Shown here in pieces: positions 1 through 64,000 of a stretch of 64,000 bases of DNA (position 1 is the stretch's first letter; every line of letters starts with the position of its first letter). Made by a program: the position numbers and the translations under genes. Source of the stretch: Amycolatopsis sp. NBC_01480. GTDB taxonomy: Bacteria; Actinomycetota; Actinomycetes; Mycobacteriales; Pseudonocardiaceae. The notes below the pieces were generated by a model, which did no database searches, had not been told where the DNA came from, and worked only from the letters and a program-made list of their open reading frames with translations. The DNA lies in the NCBI RefSeq assembly GCF_036227205.1, contig NZ_CP109442.1, positions 1,178,001-1,242,000 on the forward strand, in the 5' to 3' direction.

Positions 1-2200
<2,200 letters not shown>

Positions 2201-2272
2201 GTGTCCTCGTTCCTTCCACGCCACTTAACGCCGGACCGAGGTGACGATACGAGCGCCGCGGTCGCCCGACCC

Positions 2273-2290
2273 ACCCCTAACAGCCCCAGG
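2273..2290 (-). promoter_or_regulatory. Putative cluster regulator box (GGGG-N6-GGGG type)
   Basis: The plus strand reads ACCCCTAACAGCCCCAGG, matching the boxes at 39503-39520 and 50481-50498 at about 15 of 18 positions. It lies 73-90 bases upstream of the PKS start at 2200, in the same orientation to the gene as the other two. Its role as an operator is inferred from recurrence and position. Confidence 0.5.
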
Positions 2291-2321
2291 AACACCGGCC
2301 TGACGCGGCCGCCAAGGTCCG

Positions 2322-2340
2322 CTTTAGACGGTCTTTAGGG
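2322..2340 (+). promoter_or_regulatory. Putative regulator box, CTTTAG direct repeat
   Basis: Two CTTTAG elements occur 11 bases apart, the second running into TAGGGG. The spacing and intervening bases match, on the opposite strand, the repeat at 44053-44068. It lies about 110 bases upstream of the deacetylase start and could serve the sugar operon. Confidence 0.45.
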
Positions 2341-2448
2341 GTTGTCGCTGCCACCCGGGAATGTCAGATTTCCTTCAGCTTCAAGGATTTCTCGCACTTC
2401 ACGAATGTCACCGTGCTCGGAGCTCGCCGAACAGACTGGGGAATCGGT

Positions 2449-3132
2449 ATGCACAGGAAAATTCGCAAACTGCTGGTCGTGGGAGCGCACGGCGACGACG
2501 AGACGCTCGGCGCCGGCGGCACCATCGCCCGCCTCGCCGACGAGGGCGTGGTGGTGTCGCTCTGCATCCTGACCAACGACGACGGCTCGCGCTCGGCGAC
2601 CGGCGCCGGCGTCACCAACCGCACCTCCGCGATCGAGCTGGCGGCGAAGACGCTGGGGGTCGAGCGCGTGAGCATCAGCGAGTTCGGGGACAACCGGCTC
2701 GACGCCATCAGCCACCTGGAGCTCAACCGCGTGGTGGAGCGCGAGGTCCGCGACTTCGAGCCGGACACCATCCTGACCACCAGCATGTGCGACCTGAGCA
2801 CCGACCACTCGCTGGTCAGCCGGGCCGCGCGGGTCGCGGGCCGGCCCGGCAAGGGCAGCGTGCAGGAGGTGCGCACGTTCGAGATCCGGTCGGCCACCGA
2901 CGTCGGTGAGGCTTCGGGCCTCCCGGTCGCCTTCCGGCCCAACTTGTGGCAGCGCCTCGACGAGACGCACCTGGAGCGCAAGCTCGAAGCGCTGCGGGCG
3001 TATGGCAAGGAGCTGGAGCCGTGGCCCAACCCACGCAGCGAGCGCGGGGTCCGCGCGCTCGCCGAATACCGGGGCTCGCAGGTTTCCGCCGGCCTGGCCG
3101 AGGCCTTCGAAATCGTCCGGATCGTCCACTGA
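2449..3132 (+). CDS. PIG-L/LmbE family N-acetylglucosaminyl deacetylase-like protein
   Basis: This 227-residue protein is of the zinc-dependent PIG-L (LmbE) deacetylase family, which removes acetyl groups from GlcNAc-type substrates. The N-terminal GAHGDDETLGAGGT carries the metal-binding His-x-Asp-Asp-Glu pattern, and a TDH motif near residue 120 fits the third metal ligand. I chose ATG 2449 over an upstream in-frame start because it has a GGGG ribosome site and the protein then begins just ahead of the first beta strand. It is followed at 76 bases by a UDP-GlcNAc dehydrogenase-like gene and then a UXS-like gene. The likely role is to expose the 2-amino group of a GlcNAc-derived sugar, before or after transfer to the macrolactam; the sequence does not say which. 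Some family members act on mycothiol precursors, but the neighbours argue against that. Confidence 0.85.
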   Translation: MHRKIRKLLVVGAHGDDETLGAGGTIARLADEGVVVSLCILTNDDGSRSATGAGVTNRTSAIELAAKTLGVERVSISEFGDNRLDAISHLELNRVVEREVRDFEPDTILTTSMCDLSTDHSLVSRAARVAGRPGKGSVQEVRTFEIRSATDVGEASGLPVAFRPNLWQRLDETHLERKLEALRAYGKELEPWPNPRSERGVRALAEYRGSQVSAGLAEAFEIVRIVH

Positions 3133-3208
3133 GGACCGTTTACGGGGGTGCCGATCCCGCCGTTCCCGAGAGACCATTACTTGCCGTGCCAGAAACGGGT
3201 GACCAGGA

Positions 3209-4501
3209 ATGACCAGTACTGTCGCTGAATACGAAACCATCGCCGAACTGAACAAGCTGACCTCCGTCGCGGTGATCGGGATGGGCTACGTCGGGCTGCC
3301 GACCGCGCTCGGCCTGCACGCCGGCGGGGTCGGGGTGATCGGCATCGACCTGTCGCAGAACCGCCTCGACGCGATCCGCTCCGGCGAGGTCGACCTGATC
3401 GAGAGCGACCACCGCCGGCTCGAGAAGGCCGTGCACCAGGAGGACTTCCAGCTCACCGCGGACTCCGCCCGGATGGCCGAGGCCGACGCGGTGCTGGTGT
3501 GCGTGCCGACCGGGCTCGACGAGTACCTGATGCCGGACCTCGGCCCGCTGGAGAGCGCGTGCGCGGAGCTGATCGCCCACGCGCGGGCCGGCCAGACGCT
3601 GATCCTGACCTCCACCAGCTACGTCGGCACCGCCCAGCGGCTGCTGGTGAAACCGCTGGCGGCCAAGGGTTTCAAGGTGGGCCGGGACATCTTCGTCGCG
3701 TCCAGCCCGGAGCGGATCGACCCGGGCAACGTCACGCACACGCAGGCCGAGACGCCGCGCGTGCTGGGCGGCACGACCCCCGCGTGCACCGCGATGGCGC
3801 AGCGCGTGATCAACGTGCTCACCCCCGCGGTGCACTGCGTCAGCTCGCCGGAGACGGCGGAGATGACCAAGCTGTACGAGAACACCTTCCGCGCGGTGAA
3901 CATCGCGCTGGCCAACGAGTTCGCGGAGATCAGCGACGGCTTCTCGATCGACCCGATCGAGGTGATCGACGCGGCGGCGAGCAAGCCGTACGGGTTCATG
4001 GCCTTCCACCCCGGCCCCGGCGTCGGCGGCCACTGCATCCCCTGCGACCCGCACTACCTGCTGTGGCAGCTGCGCGCGACGCAGAGCAACGCGCCGCTCG
4101 TCACGCAGGCCATGCACGCCATCGCCGAACGGCCGAAGCAGGTCGTGGAGCGGGTGCAGAACACGCTGTCCAAGGACGGCAAGGGCCTGGCGGGCGCGCG
4201 GGTCGTGGTCGTCGGCGTGACGTACAAGCCCGGAGTGCAGGACGTGCGCTCGTCCTCGGCGCTGGACATCATCGACCTGCTCGCCGCGAAGGGCGCGAAG
4301 GTCGGCTACTACGACCCGCTCGTGCCGAACGTGCGCGTCACCGGCGGCTCGCTCGACAGCGTCGTCGAGCCGGACGGCGGCGACTGGGACATCGCGCTGA
4401 TCCACACCGTCCAGCCCGGCCACGGCTACGACTGGCTCGGCCAGGTCGGCACCATCGTCGACGCCACCTACCGCTTCGACCCCGCGCTCTTCGGCAACTG
4501 A
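3209..4501 (+). CDS. UDP-N-acetylglucosamine 6-dehydrogenase-type nucleotide-sugar dehydrogenase
   Basis: A 430-residue NAD-dependent UDP-sugar 6-dehydrogenase, which oxidises C6 of a UDP-hexose twice to the uronate. The Rossmann motif GMGYVGLP is near residue 28, and the catalytic cysteine sits in GVGGHCIPCDP near 275. The C-terminal UDP-binding domain begins at GVTYKPGVQDVRSS. The SPERIDPGN segment and DEYLMPDL are typical of the WbpA/WecC branch acting on UDP-GlcNAc or UDP-ManNAc rather than glucose; this substrate call rests on family resemblance. The length is normal. It lies between the PIG-L deacetylase and the UXS-like gene, and a UDP-GlcNAc to UDP-GlcNAcA step fits that order. Confidence 0.87.
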   Translation: MTSTVAEYETIAELNKLTSVAVIGMGYVGLPTALGLHAGGVGVIGIDLSQNRLDAIRSGEVDLIESDHRRLEKAVHQEDFQLTADSARMAEADAVLVCVPTGLDEYLMPDLGPLESACAELIAHARAGQTLILTSTSYVGTAQRLLVKPLAAKGFKVGRDIFVASSPERIDPGNVTHTQAETPRVLGGTTPACTAMAQRVINVLTPAVHCVSSPETAEMTKLYENTFRAVNIALANEFAEISDGFSIDPIEVIDAAASKPYGFMAFHPGPGVGGHCIPCDPHYLLWQLRATQSNAPLVTQAMHAIAERPKQVVERVQNTLSKDGKGLAGARVVVVGVTYKPGVQDVRSSSALDIIDLLAAKGAKVGYYDPLVPNVRVTGGSLDSVVEPDGGDWDIALIHTVQPGHGYDWLGQVGTIVDATYRFDPALFGN

Positions 4502-4509
4502 CATGAGAT

Positions 4510-4565
4510 CCGCGGCGCTCCGCCGCGGCCCCGGAAAGACTGAGACCCGCGGCGCTCCGCCACGG
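4510..4565 (+). repeat. Tandem hairpin repeat between sugar genes
   Basis: A 37-base unit is repeated imperfectly. Each copy carries CCGCGGCG-CTC-CGCCGCGG: a perfect 8-bp stem with a 3-base loop at 4510-4528, and one mismatch at 4547-4565. No U-run follows, and the next gene lies downstream on the same strand, so it may be an attenuator or mRNA-stability element rather than a full terminator. Confidence 0.6.
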
Positions 4566-4593
4566 CCCGGAACAGACTGAGAGAGGACTACCA

Positions 4594-5553
4594 GTGCGTT
4601 ACCTCATCACCGGCGGAGCCGGGTTCATCGGCTCCCACCTCACCGAGCACCTCCTCGGCCTCGGCCACGAGGTCGTCGCCCTCGACAACCTCAGCACCGG
4701 CACCCTCGACAACCTCGCCGGCGTCGCCGGGCACGCGGGCTTCCGCTTCGTCCGCGGCTCGGTGACCGACCCGGCCGCGGTCGAGTCCTGCATGGCCGGC
4801 ATCGACGCGGTGTTCCACCTCGCCGCCGCGGTGGGCGTGTTCACCATCCTGGACAAGACGATGGAGAGCCTGCGCACCAACCTGCACGGCACCGAGAACC
4901 TGCTCGACGCCTCGCTGCGCCACGACGTGCCGATTCTGGTGGCCTCCACCAGCGAGATCTACGGCAAGAACACCGCCGACGGCCTGACCGAGGACGCCGA
5001 CCGGATCATCGGCTCGCCGCTGAAGAACCGCTGGTCCTACGCCGAAGCCAAGGCGCTGGACGAGACCTTCGCCCACCTCTACGCGGTGGAGCACGGCCTG
5101 CGCACGGTGATCGTGCGGCCGTTCAACACCGTCGGCCCGCGCCAGACCGGGCGGTACGGCATGGTCATCCCGCGGTTCGTCACGCAGGCGCTGGCGGGCG
5201 AGCCGATCACCGTCTTCGGCGACGGCCAGCAGACCCGCTGCTTCTGCCACGTGCACGACGTGGTGCCCGCGCTGGTCGCGCTGCTGTCCGACGAATCCGC
5301 GTACGGCAAGGTGTTCAACCTCGGCAGCACCGAGCAGACCACCATCTCGCAGCTCGCCGAGCGCGTGATCACCAAGACGGATTCCGAAAGCGTCATCGCG
5401 AAGGTCCCGTACGAGGAGGCGTACGGCGAAGGCTACGAGGACATGCAGCGCCGCATCCCGGACTGCAACCGCGCGTACAACCAGATCGGCTTCGTCCCGA
5501 CGCGCACCCTCGACGACATCATCGACGCGGTGGTCGCCGACCGTCGCCCCTGA
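4594..5553 (+). CDS. Extended SDR, UDP-glucuronate decarboxylase (UXS)-like
   Basis: This 319-residue extended short-chain dehydrogenase has a glycine-rich GGAGFIGSHL motif at residues 7-16, a catalytic STSEIYG segment near 118 and the YAEAK Tyr/Lys pair near 150. FNTVGPRQTG and FGDGQQTR are nucleotide-sugar-binding motifs. The pattern is closest to UDP-glucuronate decarboxylases of the CalS9/UXS type, which turn a UDP-hexuronate into a UDP-pentose. With a UDP-GlcNAc dehydrogenase upstream, the inferred product is UDP-N-acetylxylosamine. A 4-epimerase is the main alternative. The GTG start at 4594 is preceded by GAGAGAGGA. A strong terminator hairpin follows the stop. Confidence 0.8.
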   Translation: MRYLITGGAGFIGSHLTEHLLGLGHEVVALDNLSTGTLDNLAGVAGHAGFRFVRGSVTDPAAVESCMAGIDAVFHLAAAVGVFTILDKTMESLRTNLHGTENLLDASLRHDVPILVASTSEIYGKNTADGLTEDADRIIGSPLKNRWSYAEAKALDETFAHLYAVEHGLRTVIVRPFNTVGPRQTGRYGMVIPRFVTQALAGEPITVFGDGQQTRCFCHVHDVVPALVALLSDESAYGKVFNLGSTEQTTISQLAERVITKTDSESVIAKVPYEEAYGEGYEDMQRRIPDCNRAYNQIGFVPTRTLDDIIDAVVADRRP

Positions 5554-5562
5554 TTGCTCTTT

Positions 5563-5610
5563 CACGCGAGGAAGGCCGCGTCCCGTTGGGGGCGCGGCCT
5601 TCCTCGCGTG
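5563..5610. terminator. Bidirectional terminator hairpin
   Basis: A perfect 18-bp stem pairs 5563-5580 with 5593-5610, with a G/C-rich loop that can pair further. It sits between the stop of the plus-strand UXS-like gene and the stop of the minus-strand HTH micro-ORF, so it can serve both convergent transcripts. Confidence 0.85.
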
Positions 5611-5631
5611 CTCAGTGCGCGGCGTTCAGCC

Positions 5632-5784
5632 TCAGCCCACTGCCACGCCGCCGAGCTTGCGGTACACCCGGTTGAGGTGCTCGCGGACCGCGTTCGCGGA
5701 AACCCCCAGAGCCTCCGCGATCGCGTCGATCCCCGTGCCGGCCGCCGCCAGCTCGGCCACCCGCAGTTCGACCTCGTCGAGCAT
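5632..5784 (-). CDS. 50-residue LuxR-type HTH-only micro-ORF
   Basis: This is a 50-residue open frame consisting of little more than a LuxR/GerE helix-turn-helix (ELRVAELAA ... VREHLNRVYRKLGG). Its ATG overlaps the LAL regulator's TGA as TGATG, which implies translational coupling. The sequence closely parallels the LAL's own C-terminal HTH (ELRVAELAA ... VEQHLTRVYRKLG), so it probably arose by tandem duplication of that domain and then diverged. It lacks a sensor or dimerisation part. It might modulate the LAL by competing for DNA or by heterodimerising through the HTH, or it might be a decaying remnant of a longer tandem-HTH protein. The codon pattern looks coding. I know of no described function for such a partner. 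Confidence 0.65.
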   Translation of the reverse strand: MLDEVELRVAELAAAGTGIDAIAEALGVSANAVREHLNRVYRKLGGVAVG

Positions 5785-8441
5785 CACAACCCGCTTTCGG
5801 CGCCGGCCAGTTCGTTCGCCAGCGCGGAGCGGCCGGGCACGCCGAGCTTGCGGTACACCCGCGTCAAGTGCTGTTCCACCGTGCTCACGGTGATGTACAG
5901 CGCCTCCGAGATCTGCCGGTTGGTCCGCCCGTGCGCCGCCAGCTCGGCGACCCGCAGCTCCGCCTCGCTCAGCGCCACCGGGTTCCCCGTCCCGCCGTCC
6001 GGCTCCGGCGCGGCCGTGACCGGCCGTGGCACCGGCCTCGGCGCCGGTGCCCGGGACGCCGCCGAGGACGCCTGCCGCGGCACGTGCACCGGCTTGACCA
6101 GGCCGGCCGAGCGTTCCGCCCGCTGGCCCAATTGGTTCAGCGTCCGCAGGGTTTTCGCCAGTTCCAGCCGGTCGCCGGACGCCTTGAACGCCTCGGCCGC
6201 ACGGTTGAGCAGCCCGGGGCGCGCCGCGCTGTCGCCCGCGAGGGCCAGCACCCGCAGGGCCGAGCCCTGGGAGTAACTGTCGGTCGGGGCCGAGCAGCCG
6301 AGCTGCTGCTTGGCCAGCTCGACGGCGAGCGTCGGGTTGCCCAGCCGCAGGTTCGCCTCGGCGAGATCGGTGCGCCAGGGCACGATCGCCGGCAGGTCGA
6401 GATTCCGCTCCCGCAGGATTCGCTGGCACTGCTGGAAATCGCTGACCGCGGCGAGCCCCCGGTTCGTCGCCAGGTGGAACTGCCCGCGGGCCCGCAGGTA
6501 GCGGACGCCGCCCAGAGTCGTGAACACCACGTCCGGCACCGGGCGCCGCAGCACGGCGGCCGCGGCCTTGAACGCGCCGGCCGCGGTGTGCGCGCTCAGC
6601 AGCGTGGCCAGCGGGTAGCTGATCGCGACGCCCCAGTTCGGCGCGTCCAGCAGTGCCAGCGCGCGGGCGGCCTGCTCGGTCGCGGCGGCGACGTCGCCCC
6701 GGCGCAGCACCAGGCTCGCGCCGAGCGCGTCGAGCATCGCCTTCCACGTCACCGCGCCGCGGTACTCGGCCTCCTCGCCGAGCGAGGTGCACCAGCCCTC
6801 GGCCCGGTCGGCTTTCCCGTCGTAGGCCAGCGCCAGTATCGCGGTGGCCAGCGCCTCGAGCGAGGTGTCGGAAAGCCGGCAGTTCTGCAGAATCCGCTCC
6901 GCACAAGCGGAAGTCGCCTCGCCGCCGCCGGTACGCCAGACCGCGCCGAGGGTGTTCGCGGTGTGCAGCCACGGGTCGCCGGACTCGGGCACCGCCGTTT
7001 CGGCCAGTGCGGGGGTGACGCCGTAATGCCACTGCCCGGCCAGGCTCAGCTCGGCCGCGGTGCGCGGGTCGAGCGGCTCGACGTCGTCGCCGAGCGCGGT
7101 GAACGCGCGCTCGAACGTCTCCCGCTCGCCGAACCACAGCGACTGCCGCACGAGCGCGATCCGGTCCGACTGGTCCAGCTGGTCCCCGCCCCGGCGCAGG
7201 CATTCCAGGTGCGGCGCCGCCGCGGCCGGGTTGACCCGCCAGGTGATCTTGGCCAGCAGCTGGGAAATCGTCTGCTGCTCCCACTTCGCCGTCGAAACGG
7301 ACGCGGCCAGCTTGAGGCACCGGGTGGCGAAGTCGACGTCGTCGCCGAGCATCACCTGTTCCGCGGCTTCGACCAGCACCGGCAGCGCCCAGTCGGCTGC
7401 CGCTTCGCCCGCCGCGACCAAATGCCGGGCGACGTCCGCCGCGGCCAGGCCCCGGGCGTGCTTCACCTCGGCGGCCCGGACGTGCAGCCGCACCTTCTCC
7501 GGCCCGCGCAGCCCGCCCACCACGGCCGCGGCGGCCGGCCGCTGCCGGAACCGGACGCCGGTGACCAGGCCGCTGTCGGCCAGTACTCCGGCGGACGCCT
7601 CGGCGTCGAGCGGATCGACCCCGGCGACGGCGGCCACGGCGTCGGTCGTGACGTCGGTGTCCAGCACCGCGATCGCGGTCGCCACCTCGCGCAGCGGCGA
7701 GCCGTAGCGGTGCAGCAGGCGCTGGACCGCCTCGGAGTAGGCGAGGCCGACCCGGCTGTCGTCGGCGTCGCCGCGGTAGGCGTCGAGCAAAGCGTTGACC
7801 AGCAACGGATTCCCGGCGGTCAGCTCGTGGATCCGCTCGGGCACGCCGTCGTGGCCGGCCGCCGCGACCAGCTCCGCGATGGCGGCCACCGAAAGCGGCG
7901 TCAGCTGCACGTGCCGGTGCGGCTGGGCGGCGAACGGCAGCCCGTCCCCGGTGTACCAGCTGTCCGGGTGGCTCAGCACGAGCAGCAGCGAGGACGAGCG
8001 GGTCCGGCGCTGCAGCCGGAGCAGCAGCCGCGCGGAAGTCTCGTCCACGTGGTGGAGGTCGTCGACCGCCACCAGCACCGCGCGTTCGCGGGCCAGCCGG
8101 TGCACCGCGCTGGCGAGACCGGCGATCCGCTCGTCCGCGTCACCCTCGGTGAGCGGCCCGGTGACGGCCCTCGGCAGCGCTGGCCCGGCCAGCAGCTGGT
8201 CGATCACCCCGCCGTCCACGTCCCGCTCGTCGGCCGCGCCGGCCGCGGTGAGCGTGAGGATGCCCAGCTCCCTGGCCCGCGCCACCACCCGGTTCTGCAC
8301 CTGCGACTTGCCGCTGGCCGGTCCCCCGCCGACCAGCACGGTTTCCCCCGCGCCGGCGTCGCACTCGATCAGTAGCCCCTCGATGAACGCCAATGCCTCC
8401 TGCGGATCGTTTCGGCGGTTCTGCCCCCAGTTCACGCCCAT
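5784..8441 (-). CDS. LAL-family (large ATP-binding LuxR) transcriptional regulator
   Basis: An 885-residue regulator, the usual LAL size. The N-terminal ATPase has Walker A GGGPASGKSQ near residue 40 and Walker B VLVAVDDLHH near 115. A long TPR-like helical middle follows, and a LuxR HTH occupies about the last 60 residues. I chose ATG 8441 because GAGGAG sits 6-7 bases upstream; longer in-frame starts at 8468 and 8531 lack a well-placed site. LAL proteins commonly activate polyketide clusters, so this is the natural pathway-specific regulator and the leading candidate to read the TAGGGG/CTTTAG boxes, some of which lie in its own promoter region. A 50-residue HTH micro-ORF is coupled to its stop codon. 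Confidence 0.93.
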   Translation of the reverse strand: MGVNWGQNRRNDPQEALAFIEGLLIECDAGAGETVLVGGGPASGKSQVQNRVVARARELGILTLTAAGAADERDVDGGVIDQLLAGPALPRAVTGPLTEGDADERIAGLASAVHRLARERAVLVAVDDLHHVDETSARLLLRLQRRTRSSSLLLVLSHPDSWYTGDGLPFAAQPHRHVQLTPLSVAAIAELVAAAGHDGVPERIHELTAGNPLLVNALLDAYRGDADDSRVGLAYSEAVQRLLHRYGSPLREVATAIAVLDTDVTTDAVAAVAGVDPLDAEASAGVLADSGLVTGVRFRQRPAAAAVVGGLRGPEKVRLHVRAAEVKHARGLAAADVARHLVAAGEAAADWALPVLVEAAEQVMLGDDVDFATRCLKLAASVSTAKWEQQTISQLLAKITWRVNPAAAAPHLECLRRGGDQLDQSDRIALVRQSLWFGERETFERAFTALGDDVEPLDPRTAAELSLAGQWHYGVTPALAETAVPESGDPWLHTANTLGAVWRTGGGEATSACAERILQNCRLSDTSLEALATAILALAYDGKADRAEGWCTSLGEEAEYRGAVTWKAMLDALGASLVLRRGDVAAATEQAARALALLDAPNWGVAISYPLATLLSAHTAAGAFKAAAAVLRRPVPDVVFTTLGGVRYLRARGQFHLATNRGLAAVSDFQQCQRILRERNLDLPAIVPWRTDLAEANLRLGNPTLAVELAKQQLGCSAPTDSYSQGSALRVLALAGDSAARPGLLNRAAEAFKASGDRLELAKTLRTLNQLGQRAERSAGLVKPVHVPRQASSAASRAPAPRPVPRPVTAAPEPDGGTGNPVALSEAELRVAELAAHGRTNRQISEALYITVSTVEQHLTRVYRKLGVPGRSALANELAGAESGL

Positions 8442-8518
8442 GGTCAGCTCCTCGACGCAGGCGGTCATCTTCCTGCCCTGACGACGGTTCCAGCCGTGCC
8501 CTAAGTGCAGCCAACCGC

Positions 8519-8601
8519 GATCTAAAGTCACCCGAAGGGGCGTCTTGACTACGGACTGTCGCTACCGCTAAAGGCGCCCTTGGCCCAAGAGCTAGGGGTT
8601 G
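8519..8601. promoter_or_regulatory. Divergent promoter region with regulator-like boxes
   Basis: The spacer between the LAL gene (-) and the thioesterase (+) holds TCTAAAG at about 8521, CTAAAG at about 8571 and GCTAGGGGTTG at 8591-8601. These resemble half-sites of the boxes found upstream of other cluster genes. Autoregulation by the LAL protein is plausible but untested. Confidence 0.4.
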
Positions 8602-8636
8602 CCGGGCCGCCGCGCGCCCCGAAGACTTCCTGAACT

Positions 8637-9404
8637 GTGACTGCCGTGAACGAGACTTCGAGCCGATGGATCCGGCGCTTCCACCAGGCGGGCGACGCGC
8701 GCGTGCGGCTGATCTGCCTGCCGCACGCGGGTGGTTCGGCGACCGCGTACTTCCCGTTTTCGCGCGCGGCCGTCGCGGCCGGGCTGGACGCCGACGTCGT
8801 CGCCGTGCAGTACCCGGGACGCCAGGACCGTCGCGCGGAGCGGTGTTATGACGACGTCGGCGAGATGGCCGACGCGATCGCCGAGGACCTCGGCCCGTGG
8901 TCCGACCGCCCGCTGGCGCTGTTCGGCCACAGCATGGGCGCCACTGTCGGCTACGAGGTGGCGCGCCGGCTGGAGGCCCGGGGCGCGGATCTGCTGGGCC
9001 TGTTCGCGTCCGCCTGCCGGGCGCCGTCCCAGCAGCGGATCGAGTACGTCCACCAGCGCGACGACGACGGTCTCATCGCCGCGCTCAAGGAGCTGAGCGG
9101 CACGGACAGCGCGGTACTGGGCGACGACGAGCTGTTGCGCATGGTGCTGCCCGCCGTCCGCGGGGACTACACCGCCGTGGAGACCTACCGGCACGACGGC
9201 GGGCCCGAGCTGGTCTGCCCGATCCAGGTGCTGGTGGGCGACACGGACCCGGTGACCGACCTGGCGGAGGCGGCTGCCTGGCGCGCGCACACGAGGAGCG
9301 CCTGCGCCGTGGAAGTCTTCCCCGGCGGCCACTTCTACCTGAACGACCGGCTGGACGCCGTCCTGACCACGGTGGCGGCGAGGCTGCGCGAGTGGCTCGG
9401 GTAG
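8637..9404 (+). CDS. Type II thioesterase (first copy)
   Basis: A 255-residue alpha/beta-hydrolase of the stand-alone thioesterase II family, which clears stalled or mis-primed acyl groups from PKS carrier proteins. LPHAGGSA forms the oxyanion region, the nucleophile lies in GHSMG near residue 98, GDTDPVT carries the catalytic Asp, and GGHFYL the His. The GTG at 8637 or the one at 8646 could be the start, as neither has a strong ribosome site. It is divergent from the LAL regulator, with a box-like GCTAGGGG 36-46 bases upstream. A second type II thioesterase lies at 49610-50380. This gene is followed by a small PqqD-like gene on the same strand. Confidence 0.92.
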   Translation: MTAVNETSSRWIRRFHQAGDARVRLICLPHAGGSATAYFPFSRAAVAAGLDADVVAVQYPGRQDRRAERCYDDVGEMADAIAEDLGPWSDRPLALFGHSMGATVGYEVARRLEARGADLLGLFASACRAPSQQRIEYVHQRDDDGLIAALKELSGTDSAVLGDDELLRMVLPAVRGDYTAVETYRHDGGPELVCPIQVLVGDTDPVTDLAEAAAWRAHTRSACAVEVFPGGHFYLNDRLDAVLTTVAARLREWLG

Positions 9405-9523
9405 GGGTGAGGAAACCCCACCTCGCCTTCAGGTGCGGGCCCCATGGTTCCGCGGGCCCGGATTCGCGAAACTGGTTACAGCAAACAGAACAGCCCCGGA
9501 ACCACCAGCCCTCGGAGGAAGTC

Positions 9524-9793
9524 ATGATGGCGATCCAGACCGCTCCCGGCGTCACCCAGCGGATGCTCCCCAACGGCCACCTCGAGCTGTCCTGCCGCGC
9601 CACCTGCCGCCAGGTCGAGTGCGAGCCCGTCGCCGCCGCCATGTGGATCGCCCTCAAGCAGCACAACGGCGACGTCGACCGCGCCGCGGACGTCCTGTCC
9701 GCCCTCTGGGAAACCGACACCGAAGACACCCGCTACGACATCATCGCCCTGGCCGGCTCGCTCTGCTCCCTGGGGTTGCTGACCGAGGTCTGA
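9524..9793 (+). CDS. Small PqqD-like protein, orphan
   Basis: An 89-residue protein with a strong ribosome site (GGAGG at 9514-9518); tandem ATGs at 9524 and 9527 make the start ambiguous by one residue. The second half, from VAAAMWIAL through IIALAGSLCSLGLL, follows the helix pattern of PqqD-like peptide-binding winged-helix domains. Four cysteines are present. PqqD proteins usually present a precursor peptide to a radical SAM or other modifying enzyme, but no precursor or radical SAM gene is visible in this window. It follows the first thioesterase by 119 bases and may be co-transcribed with it. Its role in macrolactam synthesis is unknown, and the family call rests on pattern only. Confidence 0.7.
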   Translation: MMAIQTAPGVTQRMLPNGHLELSCRATCRQVECEPVAAAMWIALKQHNGDVDRAADVLSALWETDTEDTRYDIIALAGSLCSLGLLTEV

Positions 9794-10764
9794 GCTTCGG
9801 GCTCGGGTTGGTTTCTTGAGACTTCCGACTTGGATCTTGGCTTGCTGGTGTTGTCGCCCTGGAGGCTTGCCGGCCTCGAGGCTCGCCAGTCTTGAGGCTC
9901 GCCGATCTTGCCAGCTTGAGGCTTGCAGGTCCTGAGAGCCGCCGGTCTTGCCACTTTGAAGGCTCGCGGGTCTTGCCACTCGAGGTTCGCAGGCCTTGAG
10001 ACGTTTGGCTTTGCCGGTCTTGCCGCTTGAGGTTTGCCGGTCCTGAGACCTGCCGGCTTTGCCGCCATGCAGACTCGCCGGTCTTGCCGATCTCGACACC
10101 CGAGGTTTGCAAGTCTTGAGACTCGGGATGCTCTCGGGCGTGGTCGCCGCTTCGGCCGATCCGCCACCGTATCCACCCTGTGCCACCGTATCCACCCTGT
10201 GCCAACGTTTCAGCCGCGAGCTGACTTCCGCCGCACCACCACCGCCGCCATCTTCGCGCCAACACCACCGCTGCCGCGCGACCACCACCGCACCACAGCA
10301 TCGCGACCGTCGCCGTCGCCACGCGGCCACCACCGCACCACGACCGTCGCCACGCGGCAACCGCCTAACGCCGCAAGTCGCCACAGCCCACCACCGCCAC
10401 GCGGCCACCGCCGCCGCACCGCGACCGCCGTGGCCGCCGCGCGACCACCGCCCAAGGCCGCGAGTCGCCACCGCACCGCACCACATCCCGCTTCACCGGT
10501 GCGCTACCCCCCGGATCGACACAGCAACGCTGCTCCACATTCCTTCATCCGATGCAATCCCCCCGCCCCCCCGTCTCCGACACACCAGCACCCATCCGGT
10601 TTCCCCACTACCGCCCCAAAATCGCGCCCTCCCTCCACTGATCCTGTCCCCAGCGTACTCGGCAACACGACCTCCAGTCCCGTCGAAGTCCTTTGTGGAC
10701 ACACTTATCCACATCACCCGATCGATATCGTGCACATGTTCGACCACCGCCGTAACCTGTACCT
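9794..10764. repeat. Long non-coding, repetitive and strand-skewed region
   Basis: These 971 bases have no convincing gene. From 9795 to about 10150 the plus strand is built of degenerate units of roughly 17-20 bases around CTTGAGGCTCGCCGGTCTTG. From about 10200 to 10560 it becomes extremely C-rich, made of CCACCGC and CGTCGCCACGCGG blocks with few Ts. Open frames crossing it give low-complexity products, as expected by chance. The last 150 bases are more AT-containing and probably carry the promoter of the HNH gene. Confidence 0.7.
10163..10200 (+). repeat. Perfect 19-bp tandem duplication
   Basis: GCCACCGTATCCACCCTGT occurs twice back to back, at 10163-10181 and 10182-10200, at the junction of the two low-complexity halves of the intergenic region. 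Confidence 0.95.
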
Positions 10765-12006
10765 ATGAGCTACTCCGAAGACCTCTGGCAGGTCAACGAA
10801 GCAGCGCTGGCGGCCAGTCTCACCGACTCCACAGCGCGAATCCGCCGCGCCGAAGCGGAGCGGCTGGAAACGATCGCGGAAGTCGCCCGGCGCGGCGTTG
10901 CGCGGCTGTACGGGTACCGGTCCTTGGCCTCATGGCTGATGGACCTGCTCGGTATTTCCCGCAGCACAGCGAACAAGCTCGTCCGGCGCGCCGGTGCCCT
11001 CTACCCCGGTTCGCACGTCGACGGATCCGAACTCCCCGCGCTGGCCCCGCATACCGCCAAGGCTGCCGCGGAAGGACGCCTCGACAACGAAAAGATCGAC
11101 GCGATCCTCTTGGCGCTGCGCAAGATCCCGGCAGAACACCGTGCGAGCACGGAAGAGATCCTCGTGCGCTTGGCCGGCACGTCGACCCATCGCGAGATCA
11201 CCGTCGCGGCGGAACGCATCCTCGCGCATCTCGACCCCGATGGCGCCGAGCCTCCGGGCGACGAGCCGGCCCCACCCCGTCGTGAGCTGTCCCTGCACCG
11301 CCGCAAAGACGGTTTCTGGCGGATCTCCGGCCTGCTCGACGAGCTGACCGGCACGAAAACGCGCGCTCTGCTCGAAGCGTTGGAGTCCCAGCGCGGCACA
11401 ACAGCCGAGGGCACCGTCGCCCGCCGAGGTCCCGACAGCGGCCGCGAAATTCGTGCCGACGCGTTCGCGGATCTCGTCGACCTCGCACTGGTTTGCCCCG
11501 ACCTGCCCGCGCACGTGGGTGACCGGGCCACCGTGGTGGTCACGGTCGACCTGGCCGACCTGGCCGCCGCGACCGGTCAGGCAACTCTCGACGCGACGGG
11601 CAAGATCAGCGCGAGCCGCGCTCGCCGGCTGGCCTGCGACGCCCGGGTCCTGCCCGCGGTGCTGGGAACGAAAAGCCAGGTACTCGACCTTGGCCGCAGC
11701 AAGCGCATCATCAGCTCTGCCCAGCGGCAAGCACTGTCCTTACGCGACCGTGGTTGCGCGTTCCCGGGCTGTCGAAGACCGCCGAAGCACTGCGAGGGCC
11801 ACCACATCGTCCATTGGGCCAACGGCGGCACCACCGACCTCGACAACCTGGTGTTGCTCTGCAGCTACCACCATCATGTCCTGCACGACGCCGGGTGGAA
11901 GGTCCGCATCGCGCCCGACGGGCTGCCGGAGTTCATCCCGCCGGTTCTGCTCGACCCGGCGCAACAGCCACGACGCAACATCAACCATGTCCCCCTGGCG
12001 GCCTGA
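10765..12006 (+). CDS. DUF222 / HNH endonuclease family protein (13E12-type)
   Basis: A 413-residue protein with an N-terminal DUF222 helical region and a C-terminal HNH nuclease. The nuclease has the zinc pairs CAFPGC and CSYHHH and the catalytic GHHIVHWANGGTTDLDN segment. Such 13E12-type genes occur in many copies in actinobacterial genomes and are treated as mobile or repeat-like, with unknown cellular role. It lies between two PKS genes, next to a long repetitive region, and runs opposite to the PKS genes. Its codon use includes more A/T-ending codons than the PKS, which fits later acquisition. It has no obvious part in the pathway. The gene appears intact. Confidence 0.9.
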   Translation: MSYSEDLWQVNEAALAASLTDSTARIRRAEAERLETIAEVARRGVARLYGYRSLASWLMDLLGISRSTANKLVRRAGALYPGSHVDGSELPALAPHTAKAAAEGRLDNEKIDAILLALRKIPAEHRASTEEILVRLAGTSTHREITVAAERILAHLDPDGAEPPGDEPAPPRRELSLHRRKDGFWRISGLLDELTGTKTRALLEALESQRGTTAEGTVARRGPDSGREIRADAFADLVDLALVCPDLPAHVGDRATVVVTVDLADLAAATGQATLDATGKISASRARRLACDARVLPAVLGTKSQVLDLGRSKRIISSAQRQALSLRDRGCAFPGCRRPPKHCEGHHIVHWANGGTTDLDNLVLLCSYHHHVLHDAGWKVRIAPDGLPEFIPPVLLDPAQQPRRNINHVPLAA

Positions 12007-12063
12007 CGGCGTGGTGAAGGGCCGCCTGTGGGGGGGGGTCCAGCCGGGGGTCTTCCCCGCCGT

Positions 12064-15000
12064 TCAGCCCTTGGCCTCCAGTTCCTCGTCCAGCAGGGCG
12101 AACAGCTCGTCGGCGGTGGCTTCCTGCAGGTCGTCGCCGGCGGAGTAGGCGGTGATCAGGGCCGTCAAGCGGGCCACGACCTTCGTGCGGCCCGCCTCGT
12201 CCAGCACCGCTTCCCGCAGGGCCGCCTCCAGCCCGGAGAGCTGGGAGTCCACCGGGGACGACGCGTCGGCCAGGCCCTCGCCCAGGAACTCGGCGAGCGC
12301 GGCAGCCGACGGGTGGTCGAAGATGAGCGTGGCCGGCAAGCGCTTGCCCGTCACGGTGTCCAGCCGGTTGCGCAGCTCGATCGCGGTCAGGGAGTCGAAG
12401 CCCAGCTCGATGAAGCCCTTGCGCGGGTCCACCGCGTCGCGCTTCTCGTGGCCCAGCACCACCGCCGCCGTGCCGCAGACGAGGTCGAGCAGCGCCCGGC
12501 CCCGTTCCGCGGCGGGCAGCGCGGTGATCCGCGACCACGAGTCGTCGACGACCTCGGCGCGACGCCTGGCCGTGCCACCACGCGCGGCACCAGAAGCAAG
12601 GCCGCGCAGCATGGCCGGCACGTGTGCGTCGGCCCGCAGGCCGGACATGTCCAGCCGCACCGGAACCAGCGACGGCTGCGCGGTGCCGAACGTCGCGTCG
12701 AACAGTTCCAGCCCGTCCGCGAACGACAGCCCGAACACGCCCGAGCGGGCCATCCGGATCAGGTCCGTTTCGGCCAGCTCGCCGGACATGCCGCCCTCGG
12801 ACCACAGCCCCCACGCCAGCGACACGGCGGGTTTGCCGAGCGCGGCGCGATGGTGGGCCAGCGCGTCGAGGAACACGTTCGCGGCCGAGTAGTTGGCCTG
12901 GCCCGCCGCGCCGAGCGTGCCGCCGGCCGACGAGTACAGCACGAAGGCCGCCAGGTCCAGCTCCGCGGTCAGCTCGTGCAGGTGCCACGCCGCGTCCACC
13001 TTGGGACGCAGCACGGTGTCCATCCGCTCGGGCGTCAACGCGAGCAGCACACCGTCGTCGACCACGCCGGCCGTGTGGATCACCGCGGTCAGCGGGTGCT
13101 CGGCCGGCACGCCGGCGATCAACGCCGCCGCAGCCTCGCGGTCGGCCAGATCGCAGGCCTCGATCGTGACCGAGGCGCCCAGTTCCGCCAGCGAGGCGGT
13201 CAGCTCCGCCGCCCCCGGGGCCGCCGCACCCCGGCGGCTGGTGATCAGGAGGTGGCGCACCCCGTACGCGGTCACCAGGTGCCGCGCGATCAGCTGCCCG
13301 AGCACCCCCGTGCCCCCGGTGACCAGCGCCGTTCCTTCGGGGTCAAGCGAAGCCGGGCTCTCCGGTGCGGGCACGAACTTCGCCAGCCGGTGCACCAGGA
13401 CCGCACCGTCCCGGACGGCGACCCCCGGCTCGTCGGCGTACATCGCGCCGAGCACCGAGCCCAGTGGCAGCTCGCCGCCGTCGAGGTCCACCACCATGAA
13501 ACGGTCCGGGTACTCCAGCTGCGCGGTCCGGATCACGCCCCACAAACCGGCGTGCGTCAGGTCTTCGGCGCCCTCTTCGGGCCGGGTGGCGATCGCGCCG
13601 GCCGCGGCCACGACCAGCCGTGACGCCGCCAGCGCCTCCTCGCCCACCCACGCCTGCGCCAGCGCCAGCAGCCGGTGCACGGCTTCCCGCGCGGCCTGCG
13701 GCGAAGCCGATTCCGGCGCCACGAACGGCGCGAACACCACGTCCGGCACCGCCGCCCCGCCGTCGACCGCGGCCACCAGGCCGGCCAGGTCCACATAGGA
13801 CTCTCCCGGCAGGCCGAACGCCGGGCCGCCCAGCACGGCGCACCGCCCGGTCGCGGCGGCCTCACCCGGCCACGGCACCCAGTCGACGCGGAACAGCGAG
13901 TCGTCCACGGCCGAGCGCGCCGCCGGGGCGAACGCGTCGGCCGCGATCGGCCGCAGTGCCAGCGATTCCACGGTCAGCACCGGCGCGCCGGCCGGGTCCG
14001 TGGCCGTCAGCGAGACGGTGTTCTCGACCTCCGACGAGATCAGCACCCGCAGGCTCGGCGCCCCGGCCGCGTGCAGCGAAACCCCGGACCACGCGAACGG
14101 CAGCACGGCCTCGTCCGCGGTCGGCCCGGCGAGGCCGATCGTGTGCAGCGCGGCGTCCAGCAGCGCCGGGTGCAGGCCGAACGCGCCCGCGTCCACGTGC
14201 TCGGGCAACGCCACCTCGGCGGCCAGCCGGTCGCCCGCGCGCCAGGCCCGGCGCAACCCCGCGAACACCGGCCCGTAGTCGAAGCCCTGAGCGGCCAGCT
14301 CGTCATAGCGCTCGGTCACGTCGATCTCGACCGCGCCGGGCGGCGGCCACGACACCGGCGAAGAGGTCGGCGGGGCCGAAGGTGACAGCCAGCCGCTGCC
14401 GTGTTGCGTCCACTCGTCCGACGGCCCGTCGTCCGGCTGCGAGTAGATGCCGAGCGAGCGGCGGCCGGACTCGTCCGCGGCGCCGACCACCACTTGCAGC
14501 CGCGTCCCGCCCTGCTCAGGCAGGATCAGCGGGGCCGCGAGCGTCAGCTCGTCCAGCCGGCCGCAGCCGGCCTCGTCACCGGCCCGGATCGCCAGCTCCA
14601 CGAACGCGGTGCCGGGGAACAGCGCCGAGCCCTGCACCAGATGGTCGGCGAGCCACGTCTGGGTCCGCAGCGAAAGCTTGCCGGTGAGCACAACACCGCC
14701 GGAATCGGCCGCCACCACGACGGCGCCCAGCAACGGGTGTCCCGCGTCGAGCTGCCCGACCTCGGCGACCCCGCGGACGCGGGCGCCGGTCGGGTTCTCC
14801 AGCCAGTAACGCTTGCGCTGGAAGGCATACGTCGGCAGCTCGACCACCGCGCCACCGGCGTAGAACGCAGGGAAGTCCACAGTGGAACCGCCGACGAAGA
14901 GCGTCGCGACCGCGGCGGCCGCCGACTCGGCTTCGGGACGGTCCTTGCGCAGCACCGGCACGAACGTCGCCTGCTCGTCCGCGCCCAGGCAGGTCTGCCC

Positions 15001-17432
15001 CATCGCGGTGAGCACCGCCGAAGGACCGACCTCGACGAACGTGGTGACGCCCGCGTCGAGCAGCGTGCGGACCCCGTCGGCGAACCGGACGGCGTCGCGG
15101 ACCTGCCTCACCCAGTACTCCGGCGAGGCCAGGTCGGCGTCGGGGGAAACCGTGGAGATGATCGGGATCTCGGGCGCGCGATAGGTCAGATTGCGGGCGA
15201 TGAAGGCGAAGTCCGCCAGCATCGGCTCCATCAGCGACGAGTGGAACGCGTGCGAAACCTTCAGCCGCGACGTCTGCTCGAACTTCGACGCCACGGTGAG
15301 CACCGCGTCCTCGTCACCGGAGAGCACCACGGATGCCGGCCCGTTCACGGCGGCGATCGACACCCCATCGGTCAGCAGCGGCAGGACGTCCGCTTCGGTC
15401 GCGGCCACGGCGACCATCGCGCCTCCGGCCGGCAACGCCTGCATCAACCGCGCCCGGGCCGTCACCAGCGTGCAGGCGTCCTCGAGCGAGAGCACGCCGG
15501 CGACGTGCGCCGCGGCCAGCTCGCCGATCGAGTGTCCCAGCAGGTAGTCCGGCCGGACGCCCCAGGACTCCAGCAGCCGGAATACCGCGACCTCGACCGC
15601 GAACAGCGCGGGCTGCGTGTACCCGGTCTCGCCGGAGCCGAGCACGGTCCGCAGCGGGACGTCCAGGTGCTTGTCCAGCTCGGCGGCCACCAGGTCGAAG
15701 ACCTCGGCGAACGCCGGGTACGCCGCGGCCAGCTCCAGCCCCATCCCGGCGCGCTGCGCGCCCTGGCCGGTGAACAGGAACGCGGTGCGCCCCGCCGCGG
15801 CAGCGTTCTCAGCCGAGCCCTCGACGATCCCCGCGGGCGCCCGGCCCGCCGCGAACTCGCCGAGCGCCCGGACCGCACCGGCCCGATCGGCGGCCACGAC
15901 ACCGGCGCGGTGCTCCGCGAGCGTGCGGGTGGTCGCCAGCGAGAACCCGATGTCCGCAGTGGACGCGTCCGTGGCGAACTCGGCAAGGCTGCCCGCCTGG
16001 GCCCGCAGGGCTTCCGGGTCGTTGGCGGACAGGAGCCACGTCACCGGGGCCGAGTCCGTCGCATCCCCGGCCGCAACAGGATCACCCTGCTCGACGATCA
16101 CGTGCGCGTTGGTCCCGCTGATGCCGAACGAGGACACCCCGGCCCGCCGGGCCCGCCCGGTCTCCGGCCACGGCCGCTGCTCACTGAGCAGCGAGACCGT
16201 GTCCGTCCATTCGACGTGCGGTGACGGCTCTTCCGCGTGCAGTGTGCGGGGCAGGACGCCGCGCCGCAGCGCCTCCACCATCTTGATCACGCCGCCGACC
16301 CCGGCGGCCGCCTGGGTGTGGCCGACGTTCGACTTGAACGAGCCCACGTGCAGCGGACGCTCCGGCGTGGCCACCTTGCCGTAGGTCGCGATCAGCGCCT
16401 GCGCCTCGATCGGGTCGCCCAGCTTCGTGCCGGTGCCGTGCGCCTCGACGGCGTCCACATCGGACAGTCCCAGCCCGGCGTCGGCCAGCGCCGCGCGGAT
16501 CACGCGCTGCTGGGCCGGGCCGTTGGGGACGGTGATGCCGCTCGACGCGCCGTCGGAGTTCACCGCGCTGCCCCGCAGCACCGCCAGCACGTGGTGGCCG
16601 TTCTTCCGCGCGTCGGAAAGCCGTTCCAGCAACAGCATCCCGGCGCCCTCGGAGCAGCCGACGCCGTCGGCGCCGCTGCCGAACGCCTTGCAGCGCCCGT
16701 CCGAGGAGAGCCCGTGCTGCTCGCTGAAGTAGACGAACATGTCCGGCGTCACCATCACGGTCACGCCACCGGCCAGCGCCAGCGAGCACTCGCCGCGGCG
16801 CAGGGCCTGCGCCGCCCAGTGCATGGCCACCAGCGAGGACGAGCACGCCGTGTCCACCGACACCGACGGGCCTTCCAGCCCGAGGGTGTAGGAGACGCGT
16901 CCGGAGATCAGGCTGCCGTCGCTGCTGCCCGCGCCGTAGTCGTGGTACATGACGCCGGCGAATACGCCGGTCTTCGAGCCGCGCAGGGTCGACGGCACGA
17001 TTCCGGCGCGTTCCACGGCCTCCCACGCCGTTTCCAGCAACACCCGCTGCTGGGGGTCGAGCGTGAGCGCCTCACGGGGTGAGATCCCGAAGAACTCCGG
17101 CTCGAAGTCCGCGGCCTCGTAAAGGAAGCCGCCCTCCTTCGAGTAGGTCGTGCCGGGCGGGCCGGCGGGGTCGAACAGCGCGGCGGTGTCCCAGCCGCGG
17201 TCCTCGGGGAACTCGCCGATCGCGTCCGTGCCGCCGGCGACGAGGTCCCACAGCTGCGCGGGCGTGCTCACCCCGCCGGGGAACCGGCAGCCCATGCCGA
17301 TGATCGCGATCGGCTCGGTCATCGCCGCGGTGAGCTTCTTGTTGTCCGCCTTGAGCTGCTCATTGTCCATCATGGACTGGCGCAGGGCGGCGACGATCTG
17401 CTCGGTCGACGGCTGCGTGCTGGGTGACTGCG

Positions 17433-17436
<4 letters not shown>
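12064..17436 (-). CDS. Type I modular PKS, one module: KS-AT-DH-KR-ACP (module 4)
   Basis: A 1790-residue single-module PKS. An N-terminal coiled-coil docking helix (about 8-40) precedes the KS, with its cysteine near 197 and intact EAHGTGTK and SNVGHTQ histidines. AT: GHSIGE near 639 and HAFH, predicting malonyl-Co[13 protein letters not shown] near 932 and DAALH, both intact. KR: GGTGVLG near 1375 with Ser/Tyr and a VDD fingerprint, predicting B-type stereochemistry. ACP: LGFDSL near 1680. A C-terminal docking tail ends in [18 protein letters not shown]. No ER or thioesterase is present. The GTG start overlaps the upstream PKS stop as GTGA, so the two are translationally coupled. The predicted action is one two-carbon extension leaving a double bond. 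Confidence 0.96.
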
Positions 17437-33569
<16,133 letters not shown>

Positions 33570-33660
33570 TACGCACTCCACCGCGGTAGCAAGGCAGCAT
33601 TCAGGGTTGTTGGCGGGATCGTAAGGCGGCTCGGCGCCGGTCCGGATCCCCAGAAAAGCC

Positions 33661-33670
33661 GGTTAGGGGC
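33661..33670 (+). promoter_or_regulatory. Single TAGGGG half-box before the large PKS
   Basis: GGTTAGGGGC lies in the 107-base gap between the P450 stop and the PKS start, about 92 bases upstream of ATG 33569. It is a half-site only, and in the opposite orientation to the other PKS and starter-gene boxes, so evidence for function is weak. Confidence 0.25.
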
Positions 33671-33676
33671 GGGAAA

Positions 33677-34873
33677 TCACCAGGCGACGCGCATCTCGGA
33701 AGGCCCTCGCACGATCACGCCGTACTCCCATTTCACGCCCTCGCGGCCGTCCGCGAAGCGCAGTTCCGGGAACCGGGCGAGGATCGCCTTGAGCGCCTCC
33801 TGCAGCTCCAGCCGGGCCAGCTGCGCACCGATGCAGTGGTGCGGGCCGTGCCCGAACGCCACGTGCGGGTTGGGGCTGCGCGTCAGGTCGATGGTGTCCG
33901 GGTTCGCGAACACCTCCGGGTCGCGGTTGGCCGCGTGCAGCGCCGGCAGCACCGGGTCGCCCGCGCGCACCACGACGTCGCCGAAGCGGATGTCCTCGGT
34001 GGCGTACCGGGCGAACATCGCCGCGGTGTTGATCGGCACGTAGCGCAGCAGCTCCTCCACGGCCGTCGGCATCAGGTCCGGGTTGGCGCGCAGCAGCGCC
34101 AGCTCGTCCGGATTCGTCAGCAACGTGAAGATGAAGCTCGGCAGCGCCGTGGAAACCGTCTCCACACCACCGGTCAGCAGGCCGGCGCCGGCGATGGAGA
34201 TCAGCTCGTTCTCGCTGAGCTTGTCCCCCGCGTCCCGCGCGTAGACGAGCGCGCCGAGCAGGTCGTCGGTCGGCTCCTCACGGCGCTGGGCCACCAGGCC
34301 GGCGACGTACGCGTCGAGCTGGTCGCCGTAGACGTCGAGCACGTCGCCCTTCGCCGTGGCGTCGCTGACCAATGCCTGCGTCCACTCGCGGAAGATCTTG
34401 TGGTCGTCCTTCGGCACCCCGAGCAGGTCGCAGATCACCGTGACGGGCAGCGGCCGCGCCAGCTGCTCGACCAGGTCGGCCGAGTCCCCCCCGGCCACCA
34501 TCTCGTCCAGCAGCCGGTTGACCAGCTCCCGCACGCCCTCGCGCATCTGCTCCAGCCGGCGCGCGGTGAACGCCTTGCCCACCAGCCGCCGCAGCCGCGA
34601 GTGGTCCGGCGGGTCCATGCCCATGATGCCGTCGCCCATCTGCTGGCGGCGCATCCGCGGCTGGTCCAGGCCCTGCGCCAGCTCGCGGCTGAACCGCGCG
34701 TCGGTGGTGACCAGCTTGACGTCGGCGTACCTCGTCGCCAGCCAGGCCGCCTCGCCGAACGGCATCTGCACCCGGCTCAACGGCTCTTCGCGCTGCAGGA
34801 CGTGGTACTGCTCGGAAACGGAGATCTCGTGCATGTCGAACGGATAAGCCCGCACGGTCCGTCGGGTGCTCAT
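33677..34873 (-). CDS. Cytochrome P450 (CYP107-like bacterial tailoring enzyme)
   Basis: A 398-residue soluble bacterial P450. The I-helix reads LLTGGVETVS (Gly-Gly-x-Glu-Thr variant), ExxR is in VEELLRYV, and the haem loop FGHGPHHCIG places the cysteine ligand near residue 347. The expected role is hydroxylation or epoxidation of the macrolactam ring; the site cannot be read from the sequence. ATG 34873 overlaps the glutamate mutase stop as ATGA, so it is co-translated with the starter-unit genes. The PKS start follows 107 bases downstream. No ferredoxin gene is in the window, so electrons probably come from general reductases. Confidence 0.95.
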   Translation of the reverse strand: MSTRRTVRAYPFDMHEISVSEQYHVLQREEPLSRVQMPFGEAAWLATRYADVKLVTTDARFSRELAQGLDQPRMRRQQMGDGIMGMDPPDHSRLRRLVGKAFTARRLEQMREGVRELVNRLLDEMVAGGDSADLVEQLARPLPVTVICDLLGVPKDDHKIFREWTQALVSDATAKGDVLDVYGDQLDAYVAGLVAQRREEPTDDLLGALVYARDAGDKLSENELISIAGAGLLTGGVETVSTALPSFIFTLLTNPDELALLRANPDLMPTAVEELLRYVPINTAAMFARYATEDIRFGDVVVRAGDPVLPALHAANRDPEVFANPDTIDLTRSPNPHVAFGHGPHHCIGAQLARLELQEALKAILARFPELRFADGREGVKWEYGVIVRGPSEMRVAW

Positions 34874-36210
34874 CGCGAATCCCCTCCAATCGCGGTCATC
34901 GGCTGCTCCAGGAACTGGGCGTCGTAGGTGTTCTGGACATGCGAAAGCGCCGACATCAGCGTCGACGAGGTGATCTTCCCCGGGCTCCGGCGCTCCACGA
35001 CGTGCCGGAGCGGGAGCGAGCCGAGGTCGGACCAGCCGAGCCGGCCCTGGCTGTCGAGGTAGCTGCGGGCCTGCCCGGCGTTGTCCGGGTGCAGGCAGAA
35101 CGGGACGTCGAGCAGGCCGCGCTTGAACGCGACCACGATCGCGCGGCCGAGGTCGGCGTGGCTGTTCAGCACGGCGTCGACAAGCGCGTACGCCTCACGG
35201 TAAACTTGATTGTCACTGTCCACTGGGGTTTTGGTGATGGCGGCCTTGGTGGTGACTCCTCGCGCGGTCGCGCCCGCGTGCTCCAGCGCCGCGATGTTCT
35301 CCGCGACGGTCGGGATCCGGTGCGCCTCCGCGACCGTCTTCACGATCAGCCGCTCCGAGTCCGTGGTCATGGCCAGTTCGGCGGCTTTCGCGAGCAGGCC
35401 GCGCGCGCCGTCCGGAGTGCGCGGGAACAGGCCCATGTACGCGTAGATGACCACGTGCCAGGTGGCCCCTGGCAGCAGCTCGGCGCACAGCCGGCGCAGC
35501 GCGGACACGGCCTCCTGGTCCTGCGTCATGTCGGTCTGCTGCGCGTAGCTCACCGAGATGCTGCGCAATCCCTTGCGGTAGAAGAACAACGCCTCCAGCA
35601 CGCTCAGCGCCACCAGCTCGCTGGGCGGGCACAGCTGGCCCATCATGCAGCCGCCGAACGTCTCCAGGTGCGGGCGCCCGGCCGGGTGCTCGGCGTCCAT
35701 CAGCAGGTCGCAGCAGTGGGACCAGTTGCGCACGGCCTCGTCGAGCGGTGTGCGGCTGTAAGGCAGGCAGTAGGAGACGGGGCCGCCTTCGGTGGCGTGC
35801 AGGCCGGCCTTGATCATCGCGCGGAAGATGTCCGCGGGCCGCGCCGAGCCGTGCCGCACCTGCACCGGGAAGTCCGGGCCCTCGATGCCGTCGAGCATGG
35901 CTCGCGTGACCTCGGCGGGATGGTTGACGATCGGGTAGCCGTTCAGCGCGATTCCGTTGCGCAGCGCGTGCGCCACGGAATCGGTGTCGCAGACGCGGGT
36001 GTAGCTGTCGAGCGTGACGGTGCCGACGGTCGCCGCGGCCGCCGCCTTGGTCGCGGCCAGCCCGGCCCGCATCACCACGGGATCGGCGAAGCCCAGCCGC
36101 GGCTGCACCACGAGTTCGCCGGCCGCGTGCCGGCTCGCGACGAACTCTTCGAAGCTCATGCCGCGCACCTGCTCGTGAGTGGTGAAGACGGTTCTAACCG
36201 GTACCGCCAC
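34870..36210 (-). CDS. Glutamate mutase epsilon (large) subunit-like
   Basis: A 446-residue homologue of the catalytic TIM-barrel subunit of adenosylcobalamin-dependent glutamate mutase, which interconverts L-glutamate and (2S,3S)-3-methylaspartate. It is recognisable by RHGSARPADIFRAM and CLPYSRTPLDEAV in the barrel and by the adjacent small cobalamin-binding subunit. In vicenistatin-type clusters a pair like this makes the 3-methylaspartate precursor of the starter. The GTG start at 36210 gives a protein slightly shorter than catabolic homologues. It lies 16 bases after the small subunit and overlaps the P450 by 4 bases. No GlmL/MutL-type reactivating chaperone gene is visible. Confidence 0.92.
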   Translation of the reverse strand: MAVPVRTVFTTHEQVRGMSFEEFVASRHAAGELVVQPRLGFADPVVMRAGLAATKAAAAATVGTVTLDSYTRVCDTDSVAHALRNGIALNGYPIVNHPAEVTRAMLDGIEGPDFPVQVRHGSARPADIFRAMIKAGLHATEGGPVSYCLPYSRTPLDEAVRNWSHCCDLLMDAEHPAGRPHLETFGGCMMGQLCPPSELVALSVLEALFFYRKGLRSISVSYAQQTDMTQDQEAVSALRRLCAELLPGATWHVVIYAYMGLFPRTPDGARGLLAKAAELAMTTDSERLIVKTVAEAHRIPTVAENIAALEHAGATARGVTTKAAITKTPVDSDNQVYREAYALVDAVLNSHADLGRAIVVAFKRGLLDVPFCLHPDNAGQARSYLDSQGRLGWSDLGSLPLRHVVERRSPGKITSSTLMSALSHVQNTYDAQFLEQPMTAIGGDSR

Positions 36211-36226
36211 TCACGAGCCCCGGTAC

Positions 36227-36718
36227 TCACGTGCCCTCCACCCGTACCGGCAGCTGGGCACCAGCCCCCGGCAGCGCCGCCGCGAACTGGCGGAACGAGG
36301 CCGCGCCCTGATGGTCGTCGAACACCGCGTCGAACCCGGCCAGCAGCAGCTGCCCGGTCTCCTCCTCGGTGAGCGGCCCGCCGACGCCGAGCTTGCCGCC
36401 GATCACCACCGGCAGCGCCCGCAGCTCCTCGAACGCCCGCAGCCGCTGGACCACCCGCAGGCCGTCCTGGTAACCGTGGCCGTTGACGCTGCTCAGCACG
36501 AGCATCGCGGGACGGCGGCTCAGGCACTCGGACTCCAGCAGCTCGTCCGGCACGCACGCGCCGAGGTTCACCACGTCGAAGCCCAGCTCGCCGACCAGCA
36601 GCTCCAGGTACACCAGGTTCCAGGTGTGCGAATCCGAGGCCATGCTGCTGACGATCACCGTGCGGCGGTCCGGCACGGCCGCGATACTTCCGCCGTACGC
36701 GCGCATCTCTTCGCTCAT
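36227..36718 (-). CDS. Glutamate mutase sigma (small, B12-binding) subunit-like
   Basis: A 163-residue Rossmann-like cobalamin-binding protein partnering the epsilon subunit. The B12 signature reads DSHTWN near residue 27: the axial-ligand His and its Asp are present, but the Gly of the usual DxHxxG is Asn. Later landmarks are the LSSVNGHG and VIGGKLGVGG loops. The true start is ATG 36718, which overlaps the decarboxylase stop as ATGA; the frame stays open further upstream only by chance. The product, 3-methylaspartate, would be the substrate of the VinN-like ligase encoded two genes upstream. Confidence 0.9.
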   Translation of the reverse strand: MSEEMRAYGGSIAAVPDRRTVIVSSMASDSHTWNLVYLELLVGELGFDVVNLGACVPDELLESECLSRRPAMLVLSSVNGHGYQDGLRVVQRLRAFEELRALPVVIGGKLGVGGPLTEEETGQLLLAGFDAVFDDHQGAASFRQFAAALPGAGAQLPVRVEGT

Positions 36719-37929
36719 GGGGAGACCTCGTAAACCCGCTGGTAGTCCAAACGCGACACCGAGACGACGTCCCCGCCGCGCACCACGACCTCCGTCGGGG
36801 CCGGGCGGCCGAGGAAGCTGATCAGGCTGGCGGTAACGCCGTACGCGCCGACGTTCGGCACCGTCACCACGTCGCCGGCCGACAGCTCGGGCACCTTGGC
36901 CGCCTTCGCCAGCGAGTCGCCGGGAGTACACAGTGGACCGACCAGGCTGCCGGTCAGCGGGGCCTCACCGTCGACGCCGATCGCGGCGGGCAGCAGCCGG
37001 CCGATGCCGGACAGACCGCCGAGCACGTTGATCCCGCCGTCAAGGATGACAAACCGCTGGCCGCGGCTCTCCTTGACGTTGACCACGCCGGCCAGCAGCG
37101 AGCCGCTGCTGCCGGACAGGTAACGGCCGGACTCGCAGGCCAGCTCCATGCCGCCGTCACGCCACTCGGGCAGGTACAGGTCGAGCAGCACTTCCAGCCC
37201 GGCGCGCAGCTTCGGGTAGTCGGTGCGCGGGCCCGGCACCGCGTACGGCGAGGAGAAACCACCGCCGATGTCCAGGAACTCCAGCGGCAGCCCGACTTCC
37301 TGGCGAAGCTGCGCGGCCGACTGCAACACGAACTCGTACTCGGCGAGCAGGCTGTCCTCGTCCTGCGCGTTGCTCATGGTGAAGAAGTGCGCGCCGACGA
37401 CGCGAGTGCCGGGCACCGACTTGAGCGCTGGCATCAGCGAGGGCAGCGTCTCGGCGTCGATGCCGAACTGCGAGGGACGGCCCATCATCCGGATGCCGCT
37501 GGACGCGCTGCCCTGCGTGGTGTTGACGCGCAGCAGGCAGGACACCGTCACGCCGTGCTTCTCCGCCGCGGCGCCGACGTGCTGCAGGTCCGAAAGCGAC
37601 TCGACGGAGAACATCCGGACGCCGGTGGCGATCGCGTGCTCCAGCTCGCCGTTCGTCTTGCCGGGCCCGGTGTAGAGGATCTCGCCCGGCTCGAAGCCGG
37701 CGGCGAGCGCGTTCGCCAGCTCGCCGGTGGAGCTGATCTCCGCGCGGCAGCCGCCGGAACGCAGCTCACGCGCGATCTCCGGGTGCGGGTTGGCCTTCAG
37801 CGCGTAGTACAGCTGGAAGCCTTCGGGCAGCAGGCCGAAGAGCTGGTCGCGGGACTCGGCGACCACGTCGAGGTCGTAGACGTAGGTGGGCGTGCCGAAT
37901 TTCTCGGCCAGCGCCGGGTACTTGCTCAT
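36715..37929 (-). CDS. vinO: PLP-dependent 3-methylaspartyl-ACP decarboxylase (VinO-like)
   Basis: A 404-residue fold-type III PLP decarboxylase of the diaminopimelate/ornithine decarboxylase family. The PLP lysine lies in YYALKANPHP near residue 47, the glycine-rich phosphate loop is DIGGGFS, and the substrate-contacting CESGRYL is near 260. In vicenistatin biosynthesis VinO decarboxylates 3-methylaspartyl-VinL to the 3-amino-2-methylpropionyl thioester; the same role is inferred from the complete surrounding cassette. ATG 37929 overlaps the VinN-like stop, and its own stop overlaps the next ATG, so three genes are chained by ATGA overlaps. A free amino-acid decarboxylase is the general alternative. 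Confidence 0.88.
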   Translation of the reverse strand: MSKYPALAEKFGTPTYVYDLDVVAESRDQLFGLLPEGFQLYYALKANPHPEIARELRSGGCRAEISSTGELANALAAGFEPGEILYTGPGKTNGELEHAIATGVRMFSVESLSDLQHVGAAAEKHGVTVSCLLRVNTTQGSASSGIRMMGRPSQFGIDAETLPSLMPALKSVPGTRVVGAHFFTMSNAQDEDSLLAEYEFVLQSAAQLRQEVGLPLEFLDIGGGFSSPYAVPGPRTDYPKLRAGLEVLLDLYLPEWRDGGMELACESGRYLSGSSGSLLAGVVNVKESRGQRFVILDGGINVLGGLSGIGRLLPAAIGVDGEAPLTGSLVGPLCTPGDSLAKAAKVPELSAGDVVTVPNVGAYGVTASLISFLGRPAPTEVVVRGGDVVSVSRLDYQRVYEVSP

Positions 37930-39407
37930 GCCTGGGCACCTTCCACCAGCAGGGCGAGTTCTTTGGTCGCGTTCTTGCCATGGGCCGTGAGCGGGAACTC
38001 GTCGACGACGTGGCACAGCGACGGGACCTTCTGCGGTTCCAGCCGCTGGGCCAGCTCCCGCAGGACCGTGGTCGGCGCGAGGTCGCTCTCCACGCAGATG
38101 GCCAGGTCCCGCGTCTCGCTCGGCGGGATCGCGCCGGCCGCGCGCACCCCGGGGATGTCCATCGCCGCGGCCTCGATCTCCAAAGTGGACATCCGGATGC
38201 CCTTGCGCTTGAACATGTCGTCGCGGCGGCCTTCGAAGTAGAGGTAGCCGTCGGCGTCCAGGCGGCCGTAGTCGCCGGTGTGCAGGCGGAGCCCGCCGGT
38301 GGCCTCGTCCGGCCGGAACGCGCGGGCGGTCAGCTCCGGCGCGCGCCAGTAGCCGGGCATCACGTGCGGGCCGGCCGCCACGATCTCGCCGATGTCGCCG
38401 GCCGGAAGCTCGGTGCCGTCGGCCGCCAGGATGTGCACGGACGTGCCAGGCAGCGGCAGCCCGGACGCGCCCGGACGTTCAGTGTCCTCTTCGGGCGGCA
38501 TGATGGTGATCCGCTTGCACTCGGTCTGGCCGAACTGGCGGACCACGCGGGCGCCCGGGAAAGCGTTACGCAGCTTGGTGATGGTCGCGTCGGGCAGCGC
38601 GGCGCCGGTGTTGGTGAACAGGCGCACCGGCGCGGCGCCGGCCGTGTCGCGTTCGGCCAGGGTGGCGATCATCGTGGCGAGCGAAGGGACGATGGGGACC
38701 ACCGTGGCGCCGACCTCGCGCATCCGCTGCAGCAGCCGCAGGTCGGATTCCGCGTCGGCGAGCACGATCTCGCTACGGCCGAGGGTGGCCAGCAGGACCT
38801 TGTAGAGGCCGTAGTCCCAGGACATCGGGAACCGGCAGAACACCACGTCGTCGCCGCGGTAGCCGAGCACGGCCTGGATCGCGCGGGCGGCGAAGGTGAC
38901 CTGCCGGTGCGGGCCGATCACGCCCTTGGGCGCGGCGGTGCTGCCGGAGGTGTAGATGAGCACGGCGACGTCGTCGGGCGCCACCTCGGTCGGCTCGGCC
39001 CGTTCGCCGGCTCGGAACGCCGCGTCGATCTCATTCCACAGTGGACCGAACTCGGCGGGCGTGAGCACCAGCCGCGGCTCGGCGTTGGCCACCACGGAGT
39101 CGAAGTGGAACTTCTTCATCGCCGGGTTGATCGGCACGAACACCGCGCCCCGCCGGGTGGTCCCGTAGAACAGCGCGACCAGCTCGCGGTTGGTCGGCAG
39201 CTGCACGACCACGCGGTCGCCATGCCCCACCCCGCGACGGGCGAGCACGGCCTCCACCGCGCGGCTCCACTCCGCGACCTCCGCGTAGGTCCACGCGCCT
39301 TCACGGTCGCGCACCGCCGTGGCCCCCGCCGCGTCGGCCACTGCCTCGTCCAGCAGCGAAAACACCAGCGAACCGCCAGGAGAATCGTCCACCACTGCCA
39401 CTCCCAT
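37926..39407 (-). CDS. vinN: 3-Methylaspartate:ACP ligase, VinN-like adenylation enzyme
   Basis: A 493-residue stand-alone adenylation enzyme that activates a beta-amino acid as AMP ester and loads it on the discrete ACP. Core motifs are YTSGSTAAPKG near 152-162, GQTE near 293-296, the HTGDYGRLD loop near 376 and the C-terminal lysine in HGKNATKE. From memory of the VinN structure, an Asp contacts the amino group (D230) and a Lys-Arg pair the carboxylate (K330, R331). Here D198 and K298-R299 fall at exactly the same spacing, which supports 3-methylaspartate as substrate. ATG 39407 has a poorly spaced GAGAG, and a GTG about four codons in is possible. A strong double TAGGGG box lies 96-113 bases upstream. 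Confidence 0.9.
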   Translation of the reverse strand: MGVAVVDDSPGGSLVFSLLDEAVADAAGATAVRDREGAWTYAEVAEWSRAVEAVLARRGVGHGDRVVVQLPTNRELVALFYGTTRRGAVFVPINPAMKKFHFDSVVANAEPRLVLTPAEFGPLWNEIDAAFRAGERAEPTEVAPDDVAVLIYTSGSTAAPKGVIGPHRQVTFAARAIQAVLGYRGDDVVFCRFPMSWDYGLYKVLLATLGRSEIVLADAESDLRLLQRMREVGATVVPIVPSLATMIATLAERDTAGAAPVRLFTNTGAALPDATITKLRNAFPGARVVRQFGQTECKRITIMPPEEDTERPGASGLPLPGTSVHILAADGTELPAGDIGEIVAAGPHVMPGYWRAPELTARAFRPDEATGGLRLHTGDYGRLDADGYLYFEGRRDDMFKRKGIRMSTLEIEAAAMDIPGVRAAGAIPPSETRDLAICVESDLAPTTVLRELAQRLEPQKVPSLCHVVDEFPLTAHGKNATKELALLVEGAQA

Positions 39408-39502
39408 GCTCTCGACGGGCCTGCCCCGGATGACTGCGTGCCGGCGCGGAAACTCCTCCCCCGACTTCGCAGAAAGCTAGCCGCGGCGGCTCGGCCGGCC
39501 AC

Positions 39503-39520
39503 ACCCCTAGCGGCCCCTAA
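39503..39520 (-). promoter_or_regulatory. Putative cluster regulator box, double TAGGGG
   Basis: The coding strand reads TTAGGGGCCGCTAGGGGT: two TAGGGG elements with a 10-base period. It is nearly identical to the box at 50481-50498 and at a similar distance (about 100 bases) from its start codon. It is probably the operator of the starter-cassette operon that begins at 39407. Confidence 0.6.
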
Positions 39521-39544
39521 CCGACCTCCCGGGCGGGCACGCGA

Positions 39545-39588
39545 AAAAGGCCTGCCCTGCCGGGAAACCCAGGCAGAGCAGGCCTTTT
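39545..39588. terminator. Intrinsic terminator hairpin
   Basis: AAAAGGCCTGC pairs with GCAGGCCTTTT, and an inner CTGCC pairs with GGCAG around a short loop. The A/T tails on both sides make it effective in both directions. It ends the minus-strand membrane-protein gene and shields the starter-operon promoter. Confidence 0.88.
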
Positions 39589-39603
39589 CAGATTCGCTTC
39601 AGG

Positions 39604-39975
39604 CTAGCCGCGCACACCCGAGCGCCGGCGGCCGACGTGGTGCGCGATGGCGACGGCGATGCCCACCGCGACAACGGCTCCGGTCGCGACCGGACTCAGG
39701 AACTTCGACAGGCTCGGCGCACTGTTCGGCCCGATCAGCCAGACCGCCAGCGGCACGGCGTACGCCGCGGTGACCGCCGCCGTCCACCAACCCAGAGCAC
39801 GCAGCCGGGCGTCCCGCAGGGTCCCGATCAACACGACCGCGATCGGGAGACCGGCCATCAAGGCGAACTGGCCGAGCACGAAAACCGGGACCAGCCAAGC
39901 CGCGATCAGCACGGTCAGCGAGGTACGGCGGACAGCGGCGGTGACGCGGTCGACGGTCGGGGTGGCGGTGGTCAT
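39604..39975 (-). CDS. Small integral membrane protein, unknown function
   Basis: A 123-residue protein with about four hydrophobic segments, at roughly 20-40, 43-58, 63-85 and 93-110, ending in a basic HHVGRRRSG tail. No family is recognised. The start ATG 39975 has AGGAG at a good distance. It lies between the VinN- and VinM-like genes but has its own terminator and an unusually AT-rich upstream region with a long inverted repeat, so it may be regulated separately. A role in export or resistance is conceivable from position only. Confidence 0.7.
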   Translation of the reverse strand: MTTATPTVDRVTAAVRRTSLTVLIAAWLVPVFVLGQFALMAGLPIAVVLIGTLRDARLRALGWWTAAVTAAYAVPLAVWLIGPNSAPSLSKFLSPVATGAVVAVGIAVAIAHHVGRRRSGVRG

Positions 39976-40014
39976 CGTCTACTCCTGCGGGTCGGCGGCT
40001 GGCGCTTCTTGCGA

Positions 40015-40075
40015 TAGTTAGAAGCTATAACACTCCCTTCCGGGAGGCAATAGGCAAAGTGAGATGTTCTAACTA
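40015..40075. promoter_or_regulatory. AT-rich promoter region with perfect 9-bp inverted repeat
   Basis: TAGTTAGAA (40015-40023) and TTCTAACTA (40067-40075) are exact inverted copies 43 bases apart. A small CTCCC-TTCC-GGGAG hairpin and TATAAC lie between. It lies upstream of the membrane-protein gene. This could be a looping operator or a relic of an inserted element. Confidence 0.5.
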
Positions 40076-40086
40076 GACGCGGCAAC

Positions 40087-41616
40087 TCACCCCACCGGCA
40101 CCGGACTCAGCAGCTCGGCCGCCACCCCCGCGAGCGCCTTGCGGTCGATCTTTCGGTTGGTGTTCAGCGGGAACTCGTCGACATGGCGGTAATGCCGCGG
40201 GATCACCCCCTCCGGCAGCACCTGCCGCAGCGCGCGGACCAGCTCGATGACCGGACGTTCCCCGCCGGTGTAGAAGACGAACAGCTCGGTGCCCGCGTCA
40301 CCCGCGACGCCGAGGGCCACCGCGTCCAGCACGCCGCAGTCGCGCAGCGCGTGCTCCACCTCCGTCAGCTCGATGCGCCAGCCGAGCACCTGAACCTGCG
40401 AATCGAGCCGGCCGAGGTACGCCAGATCGGCCCCCTCGAGACGGCGGACGCGGTCGCCGGTGCGGTAGAAACGGCGGCCGTCACGGTCGAGGAAACGGCC
40501 GCGTTCGTCGGCGGGGTCGAGGTACCCCGGCGTCAGCTGCGCGCCGGCGATGGCCAGCTCACCCTCCTCGGCCTCCTCGACGTCACCCGGGCCGAGAAGC
40601 AGATAGTCGTGGCCCGCGTGCACTTCCCCGATCGGGACCACGCCGTTCACCGCGACCTCCGGCGTCACCTCGTCGTCCCACCGATAGCCCGCGACGGTGA
40701 TGGTCAGTTCGGTGGGGCCGTACAGGTTCTCCGCGATCGCGTTCGGCGCCGCTATCCGCCAGTCCGCCGTGTCCCGCACGGTCAGCGCCTCGCCCGCGAA
40801 GAAGCTCCAGCGCAAGCCCGGCAGCGCGCCAGGGGTGAGCCCGCCGGTGCGGCGGACCAGATCGATCGCGCTCGGCGTGGAGAACCACACCGTCAGCCCG
40901 CGCTCGGCCGCGAACGCCGGCAGGTTCCGGTACGCCGTGCCGGGCAGCACCACCGCGGGCGCCCCCGCGCCCCAAGCGCAGAACAGGTCGAACATCGCGC
41001 AGTCGAAGTTCAGGTCGAAGGTCTGCGAGAACACGTCGTCCGGGGTGAAGTCGTACCGCTCGTCGAGCAGGCCGAAGTAGTGCTCGGTGGCGGCGTGGCC
41101 GATCCGGACCCCCTTGGGCCGCCCGGTGGAGCCGGAAGTGAACAGCACGTACGCGCTGTCGTCGGGACGCACCGGCCGCGGCGCCGTCAGCGCCTGGGAC
41201 TCCCGCGGCCGCAGAACCGACGGCTGGTCACCGCATTCCGGCGCCAGCACGGTCAACGGCCGCGCCTCCGGCAGCAGGGTGAGGCCACGAGCGTCCGCCA
41301 CCACCGCGTCCACTTCGGCCGCCTCGATCATCTGCGCGGTCCGGGCCGCCGGGAAGTCCGGGCGCAGCGGAACCACCGTCGCGCCGGCGTACAGCCCGGC
41401 CAGGATCCCGGCGTAAGCGGTGACGCCCTTGCCCGCCAGCACCCCTACGGTCCGGGCACCGGACTCGGCCAGCGCACCGCCCCACAGCAGCGCCAGCTCG
41501 TGCAGCCGGTCGTAGGTGACGGCCTGCTCACCCACGTGGACGGCCACGCCGCCGTCCGATCGTTCGAGGCCGCGCAGGAATCGCGAGTGCAGTCCGCCGG
41601 TGAAGCTCGTGTCCAT
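40087..41616 (-). CDS. vinM: Stand-alone amino acid ligase (VinM-like), caps the starter amine
   Basis: A 509-residue NRPS-type adenylation enzyme without carrier domain. It shows LFTSGSTGRPKGVRIGH near 157, NLYGPTEL near 291, the YRTGDRVRR loop and a C-terminal NRKIDRKAL with the catalytic lysine. In vicenistatin-type pathways VinM transfers an activated amino acid (alanine in the vin system) onto the amine of the ACP-bound beta-amino acyl unit, protecting it from premature cyclisation. I chose ATG 41616 because GGAGGA precedes it; an upstream in-frame extension lacks one. It is divergent from the ACP gene with an inverted repeat between. Its amino acid specificity cannot be assigned with confidence here. 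Confidence 0.88.
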   Translation of the reverse strand: MDTSFTGGLHSRFLRGLERSDGGVAVHVGEQAVTYDRLHELALLWGGALAESGARTVGVLAGKGVTAYAGILAGLYAGATVVPLRPDFPAARTAQMIEAAEVDAVVADARGLTLLPEARPLTVLAPECGDQPSVLRPRESQALTAPRPVRPDDSAYVLFTSGSTGRPKGVRIGHAATEHYFGLLDERYDFTPDDVFSQTFDLNFDCAMFDLFCAWGAGAPAVVLPGTAYRNLPAFAAERGLTVWFSTPSAIDLVRRTGGLTPGALPGLRWSFFAGEALTVRDTADWRIAAPNAIAENLYGPTELTITVAGYRWDDEVTPEVAVNGVVPIGEVHAGHDYLLLGPGDVEEAEEGELAIAGAQLTPGYLDPADERGRFLDRDGRRFYRTGDRVRRLEGADLAYLGRLDSQVQVLGWRIELTEVEHALRDCGVLDAVALGVAGDAGTELFVFYTGGERPVIELVRALRQVLPEGVIPRHYRHVDEFPLNTNRKIDRKALAGVAAELLSPVPVG

Positions 41617-41683
41617 CGTGGTCCTCCGCCAGTAATAGGGGTACTGATGCGTCGATCCGGGACGGCGACGCGAGGTAGAGTCC

Positions 41684-41708
41684 AAAACCGAACCGGGCGG
41701 TCGGTTTT
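41684..41708. promoter_or_regulatory. Palindromic operator candidate between vinM- and vinL-like genes
   Basis: AAAACCGA (41684-41691) and TCGGTTTT (41701-41708) form a perfect 8-bp inverted repeat with a 9-base spacer that is itself nearly symmetric. It sits in the 130-base divergent gap, 39 bases before the ACP start. The shape is typical of TetR-family operators; the cognate repressor is unknown. Confidence 0.6.
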
Positions 41709-41746
41709 ATGCCTGGGAGATCCGAACCTAGTCATCCGGAGCAGCC

Positions 41747-42046
41747 ATGTGGGACAGCACTTTCGACGAGACCCTTCGCACGTTCCTTCCGTTCCTGCCC
41801 GCCGAGGAGGCGCTGACCGCCGAAACCCCGCTGCGGGAGTACGGGCTCGACTCGCTCGCGACCGTCGAGCTGCTCGCCTTGCTGGAGCAGAACTACAACG
41901 TGCGCTTCGAGGACGACGCCCTGAACCTGGAAACGTTCGAGAACCCCGGCCGCCTGTGGGCGACCCTGACTGGCCTCCTGCCGCAGAGCGCGGACCAGCT
42001 CGATGGCCGGCCGCTCTCCGCCGAGCAGAAGCAGCCGGCTAGCTGA
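41747..42046 (+). CDS. vinL: Discrete acyl carrier protein (VinL-like)
   Basis: A 99-residue stand-alone carrier protein; the phosphopantetheine serine is in YGLDSLATVELL near residue 35. In the vin system VinL carries 3-methylaspartate, then 3-amino-2-methylpropionate, then the aminoacyl-capped dipeptide, until VinK passes it to the PKS. The ATG has GGAG 6 bases upstream. It is the only plus-strand gene within the otherwise minus-strand starter cassette, and its last 8 bases overlap the end of the VinK-like gene tail to tail. Confidence 0.93.
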   Translation: MWDSTFDETLRTFLPFLPAEEALTAETPLREYGLDSLATVELLALLEQNYNVRFEDDALNLETFENPGRLWATLTGLLPQSADQLDGRPLSAEQKQPAS

Positions 42047-42998
42047 CGCGCGAGGGACCCGCGCCCCGGCGGCGTGGCTGAAGGGCCATCCGCGGGTTCA
42101 CGGTGACCACCTCGAACCGGCTCGTGGTGGCGCGGACCCGGCCGAACAAGGTGTCCGGTCCCGCCACCCAGAGCTTCCGGACGCCGAGCTGCTCCAAGGA
42201 GGACACGACATGCGGCCAGCGCAGCGGTTTGACGATGCTGTCCAGCAGCATCGTGCGCACCTGCTCGCCGGTGCGCAGGATCGAGCCGTCCTGGTCGGCG
42301 ACGATGGGCAGCAGCGGGTCGTGGAAGTCGAGTCCACCGAGGACTTCGTCCTCCGCTTTGCGCCGCAGCGCCCCGAAAGCGCCCGAATGCAACGGTGGCC
42401 GCATCGTGTAGAGCGACAGCCCGCCGATGCTCCGGATCGTCTGCTTGAGCCAGTCGAGGTTCCGCTCGCGCAGCGAGACCATGTAGAAGTCGTGGTCGAT
42501 GTAACACGAGATGTCGGACCACTCGCCGCGGCCTTCCAGCTCGGTGAGAGCGTCCTTGAGCTTCTCCTCCGGGGTGCGGACGAACGAGTGCGTGACCACG
42601 TCGGTGTGCTCGGTGGCGAAGAACTCGTTGAGGCAGCGGGCGAGTTCCGAGGTCATCCACACGGCGTCGGGGAAGGTCAGCGAGCCGGCGTACACACTGG
42701 CCGGCTTCTCGCCGAAGCTCGGCCCGGTGCAGTAGTCGGGGCTGAGCTCGTACTCCTGCTCGGCCCATTCGGCGAGGGCGAGACAGGTCAGCATGAAGCC
42801 GACCTGGGCGTACTCGGAGTAGTCGCCGTCGGCCTCGCGGAAGTTGTCGACCAGCGAGTAGCCCAGCCGGTCGTTCGCCTCCTTGATCAGCCGCCGGGCG
42901 AACGGGTTGATCAGCAGGAACTTCCCGAAGTCGGCGAACCGGCACGGGCTCATCCCGGGGAACACGACCGCCGATCCGGCCCGGTTGGCCTCATCCAT
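42039..42998 (-). CDS. vinK: Trans-acting acyltransferase (VinK-like), ACP to PKS transfer
   Basis: A 319-residue discrete malonyltransferase-fold protein. The nucleophile motif is GPSFGE near residue 93 rather than GHSxGE, with an N-terminal VFPGMSP oxyanion loop and a histidine-containing HSGAFGALRR segment near 200. VinK homologues move the dipeptidyl starter from the discrete ACP to the N-terminal ACP of the first PKS, which fits the lone loading ACP of the large PKS here. Its start ATG lies inside the 8-base overlap with the peptidase gene, so the two are translationally coupled. It would not be expected to handle malonyl-CoA. Confidence 0.92.
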   Translation of the reverse strand: MDEANRAGSAVVFPGMSPCRFADFGKFLLINPFARRLIKEANDRLGYSLVDNFREADGDYSEYAQVGFMLTCLALAEWAEQEYELSPDYCTGPSFGEKPASVYAGSLTFPDAVWMTSELARCLNEFFATEHTDVVTHSFVRTPEEKLKDALTELEGRGEWSDISCYIDHDFYMVSLRERNLDWLKQTIRSIGGLSLYTMRPPLHSGAFGALRRKAEDEVLGGLDFHDPLLPIVADQDGSILRTGEQVRTMLLDSIVKPLRWPHVVSSLEQLGVRKLWVAGPDTLFGRVRATTSRFEVVTVNPRMALQPRRRGAGPSRVS

Positions 42999-43941
42999 GG
43001 CTGGCGACCTCTCGCTCGGCGGCCCGGAACGCGGGCTCGCAGGGGTGGACCTCTTGCAGGAAACTCAGCAGTACCTCCTGGAACCGCTCGGGCTCCTCGA
43101 GGTGCGGGACGTGACTGGAGTGCTCGAAAATCTCCCAGCGCACGTCGTGGATCCGGTCGAAGTACGGCTGGACGGTCACCGGGGTGGCCTCGTCGTGCCG
43201 GCCGGAAATGAGCAGGGTCGGTGCCTCGATGTCGTCGAGGTACTCGATCACGGAATAGTCCTTCAGCGTGCCCGAGACGGTGAACTCGCTCGGCCCGTTC
43301 ATCGTGGCGTAGACGGTGTTGTCCTCCGCCATCTCCATGAACGAGGCGAGGTAGTCACTCGGCCACGGCAGCTCCCGGCACACGTGGCGGTCGTAGAACA
43401 CCCGCATCAGGTCGAAGTACTCCTGCGAGCTGGTGGTGCCGGCCGCCTCGTGCGCCCGCAGCAGGGCGTCCACACCGGGCGGAAGCTGCGCGCGGAGCAC
43501 GTCCATTTCCTGGCGCCACAACGGGTACGAGGCGGGCGAGTTGGCGATCACCAGCCCCCGCAGGCCGTCCGGGCGCTGCGCGGCGTGCCGGGCGACGACC
43601 AGCCCGCCCCACGACTGTCCATACAGGACGTAGTTGTCCTCGATGCCCAGCCGGTGCAGCAGGTTGTCCAGCTCGTCGGCGAACAGCCCCGGGGTCCAGA
43701 AGTCCGCGCCCCGGTCCGGCAGGTGCGTCGAACCGCCGCTGCCCAGCTGGTCGTAGTGCACCACCGGCCACCCGTGCCCGGCCAGCTCGCCGAGGTTGCG
43801 CAGGTAGTCGTGGGTGCTCCCGGGCCCGCCGTGGACCACGACCACGGTGGGCAGCTCGCCGCCGGCGACGCCGGTGACCCGATACCAGGTGCGGTACTCG
43901 CCGAAGGGAACCCAGCCCTTCGCGGTGGGTGCCACGGCCAT
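42991..43941 (-). CDS. vinJ: Proline iminopeptidase-family amidase (VinJ-like), removes the aminoacyl cap
   Basis: A 316-residue alpha/beta-hydrolase of the prolyl iminopeptidase family. HGGPGSTHDYL is the oxyanion loop near residue 37, the nucleophile lies in GQSWGG near 106, and ISGRHDEATP plus EHSSHVPHLEEP carry Asp and His. In vicenistatin biosynthesis VinJ cuts the terminal alanyl group from the finished chain so the freed amine can close the ring. I chose ATG 43941, 8 bases after GAGG; ATG 43947 and GTG 43950 are closer to the site. It heads the VinJ-VinK operon, and CTTTAG-type boxes lie 95-130 bases upstream. Confidence 0.92.
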   Translation of the reverse strand: MAVAPTAKGWVPFGEYRTWYRVTGVAGGELPTVVVVHGGPGSTHDYLRNLGELAGHGWPVVHYDQLGSGGSTHLPDRGADFWTPGLFADELDNLLHRLGIEDNYVLYGQSWGGLVVARHAAQRPDGLRGLVIANSPASYPLWRQEMDVLRAQLPPGVDALLRAHEAAGTTSSQEYFDLMRVFYDRHVCRELPWPSDYLASFMEMAEDNTVYATMNGPSEFTVSGTLKDYSVIEYLDDIEAPTLLISGRHDEATPVTVQPYFDRIHDVRWEIFEHSSHVPHLEEPERFQEVLLSFLQEVHPCEPAFRAAEREVASHG

Positions 43942-44035
43942 GCTCATCACCTCTTCGTCTCCCTCGTCCGGCCGGGCCTCGGATGCTGGCGGCCGGATCC
44001 ACCTTCATGTCTATCCGCCGCGCACGTGCCGTCAC

Positions 44036-44068
44036 CAGCCCCTAAGGGGCATCTAAAGCGCGTCTAAG
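44036..44068 (-). promoter_or_regulatory. Putative regulator boxes upstream of vinJ-like gene
   Basis: On the coding strand of the VinJ-like gene, CTTAGA and CTTTAGA occur with an 11-base period, followed by a CCCCTTAGGGG palindrome. The repeat matches 2322-2337 at about 13 of 16 positions. A separate ACCCCTAG half-box lies at 44137-44144, nearer the glycosyltransferase. Confidence 0.5.
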
Positions 44069-44239
44069 TACAACCACCTCCTTACTGCGCAACGGATCCC
44101 CAGCGGAAGGCCACAGCGGCGGAACAGGGGTGCGCGACCCCTAGCCGCCGCTTCCCGGGTCGGCCGGACGGCTCATCGGGACTACTTTTTTCCCTGTACC
44201 AGCAGTGGTTTTCCACCCGTGACATCGGAGAGTGCGGCC

Positions 44240-45502
44240 ATGCGTGTTTTGCTGATGGTGTTTCCGACGAGGACGCACGTCTACAGCATGGCGCCGGTCG
44301 GCTGGGCGCTGGCCGCGGCCGGGCACGAGGTCCGCTTCGCCGGGCAGCGCAATCCGCGTGAGGTGGAGTCGTTCGCCGAGACCGGCCTCGACGCGATGTG
44401 GTTCGGCGGTGAGCTGGACATCGCGCGGCATCGCCAGCTCCAGGTCGACGGCAACAACGCGATGCAGGGCGACTTCCGCATCTCGGAGAGCCGGCCGGAG
44501 CGCTACACCGAAGAGTACGTGCGCAACGTCTACGAGCACTGGGTCGAGGTCTTCCGCTGGACCACCCCGGAGCCGCTGCTCGACGAGCTGGTCCGGTTCG
44601 CCCGGCAGTGGCAGCCGGACCTGATCGTCTGGGACCCGATGATCTACGCCGCGCCGATCCTCGCGCAGGCGATCGGCGTGCCGCACCTGAGGATGATGTA
44701 CGCCGCCGACCAGACCGCGCGGATCGGCGCCCAGTACCGCGACCTGCGCGCGAGCCGGCCGCAGGACACGACGCCGGACCCGTTCGTGGAGTGGATGTCC
44801 GCGGCGGTCGGGCGGTTCGGCGCGGACTACGGCGAAGCCTTGCGCTACGGCGTGAAGACGATCGACTGCCACCCGTCCTACCTGCGCTACGAAGGCGTCG
44901 ACGTGGACTACGTGCCGGCCCGGTTCGTCGCGCACAACAAGCCGATGGCGATCCCGCGGTGGGTCCTGGAGAGACCGCGGCGCCCGCGCGTGATGCTGAC
45001 CCTGGGCATCTCGAACCGGCAGGTGCTCGGCGTCGAGGAGACGTCGGTGGCCGACCTGCTCGACGGCCTCGCGGACCTCGACGTCGAAGTGATCGCGACG
45101 CTCAACGCCGCGCAGCTGGCCACCGTGCCCAAGGTCCCGGACAACGTGCGCGCCGTCGACTTCGTGCCGATGAACGAGCTGCTCGCGACCTGTTCGGCGA
45201 TCGTGCACCAGGGCGGCGGCGCGACGATCGGCAACGCCGTGGTCAACGGCGTCCCGCAGCTCGTGATCCCCGGCACCACCTGGAGCGAGCGGGTCTCGGC
45301 GGTCGCGCAAGTCAAGCGCGGCAACGGATTGCTGGTGGACCTGGAGGACGTCACGCCGGGCTCGGTGCGCGAAGGGATCCAGCGGCTGCTGGAGGAGCCG
45401 GGCTTCCGCGAGAGCGCGCTCGAGGTGCGCGATGAGATGCTGGCCACGCCTGCCCTGGACGAGCTGGTGCCGGAGTTCGAACGGATCGCGCGATGCCGGT
45501 GA
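44240..45502 (+). CDS. Family 1 glycosyltransferase (VinC/macrolide type)
   Basis: A 420-residue GT-B fold transferase of the antibiotic family. The N-terminal MVFPTRTHVYSMAPVGWAL segment and the C-terminal donor motif HQGGGATIGNAVVNGVPQLV are typical of enzymes that move an activated sugar to a macrolide or macrolactam hydroxyl. I chose ATG 44240 over the upstream GTG because GGAGAG lies at a normal distance. It is the only glycosyltransferase in the window, so it is the likely partner of the UDP-GlcNAc-derived sugar genes at 2.4-5.6 kb. Most relatives use dTDP-deoxysugars; use of a UDP-aminopentose would be unusual. The last 10 bases overlap the histidine kinase gene. Confidence 0.92.
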   Translation: MRVLLMVFPTRTHVYSMAPVGWALAAAGHEVRFAGQRNPREVESFAETGLDAMWFGGELDIARHRQLQVDGNNAMQGDFRISESRPERYTEEYVRNVYEHWVEVFRWTTPEPLLDELVRFARQWQPDLIVWDPMIYAAPILAQAIGVPHLRMMYAADQTARIGAQYRDLRASRPQDTTPDPFVEWMSAAVGRFGADYGEALRYGVKTIDCHPSYLRYEGVDVDYVPARFVAHNKPMAIPRWVLERPRRPRVMLTLGISNRQVLGVEETSVADLLDGLADLDVEVIATLNAAQLATVPKVPDNVRAVDFVPMNELLATCSAIVHQGGGATIGNAVVNGVPQLVIPGTTWSERVSAVAQVKRGNGLLVDLEDVTPGSVREGIQRLLEEPGFRESALEVRDEMLATPALDELVPEFERIARCR

Positions 45503-46608
45503 CGCAGCGGCCGCACGCGATCCGGACCATCGGGTTCCTGCTCGCGAGCTTCCCGATGCGGCTGCTGGCGTTCATCCTGACGCTGGTGTCGATGGTGCTC
45601 GGCATCGCGACCACCATGCTGTGGGTCGGCATCCCGATCCTCATCACCGCCACCTCCGTGGTGCGCGGTTTCACCGGCCTCGAACGCCGCTGGGTGCACA
45701 GCATGCTCGGCATCGAAGTCGCCGAGCCCCTGCGCCGCCCGCACGGGAACGGGTTGCTCCAGACCTGGCAGACCCGGCTCGTCGACCCGGTCACCTGGCG
45801 TGAGCTGGTGTTCGTGCTGATGGCGCTGCCACTGGGCATCGTCGAGTTCGTGGCCGGGATCGTCTCGGTGGCGGTGCCGCCCTTCGGCATCTTCGTCGCG
45901 CCGCGGATCGGGGCGATGCACGGCGCGCTCTCGCTGTCGATGCTCGGCCCGGACCGGACCGCGCAGCTGGAGGCGCGCACGCGCCAGCTCAAGGATTCCC
46001 GCGCCCGCGGGGTCGACGCCGTGGAGGCCGAGCGCCGGCGCATCGAACGAGATCTGCACGACGGCGCGCAGCAGCGGCTGGTGGCCGTCGCGATGAGCCT
46101 GGGGCGGGCGCGGCTGAAGCTCGACACCGACAACCAGGCGGACGTGCGCGAACTCATCGGCGCCGCGCACAGTGACGCCAAGCTCGCCGTGTCCGAGCTG
46201 CGGGACCTCGCGCGCGGGATCTATCCGCCGGTGCTGCAGGACCGCGGCCTCGACGCGGCGCTGTCCTCGCTCACCGCGCGCATGCCGATCCACGTGGACG
46301 TCGAGGTGACGGTGGAGCCGCGGCCGCCCGCCCCGGTGGAGACCACGACCTACTTCATCGTCAGCGAAACGCTCACCAACATCACCAAGCACGCGGGCGC
46401 GGACCGGGCCTCGGTCCGGGTCACCCGCGACGCCGACACCGTGGTCGTCGAGATCATGGACAACGGCCACGGCGGCGCCTCGGTGCGCCCCGGCGGCGGG
46501 CTGGCCGGGCTGGCCGACCGCGCCGCCACGATCGACGGGGTGCTCACCGTGGTCAGCCCCGTGGGCGGGCCGACGGTGGTGCGCGCCGACCTGCCCGTCC
46601 GATGGTGA
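45493..46608 (+). CDS. NarL-family sensor histidine kinase
   Basis: A 371-residue kinase with two hydrophobic hairpins (about 12-55 and 112-150) in a DUF1707/YxaD-like membrane region and no large extracellular sensor. It continues with a HisKA_3 dimerisation box ERDLHDGAQQRLVAVA, whose phosphorylated His is near residue 185. The HATPase has the N-box ETLTNITKHA and the G-box GGGLAGLADRA. ATG 45493 lies within the glycosyltransferase end, so the pair is translationally coupled to a biosynthetic gene. The response regulator follows at 49 bases. The signal is unknown; membrane stress or the product itself is possible. Confidence 0.92.
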   Translation: MPVTQRPHAIRTIGFLLASFPMRLLAFILTLVSMVLGIATTMLWVGIPILITATSVVRGFTGLERRWVHSMLGIEVAEPLRRPHGNGLLQTWQTRLVDPVTWRELVFVLMALPLGIVEFVAGIVSVAVPPFGIFVAPRIGAMHGALSLSMLGPDRTAQLEARTRQLKDSRARGVDAVEAERRRIERDLHDGAQQRLVAVAMSLGRARLKLDTDNQADVRELIGAAHSDAKLAVSELRDLARGIYPPVLQDRGLDAALSSLTARMPIHVDVEVTVEPRPPAPVETTTYFIVSETLTNITKHAGADRASVRVTRDADTVVVEIMDNGHGGASVRPGGGLAGLADRAATIDGVLTVVSPVGGPTVVRADLPVRW

Positions 46609-46657
46609 GTTCCGGCTCTGTTCCAACCCGTTCGGCGAACCCCCTGAGGAGCACCCC

Positions 46658-47311
46658 ATGCGCGTCGTGATCGCCGAAGACTCCGTGCTGCTGCGCGCGG
46701 GCGTGCAGAGCCTGCTCGCCGACGTCGGCATCGAGACCGCCGCCGCCGTGGACAACGGCGACGACATGCTGGTCGCCATCCGCGAGCACCACCCGGACCT
46801 GGTGATCGCCGACGTCCGCATGCCGCCGACCTTCACCGACGAGGGCCTGCGCGCGGCCTTGGCGGCCCGTAAGGAGATCCCGGGCCTGCCGGTGCTGGTG
46901 GTCTCGCAGTACGTCGAGGGCAGCTACGCGGTCGACCTGATCGCCGAGGGCACCTCCGGCGTGGGCTATCTGCTGAAGGAGCGCGTCGCCGACGTGGCCG
47001 ACTTCCTGGAGTCCGTCCGCCGCGTGGCCGGCGGCGGCTCCGCGATCGACCCGGACGTGGTCGCCCAGATGCTGTCGCGCAGCAAGGACCCGCTCGACGC
47101 GCTCACCGCCCGCGAGACCGAGGTGCTCGGCCTGATGGCCCAGGGCCTGTCCAACGCCGCGATCGCCAAATCGCTGGTGGTGACCCAGGGCGCGGTGGAG
47201 AACCACATCAGCAACATCTTCGCCAAACTCGGCCTGGAAGCGAGCCGCGACGAGAACCGCCGGATCCGGGCCGTGCTCACCTATTTGGACAGCACTGCCG
47301 TGCGTGCGTGA
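46658..47311 (+). CDS. NarL/FixJ-type response regulator
   Basis: A 217-residue regulator. The receiver domain has the acidic pair ED near residue 8, the phospho-acceptor Asp in VIADVRMP near 53 and the conserved Lys in LLKERVAD near 106. The C-terminal LuxR HTH (LTARETEVLGLMAQGLSN) spans about 145-205. It is the cognate partner of the histidine kinase just upstream. Whether it controls the cluster or an unlinked stress response cannot be told. Confidence 0.94.
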   Translation: MRVVIAEDSVLLRAGVQSLLADVGIETAAAVDNGDDMLVAIREHHPDLVIADVRMPPTFTDEGLRAALAARKEIPGLPVLVVSQYVEGSYAVDLIAEGTSGVGYLLKERVADVADFLESVRRVAGGGSAIDPDVVAQMLSRSKDPLDALTARETEVLGLMAQGLSNAAIAKSLVVTQGAVENHISNIFAKLGLEASRDENRRIRAVLTYLDSTAVRA

Positions 47312-47393
47312 TTGACTGTCGAGAACGGCCGGCCGACTCCGTCCCAGGGGCAGCCGCGGCCACCAGGGCCGTACGACAGGAAGGACCGCCGCC

Positions 47394-47849
47394 ATGGCCG
47401 TCGCCGAAGACCTCGACCGCGCCACCGACTCGACCGACCCGGCCTGGGACTGGGTCGCCGGGCAGACCCGCACTTATCTGGCTTCCGGCGGCACCGAGGG
47501 CCACGAGTCCAACGGCGTGTACACGCTGGTGCTCGCCACCACCGGCCGCCGGACCGGCGAGCCGCGGCGCACCTGCCTGATCTACGGCACCTCCGGTGAC
47601 GACCTCGTGGTCGTCGCGTCCAAGGGCGGGGCCGACGAGGACCCGGAGTGGTTCAAGAACCTCCAGGCCGAGCCGAGCGTCGCGGTGCAGGCCGGCACCC
47701 GCCGGTTCACCGCGCGCGCCCGCGTCGCCTCGCCGGACGAGCGCGGTCCGCTGTGGGCGCTGATGGCGCGGATCTTCCCGCTGTACGAGGAGTACGCGCA
47801 GAAGACCGAGCGCGTGATCCCGGTCGTCCTGCTCACACCGCAGGACTGA
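47394..47849 (+). CDS. DDN-family F420-dependent nitroreductase-like protein
   Basis: A 151-residue split-barrel flavin/F420-binding protein of the DDN (deazaflavin-dependent nitroreductase) family. It shows the TTGRRTGEPR motif near residue 50 and KGGADEDPEWFKNL near 80, which contact F420 in relatives. AGGAAGGA precedes the ATG. Its substrate is unknown. It lies 82 bases after the response regulator and may share its transcript. A tailoring role is possible, but such genes are common housekeeping members in actinobacteria. Confidence 0.88.
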   Translation: MAVAEDLDRATDSTDPAWDWVAGQTRTYLASGGTEGHESNGVYTLVLATTGRRTGEPRRTCLIYGTSGDDLVVVASKGGADEDPEWFKNLQAEPSVAVQAGTRRFTARARVASPDERGPLWALMARIFPLYEEYAQKTERVIPVVLLTPQD

Positions 47850-47854
47850 CCGGC

Positions 47855-48043
47855 TCAGCGCGCCGCGCGCCAGCTCGTCGCCACCTGGAACGGGCGCGGG
47901 CGCGGGACCACGACCGGCGGAACCGGCGTGGCCACGGTCCGGTCCGCGGCGGCAGCCCCGGCCGCGGACAGGACCGCGACCAGCGCCGCCAGCTCGGCGT
48001 CGTCCGGGGAACCGCGCACGATGCGCACCTCGGGCGCGCCCAT
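47855..48043 (-). CDS. Acyl-CoA carboxylase epsilon subunit
   Basis: A 62-residue protein of the short actinobacterial epsilon-subunit family that stabilises acyl-CoA carboxylase complexes. EVRIVRGSPDDAELAALVAVL is the characteristic N-terminal segment, followed by a proline/valine-rich linker and a basic tail. ATG 48043 overlaps the beta-subunit TGA as TGATG. No alpha (biotin) subunit is present here, so it presumably pairs with one encoded elsewhere. Confidence 0.9.
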   Translation of the reverse strand: MGAPEVRIVRGSPDDAELAALVAVLSAAGAAAADRTVATPVPPVVVPRPRPFQVATSWRAAR

Positions 48044-49617
48044 CAGACGGGCGGGTTCCCGTGCTTGCGCGCCGGGATGTCGGCGTGCTTGGTACGCAGC
48101 ATGGCGAGCGCGCGGATCAGCAGCGACCGCGTCTCGGCCGGCTCGATCACGTCGTCCACGAGACCGCGTTCGGCCGCGTAGTACGGGTGCATCAGCTCGG
48201 TCCGGTACTCCTTGATCTTGAGGCGCCGCACGGCTTCCGGGTCGTCGGCGGCCTTGATCTCGCGGCGGAAGATCACGTTGGCCGCGCCCTCGGCGCCCAT
48301 CACCGCGATCTCGTTCGTCGGCCAGGCCAGTGAGACGTCCGTGCCGATCGAGCGCGAGTCCATCACGATGTACGCGCCGCCGTAGGCCTTGCGCAGGATC
48401 AGCTGAACCCGCGGCACCGTGGCGTTGCAGTAGGCGTACAGCAGCTTCGCGCCATGGCGGATGATGCCGCCGTGCTCCTGGTCGACGCCGGGCAGGAAGC
48501 CGGGCACGTCCACCAGCGTCACGAGCGGGATGTTGAACGCGTCGCAGGTCTGCACGAACCGCGCGGCCTTCTCGCTGGCCTCGATGTCGAGCACCCCGGC
48601 CAGCATCGCGGGCTGGTTCGCGACGATGCCGACCACGTGCCCGTCCATCCGGGCCAGCGCGCACACCACGTTCCTCGCCCAGCCGGCGTGCACCTGGAGG
48701 AACTCGCCGTCGTCGACGATCTCTTCGAGCACGCTGCACATGTCGTACGCGCGGCTCGAGTCGGTGGGCACCAGTTCGAGCAGGCGGTCGGTGCGGCGCT
48801 CGGCCGGATCGTCGGTCGGCGCGTGCGGCGGGGCCTCGTTGTTGTTGGACGGCAACAGGGAAAGCAGGTAGCGCACGTCCTCGAGGCAGCTCGGCTCGTC
48901 GTCGTAGACGAACGCGGCCACGCCGGAAGTGGCGGCGTGCACGTCGGCGCCGCCGAGGCCGTTCTGCGTGATCTCCTCGCCGGTCACGGCCTGCACGACG
49001 TCCGGGCCGGTGATGAACATCTGCGAGGTTTCGCGGACCATGAACACGAAGTCCGTCAACGCCGGCGAGTACGCCGCGCCGCCCGCGCACGGGCCGAGCA
49101 TCACGGAGATCTGCGGGATCACCCCGGAGCACCGGGTGTTGCGCTGGAAGATGCCGCCGTAACCGGCGAGCGCGGTCACGCCCTCCTGGATCCGGGTACC
49201 GGCACCGTCGTTCAGCGAGACCAGCGGGGCGCCCGCGGCCTCGGCCAGATCCATCACCTTGTGGATCTTCTGCGCGTGCGCCTCACCGAGCGCGCCGCCG
49301 AAGATGCGGAAGTCGTGGGCGTAGACGAACACCGTCCGGCCGTGCACGGTGCCCCAGCCGCAGACCACACCGTCGGAGTACGGGCGGCGGTGCTCCAGCC
49401 CGAACCCGGTGGCGCGGTGGCGGCGCAGGGCTTCGATCTCGGTGAACGTGCCGGGGTCGAGCAGCAGCTCGATGCGCTCGTGGGCGGTCAGCTTGCCGCG
49501 TTCGTGCTGCCGGACTGTCGCGGCGTCGTCGGGCCCGCGCCGCGCCTCTTCCTTGATCTCGCGCAGCTCCACGAGCCGGTTCCCGAACGCTCCGTCCACC
49601 GCCAGTGCCTCAGACAT
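48043..49617 (-). CDS. Acyl-CoA carboxylase beta subunit (acetyl/propionyl-CoA carboxyltransferase)
   Basis: A 524-residue carboxyltransferase of the PccB/AccB family, which transfers carboxyl from biotin to acetyl- or propionyl-CoA. N- and C-domain crotonase folds are evident from DGAGTRIQEGV, GPCAGGAAYSPA, DVPGFLPGVDQEHGG and LAWPTNEIAVMG. I cannot decide acetyl versus propionyl preference. ATG 49617 has AGGGG upstream and lies in an 8-base overlap with the thioesterase, so the operon is thioesterase-beta-epsilon. The TAGGGG box upstream of this operon links it to the cluster as a likely malonyl-CoA supplier, which fits the all-malonyl AT domains. Confidence 0.93.
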   Translation of the reverse strand: MSEALAVDGAFGNRLVELREIKEEARRGPDDAATVRQHERGKLTAHERIELLLDPGTFTEIEALRRHRATGFGLEHRRPYSDGVVCGWGTVHGRTVFVYAHDFRIFGGALGEAHAQKIHKVMDLAEAAGAPLVSLNDGAGTRIQEGVTALAGYGGIFQRNTRCSGVIPQISVMLGPCAGGAAYSPALTDFVFMVRETSQMFITGPDVVQAVTGEEITQNGLGGADVHAATSGVAAFVYDDEPSCLEDVRYLLSLLPSNNNEAPPHAPTDDPAERRTDRLLELVPTDSSRAYDMCSVLEEIVDDGEFLQVHAGWARNVVCALARMDGHVVGIVANQPAMLAGVLDIEASEKAARFVQTCDAFNIPLVTLVDVPGFLPGVDQEHGGIIRHGAKLLYAYCNATVPRVQLILRKAYGGAYIVMDSRSIGTDVSLAWPTNEIAVMGAEGAANVIFRREIKAADDPEAVRRLKIKEYRTELMHPYYAAERGLVDDVIEPAETRSLLIRALAMLRTKHADIPARKHGNPPV

Positions 49618-50380
49618 GCGCCCGCCCCTTGTCGACAAGCCGATCCGTCAGGTACCGCAGGATCACGTCCTGGTGCCGGGTCAGGAAGAAGTGCCCGCCG
49701 GCCAGCGGCACCAGCTCGAAGTCCGCGGTGGTGTGCGCGGCCCACGAGGCGACCTCGTCCACGGACGCCACCGGGTCGTCGGTCCCGGTGAACGCCACCA
49801 CCGGCGTCGACAGGGGTGTGCTCGCGGTGTCGCGGTAGGTCTCGACCGCGCGATAGTCGTTGCGCACCACCGGCAGGATCATCCGGACCACGTCCTCGTC
49901 GCCCAGCAGGTCCATCTCGGTGCCGCTCAGCCGGCGCAGTTCGGCGAGGACGCCGTCGTCGGTCCGGGTGTGCACACTTTCGTCGCGCTGCCGCGAGGGC
50001 GCGCGCCGCCCGGAGACGAACAGCGCCTCCGCGGGAGTGCCCGCCTCTTCCAGCCGGCGCGCCACCTCGTAGGCGACCATCGCGCCCATGCTGTGCCCGA
50101 ACAGCGCCAGCGGCCGGCCGTCCTTGCCGCGCAACAACTCGGCGACCCGGTCGGCGATCGCGCCGATGCTGGTCAGGAACGGCTCGTGCCGCCGGTCCTG
50201 CCGCCCCGGGTACTGCACGCCGAACACCTCGACGTCCGGCGCGAGCGACTTCGAAACGGGGAAGTAGAACGTGGCCGAGCCACCGGCGTGCGGCAGGCAC
50301 ACCAGCCTGGTCCTGGCTTCGGGCGAGGGGTGGAACCGGCGGAACCAGTTCTCCTCGGCGTCCTCGGAACTTCCGGCCAT
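49610..50380 (-). CDS. Type II thioesterase (second copy)
   Basis: A 256-residue thioesterase II. It carries CLPHAGGSATFYFP, QYPGRQDR, nucleophile GHSMG near residue 88, Asp in FTGTDDPVAS and His in LAGGHFFL. It is a clear paralogue of the protein encoded at 8637-9404. ATG 50380 is the more typical length; GTG 50428 is an alternative and neither has a strong ribosome site. It leads the carboxylase operon and has a double TAGGGG box 101-118 bases upstream. Possible division of labour includes editing of the ACP-bound starter versus PKS ACPs. Confidence 0.9.
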   Translation of the reverse strand: MAGSSEDAEENWFRRFHPSPEARTRLVCLPHAGGSATFYFPVSKSLAPDVEVFGVQYPGRQDRRHEPFLTSIGAIADRVAELLRGKDGRPLALFGHSMGAMVAYEVARRLEEAGTPAEALFVSGRRAPSRQRDESVHTRTDDGVLAELRRLSGTEMDLLGDEDVVRMILPVVRNDYRAVETYRDTASTPLSTPVVAFTGTDDPVASVDEVASWAAHTTADFELVPLAGGHFFLTRHQDVILRYLTDRLVDKGRAHV

Positions 50381-50480
50381 GTTGTCCCACCGCCTGTTCG
50401 TCTCACGGACCAGGGACACGACAACCACCCCCGGCGCCTTCCCGACAAACCACGCTAGCCCGGCGCGGCGCGGCGGAACG

Positions 50481-50498
50481 ACCCCTAACGGCCCCTAG
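50481..50498 (-). promoter_or_regulatory. Putative cluster regulator box, double TAGGGG
   Basis: The coding strand reads CTAGGGGCCGTTAGGGGT, the same 10-base-period repeat as at 39503-39520 and at the same distance from a minus-strand start. It is the rightmost such box in the window and suggests the cluster boundary. Confidence 0.6.
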
Positions 50499-50511
50499 GC
50501 GGCACACTCCA

Positions 50512-50540
50512 CTGTGGACTGTTTCGGCGGTGGTCCACAG
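50512..50540. promoter_or_regulatory. Inverted repeat in divergent promoter region
   Basis: CTGTGGAC (50512-50519) and GTCCACAG (50533-50540) are perfect inverted copies around a 13-base spacer. It lies between the thioesterase operon and the hydrolase gene. It overlaps one copy of the dispersed TCCACWGTGGA motif, so it may not be a dedicated operator. Confidence 0.35.
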
Positions 50541-50602
50541 CTCCGGCGTGACTTCGGGCAATCCCGGAGACAAAACGGTCACAACCGGGCAAGATCGGCA
50601 CC

Positions 50603-51463
50603 ATGACTCCGACCTTCGTGCTCGTCCACGGCTCCAACGGCAACGGCCAGTACTACGCCCCGCTACAGCGGGAGCTGGCGCTGCTCGGCCACCGTTCGCT
50701 GGCCGTCGACCTGCCCGGGCACGGGAACGGCGGCGGGTTCTCGGCGGCGTTCCAAGCCCAGGACCAGGCGGCCTTCGCCGAAGAGCCGTCGCCGCTGGCC
50801 GGCGTCACGCACGCCGACGGGGTCGCGCACGTGATCGACGTCGTCCGGCGGGCCCGCGAGCACGGGCCGGTGGTGCTGGCCGGGCACAGCCGCGGCGGGT
50901 TCATGCTGACGAGCGTCGCCAACGCGGTGCCGGAACTGCTCGAACGCATCGTCTACGTGTCGGCCTGGTGCTGCGTGGACAGCACGGCGGGCGAGTACCT
51001 GGCCAGCCCGGAGAACGCGTCGAGCGCGCTGATGGACGTCGCGGGCCTCGTGGCCGGGGACCCGGCGAAGGTCGGCGCGTTGCGGATGAACTGGCGGACC
51101 ACCGACCCGGCGCTGCTGGCCACGCTGAAGCGCGCGTTGCTCGCCGACGGCACGGACAGCGAGTTCTACGCCTTCCTCGCCACCCTCGAACCGGACGAGT
51201 GCCTCGACGCGGGCAGCGACCGCGCCGAAGCGGACACCTGGGGCCGCGTGCCGCACAGCTACGTGCGGCTGACCGGCGACCAGAGCATCCCGGTCGCGCT
51301 GCAGGACCGGTTCGTCGCGGAGGCCGACGCGCTCACCCCCGCCAACCCGTTCGACGTGCACTCCCTCGACAGCGGCCACCTGCGCGCGCTGCTGCGGCCG
51401 TCCGAGCTGGCGGGGATCCTGGCCGAGAGCGTCACACGCCGGTCGACGAGCCCGGCCGGATGA
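50603..51463 (+). CDS. Alpha/beta-fold hydrolase
   Basis: A 286-residue hydrolase; HGSNGNGQYY is the oxyanion region near residue 9 and the nucleophile lies in GHSRGG near 94. A C-terminal SLDSGHLRAL supplies the His. It resembles small esterases/salicylate-esterase-like proteins; the substrate is unknown. The 3' end overlaps the convergent membrane-protein gene by 32 bases. It is transcribed away from the cluster and is probably not part of it. Confidence 0.85.
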   Translation: MTPTFVLVHGSNGNGQYYAPLQRELALLGHRSLAVDLPGHGNGGGFSAAFQAQDQAAFAEEPSPLAGVTHADGVAHVIDVVRRAREHGPVVLAGHSRGGFMLTSVANAVPELLERIVYVSAWCCVDSTAGEYLASPENASSALMDVAGLVAGDPAKVGALRMNWRTTDPALLATLKRALLADGTDSEFYAFLATLEPDECLDAGSDRAEADTWGRVPHSYVRLTGDQSIPVALQDRFVAEADALTPANPFDVHSLDSGHLRALLRPSELAGILAESVTRRSTSPAG

Positions 51464-51890
51464 TCATCAGCACGGTCACCACGGCCCACAGCAGGTTGAA
51501 CACCCCGGTGACCATGCCCAGCCGGGCCGCGAGGCGGGTGTCGACGGCGGTCGCGACCCCGCCGGCGGCCTCGGCTTCGGGCTCGGCCAGCGCCGTGCGC
51601 TGCCCCGGCAGGACCAGCAGCACCAGCACGGCCGCCGCGACGGCCGTCAGCCCGATGGACACCAGCACCCAGGTGTCGCCGGTGACGTGCATGGTGCCCG
51701 CGACCGCGAACCCGAACAGGGGCACCGCGATCCCCACCCACGCGTAAACCCGGCAGATTCGGTGAAGCAGCCGCAGCGTGCCGGTGTCGCCGCGCTTGAG
51801 GGCGGCGGGGAACATGCTGGCGGCCACGGCCACGGGCCCGACGGCGAGGATCGCCGCCAGCACGTGGATCGACAGGAAGACTTTGCTCAC
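51432..51890 (-). CDS. Integral membrane protein, DUF2269-like
   Basis: A 152-residue protein with four predicted membrane helices, at about 5-27, 48-68, 76-95 and 122-143. The first begins with the HVLAAILAVGP type of segment seen in DUF2269-like proteins. Function unknown. It is convergent with the upstream hydrolase. Confidence 0.75.
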   Translation of the reverse strand: MSKVFLSIHVLAAILAVGPVAVAASMFPAALKRGDTGTLRLLHRICRVYAWVGIAVPLFGFAVAGTMHVTGDTWVLVSIGLTAVAAAVLVLLVLPGQRTALAEPEAEAAGGVATAVDTRLAARLGMVTGVFNLLWAVVTVLMIIRPGSSTGV

Positions 51891-51989
51891 GAACGATCAC
51901 GCTAGCCCCGCCGCCGGCCCGCCCGGAACCGGCTCGTTCGCCTCGTTCCGCCGGATTCTCGCCACCGGCCCCGGAAAACGGCCGTCCGA

Positions 51990-52682
51990 TCAGGACTCGG
52001 CGGATCCCGGCACCCGGACGGCGGAGAAGATCAGCTCCCGCCGGAGCCGGAACCCGAGCGATTCGTACAGCCGGATGGCGTGGACGTTGGACGCCGCCGC
52101 GTGCAGGAACGGTGTCTCGCCCCGAGCCCGGATCCCGGCGCCGACCGCGCGCACGAGCCGGGCCGCCAGCCCGCGGCCGCGGAACGCCGGGTCGGTGCAG
52201 ACCGCGCTGATCTCGGTCCAGCCGGGCGGATGCAGCCGCTCCCCCGCCATGGCGATCAGGGCGCCCTCGTGCCGGATGCCCAGATAGGTGCCCAGCAGCA
52301 CGGTCCGCGGCAGGAACGGCCCGGGCTGCGTCTTGGCGACGAGGTCGAGCATCTCCGGCACGTCGTCTTCGCCCAGCCGTACCGCGCCGGAATCGTCGCC
52401 GGTCACCAGCCCCGAGCCGTCCAGCTGGACGCCCTGGGTGTCGTTCAGCCGCGTCCACCCCTCCGGCGGCGCGCCCGCGCCACCGACGATCACCACCGTC
52501 GCGCCGGGCCCGGCCAGGTCGGCGATGTCCTGCCAGAGGTGCTCGTCCGGATCGTCGGGGACGGCGAGGAACGGGCTGACGTCCACGGGGTACCGCAGCA
52601 CCTGGCCCTTCTGCTCGGCGAAGTGCGCGTGTGGCCCCGAGAGGGCCGCCCACGCCGGGTTGTCCAGCGGCGACGTGCTCAT
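51990..52682 (-). CDS. GNAT-family N-acetyltransferase
   Basis: A 230-residue protein with a divergent N-terminal half and a C-terminal GNAT domain. The acetyl-CoA loop is FRGRGLAARLV near residue 167, and a terminal NVHAIRLYESLGF follows, the FR47-like arrangement. ATG 52682 is used; an ATG four codons upstream is also open, and neither has a strong ribosome site. The substrate is unknown. Confidence 0.85.
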   Translation of the reverse strand: MSTSPLDNPAWAALSGPHAHFAEQKGQVLRYPVDVSPFLAVPDDPDEHLWQDIADLAGPGATVVIVGGAGAPPEGWTRLNDTQGVQLDGSGLVTGDDSGAVRLGEDDVPEMLDLVAKTQPGPFLPRTVLLGTYLGIRHEGALIAMAGERLHPPGWTEISAVCTDPAFRGRGLAARLVRAVGAGIRARGETPFLHAAASNVHAIRLYESLGFRLRRELIFSAVRVPGSAES

Positions 52683-52765
52683 CCTGCCTGCCATTCCGTG
52701 ATCGGGATCCCGACCCAGGATGCGTTCGGCGAGACGTCCGCCGCCAGCGAATCCCACATGGTGAA

Positions 52766-52990
52766 TCACCGTGTGACAAGCGCCTCGGAGTACGGCTTCA
52801 TCGCCGGGTAGTAGTCGTCGAAGGACACCGCGGGCGCGTCTTCGCGGGCGGCGACCAGCAGGTCCAGGTAGTACTCCCAGCCGGGGCCGATCTCGCCGAC
52901 GCCGTCGGTCCCGTCGGTCCCGTCGAGATGGTGTACCAGGCTCAGCTCGGTGCCACCGTCCACTTCGGACAGAGCAGCTCCAGCCATCAC
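52766..52990 (-). pseudogene. SRPBCC/AHSA1-like C-terminal fragment
   Basis: A 74-residue frame that matches only the final third of an SRPBCC (AHSA1-type) ligand-binding protein: VDGGTELSLVHH, the GPGWEYYLDLL helix and a tail FDDYYPAMKPY. The N-terminal beta-sheet is absent, and the next gene upstream ends only 28 bases away, so a deletion is likely. A GTG/ATG start with a purine-rich site remains, so it may still be translated. A tandem Gly-Thr-Asp repeat sits in its loop. Confidence 0.6.
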
Positions 52991-53017
52991 CCGCTTTCCC
53001 CCTTCGCCGCGGAAGCG

Positions 53018-53914
53018 TCAGCGCAATCGCAAAACGGTCGAAACGGTCCGGACGCGTTCCTCCTCGTCGCCGACCGGGCTGATCACCAGCTCGGTGACGC
53101 CGACGTCGGCGAACCGCCGCAGCTCGGCGGCCACCTCCCGCTCGGAACCGGCCACCACCGTGTCCTCCGGCCCGGATTTCCCTTGCGCCGCAAGCACTCG
53201 CCGGTAGCTGGCGAACGCACCGGCCTGGCCGAAGCGCGTGGCGATGTCCGCACGGACGCGGCCGGGATCGCTGGTCACGCTGGCCATCACCGTCGCCACC
53301 ACGCGGGGCGACGGCCGTCCCGCCTCGCGCGCGGCCGCGGTCACCTTCGGCACGATGTCGTCGCCCAGCAGATCGGCGCCGGTCCACACGGTCACCGTGC
53401 CGTCCGCCAGCTCGCCGGCCAGGCGCAGCATCACCGGCCCGAGCGCGGACACCAGCACCGACGGCGCCTCGGCTCCCGGCACGTCGACGGTCCCGGCGGC
53501 GGCCAGCGTCTCGCCGCGGAAGTCGACAGTCTCGCCCCGCAGCAAGGGTTGCAGCACCTGGAGGTACTCGCGGATGTGCCGGGCCGGGCGGTCGTAGGAC
53601 AGGCCGTACTGGCCTTCGATGACCTCCCGGTGGCTCGGCCCGATCCCCAGCGTCAGCCGCCCGCCGACAGCCGCCTGCACGGTCAGCGCCTGGCCCGCCA
53701 GCGCGAGCGGATGGCTCGCGAAAGTGCGCACTACTGCCGTGCCGAGGCCGATCCGAGGCACGCGCTGCCCGACGAGCCCCGCGAGCGTGAGCGCGTCCCA
53801 CGAAGTCAGCTGCGGCAGGAACACGCTGTCCAGCCCCAGGCGCTCGGCCGCCGCGGCCTCTTCGACCACGGCGTCGAGCCCCTGCGGACGAGCGGAGTAA
53901 AGCCCGATCTTCAC
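53018..53914 (-). CDS. LLM-class F420-dependent oxidoreductase (first)
   Basis: A 298-residue luciferase-like TIM-barrel protein of the F420-dependent class, with an N-terminal KIGLYSARPQG strand, TAVVRTFASHPLALAGQA near 60 and GRLTLGIGPSH near 85. I chose GTG 53914, because the protein then starts at the first barrel strand; GTG 53944 is possible. It is divergent from a TetR gene, with a palindrome between, so it is probably the target of that repressor. The substrate is unknown. Confidence 0.88.
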   Translation of the reverse strand: MKIGLYSARPQGLDAVVEEAAAAERLGLDSVFLPQLTSWDALTLAGLVGQRVPRIGLGTAVVRTFASHPLALAGQALTVQAAVGGRLTLGIGPSHREVIEGQYGLSYDRPARHIREYLQVLQPLLRGETVDFRGETLAAAGTVDVPGAEAPSVLVSALGPVMLRLAGELADGTVTVWTGADLLGDDIVPKVTAAAREAGRPSPRVVATVMASVTSDPGRVRADIATRFGQAGAFASYRRVLAAQGKSGPEDTVVAGSEREVAAELRRFADVGVTELVISPVGDEEERVRTVSTVLRLR

Positions 53915-53965
53915 GACTGCCCCCAAACGGAATCCTGAATTCACCTTGTGCCGACGACCCTACAC

Positions 53966-53990
53966 TAAGCTGAACGCGTAATTCCGCTTA
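53966..53990. promoter_or_regulatory. TetR-type operator candidate
   Basis: TAAGCTGAA (53966-53974) and TTCCGCTTA (53982-53990) form an inverted repeat matching at 8 of 9 positions around a 7-base spacer. It lies in the gap between the LLM oxidoreductase and TetR genes, the usual arrangement for an autoregulated TetR pair. Confidence 0.65.
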
Positions 53991-54007
53991 CTGGGAAGGG
54001 GCTGGTC

Positions 54008-54532
54008 ATGCGGGCGGACGCGGTGCGCAACCGCGAACGGATCGTCACGAGCGCCGTGCGGCTGTTCGCCGAGCGCGGTCCCGACGTGCAGATGTGCGAG
54101 ATCGCCGCGGCGGCGGGCCTGGGCGTCGGCACGCTTTACCGGCACTTCCCGGACCGTCAGGCGCTCGCGCTGGAGATCGGCGTGAGTGCGCTGCGCGAGA
54201 TGACGGAGTTCGCCGGAGCCGCGCGTGAACGCGAGGACTCGGCGTGGGACGAACTGCAGGCGATCGTCCGGCATTGTGCGACTTTGCCGCTGGCGCTGGC
54301 GAAGTCGCTTTCGGAGCTGGTGCCGGAGGAGGCCGGGCTGGCCGAGCTGGAACGCTCCGTCGACGACCTGCTGGCCGACCTCGTCGAGCGGGCCCAGAAG
54401 GAAGGCGCGCTGCGGACGGACGTCCCACCGCGCGAGGTGGTGCGACTGCTGAGCGTGGTGGTCTGCCGCCCGGGCGCGCGCGCCGACGATTACCTGACCG
54501 TCGTGATGCTCGACGGACTCCGTGCGGATTGA
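54008..54532 (+). CDS. TetR-family transcriptional regulator
   Basis: A 174-residue regulator. The N-terminal HTH ([14 protein letters not shown] ... [15 protein letters not shown]) spans residues 10-55, and the C-terminal ligand domain is short. GGAAGGGG precedes the ATG. It is divergent from the LLM oxidoreductase over a shared palindrome. It probably represses its neighbour and itself; the ligand is unknown. Confidence 0.93.
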
Positions 54533-54591
54533 GGACCGCAGCTGTCCTGATGGCGGATTAGCTTACGAGCACACCGTCGAAAGGAATCCCG

Positions 54592-55320
54592 ATGAGCAGC
54601 GTGGACCGCAACCAGCCGCTGGGCACCCCGACCTGGGTCGACCTCGCCGTGCCGGACCTGGAGCGGGCGCGGGAGTTCTACGGCCGCGTGTTCGGCTGGG
54701 AGTTCGACGGCGGTGACTGCCTGCTGCGCGGCCTGCCCGTCGCCGGCCTGCGGGTGGCCTCGCCGAACAGTCCCGGCTGGGACGTCCATCTGGCGACCGA
54801 GGACGTCGACGCGACCGCCGCGGCCGTCACCGCCGCCGGTGGCACGCTGCTGACCGAGCCGCACGACGTCACGGGACGGGGCCGGTCCGCGTTCGCGCTG
54901 GACCCCACCGGCGCACGGTTCGGCCTGTGGCACGGTCGCGGCTTCCCCGGCTGCCGCCTGGTGAACGAGCCGGACACCTTGGTACGCAACGACTTGCTGA
55001 CCCCAGGGGCGGCCAAGGCCCGCGACTTCTACTGCGCCGTCTTCGGCTTCACCCTCGACGGCAACCAGGACCTGCCCGGCGCCGATTTCACCTTCCTGCG
55101 CCGCCCGGACGGCCACGAGATCGGCGGCATCTTCGCCGCCCCGGACGCCACGGTTTCGTCTTGGGCCACCACCTTCGAGGTAGCCGACGCCGACGCGACA
55201 GTCGCGAAAGCCGTCGCTGCGGGCGGCACCGCCCAGCCCGCCGCGCCCACCCCGTACGGCCGCATGGCGGCGATCACCGACCCGTTCGGCACGGAGTTCA
55301 CCGCCATCACCCGGGCCTGA
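54592..55320 (+). CDS. Two-domain VOC (glyoxalase/bleomycin-resistance fold) protein
   Basis: A 242-residue protein with two vicinal-oxygen-chelate repeats, each starting with a TWVDLAVPDLERAREFYGRVFGWEF-type element (near residue 13, and with AAKARDFYCAVFGF near 140). Metal ligands are not complete by eye, so it could be a binding protein rather than an enzyme. It follows the TetR gene on the same strand with its own AAGGA site. Confidence 0.88.
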   Translation: MSSVDRNQPLGTPTWVDLAVPDLERAREFYGRVFGWEFDGGDCLLRGLPVAGLRVASPNSPGWDVHLATEDVDATAAAVTAAGGTLLTEPHDVTGRGRSAFALDPTGARFGLWHGRGFPGCRLVNEPDTLVRNDLLTPGAAKARDFYCAVFGFTLDGNQDLPGADFTFLRRPDGHEIGGIFAAPDATVSSWATTFEVADADATVAKAVAAGGTAQPAAPTPYGRMAAITDPFGTEFTAITRA

Positions 55321-55426
55321 GCCCCGCTTGCCCGGCCCAGCTGTCTGTCCCACCGTCCACAGTGCATGCCCCTGGCCCTGGCTTTACCTCATTGCGGCCC
55401 GCGCGAAAGGTGGCTAGACAGATGAG

Positions 55427-55921
55427 GTGGACCTAGAAGAGCTGACCGGCCTCCCCGACACCCGCCTGCAGGCCGCGACCGAGGCGGACGCGCCGGAACT
55501 GCTGGTGCTGCAGCGCTGCTGCTGGCTGCAAGAAGCGCTGCTGAACAACACCCTGGAAATCCCCGCCCTGCACGAAAGCCTCGACGACGTCCGCGAAGGG
55601 ACGAGGACGTGGCGCGTCTGGACCGTCCGGCAAGGCCCCCGCCTGATCGGCGCAGTCCGCGGCAAAATCGACGGCGAAGACTGGGAAGTAGGCCGCCTGA
55701 TGGTCGCCCCGGACCTCGCCGGCCGTGGCCTGGGCCGTTTCCTGCTCGCCCACGTGGAACACCAGGCCCCCGCCGAGCTACGGCGGTTCACCCTGTTCAC
55801 CGGCGCCAAGAGCACCCGCAACATCTCGATGTACGAGCGGGCGGGCTACCGCCTCGTCGACCAGCCCGGACCGGTGGAGGGGCATATCGCGCATGCTGTG
55901 TTCCTGGTGAAACAGCGCTGA
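55427..55921 (+). CDS. GNAT-family N-acetyltransferase
   Basis: A 164-residue single-domain GNAT protein. GRLMVAPDLAGRGLGRFLL is the acetyl-CoA-binding motif A near residue 88, and STRNISMYERAGYR the C-terminal motif B. The GTG start at 55427 is the only in-frame choice that keeps the first strand. The substrate is unknown. It ends one base before the convergent hypothetical gene. Confidence 0.88.
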   Translation: MDLEELTGLPDTRLQAATEADAPELLVLQRCCWLQEALLNNTLEIPALHESLDDVREGTRTWRVWTVRQGPRLIGAVRGKIDGEDWEVGRLMVAPDLAGRGLGRFLLAHVEHQAPAELRRFTLFTGAKSTRNISMYERAGYRLVDQPGPVEGHIAHAVFLVKQR

Positions 55922-55922
55922 C

Positions 55923-56342
55923 TCACCCCGTGTGCAGGTGGGCGGCCAGCCGGCTGCGCAGCCCGCCCACGTCGCCGAGGGGGATGGCGAAGGAGTGGAC
56001 CGGCCGGTAGCCCGCGGTGTTGTTCCAGCGGCCGCAGGGGCCGACGACGTAGAGGAAGCCGTCGGCCGGGTCGGTGTGGGGGACGGACCAGATCTGCTCA
56101 CTGCCACGGCCCGCGCCGGAGCGGCGGGCGCGCCAGAACTGCGGCGTCGCCATCACTGTGCCGAGGGCGGTGACAAGGCCGGGCACGTCCGTTTCGGGCA
56201 GGCCGAGGCCGCGGCCCGGCCACACGCGGGGCAGGGCGTCGGCGGGGGCGCCGGGCAGCGACGGGCACGCGAAGGCCACCTCGGCGTCCCCGACCTCGGG
56301 CGCCCAGTGCCGCAGAGGCCCGGTCGCCGTGCTCGGCCGCAT
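55923..56342 (-). CDS. Hypothetical protein
   Basis: A 139-residue protein that I do not recognise. It has no signal peptide or membrane segment. Tryptophan- and proline-rich stretches (PRVWPGRGLGLP, GTVMATPQFW, SEQIWSVPHTDP) suggest a compact soluble fold. Codon bias fits a real gene, and it is tightly convergent with the GNAT gene. Confidence 0.6.
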   Translation of the reverse strand: MRPSTATGPLRHWAPEVGDAEVAFACPSLPGAPADALPRVWPGRGLGLPETDVPGLVTALGTVMATPQFWRARRSGAGRGSEQIWSVPHTDPADGFLYVVGPCGRWNNTAGYRPVHSFAIPLGDVGGLRSRLAAHLHTG

Positions 56343-56647
56343 GATTCACTCCCTTCCGCGAAAGTGCGGCGAGTGAACCACGAAGCAGCCAAACCCGACT
56401 GGGCGATCACGGGTTGGTTCTTCAATGCCAGAGCGGATTTCCACGACCCACCCCCGGCCCGGCAGCCGACGGACCCACCCGGCGGGGTGAACGGTGTCAC
56501 CCACCGCCGCCGACCGGCGCGAAGGCAACCCACCCGGGACAACGATGTCACCCTCAGCGCCGCCAGCCCGAGCGAAGGCCGCTCCGCTCGAGACAACCGC
56601 CGCCCACGACTCCGCTCGCCCAGAACGACCGCCACCCGAAATCCCGC
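56343..56647. other. 305-base intergenic stretch, no gene seen
   Basis: It is C-rich on the plus strand. It contains the small inverted repeat GGGTGA-N6-TCACCC near 56487-56504 and a related GATGTCACCC copy near 56548. I see no RNA gene or convincing frame. The bases nearest 56342 probably hold the promoter of the hypothetical gene. Confidence 0.5.
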
Positions 56648-57622
56648 TCAACCAACCGGAATCTCCCCCTTGTGCTCCACCAACCAGTCCTCCAGCGACT
56701 TCAACCGCGGATTGATCTCCCGAACCCGCTCAAGGTCACGCGCCGCAATGAACGAGTCCGAAGCATCGGCGTAAAACTGGTACATATTCGCCACCTCCTC
56801 CGCCCCCGGGAACCCCGCCGCCCGCACCTGCGCGTGGCTCAGCGGACGGTAAACCACCTTCTCCCCCAACACCCCCGTGAACAGTTCCGCCAACTCGTCA
56901 CCCGTGTAGTGCGCGCCGGCCAGACCCACAGTGCGCCCGACATACCGGCTGCCCGCCAGAAAAATGCCATACGCAGTGCGCCCGATGTCCTCCGACGCCA
57001 CCAGCGCCATCACCTTGTCGTCCATCGGGTTCGTCAGGACGAGCTGACCGTCGGCGTCGCGGCTCGGGCCCTGGCCGGCCAGGAACGATTCGTAGTAGAA
57101 CGTCGTCTCGAGGAAGGTGGTCGGCACGCCGGCGTCGGTGAAGAACGCGTTCGCCTCGCCCTTCGCGTCGAAGTGCGGCACCTTGTAGACGTCCAGCAGG
57201 TCCGGCAACTCGCTGCCCAGGTGCGCGAAATGCGGCCGGGTGTCCTCCAACGTGGACCAGACGGCGTGCTTGAGGCCCGCGTCCTTCGCCGCGCGCGCCG
57301 CGGTCGCGGCCTGGTCCAGTTCCATCTGCGCCCGCGTGCGCGCCGCCTCCTCTTCCGGGGTGCGCTGCACCCAGAAGTTGGTGACGACAAACGCCCCGTA
57401 CGCGCCGTCGAAAGCGCGCCGGACGGAGTCGTACACGTCGAGGTTCGCTTCGACGACTTCAGCGCCGCGCGCGGACAGTTCCTTCGCCGCCGGCGAGTCC
57501 GCGTTGCGGGTCACCGCGCGCAAGGCGAACGGCCCCTGCGCGTCGTCGAGGATCGCGCGCGCCAGACCACCGCCCTGCGAACCGGTCGCTCCCACTACAG
57601 CGATGATCTTCTTGTCGGTCAT
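56648..57622 (-). CDS. NmrA-like SDR family protein
   Basis: A 324-residue atypical short-chain dehydrogenase/NmrA-like protein. The Rossmann motif GATGSQGGGLARA is at residues 11-23, followed by AFVVTNFW near 80 and the substrate-domain segment TFLETTFYYESFL near 170. The usual catalytic Tyr-x-x-x-Lys is not evident, as in NmrA redox sensors. ATG 57622 overlaps the LLM gene stop as ATGA, so the two form an operon, divergent from an MmyB-type regulator. Confidence 0.9.
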   Translation of the reverse strand: MTDKKIIAVVGATGSQGGGLARAILDDAQGPFALRAVTRNADSPAAKELSARGAEVVEANLDVYDSVRRAFDGAYGAFVVTNFWVQRTPEEEAARTRAQMELDQAATAARAAKDAGLKHAVWSTLEDTRPHFAHLGSELPDLLDVYKVPHFDAKGEANAFFTDAGVPTTFLETTFYYESFLAGQGPSRDADGQLVLTNPMDDKVMALVASEDIGRTAYGIFLAGSRYVGRTVGLAGAHYTGDELAELFTGVLGEKVVYRPLSHAQVRAAGFPGAEEVANMYQFYADASDSFIAARDLERVREINPRLKSLEDWLVEHKGEIPVG

Positions 57623-58710
57623 GACTTGCTGCCTTCCTTCTCTTCGATGTTCTCTGCCACGAGTTCGCGCACGAGCGGCGCGACCCGGGTCCCGTAAAGC
57701 TCGATGTTGCGAAGCACCGCACCGCGCGGCACCCCGCCAAGCCCGTACTTGAGGTCGAAGCGCGAAGCCCCGAGGGTCTTGAGCGTCGCCGCGATCTTGC
57801 GGGCGACGGTTTCCGGTGAGCCGACGTACCAGGAGCCGTGCTCGGAAACCTCCTGTCCGAAGGTCTCGCGGGTCGGCGCGCGGAAGCCGCGCTGGCGCGA
57901 GACCCGCGTGAGCACCTCGACGTAGTGCGGGTACAGCTCCTCCCGCGCGGCCTCGTCGGTGTCGGCGACGTGGCCCGGCGAGTGGATGCCGATCGCGCGC
58001 TGCGGTTTGTCCAGCCGCCGCTGCACCTCACGGAACAGCTCGGCGAACGGCCGGAACCGCGAGGACGGCCCGCCGATGATGGCGAGCATCAGCGACATCC
58101 CGTACTTCGCCGTCCGCAGCACCGACTCCGGGCTGCCGCCCACCCCGATCCACGCCGGGATCGGCCCGGCCTCGGTGCGCGGCACGACCTCCTGCCCGGT
58201 GAGCGCCGGGCGCATCCGGCCCGACCAGGTCACCGGCTTCTCTTCGAGCAGCCGCGAAAACAGGTCGACCTTCTCCTCGAACAGCTCGTCGTAATCCGCC
58301 AGGTCGTAGCCGAACAGCGGGAACGACTCGGTGCTGGAGCCGCGGCCGAGGATCACCTCCGCGCGGCCGTGGGAGAGCGCGTCGAGCGTCGAGTAGCGCT
58401 GGAACACCCGCACCGGGTCGTCGGAGCTGAGCACGGTGACCGCGGAGCCGAGCCGGATCCGCGACGTCTTCGCCGCGATCGCCGCCAGCACCACGTCCGG
58501 CGCCGAGAGCGGCATGTCGACGGTGTGGTGCTCACCGATGCCGAAGAAGTCCAGCCCCACCTGATCCGCGAGCACGCCGTGCTCGACCAGCCCGCGGATC
58601 GTCTCGGCGTGGCTCACCGGGGCGCCGTGGTCGTCGGCGAGGACGTCGCCGAAAGTGTCCAAACCCAGGGTGATCCCGGTGGCCGGGGCACCCGTCGAAT
58701 ACTTCGTCAT
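57619..58710 (-). CDS. LLM-class flavin/F420-dependent oxidoreductase (second)
   Basis: A 363-residue luciferase-like monooxygenase. GLDFFGIGEHHTVDMP is near residue 50, RIRLGSAVTVLSSDDPVR near 85, and GRGSSTESFPLFG near 120. ATG 58710 is used because the upstream extension lacks a ribosome site and family similarity. It is operonic with the NmrA-like gene. It may act in redox detoxification; the substrate is unknown. Confidence 0.9.
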   Translation of the reverse strand: MTKYSTGAPATGITLGLDTFGDVLADDHGAPVSHAETIRGLVEHGVLADQVGLDFFGIGEHHTVDMPLSAPDVVLAAIAAKTSRIRLGSAVTVLSSDDPVRVFQRYSTLDALSHGRAEVILGRGSSTESFPLFGYDLADYDELFEEKVDLFSRLLEEKPVTWSGRMRPALTGQEVVPRTEAGPIPAWIGVGGSPESVLRTAKYGMSLMLAIIGGPSSRFRPFAELFREVQRRLDKPQRAIGIHSPGHVADTDEAAREELYPHYVEVLTRVSRQRGFRAPTRETFGQEVSEHGSWYVGSPETVARKIAATLKTLGASRFDLKYGLGGVPRGAVLRNIELYGTRVAPLVRELVAENIEEKEGSKS

Positions 58711-58811
58711 GCCATGAGGTTGAACCCTCACGTACCTCCCGCGCCTCACCACACGGTGGGTACCCACGGCAGGGGACGGCAGGGCCGACAGCCCAGGATG
58801 AGGATGGGGAT

Positions 58812-59639
58812 ATGAGCGAGCAGCGGTACACCGAACTCGGGGATTTCCTGCGCTCCCGCCGGGCGGCGCTGTCCCCCGCGGAGTCCGGCGTCCCGACGTA
58901 CGGCACCCCGCGGCGGGTGCCCGGGCTGCGCCGCGAGGAGGTCGCGCAGCTCGCCGGCGTGAGCGTGAACTACTACACCCGCCTCGAACAGGGCGAGAGC
59001 CACCAGATGTCCGACTCGGTGATGGAGGCGATCGCGAACGCGCTGCGCCTCGACGAGAGCGAACGGCTGCACCTGCTGCGCCTGGCCTGGCCCGCGCAAG
59101 TCGCCCGTCGTGAAATCGGGCCGGAAACGGTGCGCCCCGCGGTGCACGCGCTCGCCGAGAGCACCACCGGACAGGCCGCGATCATCGTCGGCCGCCGCGC
59201 GGACCTGCTCGGCGGCAACCGGCTCGGGTTCGCCCTGCTGGGCGTCGACCCCGGCGGGCGGCCCAACATGACCAAGCGGATGTTCCTCGAACCGTCGATG
59301 CGCGACCTGCTGGTGGACTGGGAGAGCCAGGCCCGCGCCACCGTCGCGTACCTGCGGATGGCCTCGGGCGACCAGCCGGACGACGCGCTGCTGGCCGAGC
59401 TGGTCGGGGAGCTGAGCATCAAAAGCCCGGAGTTCGCGCGGATCTGGGCCACCCACCCGGTGGCCGAATGCCTGCACTCGGTGCGCGAGTACGACCATCC
59501 GCTGGTCGGACGGCTCACCCTGAACGAGGAGAGCCTGCGTCTGCCCGACGACCCCGGCCAGCGCCTGATCTTCAGCGGCGCCGAGCCCGGCTCGCCCTCG
59601 GCGGAACGGCTGGCGCTGCTGGGCTCGCTGGTCTCCTAA
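58812..59639 (+). CDS. XRE-type regulator with MmyB-like ligand domain
   Basis: A 275-residue regulator. The N-terminal HTH has the family hallmark VPGLRREEVAQLAGVS near residues 35-50 and YYTRLEQGESHQMSDSV. The C-terminal half resembles the MmyB PAS-like ligand domain, with GRRADLLGGNRLGFALLG near 131. GGGGAT precedes the ATG. Such genes typically lie divergent from the oxidoreductase genes they control, as here with the LLM-NmrA operon. The last 4 bases overlap the Lrp gene tail to tail. Confidence 0.93.
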   Translation: MSEQRYTELGDFLRSRRAALSPAESGVPTYGTPRRVPGLRREEVAQLAGVSVNYYTRLEQGESHQMSDSVMEAIANALRLDESERLHLLRLAWPAQVARREIGPETVRPAVHALAESTTGQAAIIVGRRADLLGGNRLGFALLGVDPGGRPNMTKRMFLEPSMRDLLVDWESQARATVAYLRMASGDQPDDALLAELVGELSIKSPEFARIWATHPVAECLHSVREYDHPLVGRLTLNEESLRLPDDPGQRLIFSGAEPGSPSAERLALLGSLVS

Positions 59640-60130
59640 AGCTCGTCGAACACCAGCACGGTGTGGGTCGAGAGCACGTCCGGCATCGACTGGAGCCGTT
59701 CGAAGACCAGGTCGCGCAGGCTGTCCGCGTCGCGGGTGCGGACGAACAGGATCAGGTCGTTGTCCCCCGAGACGAGGCCGCCGTGCTCGATCTCGGCGAT
59801 CTGCTTGAGCGCCGTGCGGACGGTGCGCCAGGAGTTCTGCGTGACCTTGAGGTAGACGTACGCGGACAGGCCCTGCCCCATCCGGCGCGGGTCGGTGACC
59901 GCGGCGTACCCGGTGATCACGCCTTCGCGGTGCAGCCGTTCCACCCGCGTGTAGCAGCCCGCGCGCGAAATGTGTGCGCGTTCGGCCAGCGCGCGCATCG
60001 ACGCCCGGCCGTCGGCCTTCAGCTCGGCGATCAGCTTCAGGTCGACCTCGTCAAGCTTTGAGTCGGCTCCGCCGAGAGCCGCCGCCATTCGTCCATCCGA
60101 CTCGGGCATCCGCGCCTCTCCCGACACCAT
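59636..60130 (-). CDS. Lrp/AsnC-family regulator (BkdR-like)
   Basis: A 164-residue Lrp-family protein. The winged HTH (VDLKLIAELKADGRASMRALAERA) is near 30-53, and an RAM/AsnC ligand domain follows. It is divergent from the E1alpha gene of a 2-oxoacid dehydrogenase, the classic BkdR arrangement, so it probably senses a branched-chain amino acid or its oxoacid. Starts at 60130, 60109 or 60088 are all possible. Confidence 0.92.
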   Translation of the reverse strand: MVSGEARMPESDGRMAAALGGADSKLDEVDLKLIAELKADGRASMRALAERAHISRAGCYTRVERLHREGVITGYAAVTDPRRMGQGLSAYVYLKVTQNSWRTVRTALKQIAEIEHGGLVSGDNDLILFVRTRDADSLRDLVFERLQSMPDVLSTHTVLVFDEL

Positions 60131-60211
60131 TCGTCCAGCCCAGATCAGGTCAACGAGCCATTATTCCACACTTGATCGGGATCTCTGGATACCTGATCGC
60201 CCGAGGGTGAG

Positions 60212-60241
60212 GATTCGACTTAACCGTCTTCACGTCGAATC
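60212..60241. promoter_or_regulatory. Inverted repeat in bkd promoter/leader
   Basis: GATTCGAC (60212-60219) and GTCGAATC (60234-60241) are perfect inverted copies around 14 bases, ending 18 bases before the E1alpha start. It is a candidate site for the divergent Lrp-type regulator or an RNA hairpin in the leader. Confidence 0.5.
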
Positions 60242-60259
60242 GTCGGATCGGAGCTGCCG

Positions 60260-61363
60260 GTGACTACCACGGAACGTGCCGCCGCCTCGCACCTGCTGCC
60301 CAGCGCGGAACCGCTCGGGCTCATCGCCGCCGACGGCGGCCCGGTGCCCGATCCCGCGCTGGAGCTGCCGGACGGCGAGGTGCTGCTGCGGCTGTACCAG
60401 GGCATGGTCGCGGGCCGCCGCTTCGACACGCAGGCCACGGCGCTGACGAAGCAGGGCCGGCTGGCCGTCTACCCGTCCGCGCGCGGGCAGGAGGCCGCCG
60501 AGATCGGCGGGATTCTCGCGCTGCGCCCGCAGGACTGGCTTTTCCCCACTTATCGCGACTCGATGGCCGTGGTCGCCCGCGGCGTCGACCCCGTCGAGGT
60601 GCTGACGCTGCTGCGCGGCGACTGGCACTGCGGCTACGACCCGTACCACGCGAACGTCGCGCCGCAGTGCACGCCGCTGGCCACGAACACCCTGCACGCG
60701 GTCGGCTTCGCGCACGCCGCGCGGATCAAGGGCGAGGACTCCGTGTCGCTCGTCCTGCTCGGCGACGGCGCGACCAGCGAGGGCGACACCCACGAGGCAC
60801 TGAACTTCGCCGCCGTCTGGCAGGCGCCGGTGGTCTTCCTGGTGCAGAACAACGGGTACGCCATCAGCGTCCCGCTCGCGAAGCAGACCGCGGCGCCGTC
60901 CTTGGCGCACAAGGGAATCGGTTACGGAATGCCGTCGGTGCTGGTGGACGGGAACGACGCCGCCGCCGTGCACGCGGTGGTGGAGCAGGCCGTCGCCCGC
61001 GCGGCCGCCGGCGAAGGCCCGACGCTGATCGAAGCCGTCACCTATCGCGTGGAATCGCACACCAACGCCGACGACGCCACCCGCTACCGCGACCGCGCCG
61101 AGGTCGAGCAGTGGCTGGCCCGCGACCCGATCGCCCGGCTGAAGCAGTACCTGACCGACCGCGGACTGCTCGATGACGCCCGTCAGCAGCAGATCGACGC
61201 CCGCGCCGAGGCCGAGGCGGCCACGCTGCGCGAGCGGATGAACGTCGACACCGAACTCGACCCGGCGGAGCTGTTCCGCCACGTCTACGCCGAGCCGACC
61301 GCGGCCCTGCGGCAGCAGGCCGCCGAGCTGACCGCCGAACTCACCACCGGGGACCAGGCATGA
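60260..61363 (+). CDS. Branched-chain 2-oxoacid dehydrogenase E1 alpha subunit
   Basis: A 367-residue thiamine-diphosphate enzyme subunit. The ThDP motif is GDGATSEGDTHEALNFAAVW...NN near residues 170-200, and the phosphorylation-loop region YRVESHTNADDATRYR is near 265. E1 decarboxylates branched 2-oxoacids and passes the acyl group to E2. The GTG start at 60260 has GGAG 6 bases away. It overlaps E1beta as ATGA. A role in supplying branched acyl-CoA primers is general; a link to the macrolactam is not indicated. Pyruvate dehydrogenase E1 is the alternative. Confidence 0.92.
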   Translation: MTTTERAAASHLLPSAEPLGLIAADGGPVPDPALELPDGEVLLRLYQGMVAGRRFDTQATALTKQGRLAVYPSARGQEAAEIGGILALRPQDWLFPTYRDSMAVVARGVDPVEVLTLLRGDWHCGYDPYHANVAPQCTPLATNTLHAVGFAHAARIKGEDSVSLVLLGDGATSEGDTHEALNFAAVWQAPVVFLVQNNGYAISVPLAKQTAAPSLAHKGIGYGMPSVLVDGNDAAAVHAVVEQAVARAAAGEGPTLIEAVTYRVESHTNADDATRYRDRAEVEQWLARDPIARLKQYLTDRGLLDDARQQQIDARAEAEAATLRERMNVDTELDPAELFRHVYAEPTAALRQQAAELTAELTTGDQA

Positions 61364-62403
61364 CCGCGATCGCCGAACCGGTGTCCACTGCGCCAGATCT
61401 GGACACCCTGACCATGGCGGGCGCGCTCAACCGCGCGCTGGCCGACGCGCTGACCGAGGACGAGCGAGTACTCGTGTTCGGCGAGGACGTCGGCACGCTC
61501 GGCGGTGTCTTCCGCGTCACCGACGGGCTCGCCGCCCGCTTCGGCGAGGCCCGCGTGTTCGACACGCCGCTGGCCGAGGCCGGCATCGTCGGCACGGCCA
61601 TCGGCATGGCCATGAACGGCCTGCGCCCGGTCGTGGAGATGCAGTTCGACGCCTTCGCGTACCCGGCGTTCGAGCAGATCACCAGCCACCTGGCGAAGCT
61701 GCGCAACCGCACGCACGGCCGGGTCGAGCTGCCCATCGTGATCCGGATCCCGTACGGCGGCGGCATCGGCGGCGTCGAGCACCACTGCGACTCCTCCGAG
61801 GTCTACTACACCCACACGGCCGGCCTGCGAGTGGTCACGCCGTCCTCGCCCGCCGACGCGTATGCCTTGCTGCGCCAGGCGATCGACTGCCCGGACCCGG
61901 TGATCTTCCTCGAGCCGAAGCGCCGGTACTGGGAGAAGGAGACCGCGCGGCTCGACCACCACGGCTCGACGCTGGACCGCGCCGTCGTGCGCCGGCCGGG
62001 CACCGACCTCACGCTGATCTCCTACGGCGGCGCGCTCGGCACCACGCTGGAAGCCGCCGAGGCCGCCCAGGAAGAGGGCTACAGCGCCGAAGTGATCGAC
62101 CTGCGCAGCCTCTCGCCGTTCGACCTCGACACCGTCGCCGCGTCCGTGCGCCGCACCGGCCGCGCGGTCGTGGTGCACGAGGCGAGCCGGTTCTGCGGTT
62201 ACGGCGCGGAGGTCGCGGCGCAGCTGTCGGAGACCTGCTTCCACTATCTGGAGGCGCCGGTGCTACGCGTCGCGGGCTTCGACATTCCTTATCCCGCACC
62301 GAATCTGGAGCAGCACCACCTGCCGGGGATCGACCGGATCCTGGACGCGATCGAGCGGCTGCAGTGGGACGACAGCGCCGCGGCGGCCGGCGGGGGTGCG
62401 TGA
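61360..62403 (+). CDS. Branched-chain 2-oxoacid dehydrogenase E1 beta subunit
   Basis: A 347-residue transketolase-like subunit: FGEDVGTLGGVFRVTDGL near residue 40, DTPLAEAGIVGTAIG near 68 and a C-terminal VVHEASRFCGYGAEV near 267. It pairs with the alpha subunit encoded just upstream. ATGA and TGATG overlaps with its neighbours chain the three genes translationally. Confidence 0.94.
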   Translation: MTAIAEPVSTAPDLDTLTMAGALNRALADALTEDERVLVFGEDVGTLGGVFRVTDGLAARFGEARVFDTPLAEAGIVGTAIGMAMNGLRPVVEMQFDAFAYPAFEQITSHLAKLRNRTHGRVELPIVIRIPYGGGIGGVEHHCDSSEVYYTHTAGLRVVTPSSPADAYALLRQAIDCPDPVIFLEPKRRYWEKETARLDHHGSTLDRAVVRRPGTDLTLISYGGALGTTLEAAEAAQEEGYSAEVIDLRSLSPFDLDTVAASVRRTGRAVVVHEASRFCGYGAEVAAQLSETCFHYLEAPVLRVAGFDIPYPAPNLEQHHLPGIDRILDAIERLQWDDSAAAAGGGA

Positions 62404-63668
62404 TGGCCGTTTTCAAACTGCCGGACCTAGGCGAGGGACTGACCGAGGCCGAGATCGTCGCGTGGCACGTGGCGGTGGGCGACACCGTGACCGTCGACCA
62501 GACGGTGGTGGAGGTCGAGACGGCCAAGGCGAGCGTCGAGGTCCCCGTGCCGTTCGCCGGGCGCGTGGCGACGCTGCACGGCGCGGCGGGTGACACGCTC
62601 GCCGTCGGAACCCCGCTGATCACCGTGGAAGAGGGCGCTTTTGCCGAGCCGGGAGTGGTGACACCGGCCCCGTCGGAAGCGGCCGAAGGCAGCGGGAACG
62701 TGCTGATCGGCTACGGCACCGGCACTGCTCAGGCCCGTCGGGTCCGGCGCCCGCGCGGCTCGGCGCGGCCGGCGGTGCACGCCGCGCCGAAGTCCGCCCA
62801 GGACCGGATCCGGGTCGTCTCCCCGCTCGTGCGGCGGCTGGCGAAGGAGTCCGGTGTGGACATTCGCACGCTGACCGGCTCGGGCACCGGCGGGCTGATC
62901 AGCCGGGCCGACGTCGAGCGCGCGGCCGCAGTGCCGGCCGCGATGCCGGTCGCAGCGCCTGCCGAGATTCCCCAGGTTCCCGGTGAGTACCGGATTCCGT
63001 TGCGGGGCATCCGAAAGACCGTCGCCGACAAGCTCACCCGCTCACGCAGAGAGATCCCCGAGGCGACGGTGTGGGTCGATGTCGACGCGACCCCGTTGCT
63101 GGAACTGCGTGCGGCCTTGAACGCCGACCCTTCGGCGCCGAAGGTCAGCCTGCTGGCGTTGTTGTCCCGCTTCGCGCTGGCCGGCCTGCGCCGCTTCCCG
63201 GAGCTGAACTCGCGCATCGAGGGTGACGAGATCGTGGTCCCGTCGGCGGTCCAGCTGGGCTTCGCCGCGCAGACCGACCGCGGCCTGGTCGTGCCGGTGG
63301 TGCCGGACGCCCACGCGCTGACCGTCGAGGAGCTGTCCGCGGCGCTGGCCGAACGGACCGAGCGCGCGCGGGCGGGCGAGCTGGCGCCGGCCGAACTGAC
63401 CGGCGGCAGCTTCACCATCAACAACTACGGCGTCTTCGGGGTCGACGGTTCCGCCGCGATCATCAACCACCCCGAGGTGGCGATCCTGGGCATCGGGCGG
63501 ATCATCGACCGGCCGTGGATCGTCGAGGGCCAGGTGGTGCCGCGCAAGATCACCGAGCTGACGCTGGCCTTCGACCACCGCGCCTGCGACGGCGGCACGG
63601 CGGGCGGCTTCCTGCGTTTCGTCGCCGACTGCGTCGAATCACCCCTGCGACTGCTGCGGAACGTCTAA
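62403..63668 (+). CDS. 2-Oxoacid dehydrogenase E2 (dihydrolipoyl acyltransferase)
   Basis: A 421-residue E2 with one lipoyl domain (lipoyl-Lys in EVETAKASVEV near residue 42), an E3/E1-binding domain (SPLVRRLAKESGVDIRTLTG near 140-160) and a catalytic domain ending in FDHRACDGGTAGGF with the active-site His. The 1-base TGATG overlap with E1beta fixes the start at 62403. No E3 gene follows; the complex presumably uses a shared one. A terminator hairpin lies downstream. Confidence 0.94.
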   Translation: MAVFKLPDLGEGLTEAEIVAWHVAVGDTVTVDQTVVEVETAKASVEVPVPFAGRVATLHGAAGDTLAVGTPLITVEEGAFAEPGVVTPAPSEAAEGSGNVLIGYGTGTAQARRVRRPRGSARPAVHAAPKSAQDRIRVVSPLVRRLAKESGVDIRTLTGSGTGGLISRADVERAAAVPAAMPVAAPAEIPQVPGEYRIPLRGIRKTVADKLTRSRREIPEATVWVDVDATPLLELRAALNADPSAPKVSLLALLSRFALAGLRRFPELNSRIEGDEIVVPSAVQLGFAAQTDRGLVVPVVPDAHALTVEELSAALAERTERARAGELAPAELTGGSFTINNYGVFGVDGSAAIINHPEVAILGIGRIIDRPWIVEGQVVPRKITELTLAFDHRACDGGTAGGFLRFVADCVESPLRLLRNV

Positions 63669-63717
63669 CTCACGTGTCCGGAAAAGGTTGCGGGCTTGCT
63701 GTGCGGGCCGGCTCGAT

Positions 63718-63770
63718 GCAGTGGATGACGCTTTCGCCGCACTCAGCGCAGCGGAAGCGTCATCCGCTGC
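63718..63770. terminator. Bidirectional terminator hairpin
   Basis: GGATGACGCTT (63723-63733) pairs with AAGCGTCATCC (63755-63765), and GCAG/CTGC flanks extend the stem. It separates the bkd operon from the convergent Mop/TOBE gene. Confidence 0.85.
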
Positions 63771-63784
63771 GCGCGGCAACCGCC

Positions 63785-63994
63785 TCACTCGACGCCGAGC
63801 ATGACCTCGGTGGACTTCACCAGCGCGGTGACCGGCTTGCCCACCTCGAGTTCGAGTTCCTCGGCGGCGTCCTTGGTGATCGAGGCGGTCACGGACTGGC
63901 CGCCGTCGAGCTGCACGGTCACGACGGTCATCACCGAGCCGGGCTTGACGGCCGAGACGGTGCCGGTGAGCTGGTTGCGAGTGGACAGGCGCAT
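63785..63994 (-). CDS. Mop/TOBE-domain molybdate-binding protein (molbindin)
   Basis: A 69-residue single TOBE/Mop domain: STRNQLTGTVSAVKPGSVMTVV is the hallmark N-terminal strand pair, and the tail ends in LVKSTEVMLGVE. Such molbindins bind molybdate or tungstate as oligomers for storage or homeostasis. The ATG at 63994 gives the full canonical domain. Its upstream neighbours lie outside the window. Confidence 0.93.
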   Translation of the reverse strand: MRLSTRNQLTGTVSAVKPGSVMTVVTVQLDGGQSVTASITKDAAEELELEVGKPVTALVKSTEVMLGVE

Positions 63995-64000
63995 GTGGAC

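Follow-up and report, generated by a model that had tools for sequence, protein, structure and literature searches.

A putative beta-amino-acid starter-unit cassette within a probable ciromicin-type polyene macrolactam cluster of an Amycolatopsis strain close to Amycolatopsis saalfeldensis

The window, i.e., the analyzed stretch of 64,000 nucleotides from Amycolatopsis sp. NBC_01480, appears to carry the starter-unit cassette of a ciromicin-type cluster, predicted to specify a 22-membered, xylosamine-bearing polyene macrolactam, in a strain closely related to Amycolatopsis saalfeldensis. From sequence comparison, we assign this reading a probability of about nine in ten. The cassette is an ordinary one, and the cluster closely replicates one of ciromicin type that had been reported earlier from a related Amycolatopsis. 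The features are compiled in Table 1.

Table 1. Features of the cluster located in the window; asa denotes the A. saalfeldensis cluster, and percentages are identities to its copies.
Feature	Position	Strand	Evidence or remark
PKS3, N-terminal part	1..2224	-	~741 residues of module 9 within window; full-length 90.4% to asa P3
PIG-L type sugar deacetylase (predicted xylosamine role)	2413..3132	+	Pfam PIG-L; 92% to asa
Nucleotide-sugar dehydrogenase (predicted xylosamine role)	3209..4501	+	Pfam; TIGR03026 above cut-off; 93% to asa
SDR sugar enzyme (predicted xylosamine role)	4594..5553	+	Pfam Epimerase; 96% to asa
LuxR-family regulator with AAA ATPase domain	5784..8531	-	Pfam GerE + AAA_16
Standalone thioesterase	8637..9404	+	Pfam Thioesterase
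DUF222/HNH gene	10765-12006		Family search
PKS2, module 4	12064..17436	-	Motifs; 89.2% to asa P2
PKS1, loading ACP + modules 1-3	17433..33581	-	Motifs; 96.0% to asa P1
Loading ACP at start of PKS1	33204..33581	-	Pfam PP-binding 7e-11
Cytochrome P450, not a starter function	33677..34873	-	Pfam p450; 97% to A. saalfeldensis cluster copy
Glutamate (methylaspartate) mutase E subunit, VinI type	34870..36210	-	Pfam MutE 3e-85; 96% to A. saalfeldensis copy
Glutamate mutase S subunit (B12-binding), VinH type	36230..36718	-	Pfam B12-binding 9e-10; structure 1cb7 1e-5; motif DSHTWN
PLP-dependent decarboxylase, VinO type	36715..37932	-	Pfam Orn_Arg_deC_N 6e-35; 95% to A. saalfeldensis
Adenylation enzyme, VinN type	37926..39407	-	Pfam AMP-binding 1e-68; VinN structure 3wvn 2e-185
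123-aa ORF between VinM and VinN types	39604..39975	-	Not a starter function
Second adenylation enzyme, VinM type	40087..41685	-	Pfam AMP-binding 2e-50; 96% to A. saalfeldensis
Standalone ACP, VinL type	41747..42046	+ (opposite strand)	Pfam PP-binding 4e-10; VinL 5czd_B 8e-23
Dipeptidyl acyltransferase, VinK type	42039..42998	-	Pfam VinK_C 1e-31; VinK 5czc 1e-130
Amidohydrolase (abhydrolase), VinJ type	42991..43950	-	Pfam abhydrolase 4e-27; VinJ 3wmr 3e-131
EryCIII-like glycosyltransferase	44219..45502	+	Pfam; 97% to asa
Sensor kinase + response regulator pair	45493..47311	+	Pfam
Second standalone thioesterase	49610..50428	-	Pfam Thioesterase; 91% to asa

Whole-cluster comparison covered the genomes of A. 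saalfeldensis DSM 44993 and A. rubida DSM 44637. The cluster extends about 34 kb to the left of the window. It shows collinearity with the A. saalfeldensis asa cluster, in which 32 of its 33 predicted genes have a match: tblastn matched 31 of 32 predicted cluster genes, with order and strand kept, at 84-99.5% amino-acid identity, and the MutS-type protein is additionally matched at 98%. For the polyketide synthases (PKSs), identity to asa amounts to 88.5-96%. The sole gene without an asa match, DUF222/HNH, is not of a biosynthetic type and was rejected as a tailoring enzyme for want of support in family searches; the asa cluster lacks about 2.3 kb corresponding to window positions 9796-12059. 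Long blastn segments against the A. saalfeldensis genome are 89-94% identical, and the strain therefore probably belongs to a different species. Among 80 related loci, 13 show this arrangement again, with cassette, cytochrome P450, glycosyltransferase and two-component genes in the same order; in 13/80, sensor kinase and response regulator both adjoin the glycosyltransferase.

The asa cluster and the pac cluster of Amycolatopsis sp. PS_44_ISF1 are described as being of the ciromicin A type, asa being linked to ciromicin A as well as to the precursor of that compound, a 22-membered xylosamine macrolactam, and as containing six PKS genes, a module 10 without KR and KR6 as the sole KR of A1 type (cluster descriptions in PMC10662134; for background on ciromicin, see PMC5750220). 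The cluster studied here agrees with this description in all three PKS features. Domains past the loading ACP were assigned by motif only; read in this way, the six genes comprise ten modules, with module 9 intact and module 10 devoid of KR. Modules 1-3 of PKS1 each exhibit KS, malonyl-type AT, DH, KR and ACP motifs, DH7 has Asp in place of Gly in the HxxxGxxxxP motif, and PKS3 continues left of the window to position -7657 with the remainder of module 9, a module 10 that shows no KR motif, and TE.

One difference from asa concerns the DH of module 10, whose His and Asp motifs are both present in our cluster, whereas asa has Arg for His; for DH10 of pac, incomplete catalytic residues are described in a passage that leaves the residue unspecified (PMC10662134). 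This difference would be in line with production of a congener distinct from ciromicin A, arising in module 10 or through a difference in oxidation, and PMC10662134 assigns no enzyme to the second oxidation in the ciromicin pathway. According to the same source, the asa cluster in S. albus led to precursor III (m/z 499.28) while ciromicin A (m/z 515.276) was not detected, so that an enzyme encoded elsewhere may be required for the second oxidation. We nevertheless consider such a congener unlikely: in a module without KR, the DH finds no substrate, identity to the asa counterparts is 97% for the P450 and 97 and 87% for the two glycosyltransferases, and the one gene without an asa match is of a non-biosynthetic type.

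The first-pass annotation had put forward a macrotermycin-like glycosylated macrolactam of Amycolatopsis as one candidate product. Family and genus were right, but the nearest match was not: it is asa that is collinear, and A. rubida, reported to hold a cluster nearly identical to that of the macrotermycin producer (PMC10662134), differs in PKS3. The A. rubida (mte type) cluster shares the starter cassette, the sugar genes and PKS1, 2, 4, 5 and 6 with ours, five of six PKSs being 81-85% identical. On the other hand, PKS3 is 58.6% identical to that of A. rubida vs. 90.4% to that of asa, module 9 in A. rubida is without the AT and KR motifs that are all seen here, gene placement differs, and two P450s (84% identity) reside in the A. 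rubida cluster region, as opposed to one among the 23 of 33 genes of our cluster that were run through Pfam (family searches covered all but the genes at -10130, -9013, -8523 and 47394). Furthermore, modules 9 and 10 of PKS3 are both described as lacking crucial domains in the mte cluster, while module 9 is complete by motifs in ours. It is therefore very improbable that we are dealing with a macrotermycin-type cluster, in which the same starter would be combined with inactive PKS3 modules 9 and 10 to give a 20-membered ring, and macrotermycin as nearest product was rejected on PKS3 identity and module 9 motifs.

The view that the product is not vicenistatin itself is supported by homology. 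The vin cluster of Streptomyces halstedii, represented in our comparison by solved proteins only, shares all eight starter enzyme types with the ciromicin-type cluster studied here but has different sugar genes. The vicenisamine route is the expected sugar pathway of vicenistatin, the ring of which is 20-membered vs. 22-membered for the ciromicin type. Clusters of ciromicin type are characterized by three xylosamine genes and by a pair of glycosyltransferases of which one is short. In agreement with the latter, the two EryCIII-like glycosyltransferases of our cluster comprise 427 and 306 aa; they are 97 and 87% identical to asa. No Pfam or NCBIfam family model names xylosamine enzymes for the three sugar genes (92-96% to asa), and for the SDR sugar enzyme, the NCBIfam models for dehydratases, epimerases and UDP-xylose synthase all remained below cut-off.

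Within the cassette, all eight starter functions claimed earlier for positions 33569..43941 were located there by Pfam, allowing for ATG vs. GTG starts. Matches to sequences of solved structures were found for five of the eight enzymes (the search was run for five), while the VinM, VinO and MutE type assignments are based on Pfam matches, gene position and identity with the A. saalfeldensis copies; the true start of the VinM-type gene may lie downstream of TTG. The five enzymes common to clusters for macrolactams with beta-amino-acid starters are present (VinN, VinM, VinK and VinJ types and a standalone ACP), as are the genes of the 3-amino-2-methylpropionate (3-Amp) subtype, i.e., mutase E and S and the VinO-type decarboxylase, beside the VinN-type gene. 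The lone ACP proposed to open the first PKS, a further trait of such clusters, was confirmed as a PP-binding domain at residues 53-104 with the motif HGFDSL. Scores with the NCBIfam mutase models fell short of the curated cut-offs (175.5 vs. 390.1 bits for the E subunit, 49.2 vs. 110 for the S subunit), which places the mutase on a divergent branch; a TIGR01501 survey (cobalamin motif) yielded matches in 189 of 197 genomes, none above the family cut-off. The 123-aa ORF has no Pfam match and a counterpart in one of 80 related loci, that of A. saalfeldensis, and agrees with PMC10662134, where an additional gene is noted between asaD and asaE.

With regard to the substrate of the VinN-type enzyme, D198, K298 and R299 do align at a constant offset of 32 with VinN D230, K330 and R331 (numbering from PMC11253843; roles of pocket residues in PMC11253843, PMC9484153, PMC7756342 and PMC12186527). 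The residues cited as substrate evidence are thus present, but they do not establish specificity for 3-methylaspartate: the triad occurs in 80/80 related loci, five of which come from four genomes lacking a mutase E match, and therefore cannot separate 3-methylaspartate from aspartate. Three documented pocket positions are changed relative to VinN (F231 to Y199, S299 to T267 and M323 to Q291), and the same Y199, T267 and Q291 are found in the VinN-type enzyme of the ciromicin A producer PS_44_ISF1, the one pac protein compared (93% identity). Q291 was rejected as a specificity marker, since Met is found in VinN itself and likewise in enzymes with Phe197/Gln203. The window enzyme carries Trp197/Lys203, as VinN does; of 75 loci with this pair, 74 go together with mutase E, compared with none of the five that have Phe/Gln. 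The adjacent mutase genes are better evidence for 3-methylaspartate than the VinN residues. Glutamate mutase is absent from the three known fluvirucin-type (beta-alanine) pathways as described in PMC10662134 and PMC11284099, in contrast to the mutase E and S genes of our cluster. That the cassette feeds aspartate toward such a beta-alanine starter is extremely improbable, for although VinN itself accepts L-Asp at low efficiency, a vinI mutant gave a desmethyl product (PMC11284099) and the triad extends to loci from genomes without a mutase E match, the mutase genes share a gene row with the VinN-type gene and the Trp/Lys pair takes the place of Phe/Gln. Rather doubtful at present is the combined proposal that the strain makes a ciromicin congener and not ciromicin A, and that Trp197/Lys203 vs. 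Phe197/Gln203 is an unused marker distinguishing glutamate-mutase-fed (3-methylaspartate) from direct-aspartate beta-carboxylate adenylation enzymes, D230/K330/R331 being uninformative.

Homology supports both the 3-amino-2-methylpropionate starter and the macrolactam product predicted earlier. By analogy with homologous pathways, from which the chemical steps, PKS order, sugar and product are all deduced, the MutE/MutS pair would convert L-glutamate to (2S,3S)-3-methylaspartate, which the VinN-type enzyme would adenylate and load onto the VinL-type ACP. There, the VinO-type enzyme would catalyze decarboxylation to 3-amino-2-methylpropionyl-ACP, whose amine the VinM-type enzyme would then protect by attaching a small amino acid, which is Ala in the case of vicenistatin. 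The VinK-type enzyme would pass the protected unit on to the PKS1 loading ACP. The six PKS proteins with their ten modules would extend the chain, presumably in the order PKS1-2-4-5-6-3, with module 10 probably adding nothing. Removal of the protecting amino acid is predicted for the VinJ-type enzyme, lactam closure for the PKS3 thioesterase, and finishing steps for the P450, the two glycosyltransferases and the sugar genes.

For macrolactam clusters of this kind, product predictions should be drawn from the mutase genes and from further positions, not from the usual VinN residues. As an additional ciromicin-type cluster, the one described here is useful for comparing PKS3 as the ring-size determinant and for comparison regarding the unexplained enzyme of the second oxidation.

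The eight starter genes that the first-pass annotation had recognized (MutE, MutS, VinO, VinN, VinM, VinL, VinK and VinJ types) are present at the place it gave, as borne out by Pfam matches to MutE, a B12-binding domain, a PLP decarboxylase, two AMP-binding proteins, a phosphopantetheine carrier, VinK_C and an alpha/beta hydrolase. For five of the eight proteins, the top solved-structure matches by sequence are VinN (3wvn), VinK (5czc), VinL (5czd chain B), VinJ (3wmr) and glutamate mutase S (1cb7). The mutase genes score under the curated cut-offs of the NCBIfam mutase models and therefore constitute a divergent branch. The mutase S subunits of this cassette type carry Asn (DSHTWN or DAHTWN) instead of the Gly found in the B12 motif (DxHxxG) of the solved glutamate mutase (DCHAVG); this Asn occurs in 73 of 73 aligned MutS sequences, i.e., that of the window and 72 homologues from the fetched loci. 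The VinL-type gene lies on the + strand and the other cassette genes on the opposite strand. Two non-starter genes reside inside the interval, a P450 and a 123-aa ORF, and the latter is consistent with the additional gene that PMC10662134 mentions between asaD and asaE. In agreement with the earlier reading, the first PKS is ACP-initiated, a phosphopantetheine domain preceding the first ketosynthase of PKS1. The cassette is real, complete and was correctly read.

The proposed starter steps follow the vicenistatin pathway (PMC11284099). The mutase would act first, the VinN-type enzyme would load the starter amino acid onto the VinL-type carrier, and decarboxylation would take place there. The VinM type would then cap the starter and the VinK type transfer it, followed by PKS extension, uncapping by the VinJ type and, as the last step, ring closure by the TE.

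At the same time, the cassette is ordinary. It belongs to one more example of a cluster type already known, and this cluster is collinear with asa, the ciromicin-type cluster of Amycolatopsis saalfeldensis DSM 44993 (locus L016). The VinN-type genes of the two strains are 98% identical. The cluster extends about 34 kb beyond the left edge of the window (C1:1178001-1242000; genome size 10.1 Mb). In the stretch that runs from PKS6 through the thioesterase at 49610, 31 of 32 predicted genes match asa in tblastn with 84-99.5% amino-acid identity and with order and strand kept, the single exception without an asa match being a DUF222/HNH gene.

Selected features of the cluster, its surroundings and the A. 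rubida region (window numbering unless a contig is named; negative values lie left of the window)
Feature	Position	Observation
DH10 catalytic His (PKS3 residue 2666)	~-5774 (L011, ~14226)	Kept; Arg in A. saalfeldensis
Deacetylase, nucleotide-sugar dehydrogenase and SDR enzyme (three sugar genes)	2413-5553	92-96% identical to asa genes at the same place
Stretch of ~2.3 kb containing the DUF222/HNH endonuclease gene	9796-12059	Missing at the same place in A. saalfeldensis
DUF222/HNH gene	10765-12006	
Starter cassette	33569-43941	
MutS	36230-36718	98% identical to the A. saalfeldensis copy
123-aa ORF	39604-39975	Matched in 1 of 80 loci (best 80 of 129), A. saalfeldensis
Predicted genes outside the cluster	56648-57622, 57619-58767, 58812-59639	Without match in the A. 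saalfeldensis stretch; flanking genes on both sides match
Three successive + strand genes	60260-63668	94-99% to A. saalfeldensis, 77-89% to A. rubida; start of the third resembles a lipoyl-bearing dehydrogenase E2 (by eye)
Two P450 genes, A. rubida macrotermycin-type region	G002:C24:314065-315255, 342744-343934	Both share 84% identity with the window's single P450

The earlier suggestion of a macrotermycin-type product gives way to a ciromicin type, which fits better. Identity of the PKS proteins to asa amounts to 96.0 (P1), 89.2 (P2), 88.5 (P4), 93.6 (P5) and 93.3% (P6), as compared with 84.2, 81.4, 81.3, 85.3 and 85.2% to the macrotermycin-type cluster of A. rubida DSM 44637, and the gap is widest for P3 with 90.4 vs. 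58.6%. PKS3 of A. rubida comprises 2813 aa and its module 9 is without AT and KR motifs, in agreement with the account of macrotermycin PKS3 in PMC10662134, whereas all motifs are present in module 9 of the window strain. Among the remaining motifs, that of DH7 (HxxxGxxxxP) has Asp for Gly, the Asp motif of DH3 ends in Gly and AT10 carries CAVH where HAFH is expected; a KR10 motif was found neither in the window cluster nor in A. saalfeldensis. The probable order of the PKS chain derives from the published scheme for asa and pac, the same type of cluster in Amycolatopsis sp. PS_44_ISF1, and from the single methylmalonyl module. Two EryCIII-like glycosyltransferases of 427 and 306 aa are encoded, and from PMC10662134 we infer that the three sugar genes make xylosamine.

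According to PMC10662134, strain PS_44_ISF1 was the source of the isolated ciromicin A, and extracts of A. saalfeldensis contained m/z 515.276 and 499.281. The section of that paper on expression of asa in S. albus, which claims less than its title, describes a feature fitting precursor III (m/z 499.28) and no ciromicin A, such that one oxidation may need an enzyme from outside the cluster. On account of these results, the aglycone of ciromicin and the corresponding glycoside can be predicted from the window with good confidence, ciromicin A itself less firmly. The ciromicin producer FU40 is listed as Nocardiopsis in PMC5750220 and as Amycolatopsis in PMC10662134.

A VinN-like gene (E below 1e-120) occurs in 21 of 80 Amycolatopsis genomes including the window's own, and PMC10662134 counts 28 other Amycolatopsis clusters with the same starter. 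Among 80 VinN-like loci from named genomes (best 80 of 129), the cassette types were matched as follows: VinN 80, VinO 79, MutS 72, MutE 71, VinL 60, VinK 59, VinM 58 and VinJ 53, counts that depend on the set thresholds and on contig ends cutting some loci. Thirteen of these 80 (L016-L028) share one gene order: response regulator, kinase, glycosyltransferase, VinJ, VinK, VinL (opposite strand), VinM, VinN, VinO, MutS, MutE and P450. In Streptomyces panaciradicis (L087) and S. xiaopingdaonensis (L090), genes of the VinN, VinO, MutS and MutE types adjoin a gene with a condensation-domain motif, and neither a PKS motif nor VinM, VinL, VinK or VinJ matches were found in the fetched stretches; use of these cassettes in peptide biosynthesis is possible.

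The residues put forward earlier as matching the VinN substrate pocket do align, D198, K298 and R299 corresponding to VinN D230, K330 and R331 at a constant offset of 32. With the same offset, F231, S299 and M323 are replaced by Y199, T267 and Q291, so that three of the six positions with documented roles (PMC11253843, PMC9484153, PMC7756342) differ. What did not hold is the use of the triad for substrate discrimination, since D, K and R are kept in all 80 loci (best 80 of 129), nine of which have no mutase E match in the fetched stretch. In five of these nine (L081, L083, L086, L089 and L093, from Nonomuraea and Kutzneria), Phe197/Gln203 replaces Trp197/Lys203, the pair present in VinN itself. 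L081 and L083 share one assembly according to the record title, and mutase E was not found (E below 1e-20) in any of the four genomes concerned. The other four (L062, L067, L071 and L080) have Trp/Lys; genome searches recovered mutase E for L062, L067 and L080 and did not find it for L071, whose genome is a draft. In total, 74 of the 75 Trp/Lys loci are accompanied by mutase E and none of the five Phe/Gln loci is (best 80 of 129), related sequences that do not represent independent events. L081, L083, L086 and L093 contain all of the VinO, VinM, VinL, VinK and VinJ types. The Phe/Gln loci are possibly aspartate-fed (beta-alanine) macrolactam clusters. Conservation of the triad in loci without mutase E indicates that it marks the beta-carboxylate class and not 3-methylaspartate alone. 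The published descriptions of BolO, a proposed aspartate enzyme retaining Asp230, Ser299 and Arg331, and of AfcQ, which activates L-Asp by assay and carries the Arg331 equivalent, agree with this.

Taken together, the product assignment is improved in favor of the ciromicin over the macrotermycin type, and the quoted VinN residues D/K/R do not discriminate substrates.
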